The notes under the pieces: generated by a model | What the model saw: only the letters and a program-made list of their open reading frames with translations | The model's database searches: none | What the model was told of the DNA's origin: nothing | Assembly (NCBI RefSeq): GCF_017813395.1 | Contig: NZ_JAGIZB010000012.1 | Location: 1-64,000 of the forward strand | DNA from: Pararoseomonas baculiformis | GTDB taxonomy: Bacteria; Pseudomonadota; Alphaproteobacteria; Acetobacterales; Acetobacteraceae | Direction: 5' to 3' | Length of the DNA: 64,000 bases | Shown here: piece by piece, positions 1 to 64,000 of the stretch | How positions within the stretch are numbered: position 1 is the stretch's first letter | Layout: every line of letters starts with the position of its first letter | Made by a program: the position numbers and the translations under genes

Positions 1-163
1 GCGCGTCCTCTCCCCTCGGTTTGGGATTGCGGACGCGATACTTCAGCCGAAGCCTCACGGGGCAATCGCGGTTCCCCTTGAGGCGACGGTGGCCCTCTCC
101 TGCTGGGAGTGTCAAGCGGCAGAAGACGCCGGGCGCACGGGGGGCGTCGCCGCCGAGAGGGCG

Positions 164-605
164 TCAGGCGAGCCGCAGCGTGACGAAGGCCAGCACGACG
201 TAGCGGCCCGCCTTGCCGAGCGCGACCAGCACGAGAAAGCGCCAGAACGGCACCCGCAGCACTCCGGCGACCACCGTCAGGGCGTCGCCGCCGAGTGGGA
301 GCCAGGACAGCAGCAGGGACCACATCCCGAAGCGGTTGAACCACCTCTGGGCCCGGTCGAGGGCCTTATCGGGGACGGGGAACCATCGCCTGCCCCGGAA
401 GCGCTCGATGTATAGCCCGAGCAGCCAGTTCAGGACTGCGCCGCCGACGTTTCCAACGCTCGCCACCAGGACAAGGAGCGTCGGAGAGAACTCGCCTATG
501 AGGAGCAGCCCGACCAGGACGGCCTCGGACTGCGCCGGGAGCAGGGTCGCCGCGACGAATGCCGCAGCGAACAGCCCTGTAGGCGGCGAGATCGGTCCCG
601 GCCAT
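164..605 (-). pseudogene. YqaA/VTT-type membrane protein, disrupted by a one-base frameshift
   Basis: Small DedA/YqaA-like (SNARE-associated, VTT) inner-membrane protein. The main reading frame covers 164 to about 575 and encodes LLPAQSEAVLVGLL followed by VASVGNVGGAVLNWLLG and WLPLGGDALTVVAG, which are the conserved hydrophobic blocks of the YqaA group. It has no start codon of its own. An ATG at 605-603 overlaps the stop of the upstream pump gene (TGATG) and opens another frame reading MAGTDLAAYR. Removing one base from the CCC run (+ strand 575-577) joins the two frames into a normal protein of about 146 residues. The overlap suggests translational coupling to the pump gene. Either the gene is broken or the sequence has a homopolymer error. 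The family's biochemical role is poorly defined. Confidence 0.72.
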
Positions 606-1783
606 CAGGCCGCGAGCTGCTGGACCGCTTGGTAGGCGATGTAGAGGCCGAGGAGGATGATGACCGCTCCCGAGGCGTAGGGCGCCTTCCGGAACAGCTC
701 GTCGATGCCCGACCAGCGCCGCGACAGCTGCCGCATGCCGAGGGCGGCCACCGCACCGACCGTCACCATGGTGATGGCGAGGCCGATGCTGAAGCAGAGC
801 ACCAGCACCAGGGCCAGCGAGATCTCCTGGAACTGGAGGCAAATCAGCAGGACGGTGATGGCGGCGGGGCACGGGATGAGGCCACCGGTCAGGCCGAAGA
901 GCACGATCTGCCCTGTCGTCGCCTGCCGGTTGGCGAACTTCTGCTGGATCTCCCGGGCATGGGCCCGTTCGTGGGCGTCCTGGTAGCCGTCCGAGCCGAC
1001 GTCCAGGCCCCGGAGCTCCTCATGACCGTGGTCGTAGTGGTCATGGCCATGCTCCGTGAAGCGGAGCTCGTAGTCGTGCGAGTGACCGCCGTGGGACAGC
1101 ACCAGCCTCGCGGTGAACTCGTGCGGCTCAGGGATCTCGGTGGTGCTCTCGAGGAGGCCATCCCGCTCGACGAACCCGAAGATCCCGCGGCTGCCGTCCG
1201 CCCGGAACGCCTCCAGGGCGACGTCGCCCGGTGCCCAACCGTGGCCGCTCAGCGTCCGCAGGCGCCAGCGGGGCGGCACCCCGTCCTCGAAGATTTCGAG
1301 GGAAAGGACGCCATGCCCCGTGTCGATCCGCCGGGCATCGCCGTTGTGGTGATGGTCATGTCCGTGGTCGTGTGGATGCCCACGGTCGTGACCGTGCGCT
1401 GCGTGGCTATGGCCACTGGCGAGGCTCCGCATCTGCTGCTGCTCGCGCCAGGTTCGCCAGATCATCCAGAGGGCCAGCAGGATGATCGCGACGGCGGAGG
1501 CGAGCTGGAACCAGGGCTCGGAGGCGTCGGCGTCGTAGCCCCGCCAGAGATACATACCGCCCAGCCCGATGGCCCAGACCACGGCCGTATGGGAGGCGGT
1601 GGCAGCCAGCCCGAGCAGCACCGCCTGCCAGACGGTTCCCCGGACCGCCACGATGAAGGCAGCCATCATCGTCTTGGAATGTCCGGGCTCCAGGCCGTGG
1701 AGCGCCCCGAGCAGGATGGCGGAGGGGATGAAGAGCCAAGCGTGGGCGGCGCCCTGCTGGATCAGGTCCTGGAACGAGGTTAT
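605..1783 (-). CDS. rcnA: RcnA-like nickel/cobalt efflux protein (NicO family)
   Basis: Inner-membrane exporter of Ni(II)/Co(II), about 392 residues. The N-terminus has the family block LLGALHGLEPGHSKTM (HxxxxxH-type metal site). It is followed by transmembrane helices, a long cytoplasmic loop very rich in His and Asp (around residues 145-180 and again at 265-290, with HDHGHDHHH), then GLTGGLIPCPAAITVLL and further helices. No ATG, GTG or TTG lies at the expected N-terminus: homology points to the codon ATA at 1783-1781 (I-T-S-F-Q-D-L). The frame stays open upstream, including an in-frame TTG near 1828 inside the regulator gene, so the true start is unsettled. It lies directly downstream of an RcnR/CsoR-type repressor and overlaps the YqaA-like gene. 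Confidence 0.85.
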   Translation of the reverse strand: MTSFQDLIQQGAAHAWLFIPSAILLGALHGLEPGHSKTMMAAFIVAVRGTVWQAVLLGLAATASHTAVVWAIGLGGMYLWRGYDADASEPWFQLASAVAIILLALWMIWRTWREQQQMRSLASGHSHAAHGHDRGHPHDHGHDHHHNGDARRIDTGHGVLSLEIFEDGVPPRWRLRTLSGHGWAPGDVALEAFRADGSRGIFGFVERDGLLESTTEIPEPHEFTARLVLSHGGHSHDYELRFTEHGHDHYDHGHEELRGLDVGSDGYQDAHERAHAREIQQKFANRQATTGQIVLFGLTGGLIPCPAAITVLLICLQFQEISLALVLVLCFSIGLAITMVTVGAVAALGMRQLSRRWSGIDELFRKAPYASGAVIILLGLYIAYQAVQQLAA

Positions 1784-1793
1784 CGAGGCCGCC

Positions 1794-2033
1794 TCAGAGA
1801 TACTTCGTGATGGCTTTGATCTCGTCAATCGGGCCGCGCTTCGCTTTGGGCACGGCCCCGACGACGTGGTCCAGGCAGTGGTCGAGGTGGTCGTGGATGC
1901 GCGTCCGCTTGGCGTTGGCAACGTCCGTTTCCACGGCCTGGAGCTGCTGCGCGATCTCCAGGCAGGGGCGTCCGGCCTCGATCATCTCCACTACCGAGCG
2001 CAGGTGCCCCTCCGCCCGCTTAAGGCGCTTCAC
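1794..2033 (-). CDS. RcnR/CsoR-family metal-sensing repressor, 5' end truncated
   Basis: DUF156 family all-helical metal sensor, expected to repress the adjacent nickel/cobalt pump when metal is scarce. Visible blocks are KRLKRAEGHLRSVVEMIEAG, RPCLEIAQQLQAVE (conserved Cys) and RIHDHLDHCLDHV (His and Cys ligands of helix 2). The readable protein begins at GTG 2033, preceded only by Glu-Ile codons before the DNA changes at about 2040 into IS110 transposase sequence on the opposite strand. Family members normally have 10-20 more residues, often carrying the first His ligand. The insertion therefore removed the original start, the N-terminal ligand region and the promoter. GGAGATC in front of the GTG might serve as a weak ribosome site. 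Activity is doubtful. Confidence 0.8.
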   Translation of the reverse strand: MKRLKRAEGHLRSVVEMIEAGRPCLEIAQQLQAVETDVANAKRTRIHDHLDHCLDHVVGAVPKAKRGPIDEIKAITKYL

Positions 2034-2040
2034 GATCTCC

Positions 2041-2501
2041 GCCGGTGGTCGAGGCGCTGCAGGCCGTGCGCGGCGTCTCCCTGATCGTTGACTCGGCGCT
2101 GGTGGCCGAGGTCGGCGACTTCAGACGGTTCGACAACCCGCGCCAGCTGATGGCCTATCTCGGCCTCGTCCCCTCGGAGCATTCCAGCGGGGCCAAGCGC
2201 CGCCAGGGTGCGAGCACCAAGGCCGGCAAGCCCGCTCGCGCGCCGCATGCTCGTCAAGGGCGCCTGGACCTATCGCCTGCCGGCCCGGGTGTCAGCGCAG
2301 ATGCGGCCTCGCTTGGCCGGATTGCCACGGGAGGTGCGCGACACTGCCTGGAAGGCACATGTGCGCCTCTGCGCCCGGTACCGCCGCCTGCAGGCCGACG
2401 GCAAGCGGCCGCAGGTTGTCGTGACGGCCATCGCGCGTGAAATGGTCGGCTTTACCTGGGCAATTGGTCGCATGGTGATGCCAGCGGGCGTCGCATTCTG
2501 A
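2041..2501 (+). pseudogene. IS110-family transposase, C-terminal remnant with frameshift
   Basis: C-terminal (IS116/IS110/IS902) half of an IS110-type transposase: LVAEVGDFRRFDNPRQLMAY, LGLVPSEHSSGAKRRQG, then ARRMLVKGAWTYRLPARVS and KAHVRLCARYRRLQADGKRP. The N-terminal DEDD catalytic half is absent. The reading frame changes at about 2225-2240, where STKAG should run into NSRARR. It abuts the truncated metal sensor at about 2040 and is followed immediately by a second, unrelated transposase remnant. It is not functional. Confidence 0.88.
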
Positions 2502-2763
2502 TCCTCACGGTGAGCGCAAGGCTCCCCGCCGCATCACCGAGCTCTGGCGCCTCGCCATGCAGGCCAGGCTCGACACCCCCGATGCCAAAGCCCGCTACGC
2601 CCACCGCAAGCAGACCGTCGAACCCGTCTTCGGCATCATCAAATCCGCCCTCGGCTTCACCCGCTTCCACCTCCGCGGCCTCGCCAAAGTAACAGCCGGG
2701 TGGAACCTGATCGCGCTGGCCTACAACTGCCGCAGGCTGCACCGCCCGCGGCTGGCCACCTGA
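2500..2763 (+). pseudogene. DDE transposase C-terminal remnant (IS1182-like)
   Basis: The last 87 codons of an IS1182/IS5-superfamily DDE transposase. The visible blocks are KARYAHRKQTVEPVFGIIK (which carries the catalytic Glu in the EPVFG motif) and FHLRGLAKVTAGWNLIALAYN. The stop at 2761-2763 is followed by GACAGGCTGCTAG, resembling the terminal sequence of such elements. There is no start, and the first codons overlap the stop of the preceding IS110 remnant, so the two elements are fused end to end with both 5' parts missing. Confidence 0.8.
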
Positions 2764-3115
2764 TCCACCACCTAACTATCCCGCTGGCAGCTAAACCAAA
2801 CCCGACAGGCTGCTAGGGGACGGGTGTCGGGCACGCCTCCCCCAGCATCTCCCAGCGCATCAGTTCCGCCGCTCGTGAGCGGACATCGAAACCGCCTGCC
2901 TGAGCTTGCCCGCCACGACTCGGTCTGGCCGGGAACGGCGGGCAGGGCGGCAACAAGGGGAGAACGGCTGACCTTTGGTATCCGTGGGAACAGCGAGCCC
3001 CCCACTCCCAAGCGGACGCTCGTAGCTATGGCGCCGTCGGAACAACCCTTGGTATCGGGAAGGTCGTGCAGGCAAGATCACCGCACCAGCGCGGACGACC
3101 AAAGCAAGGGTGGAA

Positions 3116-3781
3116 ATGGACAAGCCCGCTCCCGAACGTTCTTGGTGGACAACGCTCCCAGGTGTCCTCACCGGCTTGGCCGCTCTACTAACGGCAGTCA
3201 CGGGTCTCTTTGCCCTCCTGTTGCCACTCTTCCACGAGCGCAGTGACCCAGGACCAATTGATCCAGCGCGTCGCGCCACAGCGCCCGCTGTCTTACCCGC
3301 GCCGGCCTCTCCCAAACCCCGGAATGCTCCCACGGTTGGTCAGGAGGCACTGCCCGCCCATGAAGAGCCGCGCCGCACACCGCCGTCGGGTCCCGCGAGT
3401 GCCGCCCAGGCGAACCAGCAGGCCAGGCTACCGCCGCTTGTCCTCGGCGAGCGCCTTGAAGCCGCAGGCACCGTTTTCGAAGTGCTGAACATCGAGAGCA
3501 CCGCCCGCGGTAGCAACATGCGCGAGATCCGTTTGACGTTCCGGGTGACCGCAGGTCCGATGAAAATCGACCTGTCGCGCAGCAACGTGCGGATCCTCAC
3601 TCTGGGTCGGGGCTACCAGCCCGTGGAGGGGCTGCCCGCCACCGCGATCCCCGCCGGAGCAGCCCGCCAGATCTGGGTTCGCTTCGAAATTGAGGAGCCG
3701 GTCCGCGACCCCATCCTGAGCTTGACGGACGACATGTTCACGCCGAGAGGCGAGGTCCGCCGCGCGCTGCCAAGCTATTGA
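3116..3781 (+). CDS. Single-pass membrane-anchored protein of unknown function
   Basis: A 221-residue protein not assigned to a family. It has a short Lys/Arg/Glu N-terminus, one hydrophobic segment at about residues 17-38 (LTGLAALLTAVTGLFALLLP), a Pro/Ala-rich linker (about 45-105) and a C-terminal beta-rich domain (about 107-221) ending in TPRGEVRRALPSY. The topology suggests an N-terminal anchor with a periplasmic domain. ATG 3116 was preferred to GTG 3110 because AAGGG at 3106-3110 sits five bases before it. It stands alone between the transposase remnants and a gene-free stretch. Confidence 0.6.
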   Translation: MDKPAPERSWWTTLPGVLTGLAALLTAVTGLFALLLPLFHERSDPGPIDPARRATAPAVLPAPASPKPRNAPTVGQEALPAHEEPRRTPPSGPASAAQANQQARLPPLVLGERLEAAGTVFEVLNIESTARGSNMREIRLTFRVTAGPMKIDLSRSNVRILTLGRGYQPVEGLPATAIPAGAARQIWVRFEIEEPVRDPILSLTDDMFTPRGEVRRALPSY

Positions 3782-4220
3782 CGGGCATGTAAGGCTTCAA
3801 AGCATGCATGTGCTTACCACCACCGTCCTACGGAAGTCTGCGCGGCCGCGACACCCCGCTCTACCTTCGGGCACGTCGCATGCATCGGGACGATTGATTG
3901 TGGCAATCGCCTCGGCCGCACTCATCGCGCACGCTGGCCAAAAATTATCGTGCCTAGGTGCGTGCTGGAGCAGAGGGCCGGGTTGTGCCCGAAGCTCCTG
4001 ATCTGCCGATTACTTCTGCCGCTCGTCCGAGCCGATCCAAACACCTGTAGTAACCGCTTGACCGCCAGTGGCGGCTCCAAAAACCGCACCCTCTCACAAG
4101 TTCCAGGCAAGCAGAGTAGATCCGCAACGTTTCATGAACCCCTCTCTTGTGGGTTGTGAAGTCGGGACCATCCCATCGTGCCTCATTCTGCGAGCTCGCC
4201 TCGAACGGAAAGCTGCAATC
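3782..4220. other. Gene-free stretch
   Basis: About 440 bases without a convincing coding region. Short open frames here lack family resemblance and ribosome sites. The stretch contains GCATGCATG and a weak GTAAG/CTTAC inverted pair just after the preceding stop, too short to call a terminator. Promoter elements for the DUF6894 gene presumably lie near its 3' end, but none is clear. Confidence 0.5.
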
Positions 4221-4478
4221 ATGCCCCGATACGTCTTTCATGTTTTCGGCGGACAGCCGCCCCTCGACGATGAGGGACATGATCTGCCCAGCGATGATGT
4301 CACAAGAATCGAGGCCGTGCGGATGGCAGGCGAGATGCAAAAAGAGCAGCCATCGACGCTCCTGAACGTGGGTGGCCTGGTGGCCGACGTGCCGGATGAA
4401 CGGGGCGTATGCCGGCTTGTTCTCGATATGAGGGCGATCGAGGGCATCACCTTGGAGCCTGCCGACGCAGCGGTTTAG
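4221..4478 (+). CDS. DUF6894 family small protein
   Basis: An 85-residue cytoplasmic protein beginning MPRYVFHVFGG, followed by PLDDEGHDLPSDD and an Ala/Glu-rich helix (EAVRMAGEMQKE). This is the layout of the DUF6894 family that is abundant in Methylobacterium and Roseomonas relatives. No biochemical role is known. The ATG at 4221 was chosen because the family consensus starts with MP-R-Y/F-F-H and GGAAAG lies about ten bases upstream. An imperfect hairpin follows the stop. Confidence 0.8.
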   Translation: MPRYVFHVFGGQPPLDDEGHDLPSDDVTRIEAVRMAGEMQKEQPSTLLNVGGLVADVPDERGVCRLVLDMRAIEGITLEPADAAV

Positions 4479-4484
4479 GCTGAT

Positions 4485-4525
4485 TCTGAAGGGAGAGGCC
4501 GTTGGCGGGGCCTTCCCTTTTCAGA
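4485..4525 (+). terminator. Imperfect hairpin downstream of the DUF6894 gene
   Basis: CTGAA-GGGA-AGGCC on the left can pair with GGCCT-TCCC-TTCAG on the right around a small loop. A single G is bulged on the left arm and two T on the right arm. It begins seven bases after the DUF6894 stop. There is no U-tract, so it is only a candidate terminator. Confidence 0.45.
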
Positions 4526-4609
4526 CTGGCGTTGCCCTGAGCTAGGGTAGCGGTAAGGCGGCTCAACCTTCCCCGAACTCCTGGCCCAACCCGTTCCCGG
4601 CCGGCGCTT

Positions 4610-5008
4610 TCAAGGTGCGCCAGATTCGCCGGCTTGATCGTGACGGAACGCCAGACGGAGCAGGCGCGCCAGGAACAGGAGGGCTCCGATGAACCAGATA
4701 ACGCCAGCCACGATGGCTAAGCCCGGCTGATCATGCATCGCAGCAAGATAGATGCCCGGCGGTAGCGCAAAGGCCGAGCCTGTCGAGAGGACGAACTGCA
4801 CCATGGCCAAGCGGCCTGCAGCGAGATCTGGCCAGGCACGGAAGGTCAGCCCCATCAGGGCGAGCGAGGTCCAGCCGACGAGGTTGGTGTGAGCATGCAC
4901 GGGCGCGAGTTGGAAGTCATGCGCAATGCCCATACCGATGCCCAGAACCACGCCCACGACGAGGCAGGCTGAGGCCGAGGCAAGGAACAGTAGTGGGAGA
5001 CGGGACAT
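4610..5008 (-). CDS. Small membrane protein related to cytochrome oxidase subunit I
   Basis: A 132-residue protein with four hydrophobic segments (about residues 5-28, 42-60, 66-88, 95-117). The conserved stretch FQLAPVHAHTNLVGW, with paired His residues in a helix start, is typical of short proteins annotated as cytochrome-c oxidase-like or NnrS/heme-copper-like. They are far too short to be a complete oxidase subunit. A heme- or metal-binding role is inferred from the His pair only. It lies 14 bases downstream of the cupin gene on the same strand, so the two are probably co-transcribed under the MarR-type regulator. Confidence 0.65.
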   Translation of the reverse strand: MSRLPLLFLASASACLVVGVVLGIGMGIAHDFQLAPVHAHTNLVGWTSLALMGLTFRAWPDLAAGRLAMVQFVLSTGSAFALPPGIYLAAMHDQPGLAIVAGVIWFIGALLFLARLLRLAFRHDQAGESGAP

Positions 5009-5022
5009 CCTGAAATCCTCCT

Positions 5023-5442
5023 CTACGCTGGGACGAGCCCGTGGCGGAGCATGATGTCCTGTGCCTTGGTTAGGTCAGGGCGGCCGGGCACGTTGACGAC
5101 CTCCGCCATCTCCTCGAAATAGGCACGCCCGATAGTGCCCGGTGTGATCGCGACGAGAGCACGGGCCAGGGCATTATGCGGGTTCTCATGGTGATGCACG
5201 CTGCCGCGCGGAATGAACACCGTATCGCCAGCGGCCAGTTCCGTCTTCCGACCGTCAACCGTGACCGTCAGCACGCCCTCGAGACCATAGAGGAGCTCGT
5301 CGGCATCCCGATGAAAGTGGGGTGCGGGCACGCGTGCAGCCGGCGGCACGGTGAACTCGAAGACGGTGGCACCTGGCTCGTTCACCGTGAAACGCAGCTC
5401 CAACTGCCCGATCCGGACAATGTCGTTCGTGCTCGCTTCCAT
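5023..5442 (-). CDS. Cupin-domain protein
   Basis: A 139-residue single-domain cupin. Motif 1 is PHFHRDADELLYGLEGVL (HxH...E metal ligands, about residues 42-56) and motif 2 is GDTVFIPRGSVHHHENP (about 71-88, third His). This is the metal-binding beta-barrel used by many small dioxygenases, isomerases and sensors. The substrate cannot be inferred. Start ATG 5442 has AGGGGAGC upstream. It is divergent from the MarR regulator at 5501, with two matching palindromes in the gap, so it is probably that regulator's target. Confidence 0.82.
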   Translation of the reverse strand: MEASTNDIVRIGQLELRFTVNEPGATVFEFTVPPAARVPAPHFHRDADELLYGLEGVLTVTVDGRKTELAAGDTVFIPRGSVHHHENPHNALARALVAITPGTIGRAYFEEMAEVVNVPGRPDLTKAQDIMLRHGLVPA

Positions 5443-5458
5443 GACCCGCTCCCCTGTC

Positions 5459-5498
5459 GTAAAGTCGCTTTACATTTCGACCGTAAAGTGACTTTACG
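5459..5498. promoter_or_regulatory. Paired palindromic operators between cupin and MarR genes
   Basis: Two near-identical 15-bp palindromes, GTAAAGTCGCTTTAC at 5459-5473 and GTAAAGTGACTTTAC at 5483-5497, with centres 24 bp apart, fill the short gap between the divergent genes. The second extends to CGTAAAGTGACTTTACG. Spacing near two helical turns and the position over both presumed promoters fit a dimeric winged-helix repressor controlling both directions. Binding by the adjacent MarR protein is inference. Confidence 0.82.
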
Positions 5499-5500
5499 AA

Positions 5501-5998
5501 TTGTCAACGACCAATCGCCTCCCCACGACCGGGCCAAGCGCTCCTCCTTTCTTCGGCGCCATGCTGCGCATCGTCTGGCAACATGTCCGCGGCCGAATGC
5601 TGCAGGCGATCCATGAAGCCGGTTTCACCGACTTCCAGGAAGCGCATTTCGCCGTCTTCTCCTATCCCCTTCCAGACGGGACAAAGCCGGCGGAACTGGC
5701 GCGGCAAAAGCGCATGTCGCGGCAGGCCATCAACTACCTGCTCACCCAGCTCGCGGAGTTGCAGTACATCGAGCGGCGCGCTTCAGAAGGGGATGAGCGG
5801 CGACTGGTTTATCTCAGCCCGCGCGGCTTGGAGGTCGCCCAGGTCATTTTCGGGTGCCTGCAGCAGCTTCATGCGGAATGGGCCCAGCATGTCGGGCCGG
5901 AGCGGTTCGGGGCGTTTGTCGACGTACTCAGGGAGCTGTCCACGAAGGCGCGGGAGGAAGCTCGAGACGAGCTGCCCGGAACCCTTCGGAACCGCTAG
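5501..5998 (+). CDS. MarR-family transcriptional regulator
   Basis: A 165-residue winged-helix protein. The recognition region reads PAELARQKRMSRQAINYLL, followed by a wing with RRASEGDERRLVYLSPRG, the usual MarR D-x-R pattern, and a C-terminal dimerisation helix. The family typically represses a divergent gene and is relieved by small ligands. The start taken is TTG 5501, three bases after the second palindrome. There is no ribosome site, so the message may be leaderless. An internal ATG at 5561 would remove about 20 residues ahead of helix 1. Confidence 0.85.
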   Translation: MSTTNRLPTTGPSAPPFFGAMLRIVWQHVRGRMLQAIHEAGFTDFQEAHFAVFSYPLPDGTKPAELARQKRMSRQAINYLLTQLAELQYIERRASEGDERRLVYLSPRGLEVAQVIFGCLQQLHAEWAQHVGPERFGAFVDVLRELSTKAREEARDELPGTLRNR

Positions 5999-6390
5999 TC
6001 GCCCCTGCCCGGCACAGAATGGACCTGGCCGGCGACCCGCTCTGCTGGGCCTTGCGCGTTCCCTAGGTGACGCGCTTGGGCCGGGCATCTGCCGAAAGGG
6101 AGAAGGGGACGCGGCCCTAACGGTCACTTCTCTCTCCTGAACGGTCTCATGTGCTGCCTAGCTGGGCACGCGCTAAAAGCCATAGTCTGGCCGGAAGCCG
6201 CCATTCCAATTTTGAGCATATTTCGTCGTAGAGCAGACATTATGCGCTTCCACTCAATCGATGGTGTTCAAGAGCAGGAAGGTGCTGAGGCAGGCTGCCG
6301 TCTCCCCGGCACTCGCTTCGGATCTGTGGATCCGGGATCCTTCGACGAACTGGAAAGCTCTCGACGGAGCGGACAGAGAGGCGAGTAGGA
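5999..6390. other. Gene-free stretch
   Basis: About 390 bases between the convergent MarR and LysR genes. No coding frame has family resemblance or a ribosome site. A loose complementary pair (GAGAAG near 6100 and CTTCTC near 6125) is separated by a long loop and is not called a terminator. Confidence 0.5.
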
Positions 6391-7323
6391 TCAGGTTCGG
6401 GTAGCGCGGGATCGGCTGCTCCGTTCAGAACGGGCGCCGCTTTCAACGTTGGTTTCTAGCGCGTTGATGAAGTCCTGCGCCAGCCGCGACGCCGGGCGCA
6501 GGCGCGCGGTCAGCAGGCGCGCGGTGCTGAGGAGCATGGGCTGGAAAGGTCGGCTGACCAGGTCCGTCGCCCGGGCGCCCATCAACCCAAAGCCGTCCAT
6601 CAGCGCGACGCCTACCCCGGCCCGAGCCAGAGCACAGGCCGCATGGGTGTGTGTCACCTCAACGGCGATGCGGAAAGGAACGTTCCTCTCGGCAAAGGCG
6701 CGGGCCAGCTGCTCGCTCAGGACCAGATTGCGGCTCGGGCAGATCAGGGGATACTCGGCCAGGGCCTCGGGCCCGATGCTGCGCCGGCTGGCCAATGCAT
6801 GATCGGGCGACATGACGCAGGCCAGGGCTGTGCTCTGCAGGTCCTGCACGACCACCGCCTCGTTGCCCACCGGCCCGATGATGAAGCCCAGCTCATCCCG
6901 GTGCGATGCGATACGCTGGATGATCTCGTGGGCGCTGAAGGTTTGAAGGGTGATGGCGCTCTCCGGCCGCTGGTCCCGGAAGCGGCGGATCGCCGCTGGA
7001 AGGATCGAGCTCGCCAGCGAGGGAATGGCCGCGATGGACAGGATACCCGTGCGCCCTTCCCTTAGTTCGTTCGACAGGCGCTGAACCAGTTCGATTGCGG
7101 CGAAGGCACCCAACGTCCCGGGAAACATGATCTGCGCCTCCGCCGTTGGCCGGAGGCGCCTGCGCTCCCGCACGAACAGGGGAAAGCCGAGGCGCGCCTC
7201 AGCCTTCTGCAGCATCCGCGTGACGGCTGGCTGGGAGATGTTCAGCGCCGCCGCAGCCGCGGTGACGCTACCGAGCTCCATCACGCGGCGGAAAACCTCC
7301 ATCTCCCGCAGATCAAAGGTCAT
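6391..7323 (-). CDS. LysR-type transcriptional regulator
   Basis: A protein of about 310 residues with an N-terminal helix-turn-helix (FRRVMELGSVTAAAAALN then ISQPAVTRMLQKAEARLG) and a periplasmic-binding-protein-like effector domain from about residue 90. It is divergently placed against the enolase-superfamily gene at 7436, the classic arrangement for control of that operon by a small-molecule inducer. ATG 7323 (MTFDLREMEVF) is preferred; in-frame starts at 7329 and 7365 would add residues atypical for the family. The gap to the target operon holds a TGCGCA repeat pair. Confidence 0.88.
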   Translation of the reverse strand: MTFDLREMEVFRRVMELGSVTAAAAALNISQPAVTRMLQKAEARLGFPLFVRERRRLRPTAEAQIMFPGTLGAFAAIELVQRLSNELREGRTGILSIAAIPSLASSILPAAIRRFRDQRPESAITLQTFSAHEIIQRIASHRDELGFIIGPVGNEAVVVQDLQSTALACVMSPDHALASRRSIGPEALAEYPLICPSRNLVLSEQLARAFAERNVPFRIAVEVTHTHAACALARAGVGVALMDGFGLMGARATDLVSRPFQPMLLSTARLLTARLRPASRLAQDFINALETNVESGARSERSSRSRATRT

Positions 7324-7342
7324 AACCATTGAACATGAACTC

Positions 7343-7364
7343 TGCGCATCTCGGTATTTGCGCA
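7343..7364. promoter_or_regulatory. Candidate LysR operator (paired TGCGCA)
   Basis: TGCGCA occurs at 7343-7348 and again at 7359-7364 with ten bases between, giving a dyad-symmetric 22-bp block in the gap between the LysR gene and its divergent target. LysR-type sites are usually interrupted dyads of this size. Assignment rests on position and symmetry only. Confidence 0.45.
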
Positions 7365-7435
7365 CATCGGATCTCAGGCGGCAAACTCTGGTGGGCGGGC
7401 CGCTGAGAGCCTGCCCTGGGGCGGAGGAGCGTTGC

Positions 7436-8581
7436 GTGAAGGTCGTGGAGATTCGTGGCTACCTGCTGGGCTTCGCGCCCTCGCCGGCCATTGGCAACGC
7501 GACGCGCATGATCCGCCGGCGTGACTTCCTTCTGCTTGAGCTGGTGACCGACACCGGCGCGCGTGGCTGGGGAGAGGTCTTCGCCTCGCCAGCTGCCGCT
7601 GCGGCCCTGGTGCGCACTCGCCTTGCCCCAATCATCCTCGGCGCCTCGCCGCACCACCACGGCCGTCTTTACGACCGGATGCTCGGCACTCTCGGTTACG
7701 ACCGGCGCGGGCCAGGGATGATGGCGATCTCGGCTGTGGACATGGCGCTGCACGACCTCGCTGCGCAGGACCGGGGCATCAGCGTGGCAGAGGCCCTCGG
7801 CGGCGCTCTTCGGACGCGGCTTCCGGCCTATGCCAGTGCTCCCTTCATCACGACCGATGCGGCCGAACCTTATGGCCACTACCAGACCGAGATCGATGGC
7901 ATCCTTCGCCGCAACTTCCGCGCCCTGAAGCCACGGGCAGGGGTGTCGCCGCGGGCGGATGGCATCATGGCGATGGCGGTGCGCCGGCAGGTCGGGCCGG
8001 ATATTTCGGTCATGGTCGACATCAACCAGGGCTACACGGCGCGAGCGGCCATAGAGTCGGCGCGCCACATGGAGGAGGCGGACCTTCTCTGGATCGAGGA
8101 GCCGGTCCAGCCGGAAGACGTGCCGGGTTACTCCATGGTGTCAGCTGCCGTGCCCACTGCCATTGCGGGAGGGGAGGCGCTCGGCAGCCTGGCGGCCTTC
8201 CGCGACTTTCTCGCCGCGGGTGCGATGTCCGTGCTGCAGCCCGATCTGACAGTCTGTGGCGGCTTCACGGGCTTCCTCCGCATCGCGGCACTGGCTGCCG
8301 CCTATGATCTGCCGGTCATGCCGCACGTTTTCGGCACGGTGGTGAACATGCGTGCCGCTCTCCAGGCGGCAGCCCTCGTCACGCCACGGCGCGGTGCGCC
8401 GGGCGAGTATCCCTGGATCGAGTGTGACGCATCGGCCAACCCCCTACTGGATCTGGCAGGAGCGCTTCCCGTGAGTGCTGATGGCACGATTGCCGTTCCT
8501 GACGCCCCTGGCACAGGGCTGGATCTGCAGAGCGAGCGTCTTGCTCCCTGGATCAGCGAGACCTGGCGGCTCGCGGCCTGA
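7436..8581 (+). CDS. Mandelate racemase/muconate lactonizing enzyme-family protein
   Basis: A 381-residue enolase-superfamily enzyme. The family abstracts a proton alpha to a carboxylate on a Mg-bound sugar acid or aromatic acid. An N-terminal capping domain is followed by a TIM barrel with metal ligands in VMVDINQGY (Asp, about 196), WIEEPVQP (Glu, about 221) and IAGGEALGS (Glu, about 246), and a late MPHVFGT His motif. The second-strand base motif reads ALKPRAG, that is K-x-R rather than K-x-K, which may narrow the reaction to a dehydratase-like subgroup. GTG 7436 is chosen because GGAGG lies eight bases upstream and it matches the family N-terminus. It is the first gene of a plus-strand operon with Bug and HD genes. 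Confidence 0.86.
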   Translation: MKVVEIRGYLLGFAPSPAIGNATRMIRRRDFLLLELVTDTGARGWGEVFASPAAAAALVRTRLAPIILGASPHHHGRLYDRMLGTLGYDRRGPGMMAISAVDMALHDLAAQDRGISVAEALGGALRTRLPAYASAPFITTDAAEPYGHYQTEIDGILRRNFRALKPRAGVSPRADGIMAMAVRRQVGPDISVMVDINQGYTARAAIESARHMEEADLLWIEEPVQPEDVPGYSMVSAAVPTAIAGGEALGSLAAFRDFLAAGAMSVLQPDLTVCGGFTGFLRIAALAAAYDLPVMPHVFGTVVNMRAALQAAALVTPRRGAPGEYPWIECDASANPLLDLAGALPVSADGTIAVPDAPGTGLDLQSERLAPWISETWRLAA

Positions 8582-8620
8582 ACGGTCCCCAGAACATCTG
8601 TCCCGGAAGGAGAAAACGAC

Positions 8621-9607
8621 ATGCAGAAGCTGACCCGTCGTGTGGCTCTTGGTGCAGTTGCCCTTGCCGGCCCTGTCCTGACGTTGCCCCGCAACGGCCG
8701 TGCGGCGACCTGGCCCGACCGCCCTGTAACCCTGGTCGTGCCATTTCCGCCGGGTGGCAGCAACGACGTGGTGACACGGTTGGTGGCCCAGCCGCTCTCC
8801 CAGGCGCTGGGGCAGCCTTTCGTCGTGGAAAACCGCCCCGGCGCGAACGGCAACATCGGGGCGGCTCAGGTCGCCCGGGCAGCGCCAGATGGCTACACGG
8901 TCCTGGTTTCGGGCAACGGCCAGAACGCGATGAACCACGGGCTGTACCGCAACATACCCTACGACTCCCGCACGGCTTTCGTGCATGTCGCCCAGCTCGC
9001 CTCCCTGCCGAACGCCCTCGTTGTCGCTGAGAGCTTCCCGGCCCGGACTCTCCAAGACCTGATCCGCATGGCGAAGGAAAAGCCGGGCGACATCACCTTC
9101 GCTAGTCCTGGCAGCGGCTCCTCCGGACACCTCGCCATGGCAATGCTGATGCGCGCAGCGGGGATCGAGATGCTGCACGTCCCCTACCGCGGCGCCGCAC
9201 CTGCCATCACCGACGTGATCGCGGGGCAGGTGCCGGTCGTCATGATCAATGTGGACATTCCCCTGCCACATGTGCGCGCTGGCCGCCTGCGTGTGCTCGC
9301 CGTCACGAGCGAGGCGCGGAGCCCGCTCTACCCGGAGGCGCCGACGGTCGCGGAAAGCGGATTTCCCGGCTTCTCCGCGGTCGGATGGCTCGGTCTTTCT
9401 CTTCCCGCGGGCACGCCGCCGGACATCGTGACGCGCCTGCACGGCGCCTGCACCCGGGTATTACAGGATCCGCAGATCCGGGAGCGCTTTGCCGCCAGCG
9501 GCTACATCCCCGGTCAGGGCTCACCGGCCGACTACGCCCGTTTCGTTGATTCCGAGATCATTAAGTGGGGCGGCGTGACGCGCCAACTCAACATCGTGCT
9601 GGAGTAG
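8621..9607 (+). CDS. TctC/Bug-family substrate-binding protein 1
   Basis: A 328-residue periplasmic binding protein of the tripartite tricarboxylate transporter receptor (Bug) family. It has a twin-Arg-like signal (MQKLTRRVALGAVALAGP), then WPDRPVTLVVPFPPGGSNDVV, the VVENRPGANGNIG loop, ASPGSGSSGHLAMAML and HVPYRGAAPAITDVI. These loops bind the carboxylate of a dicarboxylate or aromatic acid ligand. It lies 39 bases after the enolase-superfamily gene with GGAGAA before ATG 8621, and is co-transcribed with it. No TctA or TctB membrane component is present in the window. Confidence 0.93.
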   Translation: MQKLTRRVALGAVALAGPVLTLPRNGRAATWPDRPVTLVVPFPPGGSNDVVTRLVAQPLSQALGQPFVVENRPGANGNIGAAQVARAAPDGYTVLVSGNGQNAMNHGLYRNIPYDSRTAFVHVAQLASLPNALVVAESFPARTLQDLIRMAKEKPGDITFASPGSGSSGHLAMAMLMRAAGIEMLHVPYRGAAPAITDVIAGQVPVVMINVDIPLPHVRAGRLRVLAVTSEARSPLYPEAPTVAESGFPGFSAVGWLGLSLPAGTPPDIVTRLHGACTRVLQDPQIRERFAASGYIPGQGSPADYARFVDSEIIKWGGVTRQLNIVLE

Positions 9608-9614
9608 GAGCGCC

Positions 9615-10277
9615 ATGAACTTCATGGACCGCCGCCCACGGCGCGAGATCACCGATGCCTTGCGCGCCACGGTGCTGGAGGATCTCCCCGAACTGGCGGA
9701 CGTCAAGCATGAAGAGCTGCGGCGCAAATGCGTGGAGGTCTGGTGCCTCGCCCTGGCGGAGAGCAGCTTCGCGCGTGTCTCCGACATCCCCGGCGAGTCC
9801 AACCCGGGCCAGTTCGCCCTGAAGCGCGGCGACCAGGCCACGCATCTGCGTGGCGTAACCCGCATCGCCCTTTCCATTGCCGACGAATTTGCAGCCATGG
9901 ACCCCGCCGTGCGGATCGACCGCGACCTGGTGATCGCCGGGGGGCTGACACACGATGTTGGCAAGCCCTGGGAGTTCGACGAGGCCAATCGCGCGCGCTG
10001 GACGGGCGATCCCTCGGCCACGGGGCTGCCCTCCCTGCGGCATCCGGTCTACGGCGCGCATCTCTGCATCGCGGCGGGGCTGCCGGAAGAGCTGGCGCAC
10101 ATTGCCCTTGCCCACTCCTTCGAGGGTGAGCACCTGATCCGCAGCCTGGAATGCCTCATCGTGCAACGGGCGGACCACCTCTGGTGGTCGATCGCTGGCG
10201 GCTGCGGGCTGCTCCAGCCCTTGGCCGACCCCATCCTTGAGGCCCGGAAGATCGTGGCCCGTCCGATCCCCGACTGA
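9615..10277 (+). CDS. HD-domain phosphohydrolase-like protein
   Basis: A 220-residue cytoplasmic protein with an HD metal-dependent hydrolase core. Visible elements are DQATHLRGVTRIAL (first His), GGLTHDVGKPWEF (the HD pair), RHPVYGAHLCIA, ALAHSFEGEH and LIVQRADHLWW (distal Asp). The protein belongs to the broad HD superfamily (nucleotide or small phosphoester hydrolases); the substrate is unknown. It starts seven bases after the first Bug gene with GGAG ahead, and is followed by a second Bug gene, so it belongs to the same catabolic operon. An HD enzyme in such an operon is unusual. Confidence 0.75.
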   Translation: MNFMDRRPRREITDALRATVLEDLPELADVKHEELRRKCVEVWCLALAESSFARVSDIPGESNPGQFALKRGDQATHLRGVTRIALSIADEFAAMDPAVRIDRDLVIAGGLTHDVGKPWEFDEANRARWTGDPSATGLPSLRHPVYGAHLCIAAGLPEELAHIALAHSFEGEHLIRSLECLIVQRADHLWWSIAGGCGLLQPLADPILEARKIVARPIPD

Positions 10278-10309
10278 ACCGAGCCGGACGTCGAAGAAAG
10301 GAAGCCGAC

Positions 10310-11278
10310 ATGAGATCGGTCCATCGCCGCACTGCCCTGTTTCTCCCTGCTCTCCTCGCCGCCGCCCCTGCCCGTGCCGAATGGCCCGACCGGCCCGTCC
10401 GCGTCATCGTGCCTTTCGCGCCGGGTGGCAGTTCCGACCTCATCGCTCGGCTGATCGGGACGGAACTTCAGGCGCGGCTAGGCCAGCCCGTCGTGGTGGA
10501 GAATCGCGGTGGTGCCAACGGCGCCATCGGTATGGCGTCCGCGGCCCAGGCCCCCGCCGACGGATACACCCTGGTGGCCGGCCATATCGGGACTCACGCA
10601 ATCACGCCGGCTATCATGCGTAGTCCCGGCTACGACACATTGCGCGACTTCACGACGATTGCGGTTCCTGCGACCTCCTCCTCCGTGCTGGTGGTACCGC
10701 AGGCCAGCCCGGTCCGGGACCTGAGAGGGCTGCTCGACCTCGCCCGCGCCAGGCCGGGCGCGCTGAGCTACGGCTCACCTGGAGTTGGCTCGCCTTCCCA
10801 CGTCACAGTCGTCCTGCTCTCGAAAATGACGGGGATCAGCGCGCAGCATGTGCCATACCGCGGCGGCGGCCCGGCGGTGACTGATCTTGTTGCGGGCACT
10901 CTGGATTTCATGTTCGCCGGGCCGGCAGAAGTACTTGGGCAGATCCAATCTGGCCGGCTGCGTGCATTGGCCACTACCGGGGAGCGACGCTCCCCCGGCA
11001 GCCCGAACCTGCCAACGGTCGCGGAGGCGGGCGTCCCGGGCTTTCAGTTCACTGTCTGGCACGCCCTTTCCACGCGTGCGGGCACGCCGCCAGCGGTTCT
11101 CGATCGGTTGCGAGGAGAAGTCGCGGCCGTTCTCGGGAGCGAGGCAGTTCAAGCCCGCCTTCGCGACGTAGGCCTCGAACGTGGACCGCAAGATGCTCTG
11201 GCGGCCGAAGCCATGCTGCGGGCCGAGGTCAGGAGATGGGGCACGCTGGTTCATGAGGCCGGTATTCAGGCGGATTGA
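10310..11278 (+). CDS. TctC/Bug-family substrate-binding protein 2
   Basis: A 322-residue Bug-type binding protein with an N-terminal export signal (MRSVHRRTALFLPALLAAAP ending at ARA), WPDRPVRVIVPFAPGGSSDL, the VVENRGGANGAIG loop and VPYRGGGPAVTDLVAG. It closes the plus-strand operon that begins with the enolase-superfamily gene. AAAGGAAG precedes ATG 10310. Clear divergence from the first Bug protein of the operon suggests a different or broadened ligand rather than a recent tandem copy. Confidence 0.92.
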   Translation: MRSVHRRTALFLPALLAAAPARAEWPDRPVRVIVPFAPGGSSDLIARLIGTELQARLGQPVVVENRGGANGAIGMASAAQAPADGYTLVAGHIGTHAITPAIMRSPGYDTLRDFTTIAVPATSSSVLVVPQASPVRDLRGLLDLARARPGALSYGSPGVGSPSHVTVVLLSKMTGISAQHVPYRGGGPAVTDLVAGTLDFMFAGPAEVLGQIQSGRLRALATTGERRSPGSPNLPTVAEAGVPGFQFTVWHALSTRAGTPPAVLDRLRGEVAAVLGSEAVQARLRDVGLERGPQDALAAEAMLRAEVRRWGTLVHEAGIQAD

Positions 11279-11674
11279 ACCACTCACGTCAGGCGTGGCA
11301 CTGGCATCGGAGAGTGACCGTCGATCCGGCAATTCGGAGTGAGGCGCTGCTTTGGGTCTGTGTCGTAGCTGTCGGGGCAGGTTTCCGGAAGTTGTTCATG
11401 ATGTGACGACGAGCGGAAAAGCCGCTCAGGGTCGTGACTGGAGCCGGCCGTGTGGACGGCTCTCCGTTGGCAAGGGTTTCCTGGCGTCTGCCCTGAGCTG
11501 GTTGGTGCGGCCATGTGGCGGGCCTTTGATGCGGCCTCGCATGCACCGCTGGCCATGATGCCTTTCGCGAGGCCGTTGTCATCTAGAGGCCGTCGCGCTT
11601 CCCCTTATAATGCGTGGCCTTGAGGGCGTGGATGCGACCTCATTGGCTCGCCCACGGCCCTGAATTCGGAGGAG
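11279..11674. other. Gene-free stretch
   Basis: About 395 bases between the end of the Bug/HD operon and the nitroreductase gene. Short frames on both strands show no recognisable family and no ribosome site. The promoter of the nitroreductase gene should lie at its 3' end; no clear -35/-10 pair was found. Confidence 0.5.
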
Positions 11675-12511
11675 ATGGTGTTGCTCGATCGTCTACTGGA
11701 CATCGTCAAGGCCCGGTTCGGTTCCTCACCTGTGCTGAAGACAATGCCCGAGGGCATTGAGGTCCTGGCGGCGATGGCAAACCGCCGGGTCATGCGGCGA
11801 TACACCGACAAGCCCGTCGATCCGGCGCTGCTGGAGACGCTCTGTGCCGTGGCGCTTGCGGCGCCATCGAAGTCGGACCTGCAGCAGGCGGATATCATCA
11901 TAGTCTCAGACAAGGCCCAGCGGGACAGGCTGCACGGCCTCATTCCGGACAATCCGTGGATCCGGGAGGCGCCCGCGCTGCTGGTTTTCTGTGCCAACAA
12001 CAGACGTCACCGCCTGATGTTCGAGTGGCGCCAGCAGCCATTCGTGAACGACCATCTGGACCCCTTCTTCAACGCTTCGGTGGATGCAGGCATCGTTCTG
12101 GCGACGTTCATCGCCGCAGCGGACAGGGTCGGCCTGGGGTCATGCCCGGTCAGCGCCATCCGCAACAGGGCAGCGGAGGTTTCCGACCTTCTGGGCTTGC
12201 CGGATCATGTCTTCCCGGTGGCGGGGCTGGGGGTGGGCTGGCCGTCCTTCGCAGGTGTTCTCAGCCCGCGCCTGGGTCTCGACGTCACTATCCACCACGA
12301 CCGATACGATGAGAGCGGCCTCCAGGAAAAGATCGCCGCCTATGACAGGCGGCGCGCGGCCGTGCAGCCATACGCGACGCAGCGATACACGGACCGCTTC
12401 GGGCAGGCGGACGACTACGGATGGTCCGAGGACAAGGTCCGACAGTACTCGGTGCCGGAACGCGCCGATTTTGGCGCCTTCATACGTAAGAAGGGCTTCA
12501 ACCCGGACTAG
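11675..12511 (+). CDS. Nitroreductase-family FMN protein
   Basis: A 278-residue flavoprotein of the nitroreductase family, which reduces nitroaromatics, quinones or flavins with NAD(P)H. The FMN-binding N-terminus reads NRRVMRRYTDKPVD followed by AAPSKSDLQQADI. Further blocks are PALLVFCAN, a dimer-interface helix with NASVDAGIVLATFIAAAD and GLGSCPVSAIR, and a C-terminal extension of about 80 residues ending GAFIRKKGFNPD. GGAGGAG at 11668-11674 directly abuts ATG 11675, so GTG 11678 or TTG 11681 may be the real start. It is monocistronic as far as can be seen. Confidence 0.87.
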   Translation: MVLLDRLLDIVKARFGSSPVLKTMPEGIEVLAAMANRRVMRRYTDKPVDPALLETLCAVALAAPSKSDLQQADIIIVSDKAQRDRLHGLIPDNPWIREAPALLVFCANNRRHRLMFEWRQQPFVNDHLDPFFNASVDAGIVLATFIAAADRVGLGSCPVSAIRNRAAEVSDLLGLPDHVFPVAGLGVGWPSFAGVLSPRLGLDVTIHHDRYDESGLQEKIAAYDRRRAAVQPYATQRYTDRFGQADDYGWSEDKVRQYSVPERADFGAFIRKKGFNPD

Positions 12512-12920
12512 GATATCGGCTGCCGCAGCGGGATCATGCTTGGGGTGAGAGCTAATCCGCTCAACCTGCAGCAGGCAATGCGAAGCCTACGCCGCCAGCA
12601 ATTGGCGAAGGCTCTCGGATTGGCAGCTCCGTCCCCAAAGTCCAGAGGGCCGATCTCCTTCTGCCACATCAGCCATAAGCCGCTTTGAAAGTCACATCCG
12701 CCCTCAGGTTTCTGAGGGCCCAAGAAGAGGCCGCTCCATTCGGGCCGAGGCACCTGCGGGGAGAGGGCGGGCTGCAACCCCACCGGCTATTTCCCCTTCC
12801 TGGAGAATCACAAAGCTGCCCGCCTGGGCTCGCGCCGGATGGCATGGTCTGGCCAAGTGCTGGACCGGTTCTCGTTGCCGCGAGGCCGTGCCGGCAAGAA
12901 GTCGGCACGGCCTCCTTCCG
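12512..12920. other. Gene-free stretch
   Basis: About 410 bases between the convergent nitroreductase gene and the minus-strand catabolic operon. No frame resembles a known family, and no strong terminator hairpin was found for either side. Confidence 0.5.
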
Positions 12921-13892
12921 CTACTCGATAGTGATGTTCCTGCTGGTGATCAAACCGCGCCAGCGATCAGCCTCCTCTTTCATCAGCACCGTGAGCGCTT
13001 CGGGCGTGCTGGCCGAAAGCTCGATGCCCTGCGGCTCCATCCTCTGGCGGAAGCCTGGATCGGCCACCGCCGCATGAATCGCGGAGTTCAGACCGGCCAC
13101 GGCGGCGGCCGGCGTACCAGCGGGCACGTAGAGGCCATACCAGGTGGTGTAGCGGAAGCCTGGTAGACCCTCACGCTCCAACACGGGCACACCTCTCACC
13201 CCCGCTGCATCTGTCGGCGCCGTGACGCCCAATGCGCGGAGCTGTCCCGCCTCTACCAGCGGCAGGAGCGAGGGAATGCTACTGAAGGCAGCGTGGACGC
13301 GCCCCGCCACCAGATCATTGATCAGCGCGCCAGTACCGCGATATGGAACATGCACACCCTCTATTCCGGCGATCGACTGAAACAACTCCGCGCCGAGATG
13401 AGCGAGTCCGCCAGTGCCCGCCGAGGCAAAGCTCATCTCTCCCTTATGGGCCTTCGCATAGGCGATGAACTCCTGAACGTTCCGTGCAGGAAGCGTGGCC
13501 GTCGACACCATGAGATGAGGGCTGGTGCAGACCAGGCTGACCGGGGCCAGGCCGGAAACATCAACGCGGCCAGGGCTTACGAGCGGCTGAAGGACCACAT
13601 TTCCCGAGGCGGCGAGAAAGACGGTGTGCCCATCCGCCGGCGCGCGGGACACCGTGTTGATGGCAATGACCCCCGTTCCGCCGCTGATATTCTCGACTAC
13701 AACGGATTGTCCGAGCGTGGCCTGCATCTGCTGCGCGAGATCGCGCGCCACCACGTCGGCAGGCCCGCCTGCTGCGAAGCCGACGACGAGACGGATCGGG
13801 CGGCTCGGCGCCCAGCCGGTCTGTGCCTTGGCTGAGGCAGCGGCTGTCGCGGGAATGGCGGAAAGGAGCGCCCTCCGGGAGAAACGGTTCAT
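12921..13892 (-). CDS. TctC/Bug-family substrate-binding protein 3
   Basis: A 323-residue Bug-type periplasmic receptor. It has an export signal (MNRFSRRALLSAIPATAAAS ending at AKAQ), PSRPIRLVVGFAAGGPADVV, the VVENISGGTGVIA loop and HVPYRGTGALINDLVAGR. It is the last gene of the seven-gene minus-strand operon and overlaps the GalB-like gene by four bases (ATGA). The binding loops differ from the other five Bug proteins nearby. Confidence 0.92.
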   Translation of the reverse strand: MNRFSRRALLSAIPATAAASAKAQTGWAPSRPIRLVVGFAAGGPADVVARDLAQQMQATLGQSVVVENISGGTGVIAINTVSRAPADGHTVFLAASGNVVLQPLVSPGRVDVSGLAPVSLVCTSPHLMVSTATLPARNVQEFIAYAKAHKGEMSFASAGTGGLAHLGAELFQSIAGIEGVHVPYRGTGALINDLVAGRVHAAFSSIPSLLPLVEAGQLRALGVTAPTDAAGVRGVPVLEREGLPGFRYTTWYGLYVPAGTPAAAVAGLNSAIHAAVADPGFRQRMEPQGIELSASTPEALTVLMKEEADRWRGLITSRNITIE

Positions 13893-14611
13893 GCGGGGAC
13901 TCCCAGCGGAAGGGTGGGCAGGATGATCGGGAAGATGGCCTGATAAGCTTCGCCCTGAAGGGTTGGACGCGCGCTACGGCGCCCCGCCTGGGCACCACGC
14001 TGGCGGGCTACACGGTCGTAGTAGTCCCACAGGTTGCGCTGCGTCGGCATGCAACGCATGGCGGCCTCCTTGGCGGGCCAGACCTCCGTGATGTCGATGA
14101 TCACGTCGGGCGAGAAGCCGCAAAGCTCTGGCTGGTGTGGCTCGAAGCACATAACCTGTGCCGGGATCACATGGTTGCGCCCGCGCCCTGGCGCCTGCGC
14201 GATCATCCGGGCCTCAAGCACCATCTCATGAGTGCGAACATGGTCGAGGTTTGAGGGGTCGCGCTCTGGATGGGTGAGGATGAGGGAGGGACGCTCCTCC
14301 CGCAGGATCTCCGCAAGGCGGTAGGGGATCTCCGGGTCCTTGGGGAGAAGATAGTCACCGAGGTCCAGGATTCGGAGATCCTCGACGCCGAGTGCCTTGG
14401 CAGCCGCCTCGGCCTCCGCCTGGCGGGTGGCAACGACCGAGGCAGTATCGGCCATCTCATCCTGCCAGGCGAGGTTGGACTCGCCGTTCTCCCCACAACT
14501 CAGGCACACCACCGTCACGCCATGACCGGCGCGACGGTGCAGCGCGATGGCACCCCCGGCTCTCCATACGAAATCGCCCACATGAGCGGTGATGACGACG
14601 ATCTCTGACAT
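13889..14611 (-). CDS. PIG-L/LmbE-type protein, GalB-like (4-oxalomesaconate hydratase candidate)
   Basis: A 240-residue Zn-dependent PIG-L fold protein. Most family members are deacetylases with AHPDD; here the motif is ITAHVGDFVWRAGGAIAL, followed by VVCLSCGENGESNLAWQ and SNLDHVRTHEMVLEARMIAQ. The xDFVWRAGGAIAL and CLS-GE-GES pattern is that of GalB, the 4-oxalomesaconate hydratase of gallate degradation, a PIG-L protein repurposed for hydration. The resemblance is from recall of family sequences, so the exact substrate is provisional. An RraA-like aldolase, the expected next step, is the first gene of the same operon, which supports the call. It is 26 bases downstream of the amidohydrolase. 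Confidence 0.74.
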   Translation of the reverse strand: MSEIVVITAHVGDFVWRAGGAIALHRRAGHGVTVVCLSCGENGESNLAWQDEMADTASVVATRQAEAEAAAKALGVEDLRILDLGDYLLPKDPEIPYRLAEILREERPSLILTHPERDPSNLDHVRTHEMVLEARMIAQAPGRGRNHVIPAQVMCFEPHQPELCGFSPDVIIDITEVWPAKEAAMRCMPTQRNLWDYYDRVARQRGAQAGRRSARPTLQGEAYQAIFPIILPTLPLGVPA

Positions 14612-14637
14612 GGTGTCTCCTCAGCACATCGTTTGGT

Positions 14638-15684
14638 TCACGACGAGGACGGCAGCCGGTAGGTGTTGATCGCCGTGCCGCTGAACAGCGCGGTCCTCTC
14701 GTCGAGGGATGCCCGTGCGGCAAACCGCTTGAAGGCATTCCAGAGCACGGCGTAACCGTAGCTGCCCTTGTCAACGGGGAAGTTGCTCTCGAACATGCAG
14801 CGCCTGGCGCCGAAGGCCTCCACGCAGGTCTCCAGATAGGGGTGCCAAGTGGTGGCCAGCTGCTCCGAGGATGGCGGCAGCTCCTGCCGCTCGAAGCCGA
14901 AGCCGTTCACCGCCATGCCAAGGCCGCCAAGCTTCACCACGACGTTCGAGCATCCCGCCAGCAGGCGCATGCGTCTGCTCCAATCGGCGAGAACCTCGGG
15001 GCGTCGCCCCCGGTAGGGGCCCGCCCCGAGCGGTCCCCCGCAATGGTCCAGCACCAGTGTCAAGCCGGGCAGCGCGCGGGCCAGGTCCAGCACCTCGTCA
15101 AGTTGGGTATGATAGGCCCAAATATCGAGTGACAGACCGTGCTCCTCCAGCCGCGCGGCGCCGTGGCGGAAGGCGGGCTCGGAGAGCAGGCCCGGCCGGG
15201 GCGGCACCGGGTTGCTGTTGATCTCCGGCGCCACGTGCCAAGCCGTCTGGTTCCGCACGCCGCGGAAACGGTCGCCTGCGGCGCGGATGTGCCGCTCCAG
15301 CAGGGGAACGACGCCGTCGCCCAGCATCAGGTCCACCATGCCGACGATCCCAGAGCAGGCGCGGGTCGGGCCGTAGAGGCCGCTCGCGCTACACGCCGCG
15401 GCGCCATTCGCGAACTCCGTCTCGCCGAGGCTGCGGAGCTCCTCAGGTCCATCGGCACGATACATGGAGCGTGCCTGGACATAGACCGTCGCCCGCACGT
15501 CGTGCCCGCTGCCTGTGTCGTACAACAACTCGTCCAGCAGGTAGCGCGCGCCGGGCCGGTCCCAGAGGTGGTGGTGCGCGTCCACGATCGGCAGGCCGGG
15601 ATCGAGGATCTCCTCCCGGAGCTGCCCCAGCCAGTCCTCCCGTACCGGCAGGTGCGGCGAGGAGGGCCCTGAGCCTGCCATCAT
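14638..15684 (-). CDS. Amidohydrolase-superfamily TIM-barrel hydrolase
   Basis: A 348-residue protein of the COG3618-type amidohydrolases, which includes lactonases such as fuconolactonase-like and 2-pyrone-4,6-dicarboxylate hydrolase-like enzymes. Metal and catalytic elements are LPIVDAHHHLWDRPG (HxH), YVQARSMY, TLVLDHCGGP (His/Cys strand) and MFESNFPVDKGSYG (terminal Asp). ATG 15684 begins one base after the stop of the upstream Bug gene, implying coupling; upstream in-frame starts would run inside that gene. In this operon a role in opening a lactone intermediate is plausible but not shown. Confidence 0.85.
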   Translation of the reverse strand: MMAGSGPSSPHLPVREDWLGQLREEILDPGLPIVDAHHHLWDRPGARYLLDELLYDTGSGHDVRATVYVQARSMYRADGPEELRSLGETEFANGAAACSASGLYGPTRACSGIVGMVDLMLGDGVVPLLERHIRAAGDRFRGVRNQTAWHVAPEINSNPVPPRPGLLSEPAFRHGAARLEEHGLSLDIWAYHTQLDEVLDLARALPGLTLVLDHCGGPLGAGPYRGRRPEVLADWSRRMRLLAGCSNVVVKLGGLGMAVNGFGFERQELPPSSEQLATTWHPYLETCVEAFGARRCMFESNFPVDKGSYGYAVLWNAFKRFAARASLDERTALFSGTAINTYRLPSSS

Positions 15685-15685
15685 G

Positions 15686-16666
15686 CTACTCCAGCCGGAT
15701 CCCGGCCTCGCGCACGAAGCCCTGCCAGCGTCGGCTCTGTGCGGCGAAGAAGGCTGCGAACTCATCGGGTGTGTTGCGCTCGGCCTGGAGGTCCTGGCTG
15801 CGGAGCTTCTCGGCGACATCCGGCCGGTCGAGCGCATCGTTCAGCAGCGCGTTGAGACGCGCCACCACCGCCGGGGACGTACCCCTCGGCAGGAAAACGC
15901 CGTTCCACTCATAGGTCTCGAAGCCGGGGAGCAGGTCCGAGAGCGGCGGCACATCCGGCAGGGCGGTGAGCCGTCCCCGGCCGGTATGGGCCAACGCGCG
16001 GAGCTTGCCCTCCTTGACGAAACCCACTGGTGCATTGGCGTTGCCGAAGTAGAGGTCCACCGTCCCGGTCATCAGGTCGGTGTAGATGGGCGCGCCGCCG
16101 CGATAAGGTACATGGGTGACCGGCGCGCCCGTCTGCCGCGCGAAAAGCTCCATGGCGAGGTGCTGGATGGAACCGATGCCAGCCGAGGCGCCGTTGATGC
16201 CTCGCTTCTCCTTGGCGTATGCAACCAGCTCAGTGGGCGTCCGGACCGGAAGGCTGGCGGGCACCAGCACGAGTTGCGGCACGGTGATGGTGCGGAAGAC
16301 CGGGATGAAATCCTTCCCGGCATCGTAGGGCAGGTTGTTGAAGAGCGCCCCCTCCACCGAGAGACCGGTCGATCCGTGCAGGAGCGTGTAGCCGTCAGGC
16401 GCCGCTTGCGCGAAGGCGGCCGCGCCGATCGTGCCCGTGGCACCCGGGCGGTTCTCGATCACGAAGGGCTTGCCGGTCTCTTGCGAGAGAGCGTTGAAGA
16501 AGAGACGCCCGACGATGTCGGCCGTGCCGCCGGGCGGCCAGGGCAGAATGACGCGCACGGGTCGCTCGGGCCAGGTACCGCCCTGCGCGCGCGCGATGCG
16601 GCTGGAGAGGGCCAACGCCGGGGCTGCGAGCAGCAGGGCCCGGCGGGAAGAGGTCAGCGTTGCCAC
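15686..16666 (-). CDS. TctC/Bug-family substrate-binding protein 4
   Basis: A 326-residue Bug-type receptor. The signal region is SSRRALLLAAPALALSS ending at ARAQ, then WPERPVRVILPWPPGGTADI, the VIENRPGATGTIG loop and VTHVPYRGGAPIYTDLMTG. The start is taken as GTG 16666, inside the 3' end of the preceding Bug gene (13-base overlap), because the signal peptide follows at once; longer frames upstream have no export signal. Overlap on one side and a one-base gap on the other place it firmly in the operon. Confidence 0.9.
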   Translation of the reverse strand: MATLTSSRRALLLAAPALALSSRIARAQGGTWPERPVRVILPWPPGGTADIVGRLFFNALSQETGKPFVIENRPGATGTIGAAAFAQAAPDGYTLLHGSTGLSVEGALFNNLPYDAGKDFIPVFRTITVPQLVLVPASLPVRTPTELVAYAKEKRGINGASAGIGSIQHLAMELFARQTGAPVTHVPYRGGAPIYTDLMTGTVDLYFGNANAPVGFVKEGKLRALAHTGRGRLTALPDVPPLSDLLPGFETYEWNGVFLPRGTSPAVVARLNALLNDALDRPDVAEKLRSQDLQAERNTPDEFAAFFAAQSRRWQGFVREAGIRLE

Positions 16667-17643
16667 GGGGTCGTCTCCCAGATCTGGCGGTAGCGGGCTT
16701 CCTGGGCCGGCATCTGCGCCTCCCATTCTTCGCCCGGCAGGTAAGCCATGGGAAGCTCGAGCTGCCGGGCCTTCTCCGCCCATTCCGGTTTCGCGACCAC
16801 GCGGGCAACCGCTTCCTGCAGTCGCAGGGCAACCTCGTCCGGCACGCCGCGCGGCGCGCCAAGGCCGCGCTCGCTCGTCATCAGCACGTCGTAGCCGAGC
16901 TCCCGGAAAGTCGGGACATCGGGCATCAGGCTCCACCGATGCGTGCCCATGCCGGCCAGCGGCCGCAGCAGTGGGGTTTGCTGGCCAAGCATGCCGATTT
17001 CGCCGAGATTCAGCCCGGCAACATCGATCTGCTTCGCCAGCACGGCGTTCTTGACGAGCCCCGCGCCGGCGAAGGGGGCATGGATGAACTCCGTGCCGGT
17101 GGCTGCCTGGAACAGGGTGAGCCCGAGATGGTCATCGGTCCCGACGCCGGACGAGCCCACGCTGATCTCGCCCGGGCGCCGCCGCGCGTCCGCCACGAGG
17201 TCCGCGAGCGTCTTGTACGGGGAGTCGCGATGAACGACGAAGGCTGTCGGGTCGTCCACCAGCCGGGCGATGGCCCGGATCTTTGTCCGGTCGTAGCGCA
17301 CGCGCCGCTCGATCGGGACGGAGAGATAGCCCGGCGTGTTCAGTCCGCCAATGGTGTAGCCATCCGGCCGCGCCGCCTGGAGCGCGGCATAGGCGGTCTC
17401 CCCACCCGCGCCGGGCCGGTTGCTGATGACGAAGTTGGAGCCGGGCAACTCAGCGGCCATGAACTGCGCCAGCGCGCGCAGCATGACGTCCGTACCCCCG
17501 CCCGGCGCGAATCCGACCAGGATCTCGATCGGTCGTCCTGCGGGCCAGGCGGATTGCCCAAGGGCGGGACGGGCAAGCGGCGCGGTCGCCAGGCCGGCGC
17601 CGCCCGCCAGGAAGCAACGGCGCCCAAGTCTCATGTCTCGCAT
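16654..17643 (-). CDS. TctC/Bug-family substrate-binding protein 5
   Basis: A 329-residue Bug-type receptor with signal MRLGRRCFLAGGAGLATAP and processing near ALGQ, then PIEILVGFAPGGGTDVML, ISNRPGAGGETAYAAL and FIHAPFAGAGLVKNAVLA. It departs from the usual HVPYRG block (HAPFAG), so its ligand may differ from those of its neighbours. ATG 17643 was chosen for the signal peptide; GGAGG lies upstream. It precedes the fourth Bug gene with overlap, forming a tandem Bug pair in one operon. Confidence 0.9.
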   Translation of the reverse strand: MRDMRLGRRCFLAGGAGLATAPLARPALGQSAWPAGRPIEILVGFAPGGGTDVMLRALAQFMAAELPGSNFVISNRPGAGGETAYAALQAARPDGYTIGGLNTPGYLSVPIERRVRYDRTKIRAIARLVDDPTAFVVHRDSPYKTLADLVADARRRPGEISVGSSGVGTDDHLGLTLFQAATGTEFIHAPFAGAGLVKNAVLAKQIDVAGLNLGEIGMLGQQTPLLRPLAGMGTHRWSLMPDVPTFRELGYDVLMTSERGLGAPRGVPDEVALRLQEAVARVVAKPEWAEKARQLELPMAYLPGEEWEAQMPAQEARYRQIWETTPWQR

Positions 17644-17781
17644 GCTTTCTTGTTCCTCCTCGTCTTGAAGCTGTGCGGCGCGCAGCCGCGCCGCCGGCAC
17701 GCCTGTGAACCCGGTCGCCCGCAGTACTTTCAGGAAGGCGCGGCGAGGATGCTCGGCATGATGGTCGCTCCTCCCGCCCCG

Positions 17782-18798
17782 TCAGACCGCCCGGTCGAGA
17801 TGGGCAGGCAGGCTGCCTGGAACGACCACGGCGCCTTCCAGCGCTGGCAGTCGCTTCGCGAGCACCGCGATGATGCTCTCCGCCGCGCCGCAGGCCATGC
17901 CGGTTGCGCCGCGCGGCGTGTTGGCGGCCAGGTGCGGGGTGGCGACGACGCGCGGGTGGGTGCGGAATGGGCTGTCAGCCTCCAGCGGCTCCTGCACGAA
18001 GACGTCCACGCCCGCCCAGCTCAGCTGGCCAGAGTCGAGGGCGGCGAGCAGCGCGCCCTGGTCCACGATGCCGCCGCGTGCGGTGTGGACGAGAATGGCG
18101 CCGCGCGGCAGCAGCGCCAGTTCATCCCTGCCGATGAGGCCGCGGGTCTCGGCCTCCAATGGGCAGTGCAGGGACAGCACCTCGGACTGGCGCAGCAGCC
18201 CGGGCAGGGTCTCCACCCGCTCAGCCGGGCCAGAGAGCGGTCCCGCGGGCAGCAAGGGGTCATAGGCCAGCACGCGCATCCCGAAGGCAGCGGCCATGCG
18301 CGCGACCTTGGAGCCAATCGCCCCGTAGCCGACGATGCCGAGCGTCATGCCATCGATGTCGCGCGTCATGCGGGAGGTTTTCTCCCAGAGCCCCTCGCGC
18401 ATGCCGGAGGTGACGGAGGGCAGGTCTTTCAGCATGGTCAGCATCAGCGCCATGGCATGCTCGGCCACCGAGCGGGAGTTGGCACCGGCTGCGCGCGTCA
18501 CTGTCAGGTTGCGAGCACGAGCGGCGGGGATGTCGATGCCGTCGATGCCGGCGCCGTGACGTGCAACGACCCGCAATCCGGGCGCGGCGGCGTCCATCAC
18601 CGCTCCATTGATGATGCCCTGGCGGTGCAGGATGGCCACCGGCCGGTGCTCGCGGATGGCGGCCAGGAGCTCCTGCTCGCCCGGATAGCCGGAGGTGCAG
18701 CGCACGGCAAAGCCCGCTGCATCCAGCATCGTGACTGCCTCAGGGGCCAGCTTGGCGGCCGAAACGAGGACGGTTGGGCGCGGGGCGGTGTCGGTCAT
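17782..18798 (-). CDS. D-2-hydroxyacid dehydrogenase (NAD-dependent)
   Basis: A 338-residue cytoplasmic dehydrogenase of the D-isomer specific 2-hydroxyacid family (phosphoglycerate/hydroxypyruvate dehydrogenase-like). The Rossmann motif is LGIVGYGAIGSKVARM with Asp at the end of strand 2 (VLAYDP), indicating NAD preference. Catalytic residues are Arg in VHTARGGIVDQ, Glu in VFVQEPLEADSPF and His in VVATPHLAANT. It would interconvert a 2-hydroxy acid and a 2-oxo acid, fitting a pathway that ends in pyruvate or oxaloacetate-type products from the neighbouring aldolase. It lies 65 bases downstream of the RraA-like gene and 138 bases upstream of the Bug pair. Confidence 0.9.
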   Translation of the reverse strand: MTDTAPRPTVLVSAAKLAPEAVTMLDAAGFAVRCTSGYPGEQELLAAIREHRPVAILHRQGIINGAVMDAAAPGLRVVARHGAGIDGIDIPAARARNLTVTRAAGANSRSVAEHAMALMLTMLKDLPSVTSGMREGLWEKTSRMTRDIDGMTLGIVGYGAIGSKVARMAAAFGMRVLAYDPLLPAGPLSGPAERVETLPGLLRQSEVLSLHCPLEAETRGLIGRDELALLPRGAILVHTARGGIVDQGALLAALDSGQLSWAGVDVFVQEPLEADSPFRTHPRVVATPHLAANTPRGATGMACGAAESIIAVLAKRLPALEGAVVVPGSLPAHLDRAV

Positions 18799-18863
18799 GA
18801 GGCGATCCCAGGAGAGGTCTCGGTAGGCAGGGGCAGAGGGTTCTGCGTGCGCGCGGAGCAGCC

Positions 18864-19544
18864 CTAGTCGAGCCCTTCGCAGCCCAGCTTGCGGAGCGAG
18901 GCATCGACCCAGGACGCGTCATGTGTGCCGGACGCGATATTGGCCATCTGCCTCTCCTCCGCGGCCTGCTTCGCGCTCGCCGCGGCGTGGATGGCCTCCG
19001 CCTCTCCGAAGGGCACGCAGAGCAGGCCGTCATCGTCGCCGAGGACAAGGTCTCCCGGCGAGATCACCATGCCGTCGATGGCGACCGGCACGTTGATCTC
19101 GCCCGGCCCGTCCTTGTACGGGCCGCGATGCGTCACGCCGGCGGCGAAGACCGGGAAGTCCTGCGCGCGAATGGCGGCGCTGTCGCGGATCGCGCCGTTG
19201 ATGACGATGCCGGCGAGGCCACGCCTCACCATCTGCGCCAGCATCAGCTCGCCGATCAGGGCATTCGTCAGGTCGCCCCCCGCATCCACCACGATCACGT
19301 CACCGGGCTGCGCGAGGGCGATGGCCTTGTGGATCATCAGGTTGTCGCCGGGGCGTGTCTTCACGGTCAGGGCGGGGCCGGCGAGCACGGCGCCAGGTGC
19401 CTGCATCGGCCGCAGGCGCGCACCGCCAGCCGTCATGCGGGACATCACGTCGCTCACGTTGGCAACGGGAAGGCTGCGGAAGCGCGTCACCAAGCCCGCA
19501 TCCACGTGTCGGCTGCGCTGATGAATACGGAAGCCGATCGCCAT
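18864..19544 (-). CDS. RraA/HMG-CHA aldolase-family protein
   Basis: A 226-residue protein of the RraA-like fold that includes 4-hydroxy-4-methyl-2-oxoglutarate/4-carboxy-4-hydroxy-2-oxoadipate aldolases (GalC, LigK, ProA) and oxaloacetate decarboxylases. Key blocks are ANVSDVMSRMTAGG, KTRPGDNLMIHKAI, GDVIVVDAGGDLTNALIGE, VINGAIRDSAAI (metal/substrate Arg-Asp pair) and VLGDDDGLLCVP. The Arg-Asp with the upstream Gly-Glu loop is the catalytic signature of the aldolases rather than of the RNase E inhibitor RraA. ATG 19544 follows GGGAGG and lies in the divergent promoter region. It leads the operon with the GalB-like hydratase, the preceding step in gallate catabolism. Confidence 0.86.
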   Translation of the reverse strand: MAIGFRIHQRSRHVDAGLVTRFRSLPVANVSDVMSRMTAGGARLRPMQAPGAVLAGPALTVKTRPGDNLMIHKAIALAQPGDVIVVDAGGDLTNALIGELMLAQMVRRGLAGIVINGAIRDSAAIRAQDFPVFAAGVTHRGPYKDGPGEINVPVAIDGMVISPGDLVLGDDDGLLCVPFGEAEAIHAAASAKQAAEERQMANIASGTHDASWVDASLRKLGCEGLD

Positions 19545-19672
19545 GGCTGCCCTCCCGGGGACGGGCGCCGTTCCGCGCCGATTTGTTGACACCGCCGCGC
19601 AGCCAGTGCGAGAAGCACCCGAAGAAAACGCAACGCCGTTTCGAAATAGCCGAGTGGGAAGAGGAAGCGCAA
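19545..19672. promoter_or_regulatory. Divergent promoter region with candidate IclR-type dyads
   Basis: A 128-base gap between the divergent aldolase operon and the Bug/SMP-30/IclR unit. It holds TTGACA at 19586-19591 (a -35-like box on the plus strand), an interrupted dyad AAACG-6-CGTTT at 19626-19641 and an overlapping palindrome TTTCGAAA at 19639-19646. An IclR regulator is encoded at the end of the plus-strand unit, so this gap is its most likely binding region. The individual sites are guesses. Confidence 0.4.
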
Positions 19673-20671
19673 GTGATCAATCAGCATCCCCGCCACATCG
19701 CCCGCCGCAGCCTCATCCGGGCGGGGCTCGCAGCGCCGCTCGCCGGATTGGCGCGCCCGGCGCTCGCGCAGGGGGAATACCCGTCCCGTGCCGTGCGGGT
19801 GATCGTGCCCTGGGCACCGGGCGGGGCGGTGGACACGCTGGCTCGCCGCCTCGGCCAGAAGCTGGCGGACGAGCTGGGCCAGAGCTTTGTGATCGAGAAT
19901 AAATCAGGCGCCACCGGCACGATCGGCGCCGCGGAGGCCGCGCGCAGTGCACCCGATGGCTACACGCTGCTGGCGATGGACAACACCTACGCCATGCTGC
20001 CCTATCTCTTCAGTCGCCTGCCCTTCGATCACGCGACGGCGTTCCAGCCCATCACCGTCACCGCCTTCTCCCCAATCCTCATCGCGGTGGGCGAGAAATC
20101 GCCGTATCGCGACCTCGCATCCCTCATCGCGGCGGCGAAAAAGGATCCGGAGAAGCTGACCTATGGCACGGGCGGCATGGGCAGCGCTCCGCATTTTGCT
20201 ACGCTTGCCTTCGAGCGCGCGGCGGGGGTGAAGCTCTACCACGTGCCCTTTCGCGGGGCCGGCGAGGCGGTGATCGGCGTCCTCTCGGGCAATGTGGACC
20301 TCGTGATGCTCTCGCCCGGCTCGGCGCTCGGCAATATTCGTGGGGGCCAGCTCCGCGCGCTCGCAATCAGCGGAGACCGCCGCGTGGCGGCGCTGCCGGA
20401 CGTACCTACCTTCAGCGAGGCCGGACTGCCGGGCTTCGGGGTCGTCAACTGGTCCGGGCTTGCTGCCCCGAAGGGCACGCCCGAGGCGATCATGCAGCGG
20501 CTGCACCAGGCGGCCGCTCGCGCCCTGGCGGCGCCGGACATGAAGGCCTTCATCGCCGACCTCGGCTCGGAGCCCGGCGGCATCACCCCCGCCGCCTTCT
20601 CGCAGCTGCTGATCGAGGAGGCCGCCCGCTGGCGCGAGGTCGCGGCCTCGGGCGGCATCGAGCGGCAGTAG
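19673..20671 (+). CDS. TctC/Bug-family substrate-binding protein 6
   Basis: A 332-residue Bug-type receptor. The signal is HIARRSLIRAGLAAPLAG ending at ALAQ, then PSRAVRVIVPWAPGGAVDTL, the VIENKSGATGTIG loop and YHVPFRGAGEAVIGVLSG. GTG 19673 with GAGGAAG upstream gives a normal-length export signal; the frame is open further upstream but overlaps the divergent promoter. It is the first gene of the plus-strand unit with the SMP-30 protein and the IclR regulator. Confidence 0.91.
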   Translation: MINQHPRHIARRSLIRAGLAAPLAGLARPALAQGEYPSRAVRVIVPWAPGGAVDTLARRLGQKLADELGQSFVIENKSGATGTIGAAEAARSAPDGYTLLAMDNTYAMLPYLFSRLPFDHATAFQPITVTAFSPILIAVGEKSPYRDLASLIAAAKKDPEKLTYGTGGMGSAPHFATLAFERAAGVKLYHVPFRGAGEAVIGVLSGNVDLVMLSPGSALGNIRGGQLRALAISGDRRVAALPDVPTFSEAGLPGFGVVNWSGLAAPKGTPEAIMQRLHQAAARALAAPDMKAFIADLGSEPGGITPAAFSQLLIEEAARWREVAASGGIERQ

Positions 20672-20681
20672 GCCTGCCCGG

Positions 20682-21605
20682 ATGAGCTTCTTTGCCCCAC
20701 CGCCCCGGATCGAGACCGAGGTCTTCACCCGCCTTCCCGAGCGGTTCCGCAGCGCGCGCCGCTCGGCCTGGGCCGATGCCAACCGCGCCGGACGCCCGGT
20801 GGACAGCTTCCTGGAAGGGCCTTCCTTCGACCGTCAGGGCCGCCTCTACGTTACCGATATCCCCTTCGGGCGCGTCTTCCGCATTTCGCCCGAGGGAGAA
20901 TGGGAGCAGGTGGCCGAGTATGATGGCTGGCCGAACGGCCTGAAGATCCACCGGGACGGGCGGATTTTCATCACCGACTACAAGCGCGGGATTATGCTGC
21001 TGGATCCGGACAGCGGGCGGGTCACGCCCTTCCTGGAGACGGCGCGGTCCGAGAGCTTCAAGGGCGTCAACGACCTCGTCTTCGGGCCGGCGGGCGACCT
21101 GTACTTTACTGACCAGGGGCAGACCGGGCTGCAGGACCCGACGGGGCGGGTGTACCGCCTGGATACGGAAGGCCGCCTCGACCTCCTGATCGACACGGTG
21201 CCCAGCCCCAACGGCATCGTGGTGGCCCCGGACGCCTCCTTTCTGCTGGTGGCCGTCACCCGTGCCAACCAGATCTGGCGCCTGCCGCTACATGCCGACG
21301 GCAGCGTCACGAAGGCCAGCATCTTCTGCCATCTCCATGGCGGGCCCAGCGGGCCGGACGGGCTGGCGCTGGATGCCGAGGGGGGCCTGCTGGTGGCCCA
21401 TGCCGGTTTCGGGACCGTCTGGCGTCTCTCCTCCCGGGCTGAACCCCTTGCGCGCATCGCCTCCTGTGCCGGGTGGTCCACCACCAATCTTGCCTTCGGA
21501 GGGCCGGGTGGGCGGAGCCTCTTCGTCACCGAGTCCGAGACGGGGGTCATTCTGAGGGCGGGCCTGGAAGTACCAGGCCTCCCGCTCTTCTCCCACGCTG
21601 CGTGA
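20682..21605 (+). CDS. SMP-30/gluconolactonase-family protein
   Basis: A 307-residue six-bladed beta-propeller of the SMP-30/gluconolactonase/LRE family, which hydrolyses sugar or aromatic-derived lactones with a divalent cation. Ligand positions visible are Glu in FLEGPSFDRQGRLY, Asn in GWPNGLKIHRDGR, Asn in VPSPNGIVVAPD and Asp in GPSGPDGLALDAEGG. It has no signal peptide and is probably cytoplasmic. The start lies ten bases after the Bug stop. A lactonase next to an amidohydrolase of lactonase type suggests a lactone intermediate in the pathway. Confidence 0.88.
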   Translation: MSFFAPPPRIETEVFTRLPERFRSARRSAWADANRAGRPVDSFLEGPSFDRQGRLYVTDIPFGRVFRISPEGEWEQVAEYDGWPNGLKIHRDGRIFITDYKRGIMLLDPDSGRVTPFLETARSESFKGVNDLVFGPAGDLYFTDQGQTGLQDPTGRVYRLDTEGRLDLLIDTVPSPNGIVVAPDASFLLVAVTRANQIWRLPLHADGSVTKASIFCHLHGGPSGPDGLALDAEGGLLVAHAGFGTVWRLSSRAEPLARIASCAGWSTTNLAFGGPGGRSLFVTESETGVILRAGLEVPGLPLFSHAA

Positions 21606-21660
21606 CCGCGCTGGACGTCCGGGTTGCTGCGCGCGCGGGCGGGCCGTAACCGTGCACGTC

Positions 21661-22377
21661 ATGAACACTCAGACACGCTCGAATGCTTCGCTGGAGGGCG
21701 TCGCCTCTGTAGGCCGGGCCCTCACCCTGCTGTCCGCGTTCCGCAAGGGGGATGATGCCGTCACCCTGGCCGAGCTGACTGCCCGGACGGGGCTCGTGAA
21801 GACCACGATCATGCGGCTGGCCATCACCATGGAGGCGCATGGTTACCTCGTGCGCCTCCCGGACGGCTCCTACCGTTTGGGGGCGGAGCTGTTCCGGCTC
21901 GGCTCGGTCTACCAGCAGTCTTTCCGGATGGAGGCGCACGTCATGCCGGCGCTGGAAAGGCTGGTGGCCCAGACGGGTGAGAGCGCGTCCTTCTACGTCC
22001 GTAGTGGTGAGCACCGGCTCTGCCTGTACCGCGTCGACTCCCCGCACCGCTTGCGGCTGCATGTCCGCCAGGGCGACATGCTCCCGATGGATAATTCCGC
22101 CATCGCGCAGGTGCTGCGGATCTTCGGGACAACGCCACTGCCGCAAGAGGCGGCTACGACCCCGGTGCCGCTTTATACCGGGGGCGAACGAGACCCTCAT
22201 GTCGCGGGTGTGGCCACCCCCGTCTTTGGGCCAGGCGATAATTTCGCAGGTGCTCTTTGCCTCACCGGGCCCGTGACCCGGCTCACCTGGGATGCGGCGG
22301 AAACGGCCAGTCCGATGCTGCTCCAGGTCGCGGCGGAGCTGACGCGCTCACTCGGTGGCGTGCTTCCAGCTGTGTAG
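21661..22377 (+). CDS. IclR-family transcriptional regulator
   Basis: A 238-residue regulator. The N-terminal winged helix-turn-helix reads SVGRALTLLSAFRKGDD, LAELTARTGLVKTTIMRLA and YRLGAELFRLG, followed by a GAF-like effector domain (about residues 80-238) with MLPMDNSAIAQVLRIF and VAGVATPVFGPGDNFAGAL. IclR proteins commonly control aromatic and organic acid catabolism from an adjacent divergent promoter. ATG 21661 is preferred over GTG 21652; neither has a strong ribosome site. The effector domain lacks the usual Cys-Gly rich end, a minor oddity. Confidence 0.88.
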   Translation: MNTQTRSNASLEGVASVGRALTLLSAFRKGDDAVTLAELTARTGLVKTTIMRLAITMEAHGYLVRLPDGSYRLGAELFRLGSVYQQSFRMEAHVMPALERLVAQTGESASFYVRSGEHRLCLYRVDSPHRLRLHVRQGDMLPMDNSAIAQVLRIFGTTPLPQEAATTPVPLYTGGERDPHVAGVATPVFGPGDNFAGALCLTGPVTRLTWDAAETASPMLLQVAAELTRSLGGVLPAV

Positions 22378-22757
22378 CGTTGATATCCATCTGGTCTGGC
22401 AGGCCTGGGCGTCGGCCTTCGCCCGTATCTCCGTTGCCGTGAGGTATCTTGCGGGCTGCTGGGCGCTTAGCTGCTGACTCAAGAGTTGTGAAAAGTTTCG
22501 CTACCCTGCTTACAAGTGCCCCGCCCGGGCGCGTCCGTCCTGGCAAGGTCTGGCCGATAGCCGACTGACCGCTTCCGGGATAGCAGTGGCGCGAAGTATA
22601 CATCAGCGGCCAGACCGCTGACGTTTATTCGCCCCTGACGAGGGCTCCTGGCAGTCTGTCGGCGCATGGGCCTGCGTTCCTGGCCCCGACCACGTCTTGT
22701 GGGACGGCAATGCGCGCATCGGCGCGGCGGGGGGCTGCCGCGCCGATCTTCGGCATG
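22378..22757. other. Gene-free stretch
   Basis: About 380 bases between the convergent IclR and LTXXQ genes. No coding frame is supported. A short GCCGA/TCGGC hairpin lies a few bases beyond the LTXXQ stop (about 22743-22755) without a T-run. Confidence 0.5.
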
Positions 22758-23273
22758 TCAGCCCTCCTCCTCGAACAGCCAGAGCTGCGCGCTCGGCTGG
22801 TTGGGGCCGCCCGTGTCATCCATGCCCAGGAAGGCCGGGACGCGACGGCGCTGCGCCTCGCTGAGGGAGTCGACCAGCGGCTTGGCCGCGCTGACGAAGC
22901 GGCGCAGTTCGCGGGCCCGCATCTCCTCGGCATCCGCAATGCCACTCAACACGTCGAGGAAGTGAGTGGGCGCGGCCGCCGAGGTGCCCCGGGCGCGGCG
23001 CTCGGCGGCACCTCGCACGATATCGCGGATGGCGGCCTCGACCGGCTCCCAGAGCCGCTCCTGCTCCGGCGTCAGTTCCAGCACCGTCCTGATGGCGGCA
23101 AGGCGGGCGTTCAGCACGGCGCGGGCGTCGGCCTCGGTGAACGCCGGGTACCGCGGCCCCTGCTGCGTGACCGGGGCGGAGGGCACTGCCGGGGCAGGCT
23201 GCGCATGCACGGCAGCCATGGGGACGGAGGCCATGAGGGTAGCGGCCATCAGAGTGAGACGCAGGGCTTTCAT
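22758..23273 (-). CDS. LTXXQ/Spy-like periplasmic protein
   Basis: A 171-residue exported protein. It has a signal peptide (MKALRLTLMAATLMASVP, cleavage near VHAQ), then a helix-rich domain with RLAAIRTVLELTPEQERLWE, which carries the L-T-x-x-Q motif of the Spy/CpxP family, and a second Gln-rich helix ending in ARELRRFVSAAKPL. Spy-type proteins are periplasmic chaperones or envelope stress dampers; whether this one is a chaperone is not shown. GGAGA precedes ATG 23273. Its last 30 codons are strikingly similar to a remnant at 36838-36932. Confidence 0.82.
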   Translation of the reverse strand: MKALRLTLMAATLMASVPMAAVHAQPAPAVPSAPVTQQGPRYPAFTEADARAVLNARLAAIRTVLELTPEQERLWEPVEAAIRDIVRGAAERRARGTSAAAPTHFLDVLSGIADAEEMRARELRRFVSAAKPLVDSLSEAQRRRVPAFLGMDDTGGPNQPSAQLWLFEEEG

Positions 23274-23314
23274 CGGGATGTCTCCTGTTCGTTCGGGTTC
23301 AAAGGATTCCGGAG

Positions 23315-23677
23315 CTACCGCCAGCCACCGCCGGGCAAGGCACCGTGATAGGGGGTGTCGCGGCAGTGGCCCCAGGGGCCGCGCCAGAAGCCGGGCGGGC
23401 AGCCATTCCCGCCGTGATAGACCGGTGGCGGAGGCGGCGCGTAGAAGTAGCCTGGGCCGGGACCGCGGCAGCCGCCCCAGGGCCCACGCCAGCGGCCGGG
23501 GCCGCAGCCCTCGGCGACGGGGATGATCGGTGATGCGACACCGGGGACAGGAGGCGTGAACACGGCCTCGGTCAGCACGGGCGATGCTGGAAGCGGGGGC
23601 GCGCTCTGGTTGTGCGCCATTGCGGGAGCGGTGCTGGCGATCGCCACGGCGGCGATGATGCCGAGAAGGGTTTTCAA
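23315..23677 (-). CDS. GCG_CRPN-type exported small protein
   Basis: A 120-residue exported protein with a signal peptide (LLGIIAAVAIASTAPAMA) and two related Cys-containing motifs, EGCGPGRWRGPWGGCRG and NGCPPGFWRGPWGHCRD, separated by a Pro/Tyr-rich linker. The motifs match the GCG-prefix/CRPN family seen in Methylobacterium and relatives. No function is known; paired Cys residues suggest disulphide-stabilised hairpins in the periplasm. The start is TTG 23677 (no ATG fits the signal) with AGAGG upstream. It lies 41 bases before the LTXXQ gene, likely in one operon. Confidence 0.7.
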   Translation of the reverse strand: MKTLLGIIAAVAIASTAPAMAHNQSAPPLPASPVLTEAVFTPPVPGVASPIIPVAEGCGPGRWRGPWGGCRGPGPGYFYAPPPPPVYHGGNGCPPGFWRGPWGHCRDTPYHGALPGGGWR

Positions 23678-23735
23678 GGCACGATCCTCTCTTGCGGAAC
23701 ATGGTTGGGTGGTGAGGGTGCGTCGGCTTTGGGCG

Positions 23736-24206
23736 TCAGTCCGGGCGGATGGCCGGCCCCAGGAGTTCAAAGCCCCAGTACTCCTCGAAGGTGGACAGCA
23801 CCGCCGGATCGGCCGTGCCGCCGCGCATGACGCCGGCGAACTCCGTGAAGAAGCCCGCGGCATCGAGCCCCGGCATGATCAGAACGAGTTGGCTTGCCGG
23901 GCCGTCCGTGACGTTGAGGAAGCGGTGCTCCGCCCCGCCGGGAATGCAGACCAGGTCACCCATCGATGCGTCGAAGCGCTTCCCATCCACCTCGAAGAGG
24001 AAGCTACCGCCGGTGATACAGTGGATTTCCGTCTCGGGGTGGCGGTGCAGCGGCAGTCCCGAGCCCGCAGCGTGAACGGTCTCGATGACCGTCAGCTGCC
24101 CGTCGTTCCTCCGTCCCGAGAGTCGGACCCGCAGGTCCAGCCCGATCTCGGGGATGCGGATCGGCTCGCCGCCAGCCGTGTCGTGTAGGAAGTCAAACTC
24201 CGTCAC
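23736..24206 (-). CDS. Cupin-domain protein
   Basis: A 156-residue cupin. Motif 1 is LPLHRHPETEIHCITGGSF (HxH...E) and motif 2 is GDLVCIPGGAEHRFLN (third His). The fold suggests a metal-dependent isomerase, dioxygenase or sugar-binding protein; the substrate is unknown. GTG 24206 is preceded by GGGAGAGA. It is in tandem between the lipoprotein gene (37 bases upstream) and the GCG_CRPN gene (58 bases downstream). Confidence 0.78.
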   Translation of the reverse strand: MTEFDFLHDTAGGEPIRIPEIGLDLRVRLSGRRNDGQLTVIETVHAAGSGLPLHRHPETEIHCITGGSFLFEVDGKRFDASMGDLVCIPGGAEHRFLNVTDGPASQLVLIMPGLDAAGFFTEFAGVMRGGTADPAVLSTFEEYWGFELLGPAIRPD

Positions 24207-24243
24207 GTCGTCTCTCTCCCTCCCGCACGGGGCCTGGCGGGCC

Positions 24244-24489
24244 TCAGCGGAAGGACTGCTTGGCCATCTCGATCTCGGTGAGGGCGCCACGGATCAGGCG
24301 CTCGGCCTCCGCCTTGTGGCCGGCGAAGCGGTTCGGGGCGCGGTTGAGGGACTCCAGCGCGCCGCGCAGCTGCGCCTCGGCGTCGTTCAGGTTGGGCCAG
24401 GGCTCCTGGGCGACGGCGCAGCCCGTGAGTGCGGCAAGCCCGGTCAGGGCGGCGGCGGAAGTGAGGGAGAGAGAGCCTCTGCGGGTCAT
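24244..24489 (-). CDS. Small lipoprotein of unknown function
   Basis: An 81-residue predicted lipoprotein. A short Arg-rich n-region (MTRRG) and hydrophobic stretch lead to the lipobox LTGC (Cys about residue 24). The mature part is one amphipathic helical hairpin (NDAEAQLRGALESLNRA and KAEAERLIRGALTEIEMAK). An in-frame ATG at 24516 would extend it by nine residues. It is probably the first gene of the four-gene minus-strand envelope cluster. Confidence 0.65.
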   Translation of the reverse strand: MTRRGSLSLTSAAALTGLAALTGCAVAQEPWPNLNDAEAQLRGALESLNRAPNRFAGHKAEAERLIRGALTEIEMAKQSFR

Positions 24490-24944
24490 GGTCCGAATTT
24501 CTCGTGTCATCTGCATCGTTGGCGCGCCCGGTACAGCGGGCTGCCTACGCTCCAGCGGTGATGTCCGGCGGAGCGAGGCGGCGCAGCCCGTAGGTCGCGG
24601 ACCAGGATGTAGATGGCGGGTCGGAACGAAGTCCTGAGCGCAGCCCGAAACATTCCCGAACTTCCGCCCGAGATGGCCGAAAACCCGATCGGAAGCTGAA
24701 ACTCCGCCGATGGCCTGCATGCGCGGCCGGCCCCCGAGTACGGCCGAGGGTAGACGGATCACCTGTTCGGATGCTGCGGCGGCAGGTGGTCAGGCTAGGG
24801 GTGTAAGAGGGTGGCTCGCCGCCGGAGCCGAGAGCAAGGCCTCTATCCCGGCGAGGCGAGGGCGCCGCAGGAACGGCGTCGCTCCCGTCACCAATTCAGA
24901 ACGACGAAGCCTGAACGGGCGAGCCGCCCTGGGCGGCTGCCGGC
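24490..24944. other. Gene-free stretch
   Basis: About 455 bases between the winged-helix/TPR gene and the lipoprotein gene, both on the minus strand. It should contain the end of one transcript and the promoter of the next. A strong short hairpin sits at 24922-24938; no coding frame is supported. Confidence 0.5.
24922..24938 (-). terminator. Hairpin after the winged-helix/TPR gene
   Basis: AGCCGCCC pairs with GGGCGGCT around one central base, starting seven bases beyond the stop codon on the minus strand. There is no U-tract, so termination is only suggested by position. Confidence 0.35.
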
Positions 24945-27806
24945 CTAGGACGTGGAGGTGCAAGCATCCAGCAGGCCACCCGCCCTGGCCGTGGCCTCAA
25001 GCCGTACCGCCATCTCGAAGGCCTTCTGGTGGCGGTTCCGGTCTTCGGGCTTCCGCATGAACCAGAAGATTGGCTCCGTGCCGTTCACCCAACCGGGGCG
25101 TAGCCGGGCGACCTCGCGCAGCGCCTCGCGCGCCACGTCGATCTGGCCCGCCTCCATCGCTGCGACCACCATGGTCCTGAGGCAGAGTTCGTAGTCCGGC
25201 AGGCGGGCGGCGCAGAGGCGGAGCTCGGCCAGCGCCTCCTCGGCCTGCCCGCGCAGGAGCAGCGCGCGCCCGAGCACCGCGTGCACGACCGGAGGACAAT
25301 GCGGATCCCAGGCAATCATCTGCCGAAGACCGACCTCCGCCTCCTCAGGAAAGCCTGCCGCCGCCAGGACGGCTCCACCCGTCATGCGCACGGCGTCGTC
25401 GGCCACCCGGTCGGTTCTGAGAGCGAGGCGAGCAGAGGCGACAGCCTCGCCCCAGTGCTCCTGCAAGGCGAGGCACAAGGAGAGCGCCGCGAGGCTGAGC
25501 GGGGAGTCCGGCTCCAACTCGGCGGCAAGGCGCGCCAGGCGCACGGCCTCTTGCAGTCCCTCGCGGTCCTTCCCATCAGGCCACCCTTGCACGATGGGGC
25601 GCGCGATTGCGAAGACGTGCCAGGCGCGAGCGGACGCGTAGTCAGGGTCGACCGCCGACGCCCGGGCGAACAGGTCGCGCGACGCCCTGGTCTCAGCCGG
25701 GGTGCTGCGGTTGTAGACCTCCCGCCCGAGCAGGGTGAGCTCACGGGCAGTCAGCTGTTCGACAGGCTTTTGGCGCGCCCGGCGGAGGCTTCTACGCCCG
25801 ACCTGGAGGTTAATGGCAGCCGCGAGCGTCGCAATGGAGGCGGCCGGCACGTCGCCCTGCTGCTCCAACGGCCACTCTATCCGCTGGCTCCAGACGGAGG
25901 CCCCATCTGCAAGATCCTCGAGGCGGAGACGGACGAACAGGTTTCCGTTGGAGGCGTGCACGTCGCCCATAAGCGCAAAGCCGTGCGTCATCCGCTCCTC
26001 TGGCATGGCAAGGACGCGCAGATCCTCGTAGCAGACGAGTGCGGCGGTCAGCTCCGTTCCCAGCATAGTGGCCGCGAGCATCGAGGCGGCATCACCGGCG
26101 GCAACTTGCAAGGGATGCACCACGAGTGCTTCCTGTCGCTCGACCTCCACATTCCGCACGGGGAGGGACGGAAGGGATGCAGCCGCGCAGGGCCTGTCTT
26201 CCCCGACGGCCGGAACCGGCGTGGGTTCGCCTGCCCCGCTGTCGATGGAGGCGACATACAGGTCCAGTTGGCGGTGCGCCGCCTGGAACCGCTCCAGGTC
26301 CTCCGAGCGCCGGAAGAACCACATACCCTTGTGATTACGAGGCTCCCAGTCAGGCCTGAGGCGAAGCAACTCGCGCCGGGCCGCCCGGGCCTCCTCCAGC
26401 CGTCCGGTCTCAACTCCCGCGACCACAAGGAGTTCGTAGGTTGCGGCGAAGTCCGGAAGGCGGGAGGCGCAGAGGCGTAGCGGCACCAGGGCCTCTTCCG
26501 GCCTGCCCGTCAGCAACAGGGCCCGGCCGAGCAGCGTATGCACGGTTGGCGGGGCGAACGGGTTGAGCACGAGGGTTCCCCGCGCGACCTCCTCAGATTC
26601 CGCCGCGTGGCCCGCTGCCGCCAGGACCTCGCAGCAGGTATTGCGGGTCGCCGCCAGGGCGAGGGTTTCGCATGTCAGCGCCGAGCGTGCCGCCGTGAGC
26701 GCCTCCTCCCACCGTTGGTGCAGGACGAGGGCGAAGGCGAGGCGCGACAGGCAGAGAGGGGAATCCGGCTGCAGCTGCACGGCCCGCCGGGCGAGCCGGA
26801 GCGCCTCATCCCGCGCCTCCTGGCCGCCCGGGCTGCCCCAGCTGTGGGTGATGGCGCGATGCACCGTGTAGGCCTGCCACGCATAGGCCGGCGCGTAGTC
26901 CGGATCGGCCGCGATCGCGCGGGCGAACATCTCCTTCGCCACGAGCGTGTCCGCCTCGGTGTTGCGCTCGTGATGATCCCGGCCGACCAGGCACAGCTCG
27001 CGCGTCGTCAGCGCGGAGACAGGCTTCTTGCGGGCTACGGCCAGGCTGTGCCGTTCCACCTGCCGGTCCAGGTAGGCCGCCAGTGTCGCCAGCGTCGCCT
27101 CGGGCAGGCCGTATGCGGCGTCGCGCGGCTGGTCCAGCCGCTCCGTCCAGAGCGCGGTTCCGTTCGCAGCATCCTCCAGCCGCACCGTGATCCGGAACCC
27201 ATCGCCAGCGGCGCGCACCTCTCCCTGAATGCGGTATCCTTCCGTGCGGGCAGCATCACTCGCAGGCATGACCCGCAGCCCGGGAAGGCGGACGAAGGCT
27301 GCAACAAAATCGGTGGCCAGCGCGTCGGCCAGCCGGGAGCAAGCCTGATCCCCATCCGGCGTGGTGAAGCGGTGGACCAGCAGAGGCGGTTCCCAGCGCC
27401 GGGCCTCGTCGGGCAGGACAGGGGCGATCGACACCTCATCCAGGCGTGCCTCGGGAAGAACTTCGATGTGCGACGGTTCATCCCGACGCAGCTCGGCAAC
27501 CAGCATGTAGCCCCGCTTGGGAAGCGTCCGCAGCACGTGGGCCGCCCGGTCGCCAAAGGCACGGCGCAGATCGCTGATGCACTGGGTCAGGGAGTCGTCC
27601 GTGACCACCACGCCCGGCCACAGCGTCTCCATGAGTTCGTCCCGGCCCAGGAGGCGGCCAGGGTTGTCCAGCATGTGCCGGAGCAGCGCAAAGGGCTTAG
27701 GACGGAGGCGCAGCTCGGCCCCGTCCGGGCCTAGGAGGGCACCGCGCACGGGGTCCAGGCAGAACGCGTCGAAGTGGTAGGCCCCAGAGCCCTCACGCGG
27801 TGCCAT
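24945..27806 (-). CDS. Winged-helix (OmpR/CadC-type) and TPR regulator with internal duplication
   Basis: A 953-residue protein. Residues 10-105 form an OmpR/PhoB-type DNA-binding domain (LRPKPFALLRHMLDNPGRLL, VVTDDSLTQCISDLRRAFG, LRTLPKRGYMLVAEL). The rest is two copies of one module, roughly residues 135-500 and 540-915. Each module has an alpha/beta part resembling the TolB/FlgO-like domain of CadC-type regulators (MPASDAARTEGYRIQGEV; MPEERMTHGFALMGDV), then a VEDA-like VRLEDxxxGxxxWxxR block, then TPR-like helices (AADPDYAPAYAWQAYTVHRA; AVDPDYASARAWHVFAIARP). There is no obvious transmembrane segment, so unlike CadC it should be soluble. Single-module homologues are common; two modules are unusual. 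ATG 27806 has GGAAGGAC upstream. Confidence 0.82.
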   Translation of the reverse strand: MAPREGSGAYHFDAFCLDPVRGALLGPDGAELRLRPKPFALLRHMLDNPGRLLGRDELMETLWPGVVVTDDSLTQCISDLRRAFGDRAAHVLRTLPKRGYMLVAELRRDEPSHIEVLPEARLDEVSIAPVLPDEARRWEPPLLVHRFTTPDGDQACSRLADALATDFVAAFVRLPGLRVMPASDAARTEGYRIQGEVRAAGDGFRITVRLEDAANGTALWTERLDQPRDAAYGLPEATLATLAAYLDRQVERHSLAVARKKPVSALTTRELCLVGRDHHERNTEADTLVAKEMFARAIAADPDYAPAYAWQAYTVHRAITHSWGSPGGQEARDEALRLARRAVQLQPDSPLCLSRLAFALVLHQRWEEALTAARSALTCETLALAATRNTCCEVLAAAGHAAESEEVARGTLVLNPFAPPTVHTLLGRALLLTGRPEEALVPLRLCASRLPDFAATYELLVVAGVETGRLEEARAARRELLRLRPDWEPRNHKGMWFFRRSEDLERFQAAHRQLDLYVASIDSGAGEPTPVPAVGEDRPCAAASLPSLPVRNVEVERQEALVVHPLQVAAGDAASMLAATMLGTELTAALVCYEDLRVLAMPEERMTHGFALMGDVHASNGNLFVRLRLEDLADGASVWSQRIEWPLEQQGDVPAASIATLAAAINLQVGRRSLRRARQKPVEQLTARELTLLGREVYNRSTPAETRASRDLFARASAVDPDYASARAWHVFAIARPIVQGWPDGKDREGLQEAVRLARLAAELEPDSPLSLAALSLCLALQEHWGEAVASARLALRTDRVADDAVRMTGGAVLAAAGFPEEAEVGLRQMIAWDPHCPPVVHAVLGRALLLRGQAEEALAELRLCAARLPDYELCLRTMVVAAMEAGQIDVAREALREVARLRPGWVNGTEPIFWFMRKPEDRNRHQKAFEMAVRLEATARAGGLLDACTSTS

Positions 27807-27924
27807 CGTGTCGTCCTTCCGGAACGGTACACGATCATAATACGATAAAACTCCGAAACCAGCCGAACCTTGTTACAGCGCCTTCCTTTCGAGGCTCGGA
27901 TTTCACTTCTCGGTGGCGCTGAGG

Positions 27925-28283
27925 CTCCTATACCGGTCGCCCGGGACGCAGGGCGGCGAGCTGGCGGAGCAGCGTCATCCTGCCGGTCAGGTGGTCGAGT
28001 TCCTCACATGGCGTCGAGGGCACGCTGACGATGATGGCCTTAAGTGCCACCATCGCTTCGCTCCGTTCCTTGGCGGCGTCGCGGGCCACCTTGAGATGGA
28101 CCTGGCCCGCCATGACGCTGCGAGTAGCACCCTTGGCATCGACCATGTCGTTCTTACCCTTCTACCACCGGTGCTGAGGCTGGGCTGGTTCACCTCAAGA
28201 ATGGGAAGGCCGTGCTCGTTCAGAAACCGGGACAGGCCTGCGCCGTAGGAGCCGGTGCCCTCGACACCAAAGGCGCGAATCAA
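27925..28283 (-). pseudogene. IS110-family transposase, N-terminal remnant
   Basis: Decayed N-terminal part of an IS110-type transposase on the minus strand. AFGVEGTGSYGAGLSRFL and GLPILEVNQP lie in one frame, and KNDMVDAKGATRSVMAGQ, LKVARDAAKERSEAMVALK and LTGRMTLLRQLAALRPG in another. These are the catalytic-half blocks of the family, interrupted by at least one frameshift near 28150-28190 and with the C-terminal half missing. It ends just before the autotransporter gene. Confidence 0.82.
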
Positions 28284-28416
28284 TAGCGCGCTCTAATCCG
28301 AAAAAACCCTGGACGAAGCGTCGGAAGGTGATCGGCAATCTTTGGGAGGCTCCTCAGGACATCCGGCAGCGCGAGCGGCGATACGAGGTTCCGCATCCAG
28401 CCAGGAACCCCGTGCC

Positions 28417-31400
28417 GTGCACTCTTCCACTCGCAAGGTTATCCCTCAAACGAAGTCCGCGCCCGCCACCACCGCAGCGGCACGCGGGCCCTCGCCGTGC
28501 CCCGGAGCACCCCGGCAGGTCGCGCCATTCGCCTCGTCCCGAGGCAAGCTACTCGCCTCCTGCTCGGGCACGGCGATACTGGCGGCCGCCATGGCGGCAC
28601 CGCTCGTTCTGCTCTCCGCATCGGTGGGTGGCGCAGCCAGGGCCGACGACTGCGCCGCCTTTGAAGGATATGCCTGCTACTACGTGGTGCAGCCGCCCGC
28701 GGCCCCGGACAACCAGAATCCCGGCATCCCCGGCACCCAGGTCGGGGCAGCGAACGTCAACATCCCCGGCATCGCCTACCCGGCCGAAGAGATCGTGATC
28801 CAGACCACCGGCGGCGCGGGCGGAACAGGTTGGACCAACACGGGCACCGATCATTCAGGTGCGGACGGCGGCAGGGGAGGCGACGGCAACACCCTCACCG
28901 TCACGGTGCAGCCCGGCACCTCGACCGGGGCGATCACCGTGATCCAGGCCGATGGCGGCGCCGGCGGCATGGCCGGCTACAGCGGCCACCAAGGGACCGT
29001 GCACACCGCCGGCGACGGCGGGACGGCCGGCACCGTCGTGGCAGGCACGCGGGACGCCCCAATGGTCGGGCAGCTCAACAATCCAAGCGCGGCGCAGACG
29101 TGGGTACCGAATACCGGGATTCAGCTATCGGTGGGGCTCCTTGCCAGCGCCACGGGCGGCGCGGGTGGCGAGGGGACCAGCGGCAACGCAAGCGGCTCCA
29201 ACAACGATGGCGGCGATGCCGGCAGCGGCGGCGGCGGCAGCGGCGGTGTGAGCGTCGTGTTCGGGGGAAGCGTCAGCGGCACCCAGGGCGGCATCCTCGC
29301 GCTCTCCCAGGGCGGCAACGGCGGTGACGGCGGCACGGCTTACGGCGAGGTAGGCGACCAGGGCGGCAACGGTGGCAACGGCGGCACGGGCGGCCCCGTG
29401 TCCGTTGTCCTCGCACCCGGCGGTTCGGCGAGCAGCACGGGCACCGGCGCCGCCATCACCGCCCAGTCCTTCGGCGGCCAGGGGGGGCAGGGCGGCTCGG
29501 GCAAGGGCCACGGCGGCAGCGACGGCAACGGCGGCACCGCGGGCACGGGCGCCGACGCCGGCAGCGTGTATGTGGAGAACTGGGGACGCGTCAGCACCGC
29601 CAGCGCGGACTCCCCGGGTGTCCTCGCGCAGTCCTTCGGAGGCGCCGGCGGCACGGGCGGCCAGGGCGGTGGTTGGGGCGCCAGCGGCGGCAACGGCGGC
29701 ACGGGCGGCAGCGGCGGTTCCGTCGGGTTCGTCGGCGCCGCGGTTTCCTCTATCACCACGACAGGGACCAACTCCCCCGGCATCCTCTTGCAGAGCATCG
29801 GCGGTGGCGGCGGCAATGGCGGCAACTCGAACGGGTGGCTCGCCGTTGGCGGCGACGGCGCCGGCGCGGGCCATGGCCGCGACATCGCCATCGAGAAATC
29901 TACCAGTGCCGACGGCACCAGCCCCATCACGACCTCCGGCGAGCGCTCCACCGGTATCCTGGCGCAGAGCATCGGCGGCGGCGGCGGCAATGGCGGCAAC
30001 GCCTCCAGTTCGGCCGTTGCGCCGATCAACATCGTCATTGGCGGCTCCGGTGCCGGCGGCGGCGACGGCGGCAAGGTGCAGGCCGCGATCACCGGCGACA
30101 TCACGACCTCCGGCCTGCACTCCTCCGGCATGGTGCTGCAGTCCATCGGCGGCGGCGGCGGCAATGGCGGCTCGGCCTATTCCGGCACCAGCTCGGCCGC
30201 GGTCGGCGCCGCGGTGTCGCTGGGGGGCAATGGCGGCGGCGGCGGCCAGGGTGGCGCGGTTGGCCTTACCGTCAGCGACCCGACCACGGGGGCGACCTTC
30301 CCCACCAGCACGGGCCGGGTTCTGACGACCGGCGCGAACTCGCACGGCATCCTCGGCCAGAGCCTCGGCGGCGGCGGCGGCACGGGCGGGCTGTCCGGCG
30401 CCTCGGCGACGACCTACGCGGTGCCGACCGACGAGATCCCGATCCCGACCATCTCGGTCGGGGTCGCCATCGGCGGCTCCGGCGGAGCGGGTGGCAATGG
30501 CAGCAGCGTCACCCTGCAGAATACCGGCCTGATCGCCACGGCCGGTGGCGGGTCCATCGGCCTAGCAGGGCAGAGCATCGGCGGCGGTGGCGGATCGGGC
30601 GGTGATGCATCCGCGAGTTCCTCCGCCAAGGGCGGCAGCGACTCGCCAGTCAACATTTCCAGCTCCACCGCGATCGGCGGCAGGGGCGGCAGCGGCGGCG
30701 CGGGCGGCACCGTGACCCTCACCAACAACGGCATGATCTTCACCCGGGGCGAAGCGTCGGACGCCGTGCTGGCGCAGAGCATCGGCGGCGGTGGCGGCAA
30801 TGGCGGAACGGGCGATGCGCAGGCCAAGAGCTCCGGCGACAACACAACCATCTCCTCCACCGTCGCGCTCGGCGGCACCGGGGGCGGCGGCGGGAATGCC
30901 GGCCCGGTCACCGTCACCAACACCGGTGCCCTGCTGACCCTTGGCGACGGCGCCATGGGCATTCTGGCCCAGGCGGTTGGCGGCGGTGGCGGGCGTGGCG
31001 GCGGCGCGGCGGGCACCAGCAATGGCAGCTTCACCGCCTCGGTCGGCGTCGGCGGCAACGGCGCGGTGGGCGGAAGCACGACGCAGCCCAACAACGCCAG
31101 CGCCGTGACGGTCACCAACAGCGGTACGCTGGTGACATTCGGCGCCGACGCGCCGGGCATCGTCGCGCAGAGCATCGGCGGCGGCGGCGGGCTCGGCGGC
31201 AAGTCTGCCAGCACGCTCGGCAACAACACCAACACCCGCGATGGCGGCAACGGGTCCAGCGGCAACGTCAACGCCGCCACGACCACCCTGAACAACGCCT
31301 TCCGGGAGGGCGGCGAGGGGCCGGTGAACCAGTACAACTCCATGTCCGGGCTGATCGGCGTGTCCAACCAGGCGCTGAGCGGCGTCACCGCCACGCGCCG

Positions 31401-34400
31401 GCTGGGCGACGACCCCGCGGGCGACGCCGACGACCTGGAGAATCTCGGCAAGTCCGGCGGCGACAGCGGCGACGACAGCTCCTCCACCTCCATCACCGTC
31501 CATGTGAATGTGGGCGGGCGGGGCGGCGCGGGCGGAAGCGCGGGCGGCGTGCTGGTCACCAACAGCGCCGGCGGCTCGATCGGCACCGTGGGGGCGATGT
31601 CGGACGGCATCATGGCGCAGAGCATCGGCGGCGGCGGTGGCCGGGGTGGCGCGGCCGTCTCCTCGATCACCAGCGCCCGGGTCAATGAGGGTGACAAGCA
31701 GGGCAACGTCCCGATCAGCGTGGGTGGGCGTGGCGGCGGCGGCGGCGATGCGGGCAATGTGGAGGTGGACAATGCCGGCAGCGTCACCACCATCGGCGCG
31801 CAATCGCTTGGCATCGTGGCGCAGAGCATCGCGGGCGGCGGCGGCATCGCCGGGACCTCGGCCGCGAAGGTCCAGGGCAACAACGCCGACAACACCTCGG
31901 TGCTGAGCCTGCCCATCGCGATCGGCGCTGACGGCGGCGGCGGGGGCACCGCGGGCACCGTCACCGTCAACAATTCGGGCGCGATCACCACGCGCAGCCA
32001 CGACGCCATCGGCATTCTGGCGCAGAGCATCGTCGGCGGCGGCGGCATCCTCCGGACCCGCTCCAGCGACACCTCCGACAACAATGGCGGCGAGGCGGTG
32101 GCGACCGGCGGCAGCTACGGCATCAACCTCACCTTCGGAGGAAACAGCTGCGGTACCGTCTGCTCCACGGATCCGAGCAAGGAGGCCCAGCCCGGCACCG
32201 CGGGCGCGGTGAACGTCACGCATACCGGCACCATCACCACAGGGTCCGTCGCCTCGGATGGAACGAGGTTCGGGAGCAACGCCTACGGCATCCTGGCGCA
32301 GAGCATCGGTGGTGGCGGCGGCGTTGTGCTCGGCGGCACGCCGAACAACGCCGCCAACCCCTTCGGCATCGGAGCTATGATAGGAAGCGGCGGGCCGATC
32401 TCCGTCACCATCGGGCAGGCCTCCGGCGCGGCGGGTTCCTCCGGCAACATCACCACCTATGGCCGAGGTGCGGTGGCCATCCTGGCGCAGAGCATCGGCG
32501 GTGGCGGCGGGCTGGCCGGCGACACCGGAATGACCGCCCAGCGCTCGGGCTTCCAGCTTGCCCCCGGCCATATCGGCAACGGTGGGACGGTGCTGGTCCA
32601 GGTCGGCACCACCGCAACGCTGACCACCAATGCCGGGAACACGCCCGTGATCCTGGCACAAAGCATCGGCGGCGGCGGCGGGCGGGTGACGAGCAGCGGC
32701 TTTGGCGCCAATAACGGAACGGCGGGCGGAGTGGGCACCGCCGACTCCGTGACGATCGACGTCGGCGGCCAGGTGCTGGCGAACGGCTCGGCCTCGGCCG
32801 GCATCTACGCCGAGAGCGTGGGCCGGGCGAGCGCGACGAACCCGACCGGCGGCGGCGCCGTGCACGTCAACGTCCTTCCCGGCGGAGTCGTTCAGGGAGG
32901 GACCAACTTCAACCCGAATGACGGCTACGGCGCCGCGATCTACATCGTCGGCGGCTCTACCGCGCAGACATCGCCAGCCGCGAACAACATCAACAACGAG
33001 GGCACGATTACCTCACTCGGCGGCACCGGCACCCTCGGTACCGCCATCTACAGCACCGGCGGCTGGACAAACATCTACAACCAGCCTGGCAACAACCTCT
33101 CTCCTGTCACGATCACCGGCAGCATCAACCTGGGTAATGGCGGCGCCAACGGCGGCGGCAACATCATGAACAGCGGCACGATCAACGCGGGCCCGATCAT
33201 GAACCTCGGTGCGGGCACACTGACCAACAACGGCACGCTCAACCCCTTTGGCACTGGCACGGTCGGCACGATCGCGATGACGGGCACGCTGGTGCAGACG
33301 GGTGCGGGCCGCCTGGTGGTGGACACGGACCACCGGACGGGCGCCTCGGACCGGCTGGACGTGCAGGGGTCGGTTCGGCTCGGCGGCACGGTTGAGGTGA
33401 ATCCCTCCTCGGTGGCGAACCGTGCCGTGACGGTGCTGACCGCCACGGGTGGCGTGACGCTCGATCCGTCGCTGACCACAACACGCACGCACCTCTTCGC
33501 CTTCGACCCCCAGCAGGCCGGCAACAGCCTCCTGATCCAGCCCCGGGCGGAGTTCACGGGCCAGGCTGCCGGGCTCGGCGCCAACCAGCGGGCCGTCGCC
33601 TCCCACCTGCAGGAGCTGTGGAACGGCGGCGCCAGCATGGACGCGGGCTTCACGGCCCTCGCCGGGGTCCGGGACGGGGCGGGCTACGGGGCAGCCCTGA
33701 ACAGCCTCTCCGGCCAGACGGTCGGGGCCATCTCGGCCTCGCGCTTCGCCAGCAGCCGGGACTTCAGCACCAACATGCTGAACGACTGCGCCACCTTCGG
33801 GGGCGCGGGCATCAACCAGGACGAGGCGAGCTGCGGCTGGGCGCGCGCCTTCGGCAGCACGGCGGCCCAGGACAGCACCAGCAGCGCGCTCGGCTACAAG
33901 GCGACGTCCTGGACAATGCAGACGGGCGGGCAGGTGCAGATCGCGCCGGGCTGGTTCATGGGCGGCTCCATCGCCTACCAGAGCAGCGTATTCCGCGGCG
34001 ATGCGGGCTCCTCCAAGGTCAGCGGCGACAGCGTGCTGGTCGGCGGCCTGCTGCGCTACCAGGCCGGCCCCTGGCAGGTCTCGGGTGCCATCGACGCCGG
34101 CTATGGCTGGTACGAGAGCCAGCGATCGGTGCAGGCGGGGAGCTTCACGGGCACGGCCCGGGGCAAGCCGGACGCCTGGCATGTGGGCGCCCACACCCGG
34201 CTGGCCTATCAGGTGCCGCTCGGGGGCGAGGCGGGCGGCTGGTATGTGCAGCCGCGGGTGGACCTGCACCTGAACTACGTGCGGAGCGGCGGCTACACGG
34301 AGAGCGGTGCTGGGCCCTTCAACCTCGCCGTCGCATCCCAGGGCGCGACGACCTTCACCGCGGTCCCGGCCGTGGAGGTGGGCGGGCGCGTGCGGCTGGG

Positions 34401-34668
34401 CGAGGGGATGGTACTGCGGCCCTTCGCCAGCGCCGGCATCGAGCTGAGCGCGAACGGGGACTGGGCGGCCACCGCCCGCCTCGCGGGCCAGCCGGCCAGC
34501 CGGGGCTTCCGGGCCAGCACGCCCATCCCGAACGTGCTGGGCAAGTTCACCCTCGGCGCCGAACTTCTCAACACGTCGAACTGGGACCTGCGCGTCCAGT
34601 ACAGCGCCGAGGTGGGCGACGGCTATACCTCCCACACCGGCCTCGCCCGCGTCGCCTATCGGTTCTGA
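28417..34668 (+). CDS. Glycine-rich autotransporter (type Va) with outer-membrane barrel
   Basis: A protein of about 2,083 residues, secreted by the type V route. A long basic N-region leads into hydrophobic segment TAILAAAMAAPLVLLSASVG and cleavage near ARA-DD (about residue 78), an extended signal typical of autotransporters. The passenger (about 80-1700) contains some 16 copies of a unit ending in (I/L)LAQSIGGGGG-x-GG, consistent with a beta-helix. Residues from about 1790 to the final RVAYRF form the 12-strand autotransporter barrel (GWARAFGSTAAQD; MQTGGQVQIAPGWFMGGS), with C-terminal Phe. GTG 28417 is the likely start; TTG 28342 would add 25 residues. No protease triad or adhesion motif is seen; an adhesin or aggregation role is inference. 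Confidence 0.88.
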   Translation: MHSSTRKVIPQTKSAPATTAAARGPSPCPGAPRQVAPFASSRGKLLASCSGTAILAAAMAAPLVLLSASVGGAARADDCAAFEGYACYYVVQPPAAPDNQNPGIPGTQVGAANVNIPGIAYPAEEIVIQTTGGAGGTGWTNTGTDHSGADGGRGGDGNTLTVTVQPGTSTGAITVIQADGGAGGMAGYSGHQGTVHTAGDGGTAGTVVAGTRDAPMVGQLNNPSAAQTWVPNTGIQLSVGLLASATGGAGGEGTSGNASGSNNDGGDAGSGGGGSGGVSVVFGGSVSGTQGGILALSQGGNGGDGGTAYGEVGDQGGNGGNGGTGGPVSVVLAPGGSASSTGTGAAITAQSFGGQGGQGGSGKGHGGSDGNGGTAGTGADAGSVYVENWGRVSTASADSPGVLAQSFGGAGGTGGQGGGWGASGGNGGTGGSGGSVGFVGAAVSSITTTGTNSPGILLQSIGGGGGNGGNSNGWLAVGGDGAGAGHGRDIAIEKSTSADGTSPITTSGERSTGILAQSIGGGGGNGGNASSSAVAPINIVIGGSGAGGGDGGKVQAAITGDITTSGLHSSGMVLQSIGGGGGNGGSAYSGTSSAAVGAAVSLGGNGGGGGQGGAVGLTVSDPTTGATFPTSTGRVLTTGANSHGILGQSLGGGGGTGGLSGASATTYAVPTDEIPIPTISVGVAIGGSGGAGGNGSSVTLQNTGLIATAGGGSIGLAGQSIGGGGGSGGDASASSSAKGGSDSPVNISSSTAIGGRGGSGGAGGTVTLTNNGMIFTRGEASDAVLAQSIGGGGGNGGTGDAQAKSSGDNTTISSTVALGGTGGGGGNAGPVTVTNTGALLTLGDGAMGILAQAVGGGGGRGGGAAGTSNGSFTASVGVGGNGAVGGSTTQPNNASAVTVTNSGTLVTFGADAPGIVAQSIGGGGGLGGKSASTLGNNTNTRDGGNGSSGNVNAATTTLNNAFREGGEGPVNQYNSMSGLIGVSNQALSGVTATRRLGDDPAGDADDLENLGKSGGDSGDDSSSTSITVHVNVGGRGGAGGSAGGVLVTNSAGGSIGTVGAMSDGIMAQSIGGGGGRGGAAVSSITSARVNEGDKQGNVPISVGGRGGGGGDAGNVEVDNAGSVTTIGAQSLGIVAQSIAGGGGIAGTSAAKVQGNNADNTSVLSLPIAIGADGGGGGTAGTVTVNNSGAITTRSHDAIGILAQSIVGGGGILRTRSSDTSDNNGGEAVATGGSYGINLTFGGNSCGTVCSTDPSKEAQPGTAGAVNVTHTGTITTGSVASDGTRFGSNAYGILAQSIGGGGGVVLGGTPNNAANPFGIGAMIGSGGPISVTIGQASGAAGSSGNITTYGRGAVAILAQSIGGGGGLAGDTGMTAQRSGFQLAPGHIGNGGTVLVQVGTTATLTTNAGNTPVILAQSIGGGGGRVTSSGFGANNGTAGGVGTADSVTIDVGGQVLANGSASAGIYAESVGRASATNPTGGGAVHVNVLPGGVVQGGTNFNPNDGYGAAIYIVGGSTAQTSPAANNINNEGTITSLGGTGTLGTAIYSTGGWTNIYNQPGNNLSPVTITGSINLGNGGANGGGNIMNSGTINAGPIMNLGAGTLTNNGTLNPFGTGTVGTIAMTGTLVQTGAGRLVVDTDHRTGASDRLDVQGSVRLGGTVEVNPSSVANRAVTVLTATGGVTLDPSLTTTRTHLFAFDPQQAGNSLLIQPRAEFTGQAAGLGANQRAVASHLQELWNGGASMDAGFTALAGVRDGAGYGAALNSLSGQTVGAISASRFASSRDFSTNMLNDCATFGGAGINQDEASCGWARAFGSTAAQDSTSSALGYKATSWTMQTGGQVQIAPGWFMGGSIAYQSSVFRGDAGSSKVSGDSVLVGGLLRYQAGPWQVSGAIDAGYGWYESQRSVQAGSFTGTARGKPDAWHVGAHTRLAYQVPLGGEAGGWYVQPRVDLHLNYVRSGGYTESGAGPFNLAVASQGATTFTAVPAVEVGGRVRLGEGMVLRPFASAGIELSANGDWAATARLAGQPASRGFRASTPIPNVLGKFTLGAELLNTSNWDLRVQYSAEVGDGYTSHTGLARVAYRF
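29455..32697 (+). repeat. Degenerate Gly-rich coding repeats of the autotransporter passenger
   Basis: About 16 units of roughly 60-110 codons, each closing with a hydrophobic AQS(I/L/F) turn and a run of five or so Gly codons (GGCGGCGGCGGC-type DNA). The third residue of the motif and the spacer length vary, and the later units drift to SIAGGGG, SIVGGGG and AESVGRA. The DNA repetition favours slipped-strand or recombinational length change. Confidence 0.8.
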
Positions 34669-34676
34669 TGAGCAGG

Positions 34677-34703
34677 GCAGGAAGGGGGAGCTCCCCTTCC
34701 TGC
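34677..34703 (+). terminator. Strong hairpin after the autotransporter gene
   Basis: GCAGGAAGGGG and CCCCTTCCTGC form a perfect 11-bp stem with a five-base loop, starting eight bases after the autotransporter stop. There is no T-run downstream, so efficiency is uncertain, but the stem is the most stable one in the intergenic DNA of the window. Confidence 0.65.
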
Positions 34704-34734
34704 TGACCAGGTACCCAGCGAAGGACGCTCCCTG

Positions 34735-36246
34735 ATGTCGCCTATCCTCATCGTCGGTGCTGGGCCGGTCGGCCTGACAATGGCCGCCGAGCTGGCCCGC
34801 TACGGCCTTCCCGTCCGCATCATCGACCGTAGCCCGCACCCGGCCGAGACGTCCCGCGCGATCGTCATCTGGAGCCGGACGCTGGAACTGTTGGAGCGGG
34901 CGGGCTGCGCGGACGCCTTCCTGGAGATCGGGCACCGTGTCCATGCCGCCACCATCCGCAGCGGCGAGGCTGTCCTGGGCCGCACCGAGTTATGTGACAT
35001 CGCCAGCGCCTACAACTTCGCGCTGATGGTCCCGCAGAGCGACACGGAGCGCCTGCTGGGCGCGCACCTCCGCTCCTTCGGTGTTTCGGTTGAGCGGGAG
35101 GTGGAGCTGGTGTCCTTCACCGCCTCCGCCGAAGGGGTTACGGCGCGGCTCGCCCATGCCGGCGGGCGCGAGGAGACGGTGGAGACACCCTGGCTGCTCG
35201 GCTGCGACGGCGCCCACAGCGCGGTGCGCCACGGGCTGGGCGCCGAATTCGAGGGCACCGCGCAGCGCGACGACTGGATCCTGGCGGATGTGCGCCTGGA
35301 GGGGGAGGCAAGGCCGCCCACGGACGAGATCACGACCTACCTGCACAGGGATGGGCCGCTCGCGATCTTCCCCATGGCGGGTGGCCGCGCCCGCATGATC
35401 GCGGCCGTCGGCGAGTCCAGCCCCGGCCACCCGAGGCCCGCCCCGACGATCGAGGAGGTCCAGGCCCTGCTGGGACAGCGGGCGGGCGGGGAGATCCGGG
35501 CCCTGGACCCGGTCTGGCTCGCCAGCTTCCGCATCAACGGTCGCAAGGCGCGGGACTACCGGCAGGGCCGCGTCTTCCTCGCCGGCGACGCCGCGCACAT
35601 CCACAGCCCGGCCGGAGGCCAGGGCATGAACACGGGGATGCAGGACGCCATCAACCTCGCCTGGAAGCTGGCGATGGTGGCCCAGGGTGCGGCGGCTCCC
35701 GCCCTGCTCGACAGCTACTCGCCGGAGCGGGGCGCCGTTGGGGAGACCGTGCTGCGGAACGCCGCAAGGCTGACGGATATGGCGACGCTGGCCCACCCGG
35801 CCGCGATCGTGGCCAGGAACCTGGCCCTCCACTTCATGCTCGGCTTCCACGCCGTGAGAAAGCGTATGGCCCTGACCATGAGCGAGGTCGAGATCGCCTA
35901 CCCCGAGAGCCCCCTTTCGGCCGGGCGGCATGCCGGGGTGCGGCTGGCGCCCGCCGATTACGACGGCCCGCCCCCGGGCGCCGGGGCCGTGCCGCGCTTC
36001 GTGCTTTACGCGGCTGACACCGCGCGCGGGGCGGCCCTGGCGGCGCGCTTCCCGGCCCTGCTGGAGCCGCGGCCGCGCAGGCCGCCCGTGGCCGGCCGCC
36101 TCCTGGTCGTGCGGCCGGACGGCTATGTGGGCCTATCCGCGTCGGCGGAAGCCTGGGACGAGGTGGAAGCCTATCTGCGGCGCCTGGCGCCGACGCATGC
36201 CGCCGTGCCTGCGGACCTTGGCGATGAGGGGATTCCCGCCTCCTGA
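34735..36246 (+). CDS. FAD-dependent aromatic monooxygenase
   Basis: A 503-residue class A flavoprotein hydroxylase of the PheA/TfdB/PgaE-type family. The FAD motif is ILIVGAGPVGLTMAAELA (residues 4-21); the NADPH/FAD DG motif is LLGCDGAHSAVRHGL; and the GD motif is VFLAGDAAHIHSPAGGQG followed by MNTGMQDAINLAWKLAMV. A short C-terminal thioredoxin-like extension follows. It inserts one oxygen into an aromatic or polyketide-type ring using NAD(P)H. The substrate is not evident. It is not linked by spacing to the minus-strand carotenoid-oxygenase operon. Confidence 0.87.
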   Translation: MSPILIVGAGPVGLTMAAELARYGLPVRIIDRSPHPAETSRAIVIWSRTLELLERAGCADAFLEIGHRVHAATIRSGEAVLGRTELCDIASAYNFALMVPQSDTERLLGAHLRSFGVSVEREVELVSFTASAEGVTARLAHAGGREETVETPWLLGCDGAHSAVRHGLGAEFEGTAQRDDWILADVRLEGEARPPTDEITTYLHRDGPLAIFPMAGGRARMIAAVGESSPGHPRPAPTIEEVQALLGQRAGGEIRALDPVWLASFRINGRKARDYRQGRVFLAGDAAHIHSPAGGQGMNTGMQDAINLAWKLAMVAQGAAAPALLDSYSPERGAVGETVLRNAARLTDMATLAHPAAIVARNLALHFMLGFHAVRKRMALTMSEVEIAYPESPLSAGRHAGVRLAPADYDGPPPGAGAVPRFVLYAADTARGAALAARFPALLEPRPRRPPVAGRLLVVRPDGYVGLSASAEAWDEVEAYLRRLAPTHAAVPADLGDEGIPAS

Positions 36247-36300
36247 GACTGGGAGGGGCATGCTACCCAGCCGGAACGCCATCAGCCCGGGACCCTCACC

Positions 36301-36734
36301 TTGCTTGAGGACGACCGGCTCTTCACCCAGATCGTGACGCTCTGGGCCGTGCTCGACCCGTTCGGGCACCTGCCCCTCCTCCTCGGCGCCAACACGGCGC
36401 GGAGCGAGGCCGGCCCGGAGGAGAATGCGACCGCGGTGGCGATCCATCCCCTCGCCACGCCGATCATCGCAGGGCCGGCTCCATGCTCATAATGGTCCTG
36501 CTGATGGACAACAGCCGCTACTCACCGGTCCAGCAGGTGGTGACGATGGACGCCCTGGCGGCGGTTCTTGCCGCTCTGCTCTGTGTCCTTCTCCTGGGCT
36601 AGAGGGTGCGGCGAGTCATCGGCCCCAACGGGGCGCACCTTTTGCGGCGGATCATGGGCCTCATCCTCGCCGCCCCGGCGGTAAACATGGTCCTCAGCGC
36701 GGTTGCGCTCTGGCTGCACCTTCCGGAAATCTGA
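36301..36734 (+). pseudogene. MarC-family (UPF0056) membrane protein, decayed
   Basis: Fragments of an inner-membrane MarC-type protein in order: FTQIVTLWAVLDPFGHLPLL (N-terminal helix), then HPLATPIIAGP (a middle helix), GSMLIMVLLMDNS, MDALAAVLAALLCVLLLG and GPNGAHLLRRIMGLILAAPA with an LPEI end. Between the first two blocks roughly 70 residues are missing. A one-base loss at about 36477 (GGGCCGGCTCC) shifts the frame, and an in-frame TAG at 36601-36603 follows CVLLLG. The locus is non-functional. Confidence 0.8.
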
Positions 36735-36764
36735 AGCCACGGGCCCGATCTCTTGATGCACGAA

Positions 36765-36793
36765 GACCCTGGCGCGGGGGACGCACCAGGGTC
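36765..36793 (-). terminator. Hairpin downstream of the adenylate-forming enzyme gene
   Basis: Read on the minus strand, GACCCTGGTGCG pairs with CGCGCCAGGGTC (one G-U wobble) around a five-base loop, about 30 bases past the stop of the minus-strand operon. On the plus strand the wobble becomes a C-A mismatch, so the structure favours the minus-strand transcript. A short TT follows. Confidence 0.5.
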
Positions 36794-36823
36794 TGGATGA
36801 AGGGGAAACCGTCAGGTCGGTGT

Positions 36824-38488
36824 TCAGGTGGTTCTCGGCTCTCCTCCTCGAAAAGCCGGAGCTGCGCGCTCGGCTGGTAGGCCCTGGTGTCGGATAGGCC
36901 CAGGAAGGCCGGGACAGGGCGACGCGGCTCCATCTCGCCCCATGGCGCGGATGGCCTCGCGGTCGGGCTTGCCCTGCTCAGTCAGCGGCACGCTCGTGAG
37001 CGGCAGGAGCCGCACGCGCCCAGCCACGGCCGCGCCGAATGACGCGGCGATGGCCTGGGCACACCGTGCCGTGCTGACGGGGGCTCCCGGCCATGGCAGG
37101 ACGGCGACGAACCAGCACGACGCGTCCTCCTCCGCCACGGCCACGGCGAGGCGGACGCCCCCGTCGCGGCACAGCACCTCCTCCAGGCAGGTCGGGGTGA
37201 CCATCGCGCCGTCAATCCAGGCGATGTCCCCCGCGCGCCCGAGAACGTGCAGGAGGCCGCCCTGATCGAGGTGGCCGAGATCGGCGGAACTGTACCAGCC
37301 CTCATGGAAGGTGGCGGCCTCCAGGTCCGGCCGGTTGCGGTAGCCCTCCGCCATGGCGGGGGAGCGGACCTCGATCAGCCCGATCTCCCCGGGCGACGCC
37401 AAGGTCCCGTCGCTGCGGCGAAACCTGACCTCGACGCCGGGACGGATACGGCCGGCGGAAGTCAGCAGGTCCTCCCGCGCCAGGGCGTACTCCGCCGGGG
37501 CGAGGACGCTGACGAGCCCGATCTCGCTCGCGCCGTAGACGTGGACCAGCACCGGCCCGAGCCGCTCCAGCGCCCGGCGGCGGAGGATGGGCGGGGCGGA
37601 AGCCCCGACATGTGTGATGGCCCGAAGGGAGGAGAGGTCCCGGCGCTGCAGGCCGGGGTGGTCCATCAGCGCGAAGAGCTGCGGCTCCACGAGGAAGAGG
37701 TCGGTCACCCGCTCCGTCTCGATCGCGCGGAGCGTCGCGGCGGGCTCGCAGCAATCCTCCAGCACGACGACCCCGCCGCCGAGCAGGGTGGTGTCGGTCA
37801 GCACCTGGGAGAGATAGGCCAGCGGCCCGTTGACGAGCTGGCGCCGGTCCGCTGGGCTCGGGGTGTTCACCGTGGCGGTGTAGGCGGCGAAGCTCCGCCG
37901 GCTGCCCTTGGGCACCCCGGTCGTCCCGCCCGAGGAGGTGATGACGGCAAGCTCCTCCGGGCGTGCCCGCGTGGCCGGCAACGGGCAGGCCAGCCCTTCC
38001 GCGGGGGCGTCCAGGCGCGGGATGCCAGGGAGGTCCAGCCCGACCGTCATGAGCGATGCCGCCCCGATTCTGGGAAGCAGGTGCGCGGTTTCCGGGAAAA
38101 GGACGACCATCCGGGGCTGCATGGCGGCAACGAGCGCCGCCCCCTGCTCCGCGGAGCGCGGGGTCGGCAGGTAGCAGGACACCGCGCCGAGCACATGGGT
38201 CGCGTAGCGAAGCGCGAGCGCGTCCGCCGAATTCGGTGCCAGGAGCGCGACGAGGTCGCCGGCCCCGGTACCAAGCCGGGAGAGGGCGGCGGCGAAGCGG
38301 CCGACGGAGTGCAGGAGGGCGCGGGCTGAGACGTCGCGCCCGCGATGCCGCAGGACTGGTTTGTCCCCGCCCTGCTCCAGCTTGGCCAGCAGGATATCGA
38401 TGTAGAGCGGGCCCGCAGCAGCGGCGGGATGCGCCGGCGCACTGGGCGGGATCATTGGCTGACTGGCTGGAAGGGGGTCGCGGTTCAT
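36824..38488 (-). CDS. Class I adenylate-forming enzyme (acyl-CoA synthetase-like)
   Basis: A 554-residue AMP-binding enzyme. The ATP loop is VITSSGGTTGVPKGSRRS, the adenine motif VHVYGASEIGLVSV, the hinge region GWYSSADLGHLDQGG with GRAGDIAWIDGAMV, and the C-terminal lysine motif PLTEQGKPDREAIRAM. It would adenylate a carboxylic acid and probably ligate it to CoA. ATG 38488 overlaps the carotenoid oxygenase stop (ATGA), showing coupling, so its substrate may be a cleavage product of that enzyme. The last 37 or so residues after GKPDREAIRAM are unusual Pro/Arg-rich sequence that overlaps a Spy-like gene remnant in another frame, so the original C-terminus was probably replaced. Confidence 0.83.
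   Translation of the reverse strand: MNRDPLPASQPMIPPSAPAHPAAAAGPLYIDILLAKLEQGGDKPVLRHRGRDVSARALLHSVGRFAAALSRLGTGAGDLVALLAPNSADALALRYATHVLGAVSCYLPTPRSAEQGAALVAAMQPRMVVLFPETAHLLPRIGAASLMTVGLDLPGIPRLDAPAEGLACPLPATRARPEELAVITSSGGTTGVPKGSRRSFAAYTATVNTPSPADRRQLVNGPLAYLSQVLTDTTLLGGGVVVLEDCCEPAATLRAIETERVTDLFLVEPQLFALMDHPGLQRRDLSSLRAITHVGASAPPILRRRALERLGPVLVHVYGASEIGLVSVLAPAEYALAREDLLTSAGRIRPGVEVRFRRSDGTLASPGEIGLIEVRSPAMAEGYRNRPDLEAATFHEGWYSSADLGHLDQGGLLHVLGRAGDIAWIDGAMVTPTCLEEVLCRDGGVRLAVAVAEEDASCWFVAVLPWPGAPVSTARCAQAIAASFGAAVAGRVRLLPLTSVPLTEQGKPDREAIRAMGRDGAASPCPGLPGPIRHQGLPAERAAPAFRGGEPRTT
36838..36932 (-). pseudogene. 3'-terminal remnant of an LTXXQ/Spy-like gene
   Basis: In a frame different from that of the overlapping adenylate-forming gene, the minus strand encodes RRPVPAFLGLSDTR and QPSAQLRLFEEES. 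These align with RRRVPAFLGMDDTG and QPSAQLWLFEEEG at the end of the Spy-like protein at 22758-23273, and the DNA is nearly the same over about 90 bases. Nothing of the 5' part is present. Confidence 0.7.
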
Positions 38489-39912
38489 GGCCGGGGTATC
38501 CAGTTTCCGTGCAGCCCCTGTGGAACCCGCTGCGGCAGCCTGATCGCGGCGATCGGGCCGGCATCCACCCGGGCCGCGTCGAGGATCAGGAGATCGCTGC
38601 AGCACTCGACGGGGTCGAAGGAGTAGGTGGCGAGGTACCCGTCGTCCTCGCGCGTTCCGCCGGGCCGCGGGATGAAGGCGGGCTCGCCGAGGATATGATC
38701 GCCGGCGTCATAGGTCCGGGTGGCACCCGTCTCCGTGTCCACCCTGACCAGGGCGTTGAAGGTCGCCGAGGGCGGGTTGGCGTCCCGCAGGCTCGCGGTG
38801 AGCGTCGGCGCATAGACGAAGCGCGCCGGCATCGCGCTGCGCGCCTCGTTGATGCGCGGGAACTCGGTGAGGAAGTCCGCGACCGGGTTGTCCCGGACTG
38901 TGCGCCCGAGAGGATCGGCGACCAGGCGGTGCAGGGTGGGCGGCCGGCGCGGGCCGGTGGCGTAGCCGGGGCGGAAGCTGTCGTGGCGGACATAGTCGAC
39001 GGTGACGGCGCCGTCACGCTCGAAGGCGTTCGCGATGTGGAAGACGAAGAAGGCGTCCGTCTCCAGCCAGGTCGCCGGCCCGCCATCAAGGGGGATGAGC
39101 CCGATGCGAGCCCCGAGCTCCGGCCGCCACTGCAGAAAGGAGCGGCCCTCCGCAACCGCTCCGGCATCAAAGACAGCGGGCCCGACGACGAGGACGAGGT
39201 GGCGCGCCGTCAGGCCGAAGTCATGGATCATGCTCGGCGCGCCGAGCGCCACGTCGAAGCTCCGGCGAAGGGCGCCTCCTTCGTCGATCCGGTGCACGCG
39301 GACCACCGGCTCGAAGACCGAGTAGGCGATCGCAAACAGATCCCCCGTCACGGGGTGCCTTCGATTGTGTGCGCCCATCTCAACCGGCAGGCCGGTGCCG
39401 GCCTTCCACTCGCCGATCGTGTCCAGGTCGGGCGTCAGCTCGTAGGCGGGCTGGCTCTCGCCGAGGGCGAGGATGTGGCCGGCGTGCTCGATCACGTTGA
39501 TGAAGGCACCGGATTTGACCGGTCCGGGATCGCCGTCGGTTCCGACCAGCTCCGGGGCGACCGGACGCGGCCCCAGCAGCCCTCCATAGACGGCGTGTCC
39601 CGCACGCAGTTCCACATCCAGCCCGCGCGTGCGGACGAAGCGATTGCGGTAACGCGCACGGCCATCCTGGAGGTGGACGGCGTGGACCATGCCGTCCCCG
39701 TCCATGGGATAGGTGAAGGAGAGCGGCTGGAACAGCGGGTTCGGGCCGTTCCGCAGGTAGGCGCCCCGCAGCTCCAGCGGGATCCGGCCGGAGACGACAG
39801 GAAGATCCGGGGCGTCCAGCTCCGGCCCCACCGGCGCGAAATTGCCGCTGAGGTGAGGGTCAGAGGAGATCCAGGCGATCTCCTCCGTCAGCGGCAGAGG
39901 CTGCGCGCTCAC
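38485..39912 (-). CDS. Carotenoid/stilbene cleavage oxygenase (RPE65/CCD family)
   Basis: A 475-residue seven-bladed propeller enzyme with a non-heme Fe(II) held by four His. The candidates are MGAHNRRHPVTGD (blade 1), SMIHDFGLTARH (second), FFVFHIANAFE (third) and QGLHGNWIPRP (last, near the C-terminus). N-terminal LSGNFAPVGPELDAPDLPV and LRGAYLRNGPNPLFQP are family hallmarks. The family cleaves C=C bonds of carotenoids, apocarotenoids or lignostilbenes with O2. It overlaps the membrane protein gene upstream (GTGA) and the adenylate-forming gene downstream (ATGA). That pairing is compatible with aldehyde or acid processing, but the substrate class cannot be decided here. Confidence 0.9.
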   Translation of the reverse strand: MSAQPLPLTEEIAWISSDPHLSGNFAPVGPELDAPDLPVVSGRIPLELRGAYLRNGPNPLFQPLSFTYPMDGDGMVHAVHLQDGRARYRNRFVRTRGLDVELRAGHAVYGGLLGPRPVAPELVGTDGDPGPVKSGAFINVIEHAGHILALGESQPAYELTPDLDTIGEWKAGTGLPVEMGAHNRRHPVTGDLFAIAYSVFEPVVRVHRIDEGGALRRSFDVALGAPSMIHDFGLTARHLVLVVGPAVFDAGAVAEGRSFLQWRPELGARIGLIPLDGGPATWLETDAFFVFHIANAFERDGAVTVDYVRHDSFRPGYATGPRRPPTLHRLVADPLGRTVRDNPVADFLTEFPRINEARSAMPARFVYAPTLTASLRDANPPSATFNALVRVDTETGATRTYDAGDHILGEPAFIPRPGGTREDDGYLATYSFDPVECCSDLLILDAARVDAGPIAAIRLPQRVPQGLHGNWIPRP

Positions 39913-40478
39913 GCGACGTGCTCCCGAGGCAGGGCTGGTGGGTTCCCGGCCTGCGGCCCGCTCAGGCGCGTGGTGAGACGGGCCGCCCCCAGCAGGGCGA
40001 GGACGATGACGGCCGTGCCAAGCGGGTGCGGCAGCTGCGGGAAAGAGAGCATCGCCAGTTCCGCCGCGACCATCACCCCGAACGCCGCGGCCCAGATGCC
40101 GGAGATGAGGTTGTTCCTGCGGAGGAAGGCCGCGCTACCGTGATGCTCCGGCGCCACCCGCTCCCGCGCATAGGCCAGGGTGAAGGGGCGGCGGATCGCA
40201 ATGGTGAGGAGGATGATAGCGAGGAGGCCGGCGTCGACGTAGAGGCGCACGAGAAGGACCGAGGGTCGGCTGTCGCTGGCCCAGACCCAGGTCGCGACGG
40301 CAGAGAAGAGCAGGCAGGTGCCAATCTCCAGGATCCGCGGCTCGGCTCCGCGCAGGTGTCCGTGGATGATCAGGGCGGCTGAGGTGACAGCCCCCGCGGC
40401 GAGGGCCGGTAGGGGGCCGAGCGGGCCGGTGAGGAGAGCGAAGGCGAGGAAGGGCGCAAAGGCCAGCAGGACGCTCAC
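39909..40478 (-). CDS. Multi-pass membrane protein of unknown function
   Basis: A 189-residue protein with six hydrophobic segments (for example VLLAFAPFLAFALLTGPLG, LALIIHGHL-type segment, VRLYVDAGLLAIILLTIAI, ISGIWAAAFGVMVAAELAM and LGTAVIVLALLGAARL). It has a conserved-looking GAEPRILEIGTCLLF loop and a cytoplasmic RRPFTLAYARERV stretch. No family is assigned with confidence. GTG 40478 is chosen because AGGAG lies just upstream; a frame open to 40541 would add 21 polar residues. It is the first gene of the coupled three-gene operon. Confidence 0.7.
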   Translation of the reverse strand: MSVLLAFAPFLAFALLTGPLGPLPALAAGAVTSAALIIHGHLRGAEPRILEIGTCLLFSAVATWVWASDSRPSVLLVRLYVDAGLLAIILLTIAIRRPFTLAYARERVAPEHHGSAAFLRRNNLISGIWAAAFGVMVAAELAMLSFPQLPHPLGTAVIVLALLGAARLTTRLSGPQAGNPPALPREHVA

Positions 40479-40753
40479 GGCAATCTCCTGTGCATCGGTG
40501 GTTGGGCGAGCTCTCAGGGGCTCGCGTTCTCCTGGCGGCACCTCTGGCGGCCGCTGCAGCAGGGATAGGGGTTCGGCATCCGATATGTCCTGAAGCGGGG
40601 CCGAAAAATTCCCGAAGCTTTGCTGGTCGCGAAGTTCCTCATAGGGGAGGCAGTCCGCTGCTGGGTTGAGAAGGTGCTTCGCTTCAGCACTCTGCGGACG
40701 GCTGTCCGGTCCGCGGGTCTGCCCGGGCGAGATGCCGCTCCTCAGGAACCCGC

Positions 40754-41413
40754 ATGATGATCGCGCCCACCCGCCGCATGGTGGCCGGCAGCCTTGCCGC
40801 GCTTGGCCTTCCCCTGATGAACCGGAGCACTGTGATAGCTGCGACCCCCGCCCCTGATATGATCCTGCACAATGGCCGCTTCACGACGCTCGACCGGTCG
40901 AGGCCGGCGCCCGAGGCAGTGGCGGTGACGAATGGTCGCTTCTCTGCGGTGGGCGATGCCGCCGATATCCTGCCGAGCGCCGGACCCAATACGCGCGTCA
41001 TTGACCTCGCCGGCCGGCGCCTCATCCCTGGGCTCTTCGACAACCACCTCCACGTGATCCGTGGCGGGCTGAACTACAACATGGAGCTGCGCTGGGACGG
41101 GGTGCGGTCCCTGGTCGATGCGATGGAGTTGCTGCGCAGGCAGGTGGCCATCACCCCCGCGCTGCAATGGGTGCGCATCGTCGGCGGCTTCACCGAGACC
41201 CAGATCGCCGAGAAGCGCCTGCCGACGCTGGACGAGATCAACGCCGTGGCGCCCGATACGCCGGTTTTCATCCTGCACCTCTACGACCGCGCCCTGCTGA
41301 ACGCCGCCGCGCTGCGCGTCGTAGGCTATGACAAGGACACGCCGAACCCGCCCGGCGGCGAGATCCAGCGCGCCCCCGACGGAACGCCCACCGGCCTGCT
41401 GCTGGCCAGGTGA
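40754..41413 (+). pseudogene. Amidohydrolase-3-type enzyme, truncated by IS insertion
   Basis: The first 219 codons of a YtcJ-like exported amidohydrolase that normally has about 560-620 residues. The N-terminus has an Arg-containing signal (MMIAPTRRMVAGSLAALG), then ILHNGRFTTLDRSRPAPEAV, LIPGLFDNHLHVIRGG (H-x-H metal site) and VRIVGGFTETQIAE. The open frame stops at 41411-41413 in the first triplet of an IS3-family terminal repeat. The remaining two thirds are not found beyond the element, so DNA was also lost. Confidence 0.83.
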
Positions 41414-41442
41414 CCTGAGCCCCGAAGTTCCTCCGGGCTGAG

Positions 41443-42344
41443 CTAGAGTCCTAGGTAGCGGTTTGCCGCTGCTGGGGTGGCGTTGGCAATGGCTTCTATT
41501 ATCCGCGGCGTGGCTGCACGGCCACCGACCTCGTCGGGCGTGGCGCCGCGGTGTGCCGAGTGCGGCCGGACGTGGTTGTAGTCGGTCCGCCACCTAGCCA
41601 GCACCGCCCGGGCGTGAGCGAGCGAGGTGAACAGGGTCTCGTTCAGGCACTCGTCTCGCAGGCGGCCGTTGAAGCTTTCCACGAAGGCGTTCTGCTGCGG
41701 CTTGCCGGGGGCGATGTAGTGCCACTCCACCTGCCGCTCCTGGCTCCATCTCAGGATGGCGTTGCCCGTCAGCTCGGTGCCATTGTCGCTGACACACATC
41801 AGGGGGCGGCCTCGCAGGGCGATCACGGCGTTCAGTTCGCGGGCCACCCGGACGCCCGATAAGGATGTGTCGGCCACCAGCGCCAGGCACTCGCGGTTGA
41901 AGTCGCCGACGACCGCCAGGATGCGGAACCGCCGCCCGTCGGCCAACGCATCGGACACGAAGTCCAGTGATCAGCGCTGGTCCGCCGCCTGCGGCAGCAC
42001 CATCGGCGCCCGCGTGCCCATAGCCCTCTTCCGGCCACCACGACGCCGCACCTGTAGCTTCTGCTCTGCATAGAGCCGCCGCAGCCTCTTGTGGTTCATC
42101 CGTGTGCCCTCGCGTGCCAGCAGGGTTCGATCCACTGGATCGAACCAGCCGCCGATAGCCGAACCGGCGCCGCTCGGCCGCCAACTCCCGCAGCCGCGCC
42201 CGAACCGGCGCATCATCAGGACGCCTGGCTCGGTAGCGGACCGACGTCCGGTCGGCGCCCACCAGTGAACACGCCCGCCGCTGGCTGATCCCGTGCACCT
42301 CCTGGGCATGGGCCACTGCCGCCCGCCTGGCCGCGGGTGTCAGA
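41443..42344 (-). pseudogene. IS3-family transposase OrfB, disrupted
   Basis: Integrase-core transposase. Blocks in order are [64 protein letters not shown] (first Asp), [20 protein letters not shown] (second Asp) and [18 protein letters not shown] (Glu). The frame breaks after RFGYRRL near 42125-42140, and a TGA at 41968-41970 replaces the expected Trp codon in QRWSLDF. It should be expressed by -1 slippage on AAAA just before the orfA stop, as in intact IS3 elements. It cannot make active enzyme. Confidence 0.85.
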
Positions 42345-42345
42345 A

Positions 42346-42606
42346 CTATTTTGCGGCGAGGTCCTTCAGCACGGCATTGTCGAGCATCGCCTCGGCCAGC
42401 AACCGCTTCAGCCGGTCGTTCTCGTCCTCAAGCGTCCTCAGCCGCTTGGCCTCCGACACGCCAAGGCCGCCGTACTTGGCCTTCCATGCATAGAAGGTCG
42501 CCTCCGAAATCCCGTGCTTACGGCATAGATCGGCCGTTCTCAGCCCGGCTTCCCCCTCCCGCAGCACCCCGATGATCTGCTCTTCCGTGAACCGTCCGCG
42601 CTTCAT
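42346..42606 (-). CDS. IS3-family transposase OrfA
   Basis: An intact 86-residue DNA-binding subunit (MKRGRFTEEQIIGVLREGEA, LRTADLCRKHGISEATFYAW), with a helix-turn-helix followed by a leucine-zipper-like stretch (LRTLEDENDRLKRLLAEAML). It ends AAK with AAAA before the stop, the presumed frameshift site into orfB. IS407-group features. Confidence 0.87.
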   Translation of the reverse strand: MKRGRFTEEQIIGVLREGEAGLRTADLCRKHGISEATFYAWKAKYGGLGVSEAKRLRTLEDENDRLKRLLAEAMLDNAVLKDLAAK

Positions 42607-42678
42607 GTCCGCCTCCAAACCGGTGACGGACTCTACCTGCCCTTGGCCGAAATCTAGGGGCTCAGGCGACACCCGTTC

Positions 42679-42707
42679 AAAAATCGTACCAGAGCAAAAA
42701 TCGTACC
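42679..42707. repeat. Two AAAAATCGTACC direct repeats
   Basis: The 12-mer AAAAATCGTACC occurs at 42679-42690 and 42696-42707, starts 17 bp apart, about 45 bases before the TIR gene. It is AT-rich against a GC-rich background. It could be a regulator site or a small insertion-associated duplication. Confidence 0.6.
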
Positions 42708-42751
42708 CGAGTCTGACGCGGCTCATGTATCCTTCCCTACCATGCGCAGGC

Positions 42752-44404
42752 ATGGTGGGTCAGCCGATGTCGCCAAGGATCTTCGTCTCTTATCGCCGCG
42801 ATGACAGTGCAGGTTGGGTCGGTCGCCTGGTGGACGACCTGGGTGAGGGTTTTGGGGCCGAAAACGTCTTCCAGGACATTCACAGCATCACACCCGGCTC
42901 TGACTTTGTCGACGCGATCAACGAGACTCTCAGAGACGCTGATTGCGTCCTGGCCGTGATCGGCCCGAACTGGCTCGCCGGCACAAGCCCAGACAATCGT
43001 CGGATCAGACGCGACGACGACTATGTTCGCCTCGAACTTGCAACCGCCCTCGCTCGGAAGCTCCGTGTCATCCCGGTGCTCGTCGGTGGTGCGCAGATGC
43101 CTGCGCCCGAAGATCTTCCCGACGACATCCGCATGCTCGCCCGGCGAAATGCGGCGGAGCTTAGCGATCGCCGCTGGACTTATGATTTTGGCAGGCTCGT
43201 CGAAGTCATCAACGGCACTCGGACAGCCAGCCTGCGACCCCCCGCTCCCGGGGCGAAGCAGGAGGTCCGCTCCTCCGTCCTCTCGCGAAGCCGCCGTGCC
43301 ATCCTGCTCGGCGTGCTCGCTTCAGGCCTGCCCATTCTCGGCCTGGGAGCCTGGCTTTTCCGTCCAGACCCGCCGCCTCGTCGAAGCCCCGATGATGGGG
43401 CCGAGTTCGAGGTTGCCCGGCGCGCGGCGGGATGGCAGCGCACGGGGGCGCGTTCCATCGTTGACGTGGCTGCGGGACCGGATGGCCGGATCTGGCTCGT
43501 ACAGGCCGACGGCAGGGTTGCCTGGACGAGAGACGGCCGGAGTTTCGCGCCAATCCCGGCACAAGGTTTCGCAAGGGTTGCTGCAGCCAGGGACGGAAGT
43601 GCTTGGGGCGTGGGTCTGAACAAGACGCTCTGGCGCTTTCCGCCGGATGGGCGGCCGCAGCCAATGGCACACTCGCCGCCAGTGGTCGATGTGGCCGTCT
43701 CGGCACAGGGACGAGTGTGGCTGGTTGGCGATGATGCTCGCATCTGGTTCACAGACGATGGGCAGACCTTCACGCCCGATACCAAGACAAGCAACTTCGG
43801 CCGGATCGCAGCGGGGCCCGATGGCCTTGTCTACGGGGTGGGCCGAAACAACACCGTCTGGCTTCTGAAGCCCCCGTGGTGGGAGGTCCGCTCAGACGGC
43901 ATCGCGGACGCGGCAGTGGCGCCGAATGGCAGGCTGTGGCTGGTACTACAGGATGGTGGGGTGGAATGGAGCGGCGATAACCAGAGTTTCACCCCGGTCG
44001 AGGGGGGCGGCTTCCGGGCTATCGCTGTCAGCCAGGACGGCACGGTGTGGGCTGTGGGCTCGGACGGTTCGCTCTGGACCCGGCAGCCCGATGAAGGAGG
44101 CACGGACCGAGCGCCATCTTCGGTGCCCGTCACGCTCGTCGTGTTCGGCGCTGACAGCAGCGTCGCGGCGGCACGACCAGAGGTGGAGCGGGCGAAACAG
44201 GCTGGGTTCACCGGCGCGATGATCTACAGGCGGGAAGGATCATACCGAAGCGTTGTTGAGTTCCCGACAGAGCAGTCCGCAAACGAGGCATTGCCGCGGA
44301 TCCAGGCGCTGGGCCGAACCGCGAGCGGCGCCTATGTGAGGCAGCTCTCGGCCTGGTGCCCGAACGGCACTCGGTGGGCAGATGGCTTCAAAGACTGTCT
44401 CTGA
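42752..44404 (+). CDS. TIR-domain membrane protein with three propeller-like repeats and SPOR-like end
   Basis: A 550-residue protein. Residues about 6-150 are a TIR domain (RIFVSYRRDDSAGWVGRL, FQDIHSITPGSDFV, LAVIGPNWLAG, RRDDDYVRLELATALARK, the Glu of RLELAT at the usual NADase position). A hydrophobic segment RAILLGVLASGLPILGLGAW lies at about 180-200. Three repeats of about 90 residues follow, each with GR(I/V/L)WLV ... (W/V)xVGxxxx(L/V)W, resembling tectonin-type blades. The C-terminal 75 residues (TLVVFGADSSVAAARPEVER, IYRREGSYRSVVEFPTEQSA) look SPOR-like. TIR domains act as scaffolds or NAD-cleaving enzymes, and the presumed external propeller would sense a ligand. ATG 42752 or 42767 could start it. 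Confidence 0.75.
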   Translation: MVGQPMSPRIFVSYRRDDSAGWVGRLVDDLGEGFGAENVFQDIHSITPGSDFVDAINETLRDADCVLAVIGPNWLAGTSPDNRRIRRDDDYVRLELATALARKLRVIPVLVGGAQMPAPEDLPDDIRMLARRNAAELSDRRWTYDFGRLVEVINGTRTASLRPPAPGAKQEVRSSVLSRSRRAILLGVLASGLPILGLGAWLFRPDPPPRRSPDDGAEFEVARRAAGWQRTGARSIVDVAAGPDGRIWLVQADGRVAWTRDGRSFAPIPAQGFARVAAARDGSAWGVGLNKTLWRFPPDGRPQPMAHSPPVVDVAVSAQGRVWLVGDDARIWFTDDGQTFTPDTKTSNFGRIAAGPDGLVYGVGRNNTVWLLKPPWWEVRSDGIADAAVAPNGRLWLVLQDGGVEWSGDNQSFTPVEGGGFRAIAVSQDGTVWAVGSDGSLWTRQPDEGGTDRAPSSVPVTLVVFGADSSVAAARPEVERAKQAGFTGAMIYRREGSYRSVVEFPTEQSANEALPRIQALGRTASGAYVRQLSAWCPNGTRWADGFKDCL

Positions 44405-44668
44405 GCACTGCGGCTCGTAGCGCTCGTCGCGTCAGTTCATCTGAACCCAGCCCGTGCGCGGGTTGATGGGGCAGCTCCAGCCATGGTGCTCCAGCCGCAA
44501 GTGAAAGTGGGGCACATATCAATGCGCAGCACCACTCCGCCGGACTGCCTCGGCCGGGGCGTTCCAATCATCGCTTCCTTGAGTTGCCGAGGCCGCGGTA
44601 CGCCCTCGCCGACGGGCGCTATCCTCAGGCAGCCGGTGAGCGTTGTTTTGAGCCGTGCCGGTCTGTGG

Positions 44669-45898
44669 TCAGGGTGCAAAAGCGACGGCCAACCGCTCGG
44701 CGTGCACGCCCCGTTTGGTGAGCCTCCCGGCGGCACCTGGCGCACGTGCCAAGCCTGGCCGGAGAAGCAGCGGCAGCAACAGGCGATGGATCAGCACCGC
44801 GTTCAGCTCGCGCCCATAGCACTCGTGCAGGCCGTGGCCGAAATGCAGGTAGTCGGCATCCGGCCGGTTGGGTCTGAAGCGCCAGGGCTCCTCCACGCGG
44901 CGCCCGTCCATCATTGCCGAGGCGATGGCGGCCAGCACCTCTGCGCCAGCGGGCACCGCGCGCGCCCGCGACGTTCCGGCGGCAAGCGTGCCGTCGCGCA
45001 CCGCGACACGCTGGAGGGCAGGTGCGAGGGGATCGAAGCGCATGGCCTCGCGCACGATACGCCGAAGCGCCCCCTCGTCGCCCGCGCGAGCGGCGTGCTG
45101 CGCGCGCGCGAGCGCATCGGGCCGGCGGAGCAACTGGTTGAGCGCGTTGGCGGCCAGCATGGGCGGCTGCGGCGGGCCGCCGACGAGGAGGCAGAGCAGC
45201 GCGGTGCGGATCGCCCCATCGGTGAACCATGGGTCGCCGTCCGCCTGCCGCCGGAGAGCCCGGCCGAGCAGGTCGTCCGCCGCCCGCCCCTCGGCCTTGC
45301 GCGCCGTGACGGCCGCCGCGACATGCGCGCGCATCGCCTCGGCGAAGGGCTGCGCCTCGGCCTCGGACGGAGCGGGGCCGCCGCCGAACTGGAAGCCGAA
45401 CAGCCGAGTGCCCCAGACCGCGAGGCGGCCCCTGGTGCCGTCCACCTCCGGCACGCCAAGCCAGCGCGCGACGGCCTCGAAGGTGGCGCTGCGGAACAGC
45501 CCGACCGTCTCCACCGGGCCTGATGTCGGCAGGCCCGCTTCGACGATCGCCGCGGCGTCGCGCCCCACCCTCTCCGCATCGCCCGGAAGTTCGAGCAGCC
45601 CGCGCAGCGCGCGGAGCGCCGCCTGGTAGTCCGGGCCGTCCCGCAACCCAAGGAGGAAGGCCTCGCCACCGGTGATCACCGCCAGCCGCTCGGCATAGGG
45701 TGCGGCATAGGTCGGGTCGTCCCGAAAGACCTCCCGCACATGGTCGTGACGCAGCGCGACGACGGTGCGGCCGAGCCGAAGCGGGGAGAGCGGGCGAAGG
45801 GCGGAGGCCAGGCCCGGCGCCAGTGCCAGCCCGAGCCGCCAGCCCAGGCGCGCGGCCCGCCCCATCGGCCACAGCGCCTCGTCGGTCGCCAGGGTCAC
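44669..45898 (-). CDS. Cytochrome P450 with atypical I-helix
   Basis: A 409-residue P450. The heme-binding loop is HFGHGLHECYGREL (Cys about residue 360), and the ExxR helix is IVREAMRFDPLAPAL. The I-helix region reads LLCLLVGGPPQPPMLAANAL, with no acid-Thr pair where other P450s activate O2 (AGxDT-type). Such loss is known in peroxygenase-type P450s, so peroxide use is plausible but unproven. GTG 45898 overlaps the stop of the DyP gene (GTGA), so the two are coupled. No ferredoxin or reductase gene is seen nearby. Confidence 0.83.
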   Translation of the reverse strand: MTLATDEALWPMGRAARLGWRLGLALAPGLASALRPLSPLRLGRTVVALRHDHVREVFRDDPTYAAPYAERLAVITGGEAFLLGLRDGPDYQAALRALRGLLELPGDAERVGRDAAAIVEAGLPTSGPVETVGLFRSATFEAVARWLGVPEVDGTRGRLAVWGTRLFGFQFGGGPAPSEAEAQPFAEAMRAHVAAAVTARKAEGRAADDLLGRALRRQADGDPWFTDGAIRTALLCLLVGGPPQPPMLAANALNQLLRRPDALARAQHAARAGDEGALRRIVREAMRFDPLAPALQRVAVRDGTLAAGTSRARAVPAGAEVLAAIASAMMDGRRVEEPWRFRPNRPDADYLHFGHGLHECYGRELNAVLIHRLLLPLLLRPGLARAPGAAGRLTKRGVHAERLAVAFAP

Positions 45899-47568
45899 GT
45901 GGCGTTCCCCTCGCGCTCTGTCGCGGCGATGTAGTCGAGCGCGGCGATTCCCGGCAGGAAGAAGTATTCGCCGCCCATCAGGCGAATGAAGGTTTCCACC
46001 TGCAGCGCGTGGCGGAACGGCTCGGCCGGGATGGTGAAGCGCCCCTTCGGCCCGACCAGCGGGTCCTGCTCGTCGCGCAGCCCCGCAAAATCGCGGTTGA
46101 GAAGCCAAGTCTGCTGCACGAACTCGAAGTGCCGCGCAATGTCGGTGTTGAGGCACATGAAGAGGAGCCCGCGCTCCTTCTCCTCCGGTGCGGTTTCGTA
46201 GGAAGGCCCGTACTTGCGCGCGCGCCGGAGGATGCGGTGATTATTGGCGGCACGCAGCAGCGTCTCGGCATCCCCCGGTGTGGCGGAAAGCCCGTCCCGC
46301 GGGTGGCCGCGGCGAACATGCGAGCCAAGCGGGCAGCCAAGGCCGTGCGGGTCGTCCTGAAGGAAGAGGAAGTCGTTGTCCGGCGACCCGGCGGGAGGCA
46401 GGCCGGGCCGCGGCCCCTTGGGGCAAAGCAGATGGCCGTCGCGCGTCCGCCCGACCACGCGGGCGGCCATCCAGTCTGCGGTGACCGGCTCGGGGAGCTC
46501 CGGTGCAGCCGCATTGAGCCGCGCCGCCGCCGCCCCCATGGAAGCCCAGAAGGCCGGCACGTCCTGACTAAGCTGGCGCACGACGAGATAGGTGCCGTGC
46601 TTGCCCAGGTCGCCGAAGCCCTCGGCCTCGGGATGAGGCGGCAGGCGCCTCCATGCGTCGGCCATCTCCGCGCTCGGCCGCGAACCGGGTTGCGCGTCCG
46701 GCCGCGCGACGCCGGGCACCGGCGGCAGCTCGCCATAGGCGTTGCGGAAGCCCAGCAGGATCTCACCGAGCCGCACGCCATGCACCCGGTCACCCTCTGC
46801 CACCGGGACGCCGCCGCGCTCGACAGCACGGCTCCCGGGGTCGTCATCATAGGGGATCGGCTGGGACAGGCCGTCGGCAAAGCCGAAATGCTCGCGGCTG
46901 ACTCCCGTGGCCTCGTCACGCTGTTCGACATTCATCTCGAGCTCGAGCGCGCGGACCGTCGCGACCCCGAACCTGCCGAGAACCGCCGCGACTTCCCCGG
47001 CCCAGGCGCCCGCATCCGCATCGGTTCGGGCGTAGAGCAGGAGGAGGGCGTGCGCCGTGAGCGGCGAGGGTTCCGGCTCCGCCTCGGCACTGTCGTCAAC
47101 ATAGGCCGTGGCGTAGGCGCGGGCGGGTTTGGGCAGAGCGGGTGTCTCGGGATTGCCGCTCCACTCCGGCCCGCCGTCCCGCACGGTTTTCTGCCACTCG
47201 CCGAAGCGGCGGTCGCCAAGGCGGCGGGCGCGATCGATCTGGAACATCCCCTCGCGGAAAGGCCGCGCAAAGGACGCCAGGGCCTCAGGGTCGAGGCCGA
47301 GGGTGCATAGCCCGCTGAAGGTGAAGGCGATCGCGGCCGCACGGTCCCCCCGCGCCTCGCGGGGGCGCAGTGCCGCGTCGGTGATCGGCGCGGCGGCGCG
47401 CAGGGCGCCAAGCCAGCCCTTCTGGGCGCCGGTGGCGTCGAGCAGCAGCGCGCGCCCCTCGGGTAGCCAGCCGAAGCTCGACGCGACGAAACCCTGGGTC
47501 TGTTCTGCCACATCTGGTGCGAGCGCCCAGGCCGAGGGCTTGGCTTCGGTCAAAGCAGGCGGAGCCAT
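45895..47568 (-). CDS. DyP-type heme peroxidase
   Basis: A 557-residue dye-decolorizing peroxidase, longer than the usual 300-450. The GxxDG motif is present in EHFGFADGLSQPIPYDD (about residue 228), and the proximal heme His is in NTDIARHFEFVQQTWL (about residue 479), with an Arg-containing PLGSHVRRGHPRDG block. It has no signal peptide, so it is probably cytoplasmic. ATG 47568 lies 18 bases inside the 3' end of the upstream membrane protein gene; the frame is open much further but without a family N-terminus. It uses H2O2 to oxidise bulky substrates or may protect the neighbouring P450. Confidence 0.88.
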   Translation of the reverse strand: MAPPALTEAKPSAWALAPDVAEQTQGFVASSFGWLPEGRALLLDATGAQKGWLGALRAAAPITDAALRPREARGDRAAAIAFTFSGLCTLGLDPEALASFARPFREGMFQIDRARRLGDRRFGEWQKTVRDGGPEWSGNPETPALPKPARAYATAYVDDSAEAEPEPSPLTAHALLLLYARTDADAGAWAGEVAAVLGRFGVATVRALELEMNVEQRDEATGVSREHFGFADGLSQPIPYDDDPGSRAVERGGVPVAEGDRVHGVRLGEILLGFRNAYGELPPVPGVARPDAQPGSRPSAEMADAWRRLPPHPEAEGFGDLGKHGTYLVVRQLSQDVPAFWASMGAAAARLNAAAPELPEPVTADWMAARVVGRTRDGHLLCPKGPRPGLPPAGSPDNDFLFLQDDPHGLGCPLGSHVRRGHPRDGLSATPGDAETLLRAANNHRILRRARKYGPSYETAPEEKERGLLFMCLNTDIARHFEFVQQTWLLNRDFAGLRDEQDPLVGPKGRFTIPAEPFRHALQVETFIRLMGGEYFFLPGIAALDYIAATEREGNAT

Positions 47569-49205
47569 TTGGCGGCCTCCTCGTCGCTGAGGGCGGGGGC
47601 GCGGAAGCGCGCGGCGATCTCCGCGTGGCGCTCGATGCGGTCCACGGTGAGGTAGGGATAGGCGCTGTACCAGAAGCGGCTCACCGCGCGGCTCGCGAGC
47701 GCGTAGGCCTTGAACTTCCGCCCGTCCGCCGCCCCCTCGCGGAACAGCCAGCTTGTCCGCGGGAAGCCCACGGAGGATCCCCAGGCGATGGTGAGGCCGC
47801 CATGCGCCTTCTCGATGAAGTCGTCGAGATAGCTCGCCCAGGAGTGGTCGAAGTTCGAGAGGAAGACGAGCCGGCTGCCGTTGTCGAGGAACGACCAGTG
47901 CGCGAAGTGAACCGTTCGCATGGAGCCGAGAAAGCCCTTCCGCGCGGTCGGCAGCACCCGCAGGAAGAGGTGCAGGCCGCGGTGGCCGGCGCGGATCACG
48001 AGGCTGCGCATGATCCCGGGGCGCACGAGGACAAGCGAGGCCATATGATTCTGCGTCACCCGATCCTCCCGGCGGACGATCTCGTCGAGCGTCGCGGGGT
48101 CGATCGGCGGAAGGTCCTGCGGCGCGTCGCGCCGCTCGTTGTGGCGCACAAGCCAAGCGAGGCCGAAGGCGATCGGAACGAGGCCCGCGATGCCCCAGAG
48201 CGCAGCGGTCACCACCCTGCCGAGGAGCGGGAGCAGTTCGCCAATCTCCGCACGCCCGGCCAGCACGAGGAGGAGGTGCCCGAGGGCGGGCAGGAGGAAC
48301 AGGAGGAGCGGCGCGCCGAGAACCGCCAGGGCCAGCGCGGCGAAGATGCGGCTGTTGTCGGATGGCTTCTCCTCGGGCGGCCGCTTCGCGGCAGCGCTGC
48401 GGCGCGGCAGAAGCCCCTTCCAGCCGCCCGTGCCGCGCAGCGCCAGCGCAGCGATCACCGCGAGCACCGCGACGACGGAAAGGTAGAGTGGCACGCCGAG
48501 GGCGGTGTGCAGCAGCGCGCCGGGCAGCAGCAGCGCCGCGAGCAGGATTGCGCCAAACAGCCCGAGGCGGATGACGTCAAGCCAATCCTCGCGGCCAGGG
48601 ATACGCGCCGGCGCCGGCGCGTCGAGCCAGGGGAAGCCGGGGGCGACGCGCTCGCGCAGTCGCGCATGGATGGCGGACGGCGCCATGGCGCGGTAGCCCG
48701 GGTCGCCGTCCAGCTCCGCCTCGAGCGCAAGGGCGAGCTTCTGCTCGTCGCGAATGCGGTCGCGCGAGAGGCCGCGATTGCCTTGGTGCGAGGCGCTCGG
48801 CCAGTGGGTGCGCGCCTCAAGGTAAGGCGCGACGGGAGCGCGCGAGCCGCGCGCAGTGACCGCCCGGAACAGCGCCGCCGTGTTGTCGCGCGGCTCCTTG
48901 CAGCAGCGCAGGAGGGCGCGTAGTCGTTCCTCGCCGAAGGTGCGCTCGAACTGTGACCAGAAAGGGCCTGGCGGCCCATCGAAATTCGCCTCGATGACCA
49001 GCAGCGGATCGTAGGAGGTGTGGCGGAAAAGGCAGATCGAGAGGAAGTGCGCGGACGGGATGCCGGTCTGGATCGCAGGGAAATTGCCGAGCTCAGCATC
49101 CTCACGGGCGTCGAAGTCCTGCCGCAGGTCGTGGACCAGGCGGGTGAGAACGGCGGCGCTTTCCGGCTTCACCTCGAGAGCGACGCAGAGGATGGTTTGG
49201 ACCAT
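47550..49205 (-). CDS. Membrane protein with duplicated soluble domain, DyP-linked
   Basis: A 551-residue protein of unrecognised family. An N-terminal soluble domain (about 1-150) has IPSAHFLSICLFRHTSYDP and LLVIEANFDGPPGPFWSQFE. A central part has four or five transmembrane helices (about 205-255, 290-320, 335-365). A C-terminal domain (about 395-551) has MRTVHFAHWSFLDNGSRLVF, LSNFDHSWASYLDDFIEKAH and WYSAYPYLTVDRI. HF...D...LL.xNFD...xF is shared by both ends, pointing to a duplicated ferredoxin-like fold that faces the same side. It overlaps the DyP gene by 19 bases. A partner or anchor for the peroxidase is inference. Confidence 0.72.
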   Translation of the reverse strand: MVQTILCVALEVKPESAAVLTRLVHDLRQDFDAREDAELGNFPAIQTGIPSAHFLSICLFRHTSYDPLLVIEANFDGPPGPFWSQFERTFGEERLRALLRCCKEPRDNTAALFRAVTARGSRAPVAPYLEARTHWPSASHQGNRGLSRDRIRDEQKLALALEAELDGDPGYRAMAPSAIHARLRERVAPGFPWLDAPAPARIPGREDWLDVIRLGLFGAILLAALLLPGALLHTALGVPLYLSVVAVLAVIAALALRGTGGWKGLLPRRSAAAKRPPEEKPSDNSRIFAALALAVLGAPLLLFLLPALGHLLLVLAGRAEIGELLPLLGRVVTAALWGIAGLVPIAFGLAWLVRHNERRDAPQDLPPIDPATLDEIVRREDRVTQNHMASLVLVRPGIMRSLVIRAGHRGLHLFLRVLPTARKGFLGSMRTVHFAHWSFLDNGSRLVFLSNFDHSWASYLDDFIEKAHGGLTIAWGSSVGFPRTSWLFREGAADGRKFKAYALASRAVSRFWYSAYPYLTVDRIERHAEIAARFRAPALSDEEAAKWLRLL

Positions 49206-49209
49206 GGCG

Positions 49210-49407
49210 TCAGCTCTCCCGTGCCACGCCGGTGAAGGACTGCGGCCCGGGCGCGAAGTGGAGGGGCAGGGGCGCGTTCCCGGCGTGGTGCGGGCGCCCG
49301 GCCCAACTGGCCTGGCCGCGCTCTGCTCCGGGCGCGGGCATCTGGAGCACGCAAGCAAGGAGCGCGAGCGTTGCGATATTGTCGAAACGGCAGACCGGTG
49401 GGCTCAT
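49210..49407 (-). CDS. Possible small exported peptide at the head of the DyP operon
   Basis: A 65-codon frame starting MSPPVCRFDNIATLALLACV, with a short hydrophobic stretch that could be a signal, then a His/Pro-rich tail. It ends four bases before ATG 49205 of the DyP-linked membrane protein, which is a coupling distance. No family is recognised, and GC-rich DNA produces many false frames of this size, so it is tentative. Confidence 0.35.
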   Translation of the reverse strand: MSPPVCRFDNIATLALLACVLQMPAPGAERGQASWAGRPHHAGNAPLPLHFAPGPQSFTGVARES

Positions 49408-49735
49408 CGAGGCCTCCGCTCATCAGCGCTGCAACTCTGCTCTTTCGTTCGGTACGTTGTCCAGATGAACCGAATGTCGGGGCGAATGCTGCGGAGCGTT
49501 GACTGGTATGACGGATGCTGCGTTTCACGCGACCGAGCAGTCCTGCGGTTCCTGTCGGCGCATGGCGTGGCCTATGGTCATGTCCGTCCACGCCGGCATT
49601 CCTGCCTGCGGCGGATAAGTTGCCGGCGCCTGGGCGAGTTGCCCCCTTCGCCGATGGCGCTGTTCATGAAGGTGACAACGTCGCTCCGGCCAAGCGCTGC
49701 GCCCTGCTCAGCCTGCCGCCCGCCGCGGCCCCGGC
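49408..49735. other. Gene-free stretch between two minus-strand operons
   Basis: About 330 bases. It includes a relatively AT-rich block (49440-49470) that may hold the promoter of the DyP operon. No coding frame is supported, and no strong hairpin was found directly after the RHS gene stop. Confidence 0.5.
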
Positions 49736-52700
49736 TCATGTCACGAGGATGGTACGGCGGGCCTGGTGCGCCGGCACCGCCGCATCTTCCACCAGGACCT
49801 TGCGCGGACCTTTTGCCGCGCCGGCGGCGATGGCGAGGGTGATGTCGCGCCCGTCAGCGGAGACGGTCACGGCGATGCCGTCGGAGGGGGTCACGGTCAC
49901 GGCGCCGGCCTTCACCGCAGCCGAGATGTGCAGGACAAGGCTGCCTCCCGCCGCAGCGCTGTCGCCCGCTGCCGGCAGTTCCAGCCGGAAATGCGGCCGG
50001 TATTCAATGCTGGCGCGGATATTGGCCGAGATGTTCTCGGTGCCGCCCCCCTGCTTCGGCTGGGTCGCGCGCAGCGCGAGCGTCCATTCGAGAAGGCAGG
50101 TTTCCTCCGGTGGGTCCGTCGGGTCGAAGGGAATGCGCAGGATGGCGCCCTCGCCCACCACCTGCGCCAGCGCCGAGGGGACGGGCGTGACGGGCTGCAG
50201 CGCCGGATCGGGATCGGTGCCGTTCGCGGGGCGGGGTGAGGGATAGGTCACGGCCAGGGCGGGGCGGGTGATGTGCAGCCGGGCGGGGATGATCAGGTAC
50301 CCCTCCTCGCCGGGCAGGACGAAGGGCTTGGGCGGCGGAAGCGGGTCCGGGGAGGCGGGCAGGAGCGATGCATGGACGGGGATGCGGTCCACCACCTCAA
50401 GGATGACGCGCCGGACAGGAATGCGCAGCTCCGGTAGGAGGTGGAACTGCGGCCAGCGTGTGTTCCGGTCCTCCTGGATGCCGAAGGGGTGCACCACGTG
50501 CACCCGCTGCACCTCCAGCACCTCCTGGCCTGTCGCCGTCTGCACTTGCAGCACGAGTTCGGCCGCCAGGCGGGCAACGGCGCCATCCACCGGGCGCTGC
50601 AGCATCAGCGCGTGCCGCCTGTCTCCCGCGGGGGCGACGGAGACTGTCACGCGCTGGCAGGGCACGGCCTTGATCGTCCCACCCTCCGGGATGTCGTGCC
50701 CGGCAGCGCGCACCGATACGTCCTTCACGGTGCGGTCGAAGAAGATGGTCTGGCTGCCCTCGTCCTGTGCCTCCTGCGCGTCGGACGCATCGAAGAAAGA
50801 CCCGGTGGTGATCCGGTGGTCGCCGGGGCGCGTGAAGGCTATCTGGATGCCGGCGGTGCGTTGCAGGCCGGCCTCGCAGGGCAGCGTCGCGATCGGGGCC
50901 GGGAGAACACGGTTCGGGACGGGAACTGTCAGCAGGGCAGGCTCCATCAGGTTGCGCTGCACGAGGATGTCGGGAACGTCGCTGGCCGCGTCGGGCGCGG
51001 CCTGCTGGTCGCGGTTCGGTGCGGCGATCGGGGCGCCACCCTGGCGCCGGGGAAAGATCCAGGGTTCGAACCCTTTCGGGTCGGCTCCCGCACCGGGAGC
51101 ATCGCCGAGGCGAAGGGGAACCAGGGTGCCCTCACGGAAGATCGTCCAGAAGCGGTAGCGCGCGATATCTCCCACCCATTCCGGCGAGCCACCCAGGCGA
51201 GCGAGCGAACTGTACAGGTCCCCGCTATGGGCGGACGCGCCCTGCTCCATGCTGGAAAGATGCCCTTTTTCCTTCACCTGCCTGAACAGGTTGTCCCAGA
51301 TGAAAACGCCGGGAAGGAGCATGGACCAGGCGCTGGAACTGAATGCCCAGCGCGAAAGCGCCAGCAACTCGTCGCGATAGCTGCCTGGGTCCGGCTTGGT
51401 GGCGAAGTGAAGTTCGGCCCAGGGGTCGTAGATCCAGTGCAGGAGCCGCACGTGCAGGTAGTCCGCAACGCCGGTGGACAGGCCCGCCAGCGGGTCGTCC
51501 CGCGCGATGAGGGCAATTGCCAGCGCCCGGTCCGGTGGGTCGGTGGGCGGCGCCGTGGCAAGCTCGACGATCCCGGCCGGATCCACGCGCGTGACCACCG
51601 TGTCCAGCGAGCGCTCCCCCGCCTGGACACGCACGCGGTCCGTCGGGTGCAGCGTGATGGCGCCGCCGGGCTGCACCGCGGCGGGCCTGGCGGGGTCGGG
51701 CACGGTGGCCGGGACGAAGTCGAGCCGGGCCGGATCGAAGAAGGGCTTTCCTTGCAGCGCGTGGACGATGCCGCGGATGAGATCCGGCACCAGCTTGAAG
51801 ACGACGGCACCCAAGGTCGATGCCAGGTTGCCCAGGGTGAAGAAGGATGCGAAGTCGAGCACGAAGCCGGCCACATCCTCGGCCGTGTTCAGCTCCTCCG
51901 CGCCTTGCCGCACTTGGACAATGCCGTCCGGTAGTTGCGCGACGGCGCTGTCCGTCAGCAGGAAGCCGCCTTCTCCTGCCTCGCCCAGCGTGACAATGAT
52001 CACCTGCCCGCCCGTGCTCAGTTCGACCTTGCGGCCGGCGGCAAACTCCACCTCGCCGGGATTTGGAATCTCCAGCCGGCGTAGCCCGCCCTGCGTGGCG
52101 ATGCGCCCCGCGGCATAGGCGGACCATTCTGGGTCACCAAGCCCCGTGAGCGACTTGAGGATATCCTCGATCAGCGCGACGGGAAGCATGCCGAACAGCA
52201 GCGGGCCCAGCATCGCCGATTGCAGGGTGTGGCGGAGCTCATGCGTCTCCAGCGAGGTCGGCCGGTCGAGATACCAGCTTTCCGTCGCATCATCCGGGAT
52301 CATCACCGTGCCGGAGGAGAGCCGGCCATCCGACCTGGCACCACCGGCGGCGGGTTTGTAGGGAAGGGCCAGGACGAGGCCGGGGCCTGGCGGCAGGTTC
52401 AGCTCCTCTGCCGTGATCTGGCTGCCATCCAGCCCATATTCGTCGAGGAGGTTCATGCCATCGATATGCAGGGCGTGCAGCGCCGCGCCGGCAGTGCCGG
52501 CGATGGTGGGCGGCAGCGCGTGCAACTCGATCGTCAGCGCCGCGGCGCGGGTGATCTGCACGGGGATGGCGGTGTTGCCGTCCGTCACGGCCCACCAGTG
52601 ATGCATGGCAGGCGTGGTCCTCAGCGCTCCCGCTGCGGTCGTATCTCCTAGATCGTCGTACCATTCCGGGCGGGCGGCGATCGCGTCCGGGGACCATGCA

Positions 52701-55700
52701 TCGAAGCGAAGCCGCGGGGCTGGCGTCGTTGCGACAACCGTGCCGCGGATCCCGCTGCTCGTCGCGCCCGTGAAGGGATTCACCGGCGCCATGCGCATCA
52801 CCTTGAGATCTGCGGGTGCCGCGGCGACGAGGGCCGGAAGGCCGGGGCCGGCGAGGCGCAGCGTGGTCCCCTCCGCCGCCTCCACGCGCAGCAGCGCGGT
52901 GGCAGCCACGCCGTTCCAGACGGCCCGCACCATCTCGCCGGCCGCGAACTGCGGCATCTGTACGGGCACGGTCGGTGGTGGCGCGGGGGCCAGGGTGAGC
53001 GGCTCCAGCGCTGCCAGCCGGTGGGCCTCGGGGCGCAGCCGGGCGCGGTCCGGAGCCAGCAGCTCCGCGGCATAGAGGAAGCCCGCGGGCATCAGCGGCA
53101 CCAGCGACAGGGCGGCGGCGCCGAGCCCGGGATCGCGATCCGTCTCCACCTCGATCCGGACAGACTTGACCAGGGCGGGCGCCACGGCTGCGCCGGCCGT
53201 CAGGCGCACGGCCTGGCCCGGCCCTGGCGCCCGCGTTGCCTCCAGCGAGCCGGTGGTCAGCCTGGCCAGGTCCGCCGGCAGGGTCAACGTGATGACCGGC
53301 CCGGAAAGGGCTGGTAGCGCCTGCAGCAACGGGGTGGCGCTGGCGGCGGCGAGGCTCGGCGCCGCACCGCCCGGGCCGCTGAGGCGTTGCAGCGACAGCG
53401 CGGGCCGCGGCGTGGAGGTGAAGCCTGCGCCGGGTGGCGCGGAAAAGGTAAAGGCCCTGACCTCCTCCAATCGGACGTCGCCGCGTTCGGGCCCGCTGAA
53501 GGCCAGCGGCTCGACATCATAGGGGCTGGCCGGGTTGCCCGGCAGCGGCGCGGTACCGAGCACCAGCTCATCCCGCCGCAGCCCCTTCCCATCCCGCACC
53601 TGGCGGATCGTGTCGTCGCCATCCACCACCAGCACGGGGCCGGCGGCCACGGCGATACCGGATGTTTCGGGCCGGTAGACGAACTCGGCGGCGCTGGTGG
53701 CGCCGTTCCATGGGCCGAGCACCCGCAGCCTCTCCAGGGGCCGCCAGCGCAGCGCGCCGGCCGCGGCGGTGGCGAGGGGCGGGGGCAGGTCACGGTCCAG
53801 CGTGCCATGGGTGGCGTCCGGCAGGTCCGTCACCAGGCGCGCGGCCGCGTCGGCGCCGGGAATGAAGACCTGGATCGCCGTGCCCTTGGTGGGTGCCGTC
53901 CCCGGGGGGAAGGCGAGGCGGCGCGGCGTCTCGGCCGTCACGGCGCGGTCTCCGCCGGCGGTGGCAGGGGCGGCCAGCCAGATCCGGCGCGGCGCATCCC
54001 CCTTGGGCGGGTCCGGTGCCAGATCCAGCTCGATTGCGGCCTCCAGCCGGTCCACCACGGCGCCGCTCACCACCGCGCCGGCCTGGCTGAGCCGAAGCGG
54101 CGTGCCGGCGGTGAAGGGGGAGGCGCTCGTCGTCCGAGCGTCCAGCCGGCCGAGTGCCGAGCCGGGCGGAAGGGCAACGGCAGCACGGGGCGGGGTGGGC
54201 GCCGTGACGCCGCGGAGCCGCAGCCCGGTCGTGCCGGGCGCGAAGGACGGATCGGTCTTCAGGACGAGGCGCGTCTCGCCGCCCGTCTCCTGCACGGCAT
54301 CGATCGCCAGGAGGGCGCGCTGCCCGCCCGGGCCGGTCAGCATGATCTCCTGCCCGGCGGGGAGGCCGAGCCCGCGGCCCTTCACCGCCAGGCGGTGCCG
54401 CTGCCCCACGAGCCCCGTCGCGACCTCTCCGCCCGGCTCGATCTCGGTGATGCTGGCCCGGGAGCGCGGGGCGAGGATGCTCGGCTGCGGCTCGAAATGA
54501 AGCCCGCCCGAAGGGAAGACAGGCACGCGCGCGCCAGGGATCACGGGTTCGGCCGGGCCGCCCCGTCGGGTCCAGCCCCGCGCCGCGAGAAGCGGGGCGA
54601 TTTCCGGCCTGGACCCGGCCGTGGTGGCCCCCCCTGGATGGAGCAGCGCGCCGCCCGGGCGCTGGGGGCCGTGCAGCAGGAGTACGCGGGCGGGCTGGCC
54701 GCCATCGGCGGGCGCCTCGATCCGCAACAGGCTGCCATAGAGCGCTGGCCGGAAGGCGGCGGAGGGAATGAAGGCGCGGGCTGCGGCAAGTTTCGTGAAC
54801 TCGGCGCGCTGCGCCCAGACGGCATGCTGGAATGTCCAGGCACGCCCCTTGTTGATTCCGACGCGCTCGAAGCCGACAGGATCGAAGCGGAAGCCCCAGC
54901 CGCCATGGTAGCGGGAGCGGATGGCGGATTTGCTGAACCACCGCCCCTCCGTCCAGAACTCCTTGCTGAAAAGGCCGAGGAGGAAGTTCAGCGGCTCCAG
55001 CAGGAAGAAGCTGGCCAGCATGTTGCCGGAGGACCAGGTGAGCGAGCTGAGCAGCAGCAGCCCGCTCGCGACGCCGGCCGACATCTCCCCGGTTGGGTCG
55101 GCGCGGCCGATCGGGTCGTTCCGGCACACGGCGAAGGGATGGCCCGCGCCGTCCCGTTCCGTCGGCAGCGTGCCGCGCCACCCGCCGGCGCGGCGGGGAT
55201 CGCGCTCGCTGCCGTCGAAAGGGTCCGGGGCCGTGAAGCGGCCGCGCCGCGGATCCAGCGAGCGGGCGCGCAGATGGACAAGACCTTCGGCCACCACCCC
55301 GCCGAAAAGGCCCGGCACGCCAGGGCAGTCCAGCAACGCCTCGCCGAAAGCGTCGCGCGGGATGATCCGCGACCTATCCCAGCCGGTGGCCCTGACGGGG
55401 GTAAGGGTGAGGTCGAGCGAGAAGATCTCCGCGGCCGGCGCATCGGGCGGGCCGTCGATGCGGCCGAGGCAGGCGAGGCCATCCCACAGATAGGTCTGGA
55501 GGATGCGCCCGTCGCCGTCCCGCAGGGTCCAGAGCCGGCCCAGCGCGTCGCGGCCATAGCGGAACGGGTCCAGGAGCGGCGTGCAAGCCGGGCCTCCTTC
55601 ATCCTGCCCGATCTCACGCCGCCCGCTATCCGGAGGATCGATGACGGCGAGGTGGCCCGCAGTGTCGTAGCCGTAGCGCCAGCACCCGCCCGGTCCGTCG

Positions 55701-56026
55701 CAGGCCACCACGCGCCCCTGCCCATCCCGCGCGACGGAAACGCCGTCCACCAGGATCGGCTGGCCTGCCTTGTTCCAGTGATAGCTTTCCTGCCAGCTCC
55801 GCCCCTGGCTGTGCACGGCCCGGATCAGCCGGCCGGGCGCGGCCAGTTCGCGCAGGCTGACGAGCCCTTCGCCGAGCATCAGCTCGCCATCCCGCCGCTC
55901 CGCGTGCAGCCGGTTCCCGGCGGAGATCCGGAGCAGGCGCCCCGCCATGTCCCGGGCAATGCGGAGGCCGGGGCCGTCCCAGCCGGGAACGGGGATGCAG
56001 GTCTCCCGAGGAGCGTCGTCCATCAT
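49736..56026 (-). CDS. Giant RHS-core protein with HExxH motif (putative toxin/peptidase)
   Basis: A 2,096-residue protein. The N-terminus has YD/RHS-like repeats (ACDGPGGCWRYGYDTAGHL, FRYGRDALGRLWTLRDGDGR) and an RHS core closing at about residues 245-314 (HLRARSLDPRRGRFTAPDP, CRNDPIGRADPTGE), the point where polymorphic toxins switch to a variable tip. A hydrophobic segment follows (LLLLSSLTWSSGNMLASFFL, about 320-345), then a very long beta-rich region. THELRHTLQSAML at 1262-1266 is a HExxH zinc-protease-like motif, followed by a hydrophobic GPLLFGMLPVALIEDI stretch and further beta domains to IgG-like sandwiches at the end. It overlaps the preceding gene by four bases (ATGA). No immunity gene is recognised downstream. 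Confidence 0.75.
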   Translation of the reverse strand: MMDDAPRETCIPVPGWDGPGLRIARDMAGRLLRISAGNRLHAERRDGELMLGEGLVSLRELAAPGRLIRAVHSQGRSWQESYHWNKAGQPILVDGVSVARDGQGRVVACDGPGGCWRYGYDTAGHLAVIDPPDSGRREIGQDEGGPACTPLLDPFRYGRDALGRLWTLRDGDGRILQTYLWDGLACLGRIDGPPDAPAAEIFSLDLTLTPVRATGWDRSRIIPRDAFGEALLDCPGVPGLFGGVVAEGLVHLRARSLDPRRGRFTAPDPFDGSERDPRRAGGWRGTLPTERDGAGHPFAVCRNDPIGRADPTGEMSAGVASGLLLLSSLTWSSGNMLASFFLLEPLNFLLGLFSKEFWTEGRWFSKSAIRSRYHGGWGFRFDPVGFERVGINKGRAWTFQHAVWAQRAEFTKLAAARAFIPSAAFRPALYGSLLRIEAPADGGQPARVLLLHGPQRPGGALLHPGGATTAGSRPEIAPLLAARGWTRRGGPAEPVIPGARVPVFPSGGLHFEPQPSILAPRSRASITEIEPGGEVATGLVGQRHRLAVKGRGLGLPAGQEIMLTGPGGQRALLAIDAVQETGGETRLVLKTDPSFAPGTTGLRLRGVTAPTPPRAAVALPPGSALGRLDARTTSASPFTAGTPLRLSQAGAVVSGAVVDRLEAAIELDLAPDPPKGDAPRRIWLAAPATAGGDRAVTAETPRRLAFPPGTAPTKGTAIQVFIPGADAAARLVTDLPDATHGTLDRDLPPPLATAAAGALRWRPLERLRVLGPWNGATSAAEFVYRPETSGIAVAAGPVLVVDGDDTIRQVRDGKGLRRDELVLGTAPLPGNPASPYDVEPLAFSGPERGDVRLEEVRAFTFSAPPGAGFTSTPRPALSLQRLSGPGGAAPSLAAASATPLLQALPALSGPVITLTLPADLARLTTGSLEATRAPGPGQAVRLTAGAAVAPALVKSVRIEVETDRDPGLGAAALSLVPLMPAGFLYAAELLAPDRARLRPEAHRLAALEPLTLAPAPPPTVPVQMPQFAAGEMVRAVWNGVAATALLRVEAAEGTTLRLAGPGLPALVAAAPADLKVMRMAPVNPFTGATSSGIRGTVVATTPAPRLRFDAWSPDAIAARPEWYDDLGDTTAAGALRTTPAMHHWWAVTDGNTAIPVQITRAAALTIELHALPPTIAGTAGAALHALHIDGMNLLDEYGLDGSQITAEELNLPPGPGLVLALPYKPAAGGARSDGRLSSGTVMIPDDATESWYLDRPTSLETHELRHTLQSAMLGPLLFGMLPVALIEDILKSLTGLGDPEWSAYAAGRIATQGGLRRLEIPNPGEVEFAAGRKVELSTGGQVIIVTLGEAGEGGFLLTDSAVAQLPDGIVQVRQGAEELNTAEDVAGFVLDFASFFTLGNLASTLGAVVFKLVPDLIRGIVHALQGKPFFDPARLDFVPATVPDPARPAAVQPGGAITLHPTDRVRVQAGERSLDTVVTRVDPAGIVELATAPPTDPPDRALAIALIARDDPLAGLSTGVADYLHVRLLHWIYDPWAELHFATKPDPGSYRDELLALSRWAFSSSAWSMLLPGVFIWDNLFRQVKEKGHLSSMEQGASAHSGDLYSSLARLGGSPEWVGDIARYRFWTIFREGTLVPLRLGDAPGAGADPKGFEPWIFPRRQGGAPIAAPNRDQQAAPDAASDVPDILVQRNLMEPALLTVPVPNRVLPAPIATLPCEAGLQRTAGIQIAFTRPGDHRITTGSFFDASDAQEAQDEGSQTIFFDRTVKDVSVRAAGHDIPEGGTIKAVPCQRVTVSVAPAGDRRHALMLQRPVDGAVARLAAELVLQVQTATGQEVLEVQRVHVVHPFGIQEDRNTRWPQFHLLPELRIPVRRVILEVVDRIPVHASLLPASPDPLPPPKPFVLPGEEGYLIIPARLHITRPALAVTYPSPRPANGTDPDPALQPVTPVPSALAQVVGEGAILRIPFDPTDPPEETCLLEWTLALRATQPKQGGGTENISANIRASIEYRPHFRLELPAAGDSAAAGGSLVLHISAAVKAGAVTVTPSDGIAVTVSADGRDITLAIAAGAAKGPRKVLVEDAAVPAHQARRTILVT

Positions 56027-59000
56027 CCCGCCTCCACCCGGACGGAAACGGAGGCGGTGCCGCCGGCGGCAGCGAAGTGCAGCGCCTCCAGCAGCGTGGC
56101 AATCTCGGCCCGGACCGCCTCCACGGCGCGGCCGAATTCTCCCACCACGCGCGGGCCGAGGCGGTCCACCGCCTCCAGCATGGCCCGTGGGTCCAGCTCG
56201 GTGAGTGTGGCGCCGATCTCCTCCAGCTCCTCGCCCACTCCCTCCAGCGCCGCGGCGGGCGATGCCGCGGAGAGGCCGGCCACCGCTTCGTCCAGGAAGT
56301 CCAGTTCGCCGAGCGTGGCGGCGACGTCGATCCCGCGAAGCGTGGCGGAAAGGTCCAGCACGGCCTCGCGCAGCCCAGTCGCGATCACGGCGGGGTCGTA
56401 GGTGGCCAGCGCCTCGCGCAGCGCCGCGTGGACAAGGTCCAGGTCCGCTGCCAGGTGGTGCGGGTTCAGCCCGTCCAGCTCCTCCCGCACCGCGTCCAGC
56501 ACCCGGCGGAAGCGCAGGGCCAGCATCGCGGGGCCGTAGTCACGCACGAAGCCTGTGACGCGCAGGGGCAGCGCGGCAATGCGGCCCCGCAGAGGCAGGG
56601 CCAGCGGCGGCAGGCGTTCAAGAGCCGTCGCGACCAGCTCGTCCACCTCCACGGCCAGGGGCTCCGGGTCAAGCTGATCGAGAAATCCGGCGAGGCCGCC
56701 ACCGGCCTGCGGCAAGGCCGCCTGCAGGCGCCCCGCGATCGCCTCCGCCGCCGCCGAGGCATCCCCGACCGCGGCCACCGTGCGGCGGATCTCGTCGCGT
56801 AGCGGGGCCATGGCGCCCTGCAACTCCAGGCGCAGGGCGTCGGGGCTGGCCGCGGCGAGCGCATCCGCTGTGGCATCCAGTTCCAGCGGGCCGAGCTGCA
56901 GCCGTGCCTGGACGGCGAAGCCTGCCTCCAGCCCGGCGGAGGAAAGGGGGCGCAGCAGCGTGTCCAGCCCGTCCTGGACCCGGTCCTCGATCTGCCAGAT
57001 CACTCCCTCGATCCCCCTGAGGTCCCGGACGAGGCCGGTGGTCAGGCGGGCGAAGGCCGCCTCGGCCTCGCCCAGCGGCCCTGCCTCCAGGGACGCCACC
57101 GTCTCCTTCAACCGGCGCGGCAGCGTGCCGAGGAGCCGGACGAAGTCGCCGGGGCGCCGCTCCGCGGGAGGAGGGGGCGAGGAGGAGGGTGCCGCGGTAC
57201 CCGGCGTGGCACCAAGGGTGGGGCCGAGCGGGGCGGTGAGGCCCTGGCCGAGCTGCTCCGCACCCTGGGCCAGGAAGCCCTCGGTGGCCGTGCCGGCGGC
57301 GGTCGGATCCGGGAGCACGAGGCGGGCGAAGGCCTCGTCATAGGCATCGAGCACCGGGCGCAGCAGGGTGCTCGGCTTCACCGCATCCACGGCGCCGAGC
57401 AATCCACGGAAGGGGGCTCTCAGCCCTTCCAGCGCCGGCACGGGATCCAGCTTCGCCACCGCATCCGCCAACTCGTCCAGAAGGCGCTTCAGCGCGGCGA
57501 CGAGGCGGGCGGAGGAGAGCGCGGCGAAGGCTTCGGTGGCCCGCGCGAGTTCGGCCTCGATGCCCTGGACAAGCGAGGCCGGGACAAGGTTGTCGAGGGC
57601 CCTGCTGACCTCGTCCAGCAGCGCGGAGAGGCGGCCGCGCAGGGCGTCGGAAAGCGTGAGCCTCTCAGCTTCCCGGCGCACGGGTTCGAGCAGCAGCGCA
57701 TCGAGGTCCAGCGCCCGGAGCTCCGCGACAAGCTGCTCCACCACAGGGCGGAGGGGCTCAGGCAGCTCCACGCCCGAGAGCAGGTCCTGCGCCTTGCGCC
57801 GCAACCCGGACAGGCGGTCGAGGATGGACTGGGTGGCCCCTTCGATGTCCATCCCGTCGATGGCGGCGACAACCTCGTCCAGCGTGGCCTTGAAGCCGCG
57901 GAGCAGCGCCGCCGCCTGCTCCAGCAGCCCGCGCGCCTGGGCCACCAGGGATGAAACCGCGGCGGCGATGGCCTGCAGCGCCTCTGCGACGGAATTGACG
58001 ACCTCCCTGATCGTGGCCGCGATCGCCTGCAGCGGCGCGCGCAGCCTTTCGCCGAGGTCATCGGCCGAGATCAACCCGCCCAGCCCGGCCAGGCGCTCCC
58101 GCGCCTCCCGCGCGAAGCGGTCCAGATCGGCGTCCCGGACAGCGCGGGCATAGGTCTCGAAGCGGGCGTGCAGGGCGCCGCGCATCTCGGCCAGGTGCAG
58201 GTGGCCGAGGAAGCTGCGGACATAGGCGACCAACTCGTCGGCCAGCGCATCGACACGCTCCTCGACAGCCGCCTTTGCATCGGCCTCCAGCGTGTCGAGC
58301 ATGCCCTCGAACAGCGCCACCAGTTCCTCCACCCGGGCGGCGTCCAGCGCATCGATCTCCGACCGCGTGGACCGGATGAGGCCGCGCAGCTCCTCCATCA
58401 TCTCGCGGAAGCCGGACTCGCCGGTGCGGAAGGCGCCCGCAGCGGCGGTGATCGGCGCGACGGCCTGGGGCAGCCTCAGGGCGGAAAGCCGTGCCTGGAG
58501 CGAGAGAAGATCCTGGCGCAGCTGCCCGAGGGTGGCCTTGCGGGCCTCCGCCAGCCGGCCCAGCGCCGCCGTGACGGCAGGCCCGGCATCCGGGCCGGTG
58601 GCCGCATCGCGGACCTCCCCTATGGCCGTCATCAGCCCCGCCATGCGGCCGGCCGGCAGGGCGATGGAGCCGAGCGCCGGCAGCGTGCCGTCAAGCAGGC
58701 GGCGGAGCGCGCCGAGATCGGCGTCCCCGAAGGGCAGCATCATGCCCAGCCCCTGCTCCACCAGCGCGGCGGGCTGGCGCGGGAGGCCAGCGGCGGTGAG
58801 GGCGAGCGCATGGGTGAAGCGGCCCGTATCGGCCAGGGCGACATGGTCGAACTCGTCCGCGCCGCGCAGGAGCGAGGTCAGCGCCTCTCCCACGGGCAGC
58901 TTCAGGGCGCGGAGCCAGGAGGCCGGGGTGCCGTCCACGTCCCGGAGCAGGCCCGATACGGCCTCGGCGCCCTCCTTCACGGCCCGGATATAGGGCTCCA

Positions 59001-59253
59001 CCGGGACGTCGGCGGGCCGCAGCGTGCCGGCGAGGCCGCCCACGGCACCGAGAAGCGGGCCGAGCAGGGCGGCGGGATCCTCGGACAGGGCGCGCAGTTC
59101 CCGCAGCTGGTCGCCGACCTCGCCCAGCGCGCCAAGCGGCCCGTGCTCGACCAACCCGCTCACGGCGGGGCCTTCCAGGGACACGGTGATGCTGGCCCGG
59201 GCGGCCATGATGCCGGAGAGGTCGAGCCCGCGCAGGTCGTCGAGCAGGGTCAT
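56023..59253 (-). CDS. Very long helix-rich protein of unknown function
   Basis: A 1,076-residue protein made almost wholly of Ala/Leu/Glu/Arg amphipathic helices (for example VEELVALFEGMLDTLEADAK, AAVEERVDALADELVAYV and LLEQAAALLRGFKATLDEVV), with one flexible Pro/Ser linker (PSSSPPPPAERRPGDF, about residue 690). It has no transmembrane helix, signal or catalytic motif. The helical repeats are irregular. Length and helicity are like a tape measure, tether or scaffold protein, but no homology is claimed. ATG 59253 and the stop at 56023 both form ATGA overlaps with neighbours. Confidence 0.68.
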   Translation of the reverse strand: MTLLDDLRGLDLSGIMAARASITVSLEGPAVSGLVEHGPLGALGEVGDQLRELRALSEDPAALLGPLLGAVGGLAGTLRPADVPVEPYIRAVKEGAEAVSGLLRDVDGTPASWLRALKLPVGEALTSLLRGADEFDHVALADTGRFTHALALTAAGLPRQPAALVEQGLGMMLPFGDADLGALRRLLDGTLPALGSIALPAGRMAGLMTAIGEVRDAATGPDAGPAVTAALGRLAEARKATLGQLRQDLLSLQARLSALRLPQAVAPITAAAGAFRTGESGFREMMEELRGLIRSTRSEIDALDAARVEELVALFEGMLDTLEADAKAAVEERVDALADELVAYVRSFLGHLHLAEMRGALHARFETYARAVRDADLDRFAREARERLAGLGGLISADDLGERLRAPLQAIAATIREVVNSVAEALQAIAAAVSSLVAQARGLLEQAAALLRGFKATLDEVVAAIDGMDIEGATQSILDRLSGLRRKAQDLLSGVELPEPLRPVVEQLVAELRALDLDALLLEPVRREAERLTLSDALRGRLSALLDEVSRALDNLVPASLVQGIEAELARATEAFAALSSARLVAALKRLLDELADAVAKLDPVPALEGLRAPFRGLLGAVDAVKPSTLLRPVLDAYDEAFARLVLPDPTAAGTATEGFLAQGAEQLGQGLTAPLGPTLGATPGTAAPSSSPPPPAERRPGDFVRLLGTLPRRLKETVASLEAGPLGEAEAAFARLTTGLVRDLRGIEGVIWQIEDRVQDGLDTLLRPLSSAGLEAGFAVQARLQLGPLELDATADALAAASPDALRLELQGAMAPLRDEIRRTVAAVGDASAAAEAIAGRLQAALPQAGGGLAGFLDQLDPEPLAVEVDELVATALERLPPLALPLRGRIAALPLRVTGFVRDYGPAMLALRFRRVLDAVREELDGLNPHHLAADLDLVHAALREALATYDPAVIATGLREAVLDLSATLRGIDVAATLGELDFLDEAVAGLSAASPAAALEGVGEELEEIGATLTELDPRAMLEAVDRLGPRVVGEFGRAVEAVRAEIATLLEALHFAAAGGTASVSVRVEAG

Positions 59254-60782
59254 CTGGCATACCGCAGGATGAGGTCGGCGAAGTCGAGCGTGAGGAACAG
59301 GTCGCTGGACAGGCTGGGCCAGGCGCCGGCGAAGGCGGCGGGCGGCAGGGCGAGGCCGGTCCGGCGGATGGAGGTGGCGCCGACCGACAGAAGCGTGCCG
59401 CTGCCGATCCGCACCGGGCGGCCGCCCGGGTCCGGATCCAGAACGGCCAGGCGCAGGGACGGCGCGCCGTCCTCTCGCGCGGCCCAGAGAAAGCGGCCGG
59501 CCGTGGCGCGCAGGGCGACGACGAGCGGCCCCTGGACGAGAGGGGCATCCGGGAGAGCGAACCAGTGCGTTCCGAAGCGGCGGGAGGCGGGAAGCGTCAG
59601 CTTCGCCGGCACGCCGAGAGCGGCGCCCGTCACGCCGTCCTGAAGGGTGAGGAGAAGGGTGGTGGCTTCCGGGGCGCGGCCGCTCACCCCGATCCGCGCC
59701 AGGCGGGCGCCCAGCAGGGCGAGTGGCGGCAGGGGGCGGAGCATGTCGGCCGGGCCGACCACATGGCCCGCCACGAGGCTGCCGGAGGCGCCGGATGGCG
59801 GGTCGCTGAGCTCCGGGACCAGGCGGATGCCGAAATAGCGGATGCTCAGGTCGGCGCTGGCGGCGGTGGGCACCTCCCCGTCCGGGGGTGCCTCGCCGGG
59901 CCCGGCCGCGAGGGAGAGAGCCTCGCCGGCCAGGGAGAGACCCGGCGGCGCCGCGATGCGCCGGAGCAGGGCGCCTTCCGCCCGGAAGCGGAGCGATCCG
60001 ATCGTGGAGGGACGGCTTGCGGTGAGGCGCAGCGCCAGGCGCGGCGGTTCGCCCCTGTCCAGCGCCGCCTGCATCGCCGTCTCGATCCCGGTGCGGAGAT
60101 CCGTCTCGGCGGCGTTCCCGGCCGGCATCTCGCCGGGGAAGGCCCAGAGCGCGGCCCCGCCCTCCACGGCCAGCGCCAGATCCAGCGGCGAGTCCGAGGC
60201 GAAGCCCTCGGCGCCCTCCAGCGCCATGCCCTCGATCGGGGCGAAGCTGTCGGGCCGGTCGCCGGTCACGAGGGTCAGGCGGATGCGACGGGCCAGGATC
60301 CCGCCGAGGTCCAGAACCCCGGCGGAGAAGGGTGGCGTTGGCAAGGGTGGAACCAGGCCCGAGGCGGGCAGGCCGGGCGTGGCGCCCGCCGGCGTGTACC
60401 GGCCGCTGCCGTCCGGCACCGAGATGGCGAGCCTGAGGCCCAGCGCCTGGAGGTCCGCCGGACCGCCGATGGCCAGTGTGCCGGCCTTGAGCCCGCGCAG
60501 CGCCACCCGGCCCAGGCGCCGCCCGGCCGGTGCCGTCAGCTCGTAGCCACCGCCGGCCGTGGCAAGGGCCAGGGCGCCCAGCGCGGCCTCGCGCGCCCAT
60601 GCGGTGAGGGATAAGGGGGCCCGGGCCACCTCGGCGCGATTGGCGCCGCGCGGGGTGCGGCCCCAGTCGATCGTCAAGGCCTGGCCCTGAGCGGTCACCT
60701 CGACCGACGACAAGGCGGCCAGGACGCCAGCGGGCTCCATGATGGACCGTTCGGCCGCGATGAGGTTGAGGGAGCCCGACAT
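59250..60782 (-). CDS. Beta-rich protein of unknown function in the RHS operon
   Basis: A 510-residue protein that looks all-beta, with many Gly/Pro-Asp turns (DLGGILARRIRLTLVTGD, LTLPASRRFGTHWFALPD) and an N-terminal SGSLNLIAAERSIMEPAGV. The middle has LFWAFPGEMP-like and RFRAEGALLRRIAAPPGL blocks. No signal peptide or enzyme motif is visible. It reads like a structural component (carbohydrate-binding-like or baseplate-like sandwiches), which is inference from composition. Start ATG 60782 is nine bases after the previous stop, and its end overlaps the helical protein gene by four bases. Confidence 0.6.
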   Translation of the reverse strand: MSGSLNLIAAERSIMEPAGVLAALSSVEVTAQGQALTIDWGRTPRGANRAEVARAPLSLTAWAREAALGALALATAGGGYELTAPAGRRLGRVALRGLKAGTLAIGGPADLQALGLRLAISVPDGSGRYTPAGATPGLPASGLVPPLPTPPFSAGVLDLGGILARRIRLTLVTGDRPDSFAPIEGMALEGAEGFASDSPLDLALAVEGGAALWAFPGEMPAGNAAETDLRTGIETAMQAALDRGEPPRLALRLTASRPSTIGSLRFRAEGALLRRIAAPPGLSLAGEALSLAAGPGEAPPDGEVPTAASADLSIRYFGIRLVPELSDPPSGASGSLVAGHVVGPADMLRPLPPLALLGARLARIGVSGRAPEATTLLLTLQDGVTGAALGVPAKLTLPASRRFGTHWFALPDAPLVQGPLVVALRATAGRFLWAAREDGAPSLRLAVLDPDPGGRPVRIGSGTLLSVGATSIRRTGLALPPAAFAGAWPSLSSDLFLTLDFADLILRYAR

Positions 60783-60791
60783 CGCCCCGCC

Positions 60792-61700
60792 TCAGCCCGG
60801 CCCGGTGCGGAGCGGGAAATGACCGAGCGGAGACCCGCGCGGATTGCCATCCGGATCGGTCAGACGGATCAGGAGCTCCTCCTGTCCGGGGGTCGGGGGC
60901 GGCGTGTAGCCGAAGGCCGCGCCGTCGGCGGTCAGCGGCACGAGCCGCGTGCCGCCCGGCCCATCAGTGCCGCCCGAAAGCGTGCCTGTGCCGGCGCTGC
61001 CATCCGGGCGGCGCAGGGCGAGGGACAGGGTGCCGAAGGGTTCCTGCGAGGGCGATGCGTCCGCCCGCAGGCGCATCTCGCCCGCTGCGTCGGATTCCAG
61101 CTTCAGGGCCACCGCGGGCCCTCCGGCGACCAGCGGGCCCGCGGCGCCCACGAGGCGGAGCGGGAGAAGGGCGGTGCGCAGGCGGATGTCCTGGATGGCG
61201 GCGCCGGTCTCGCCCGGGATTTCGGTTGGCCAGAACCAGCCCTCGGACAGCAGGTGGAGGATTGCTGCTCCGTCCGCATCCCCGGCCCTGGGCGGACGCG
61301 CATCGAGCACGGAGAGGCGCGTGATCTGGAAGCCAGGATCTTCCGGCGGCGGCACGCGCAGGGCCACACCCGTGGTGAGATCAGCGGCCTCGCTGAGATA
61401 GAGCGCGCGCTCCAGCCCCTCCATCGCCTCCGCCCTGTCGGCCGGGTCCGCAGGGATGACGCGCAATTCGATGGTCAGTGCCAGGCGCAGCACGCGGAGC
61501 CGGCGATCGGGGTTGCGGGTGGTGACCTCCGGTCGCCGCGCCGCGCCGAAGTCGGTGCCCGCGGGGAGGATGTCCGTGATGCCGAGCAGGATGCTCGGGC
61601 CTGCGCCGGGCAGGGGGGCCGTGCTGACCCGCCCGCCGAAGGGTGGCGGCAGGCGGTCGCCCAGCACCTCGGCCAGGCGCTGCTCGAAGGCGGCGATCAC
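60792..61700 (-). CDS. Protein of unknown function in the RHS operon
   Basis: A 302-residue protein. The N-terminal part (MIAAFEQRLAEVLGDRLPPP, STAPLPGAGPSILLGITDIL) begins with a helix and then strands. The middle has VLRLALTIELRVIPADPADR and LERALYLSEAADL, a layout loosely like phage or injection-system tail-terminator/cap proteins that begin with a short helix and an alpha/beta domain. The C-terminus is beta-rich with Gly/Thr repeats. No established family is assigned. ATG 61700 overlaps the stop of the preceding gene (ATGA). Confidence 0.55.
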   Translation of the reverse strand: MIAAFEQRLAEVLGDRLPPPFGGRVSTAPLPGAGPSILLGITDILPAGTDFGAARRPEVTTRNPDRRLRVLRLALTIELRVIPADPADRAEAMEGLERALYLSEAADLTTGVALRVPPPEDPGFQITRLSVLDARPPRAGDADGAAILHLLSEGWFWPTEIPGETGAAIQDIRLRTALLPLRLVGAAGPLVAGGPAVALKLESDAAGEMRLRADASPSQEPFGTLSLALRRPDGSAGTGTLSGGTDGPGGTRLVPLTADGAAFGYTPPPTPGQEELLIRLTDPDGNPRGSPLGHFPLRTGPG

Positions 61701-63217
61701 CGGATGCGGTCCGGGCGGAAGACGCCCGTTCCCCCGATGCCGCCGCCTGCGACCCCGGTGCCCGGGCCGGAGGCCGCCAGGCGCGTGCCGATACTGGCGT
61801 TCAGCCGTTCCTCCGACCGGGCCATCTCCGTGCGGAGCGTTGTCATGCTGCGCGTCTCGGTCTCGGTGATCAGGCGCGTCGTGTCGGTGCGGAGCTGTGT
61901 CATGTCCCGGCCGATGCTGCCCCGCAGGTCGCTCATCTCCCGCAGCATCTGGTCCCGCAGCTGGCCCAGCTGGGCCGCGGAGTTCCGCTCCGACACGGCG
62001 AGGCGCTCATTGGCCTGGCCCAGCAGCCGGCCCTGTTCGGCGAGCCCCGCCTCGCTGATGGAAAGGCGGTTCCCCAGCGTGTCGAGCGCGGCCTGGAAGG
62101 CGGCGAGACGCGTGCTCAGGCCCGTTTCCACCGCCGCGCCGGCCATGGCGGGCAGGCGTGCCTCCAGCGCGCCCGCCTGTTCGGTCAGCTTCGCCACCAG
62201 CCGCGCATCGGAGGCTGCCAGGCGGGAATCGGTGGCGGCCAGAAGTTCCTGGCGCAAGGCGGCGTTCGCGGCGTTCTGTGCCTCGCGCGAGCCGGCCAGG
62301 ATCTCGTCCCGAAGGGCCGGGGTGGCCTCCGCGAGGCGGCGCGTGACCAGCGCGTCGAAGCCGCCGACCTGCTCGGCGGTGTTGGCGCGCAGCCGTGTCT
62401 CCAGCGCGTCCAGGTCGCCCCGTATCCCATCCGTCAGCTCTGCGCGGAGATTGTCGCGCAACGCGTCGCGATCCTCCGTGCTGAGCCCTCCCGGCCTGCT
62501 CTTCAGGGCTTCGTCCAGTTCCTCGCTGCTGACGCTCCGCGCCTCGATCTCGGCGAGGCGGCGCTCCAGTCCGGCGGCGGTCAGGATCTCCTGGTTGGAC
62601 TGGCGCAGGCCGTCTCTCAGCCTCTCCAGCTCCCCGACACGGCCGAGCAGCGCGCCGGCATCAAGGGGCTGGCCGTTCACGCTCAGCGCGCTGGCGGCCA
62701 CGATGGCGCGCCGGGCATCGGCGCTGACGATATCGAGCGAGCGGCGCAGGGCGGTGATCTGGTCGGCCGTGCCGGCGCCACCGGCCTCGGCCGCGCGGCG
62801 GAGGCGGATCACCTCGTCGCCGCGCAGGGCGTCGTTGGTCGCGAAGGAGACGACGCGCTCGCGCAGGGTGGCGGATTGCTCCTCCAGCCGGTCCAGCCGG
62901 TCCGTGGCGCGCCGGATCTGGATGTCCAGCTCCAGCGGCCGGCTCGCGGTGGCAGGGTCGGAAAGGCCGCCGCGCTCGAAGGCCGCGCGCAGGTCCGGGT
63001 GCAGCCAGTTCAGCCGTACCTGCTCCGGATGGTCATGGGGCGGCACGCTGGCCGGGCGGTCCCCCTCGTCCAGCACGGCGCGGGTGAGTTCCAGCACCCC
63101 CTCCACGAGCGTGTTCCAGCGCGCCGCCTCGATGGGCTGGCCCGGCTGCGCCTTCGCCAGCGGCGCTAGGCGGCCGAGGATGGCGGACAGGCGCTCCAGT
63201 GCCTCGACGGTGGGCAT
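61697..63217 (-). CDS. Coiled-coil rod protein with HDHPE module
   Basis: A 506-residue protein. Residues 1-70 hold AARWNTLVEGVLELTRAVL and then VPPHDHPEQVRLNW, followed by about 400 residues of continuous coiled coil (LEEQSATLRERVVSFATNDA, LRQSNQEILTAAGLERRLAE, LLGQANERLAVSERNSA). The C-terminus is a Gly-rich tail (GTGVAGGGIGGTG). HxH pairs next to a WN-L helix occur in trimeric phage fibre and spike proteins, where they bind metal. The sequence lacks a signal peptide. A fibre or spike-collar role is inference. The same module occurs in the next gene upstream. Confidence 0.62.
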   Translation of the reverse strand: MPTVEALERLSAILGRLAPLAKAQPGQPIEAARWNTLVEGVLELTRAVLDEGDRPASVPPHDHPEQVRLNWLHPDLRAAFERGGLSDPATASRPLELDIQIRRATDRLDRLEEQSATLRERVVSFATNDALRGDEVIRLRRAAEAGGAGTADQITALRRSLDIVSADARRAIVAASALSVNGQPLDAGALLGRVGELERLRDGLRQSNQEILTAAGLERRLAEIEARSVSSEELDEALKSRPGGLSTEDRDALRDNLRAELTDGIRGDLDALETRLRANTAEQVGGFDALVTRRLAEATPALRDEILAGSREAQNAANAALRQELLAATDSRLAASDARLVAKLTEQAGALEARLPAMAGAAVETGLSTRLAAFQAALDTLGNRLSISEAGLAEQGRLLGQANERLAVSERNSAAQLGQLRDQMLREMSDLRGSIGRDMTQLRTDTTRLITETETRSMTTLRTEMARSEERLNASIGTRLAASGPGTGVAGGGIGGTGVFRPDRIR

Positions 63218-63220
63218 CCC

Positions 63221-64000
63221 TCATGTCCCCCGGATCACGCCGCCGAGCTTGTTGCCGATCGAGACGCCCGTGCGGGTGTAGGTCTGCAGCTCCGTCTCGC
63301 GCTTCTGCACGGTGCCGGTGCTGCTGTACTGGCTGGCCACCGCGTTCAGCTTCCGTGTCACGGCATCGTTGAGGAAGGCTTCCCGTGTTTCCGGCGGCTG
63401 GGCCTCGCCCACGGTCTGCACGCCGTTGAGGATGGCCTGGCCGGCGCGGGCGAGCTTGCCGGTGAAGGTGCCGGTATCGGTCTGCAGCGAGTCCTCCAGC
63501 TCGTCGAGGCGGCGCTTCAGGTCGTCCCGCACCAGGGGCGAGGCATTGCCCAGGTTCAGCACGTCATCCGCCGCCCGGCGCAGGCTGAGCAGCTCCAGTT
63601 CCCGCCGCAGCTCCACCAGGCTCCGGCCGAAGGCCTCGGCGAAGGCGCGCAGGTTGGCCTGCACCTCGTCGATCCGCTCCGCGATCTCGGGATGGTCGTG
63701 GCCGCGCGGCGAGACGAGGCGGGAGAGTTCCCCGACCGATCCCGCCAGGTCCCCGATGGCGGTGGAGAGGGCGTTGAAGTCGGAAGCGCGGATCACCTCG
63801 CCCGGCGCCTTGTCCGCCACCGGCGCGACCCGGGCCTGCACCGCCGCGACGGCCTGCTGCACCGGGCCGAGATCGGCGTCCGGAAGGTCGCGGATCGGCG
63901 TATCCCGGAACAGGTTCGCCGGGATCGGAATGGGCACATAGGTCGGGATGTTCTGAGGGAAGAGGCGGATGCGCTGGCGCGCGATGGGAAGCGTGAGGTT
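63221..64000 (-). CDS. HDHPE-module protein, 5' end beyond the window
   Basis: At least 259 residues, open to the window edge (upstream codons read NLTLPIARQRIRLFPQ before VPIPIPANLFRD). RASDFNALSTAIGDLAG and LVSPRGHDHPEIAERIDEVQ match the module of the downstream rod protein. A coiled coil (RAFAEAFGRSLVELRRELEL) and a C-terminal domain with TYTRTGVSIGNKLGGVIRGT follow. Its stop is three bases before the next start, so it is the same operon, which continues beyond 64000. The true start is not visible; GTG 63937 is an internal candidate. Confidence 0.6.
   Translation of the reverse strand, partial: NLTLPIARQRIRLFPQNIPTYVPIPIPANLFRDTPIRDLPDADLGPVQQAVAAVQARVAPVADKAPGEVIRASDFNALSTAIGDLAGSVGELSRLVSPRGHDHPEIAERIDEVQANLRAFAEAFGRSLVELRRELELLSLRRAADDVLNLGNASPLVRDDLKRRLDELEDSLQTDTGTFTGKLARAGQAILNGVQTVGEAQPPETREAFLNDAVTRKLNAVASQYSSTGTVQKRETELQTYTRTGVSIGNKLGGVIRGT

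What the first reader, a model, noticed from the sequence alone, without database searches (positions are those of the whole stretch)
49736..64000. Candidate undescribed multi-gene system: fibre-like, scaffold-like and RHS/HExxH proteins in one coupled operon
Six large genes (at least 259, 506, 302, 510, 1,076 and 2,096 residues) follow one another on the minus strand with ATGA overlaps or gaps of at most nine bases, so they are made together. Two share an HDHPE fibre-like module, one is a long helical protein, and the last is a giant RHS-core protein with a HExxH site. This looks like the distal part of a toxin-delivery or surface-attached machine. No sheath, tube, spike or ATPase gene is visible, so it may be incomplete here or be something new. 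Four of the six match no family I can name.
Basis: partly seen in the sequence, partly recalled or inferred. Interest (0 to 1): 0.85.

Follow-up and report, generated by a model that had tools for sequence, protein, structure and literature searches.

The report
Contractile injection machine lacking an ATPase
These six genes are the downstream half of a bacterial spring-loaded syringe related to virus tails; it belongs to a rare branch in which the motor gene usual for toxin-injecting versions was not found, and it ends in a giant possible cargo protein.

Summary
The six genes are the 3' part of an 18-gene minus-strand cluster on the same contig: a response regulator, then sheath, probable tube, a 385-aa protein, gpU-like protein, hub, spike, PAAR tip, gp25, baseplate J, a tail-I-like protein and a small phage-type protein, then the six. 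The 17 genes from sheath to RHS keep their order in Humitalea rosea and (one gene by position only) in Sphingomonas sp. 1F27F7B, so the unit is real and has clear ends. It is a contractile injection system. The 302-aa 'unknown' is modelled as a tail terminator (cap). No AAA+ ATPase was found in it. Its baseplate J is closest to phage and tailocin proteins, not to eCIS; a canonical eCIS elsewhere in the Sphingomonas genome shares no detectable protein match with it. The 1,076-aa helical protein is the likely tape measure (inferred). The 2,096-aa protein is the best candidate payload; its HELxHTLQ motif is conserved in all three copies, but activity is not shown. One metagenome survey, as I read its filters, would discard this layout. 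Verdict: new variant of a known kind.

The parts
63221..64000 (-). Fibre or baseplate-peripheral protein G6 (321 aa; runs on to ATG 64186 beyond the window) with PRGHDHPE module
   Evidence: 80% and 49% identical in Humitalea and Sphingomonas over the part in the window, H-x-H-P-E invariant
61697..63217 (-). Second fibre-like protein G5 (506 aa), PPHxH module at the N-terminus, then a long helix-prone tail
   Evidence: 62% and 32% identical in the two relatives; no Pfam family at E up to 1
60792..61700 (-). Tail/sheath terminator (cap) G4 (302 aa): residues 1-160 terminator fold, then an Ig-like C-terminal domain
59250..60782 (-). Unknown protein G3 (510 aa), conserved; possible peripheral or target-binding part (inferred)
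   Evidence: 59% and 34% identical in the two relatives; no family at E up to 1 in Pfam, PHROGs or NCBIfam
56023..59253 (-). Long helix-prone protein G2 (1,076 aa), candidate tape measure (inferred)
   Evidence: lengths 1,076, 1,055 and 1,076 aa in three genomes at 69% and 33% identity to the window copy; weak PHROG tail matches, best E 2.5e-4, tape-measure families E 0.028 and worse; helix-prone, no transmembrane-like stretch
49736..56026 (-). Giant protein G1 (2,096 aa): short RHS part ending NDPIGRADPTG, long body, HELRHTLQ site at residue 1262; candidate payload or tip protein (inferred)
   Evidence: 68% and 35% identical in the two relatives; HELxHTLQ and an RHS-core-like end present in all 3

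Best explanation
The six genes are the downstream half of an 18-gene cluster for a contractile injection system: a headless, phage-tail-like particle in which no AAA+ ATPase of the canonical eCIS kind was found. SHOWN by sequence or predicted fold: contractile sheath, hub, OB-fold spike, PAAR tip, gp25 sheath initiator, baseplate J, a tail-terminator fold in the 302-aa protein, a GerE-type response regulator upstream, and conservation of the gene order in three genomes of two orders. INFERRED: the tube assignment rests on gene position and weak matches. The 1,076-aa helical protein sets tube length. The HxH fibre-like proteins, the 166-aa phage-type protein and the 510-aa protein decorate the baseplate and bind the target. 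The particle assembles in the cytoplasm, leaves the cell by an unknown route, binds a target, contracts, and drives the PAAR-tipped tube through the envelope. The giant RHS/HExxH protein at the 3' end of the operon is the delivered or tip-mounted effector. About 0.95 that this is a contractile injection system, about 0.85 that it is a headless particle rather than a phage, about 0.5 that the giant protein is its payload.
For: Core parts: PAAR, OB spike (Phage_base_V) and GPD hub pass their Pfam cut-offs; sheath C-terminal domain (26.8 bits, cut-off 26.9), gp25/sheath initiator and Tail_P2_I are significant or near it but below cut-off. PHROGs: sheath E 1.2e-21, baseplate wedge E 1.3e-44, gp25-like baseplate E 1.6e-15, baseplate E 7.7e-9. 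Baseplate J profile against all solved structures: 8 matches at E up to 0.1, the best a wedge protein (6.7e-15), with the diffocin TRI-2 protein third and no chain named as eCIS (that TRI-2/CD1371 is diffocin is recalled and fits the diffocin entry 8v3t). GerE response regulator. Cap fold. Gene order: in Humitalea rosea 18 of the 21 proteins compared matched, 53-88% identical over the main alignments; the other 3 are flanking genes. In Sphingomonas 15 of 21 matched, 33-63%; the RHS gene follows directly and the 385-aa gene is matched by position only. No AAA in Pfam scans of the 18 proteins nor on the contigs of the three genomes. No portal, terminase or capsid family in the cluster apart from one weak PHROG match of the tube, nor in 10 flanking genes.
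Against: Delivery of the giant protein is unproven: the model of its HExxH region failed (mean pLDDT 38.9), and it has no Pfam protease or DUF4157 match at E up to 1. No conserved neighbour looks like an immunity gene, which weakens an antibacterial-toxin reading. No release or lysis gene is conserved. The cap model is of middling confidence and Foldseek support is weak. The tube is assigned by position; its best PHROG match is called 'major head protein' (E 2.1e-6) and its profile finds no tube in solved structures. The AAA searches scored 150 of 159 candidates in the window genome and 150 of 220 in Humitalea. Four proteins do match a Streptomyces eCIS weakly: regulator 1e-10, spike 3e-5, gp25 1e-4, J 0.004.
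Confidence: 0.77

Rival explanations
1. It is an R-type tailocin: a contractile particle that kills by membrane puncture alone, with the giant RHS protein acting as a fibre or adhesin and not as cargo.
For: No ATPase found; phage-like baseplate J, with diffocin TRI-2 among its matches in solved structures; separate hub and spike genes as in phages; collar of pyocin R2 second among the closest cap structures; an endolysin-like gene lies upstream in the window genome.
Against: The candidate tape measure lies near the end of the operon, not between tube and baseplate. The PAAR protein has no match in 50,697 phage records. The endolysin-like gene was not found beside the cluster in the relatives. 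A conserved 2,096-aa RHS/HExxH protein is not a usual tailocin part (recalled).
Confidence: 0.2
2. It is a canonical eCIS (Afp/PVC/MAC type) so diverged that the ATPase and Pvc16 domain are no longer recognised.
For: GerE regulator beside the cluster in 2 of 3 genomes, a domain reported next to 25.8% of eCIS loci (PMC8213781, passages); weak matches of regulator, spike, gp25 and J to a Streptomyces eCIS; PAAR; a cap that also resembles eCIS caps; eCIS-like order with fibres and candidate tape measure after baseplate J.
Against: No AAA match on the contig in three genomes. The eCIS of the same Sphingomonas genome, on another contig, has both Pvc16_N and AAA, and none of 21 proteins here match the 17 proteins I called there at E up to 0.01. 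Baseplate J groups with phages, support 99/97, and finds no chain named as eCIS in solved structures. Hub and spike are separate genes.
Confidence: 0.1
3. It is a decayed prophage or an unusual phage tail region.
For: Nearly every recognised part is a phage-tail part.
Against: The same gene set sits in different neighbourhoods in three genomes. No portal or terminase family in the cluster or in 10 flanking genes. The sheath has no match in 50,697 phage records or in the pattern scan of viral contigs.
Confidence: 0.05

Closest known systems
Extracellular contractile injection systems (Afp, PVC, MAC, AlgoCIS; Streptomyces CIS; Anabaena tCIS)
   Same: Sheath/baseplate set without head genes, PAAR tip, cap with terminator fold, GerE regulator nearby, big 3'-terminal gene
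   Different: No AAA+ ATPase found, no Pvc16_N or LysM match, hub and spike are separate genes, baseplate J nearer phages than the two eCIS tested
R-type tailocins (pyocin R2, diffocin, monocin)
   Same: No ATPase; headless phage-like tail; their collars are among the nearest cap structures; diffocin TRI-2 matches baseplate J
   Different: PAAR tip, candidate tape measure near the operon end, giant RHS/HExxH protein, GerE regulator
Contractile phage tails with phrog_6 type baseplate J (e.g. halophages HF1 and ChaoS9, Komagataeibacter phage phiKX1)
   Same: Baseplate J homology (BLAST E 1e-14 to 2e-8)
   Different: J here is about 580 aa against 374-419 aa in these three; no head genes found; sheath and PAAR have no match in the phage records
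Partial loci in an Acetobacteraceae MAG (L032) and a Cyanobacteria MAG (L033)
   Same: PAAR 67-69% identical, baseplate J relatives (E 6e-40, 1e-34), gp25, spike and hub
   Different: Different fibre set, 803-811 aa protein after J, no RHS match; contigs too short to show a sheath

Membership tests
Contractile injection system (general) | Contractile sheath plus gp25-type initiator plus baseplate J | tested here: met
Contractile injection system (general) | Inner tube protein | tested here: inconclusive
   131-aa gene after the sheath, conserved in 3 genomes; no Pfam match, weak PHROG matches, no tube in solved structures
Canonical eCIS | AAA+ ATPase (Afp15/Cis15) in the cluster | tested here: not met
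   No AAA in Pfam scans of the 18 proteins. PF00004: 24 matches in the window genome, none on contig C14 (150 of 159 candidates scored); none on the matching contigs of Humitalea (150 of 220 scored) or Sphingomonas (116 of 116). The same search finds an AAA beside Pvc16_N in the Sphingomonas eCIS
Canonical eCIS | Pvc16_N (PF14065) cap | tested here: not met
   No match in the window genome (where no control rang) or Humitalea; it rings at the Sphingomonas eCIS (2.2e-22) and the Streptomyces plasmid, not at this cluster. A terminator fold itself is predicted
Canonical eCIS | Single VgrG-like Afp8 joining hub and spike | tested here: not met
   Hub (PF05954) and spike (PF04717) are two genes
Canonical eCIS | LysM-bearing Afp7 | tested here: not met
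   No LysM in Pfam scans of the 18 proteins; the gene in that place is weakly gpU/DUF6046-like
Canonical eCIS | Baseplate J clusters with Afp11 | tested here: not met
   Tree of 16 rows: 2 eCIS rows split from the other 14, support 99/97; two long branches (one an eCIS row), small reference set; no chain named as eCIS among 8 matches in solved structures
Canonical eCIS | PAAR tip | tested here: met
   PF05488 E 8e-8
Canonical eCIS | Tape measure (Afp14) and fibre (Afp13) | tested here: inconclusive
   Candidates by shape and place only
Canonical eCIS | Payload with DUF4157-type HExxH | tested here: inconclusive
   HELxHTLQ conserved in 3, but no DUF4157 match
R-type tailocin | Headless tail without ATPase | tested here: met
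   By gene content only
R-type tailocin | Lysis cassette in the cluster | tested here: inconclusive
   Endolysin-like gene upstream in the window genome; not found beside the cluster in relatives
R-type tailocin | No protein cargo | not testable with these tools
   Needs purified particles
Type VI secretion system | Membrane complex TssJLM and two-part sheath TssBC | tested here: not met
   No such family in Pfam or NCBIfam scans of the cluster; only sub-cut-off VgrG and PAAR-domain matches; one sheath gene
Prophage | Capsid, portal and terminase genes | tested here: not met
   No portal or terminase in the cluster or in 10 flanking proteins; the only head-type match in the cluster is the weak one of the tube gene

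The most novel reading that the evidence does not exclude
A separate lineage of cargo-delivering contractile injection systems arose from a phage tail independently of the eCIS. It works without the AAA+ loading ATPase and carries a giant (2,096-aa) RHS/HExxH effector. Survey filters that equate 'fibre and tape measure but no ATPase' with phage or tailocin have hidden it.
Probability: 0.4. Interest if true: 0.75.

Novelty: new variant of a known kind. Interest (0 to 1): 0.55.

Why it matters
In PVC the ATPase is reported to help load effectors into the tube (PMC11495950, abstract start seen). A cargo-bearing particle without it would show that loading can be done another way, and could give a simpler delivery scaffold. 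It would also mean that a survey using the ATPase to tell eCIS from phages and tailocins misses real systems. A named strain, Humitalea rosea DSM 24525, carries the whole cluster, so the idea can be tested directly.

Tried and rejected
Family searches with Pfam, PHROGs and NCBIfam on the six proteins gave little beyond RHS. Sheath against phages, plasmids and solved structures by sequence: no match or only unrelated ones at E 0.43 and worse. Tube profile against solved structures: only unrelated matches at E 0.24 and worse. Sheath profile at E up to 1e-8 in 385 genomes of the class: only the window genome. The only genome-contig scan used two short patterns from baseplate J, so 4 loci is a lower bound on frequency. 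Viral-contig scans: none for the sheath; 10 distant baseplate J matches, 27-39% over part of the protein, not studied further.

HExxH domain in 249 family genomes: 3 matches; one (E 2.4e-4, with stops) overlaps a TonB-receptor-like frame and was set aside as chance. No match in plasmids. AF2 of RHS residues 1080-1690 failed; no fold search was run on it. The 1,076-aa profile hits a 999-aa protein in L032 (E 1.2e-8), but the bias correction exceeds the score, so I do not count it. In the baseplate J tree one of 17 rows (prophage_L019) was dropped because its extracted frame was only 32 aa; two of the 16 remaining have long branches. Of the 65 weaker family matches only 6 were taken for that tree, the dropped one included; that these 65 are phage-type J genes is inferred. 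The Streptomyces plasmid PAAR hit was a lone gene some 17 kb from that plasmid's eCIS genes. PADLOC: nothing at E up to 0.001 on the six. Gene calls in fetched relatives came from a simple codon-usage script of mine, so small genes may be missed.

Literature: 8 of 10 searches used. 'contractile injection' with Acetobacteraceae gave 0 papers; with Sphingomonas 2, judged from the listing as unrelated; with PAAR, tailocin, Rhs and effector 2, unrelated by listing; wordings for an absent ATPase gave 9, none on this by listing. Papers used: PMC8213781 and PMC12210884, passages found by term search; PMC10598620, passages; PMC11495950, start of abstract in a listing. I found no description of this cluster in those searches.
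Full report
What is there. The window is bases 1-64000 of a 179,049-base contig. Reading on, with contig coordinates continuing window coordinates, the operon goes upstream to a sheath gene: G7 (166 or 170 aa) 64197-64697/64709, tail-I-like 425 aa 64702-65979, baseplate J 583 aa 65976-67727, gp25 67724-68185, PAAR 68187-68588, spike 68588-69247, hub 69244-70266, gpU/DUF6046-like 70263-70913, 385-aa protein 70910-72067, probable tube 72087-72482, sheath stop at 72510, then a response regulator 74388-75059. The open sheath frame is 617 aa, but ATG 74204 after GGAGG matches where the Humitalea match begins. Between regulator and sheath lies a terminator-like hairpin.

Conservation and extent. In Humitalea rosea, a second genus of the same family as the window genome (NCBI lineage Roseomonadaceae), 18 of 21 compared proteins match, from regulator to RHS; the 3 that do not are flanking genes. 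In Sphingomonas sp. 1F27F7B, another order, 15 of 21 match on the first locus at 33-63% identity. The RHS gene follows directly at 30-36%, and a 404-aa gene without a sequence match stands where the 385-aa gene should be. Neither the regulator nor the flanks were found beside the Sphingomonas copy. The unit is therefore sheath to RHS, 17 genes. It is rare: of 249 family genomes 68 have some J match, but only the window genome and Humitalea (82%) have a close one and one MAG a distant one (39%); the other 65 are weaker, E 1.6e-14 and worse, probably phage-type J genes. Five congeners have no match. In 385 genomes of the class only the window genome matched the sheath profile at E up to 1e-8.

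What is missing. No AAA domain shows in Pfam scans of the 18 proteins. None of 24 AAA matches in the window genome lies on this contig (150 of 159 candidates scored), and none on the matching contigs in Humitalea (150 of 220 scored) and Sphingomonas. Pvc16_N has no match in the window genome (no control rang there) or Humitalea; it rings in a Streptomyces plasmid eCIS and, in Sphingomonas, only on another contig, about 2 kb from an AAA match: a canonical eCIS. That eCIS matches the Streptomyces eCIS sheath (2.5e-55), while none of the 21 proteins compared here match its 17 called proteins at E up to 0.01. Against a clean separation, regulator (1e-10), spike (3e-5), gp25 (1e-4) and J (0.004) do match the Streptomyces eCIS weakly. 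In a 16-row tree of baseplate J, the two eCIS proteins separate from the new cluster plus phages with support 99/97; two branches are long and the reference set is small. A J profile against all solved structures gives 8 matches at E up to 0.1: wedge, baseplate or phage-gene names, with diffocin TRI-2 third and no chain named as eCIS. No portal or terminase family appears in the cluster or in 10 flanking proteins.

How it most likely works. A headless contractile particle: cap, sheath, tube, baseplate and PAAR-tipped spike (by sequence or predicted fold, the tube by place), with two HxH fibre-like proteins, G7 and the 510-aa protein at the periphery (inferred), and the 1,076-aa helical protein as tape measure. 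The last is inferred from shape and from length, 1,076, 1,055 and 1,076 aa although the window and Sphingomonas copies are only 33% identical. The giant last gene resembles the 3'-terminal toxins of eCIS operons in place: Geller et al. report such toxins at the 3' end, often with DUF4157, and GerE regulators next to 25.8% of loci (PMC8213781, passages). Its RHS part is short and weak. HELxHTLQ is exact in three orthologues, recalling the HExxH of DUF4157 (recalled; no Pfam match). The model of that region failed, so enzyme activity is open. No conserved immunity gene follows it, which does not favour a kin-killing toxin.

Known or new. It is a contractile injection system, so the kind is known. 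It fails several defining features of canonical eCIS and differs from tailocins in its PAAR tip, gene order and giant protein. A metagenome survey states that loci with Cis13 and Cis14 but without Cis15 and Cis6 were removed as phage or R-type bacteriocins (PMC12210884, passages). If the fibre and tape-measure calls here are right, this cluster would be removed; it might also fail earlier steps of that survey. My literature searches showed no description of it. I rate it a new variant of a known kind.

A wider group. A Cyanobacteria MAG and an Acetobacteraceae MAG carry relatives of PAAR (67-69%), gp25, spike, hub and J with a different fibre set, so this may be one branch of a larger overlooked group. 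No significant sheath match was found on their short contigs.

Noticed in passing
L048/L049 (Sphingomonas sp. 1F27F7B, contig of 84,475 bases, about 62-84 kb): A canonical eCIS with Pvc16_N and AAA in the same genome as the new cluster, with a 3,438-aa open frame beside it.
   Followed up: partly
window 42572-44404 (+): 610-aa protein with a TIR domain and a tectonin-type propeller; weak ThsB-like PADLOC match.
   Followed up: partly
window 44669-49205 (-): Three overlapping genes next to the cluster: cytochrome P450, a DyP-peroxidase-like protein (weak match) and a protein with membrane-spanning stretches.
   Followed up: partly
contig 75691-77325 (-), L005:12691-14325: Endolysin-like protein (peptidoglycan-binding, VanY and SLT domains) 0.6 kb upstream of the regulator, not found beside the cluster in the two relatives; could be a release gene.
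   Followed up: partly
contig 78053-81830, L005: SLATT-like membrane protein (below cut-off) and, on the other strand, a protein with a weak TIR-effector match; possible defence genes.
   Followed up: no
contig 74384-74407 (-), L005:11384-11407: Terminator-like hairpin just after the response regulator gene and before the sheath; possible attenuation or a separate promoter.
   Followed up: no
NZ_CP030074.1 173671-174066 (L043): Lone PAAR gene 51% identical to this one on a Streptomyces cadmiisoli plasmid, beside a 1,383-bp gene for a hypothetical protein and some 17 kb from that plasmid's own eCIS genes.
   Followed up: no
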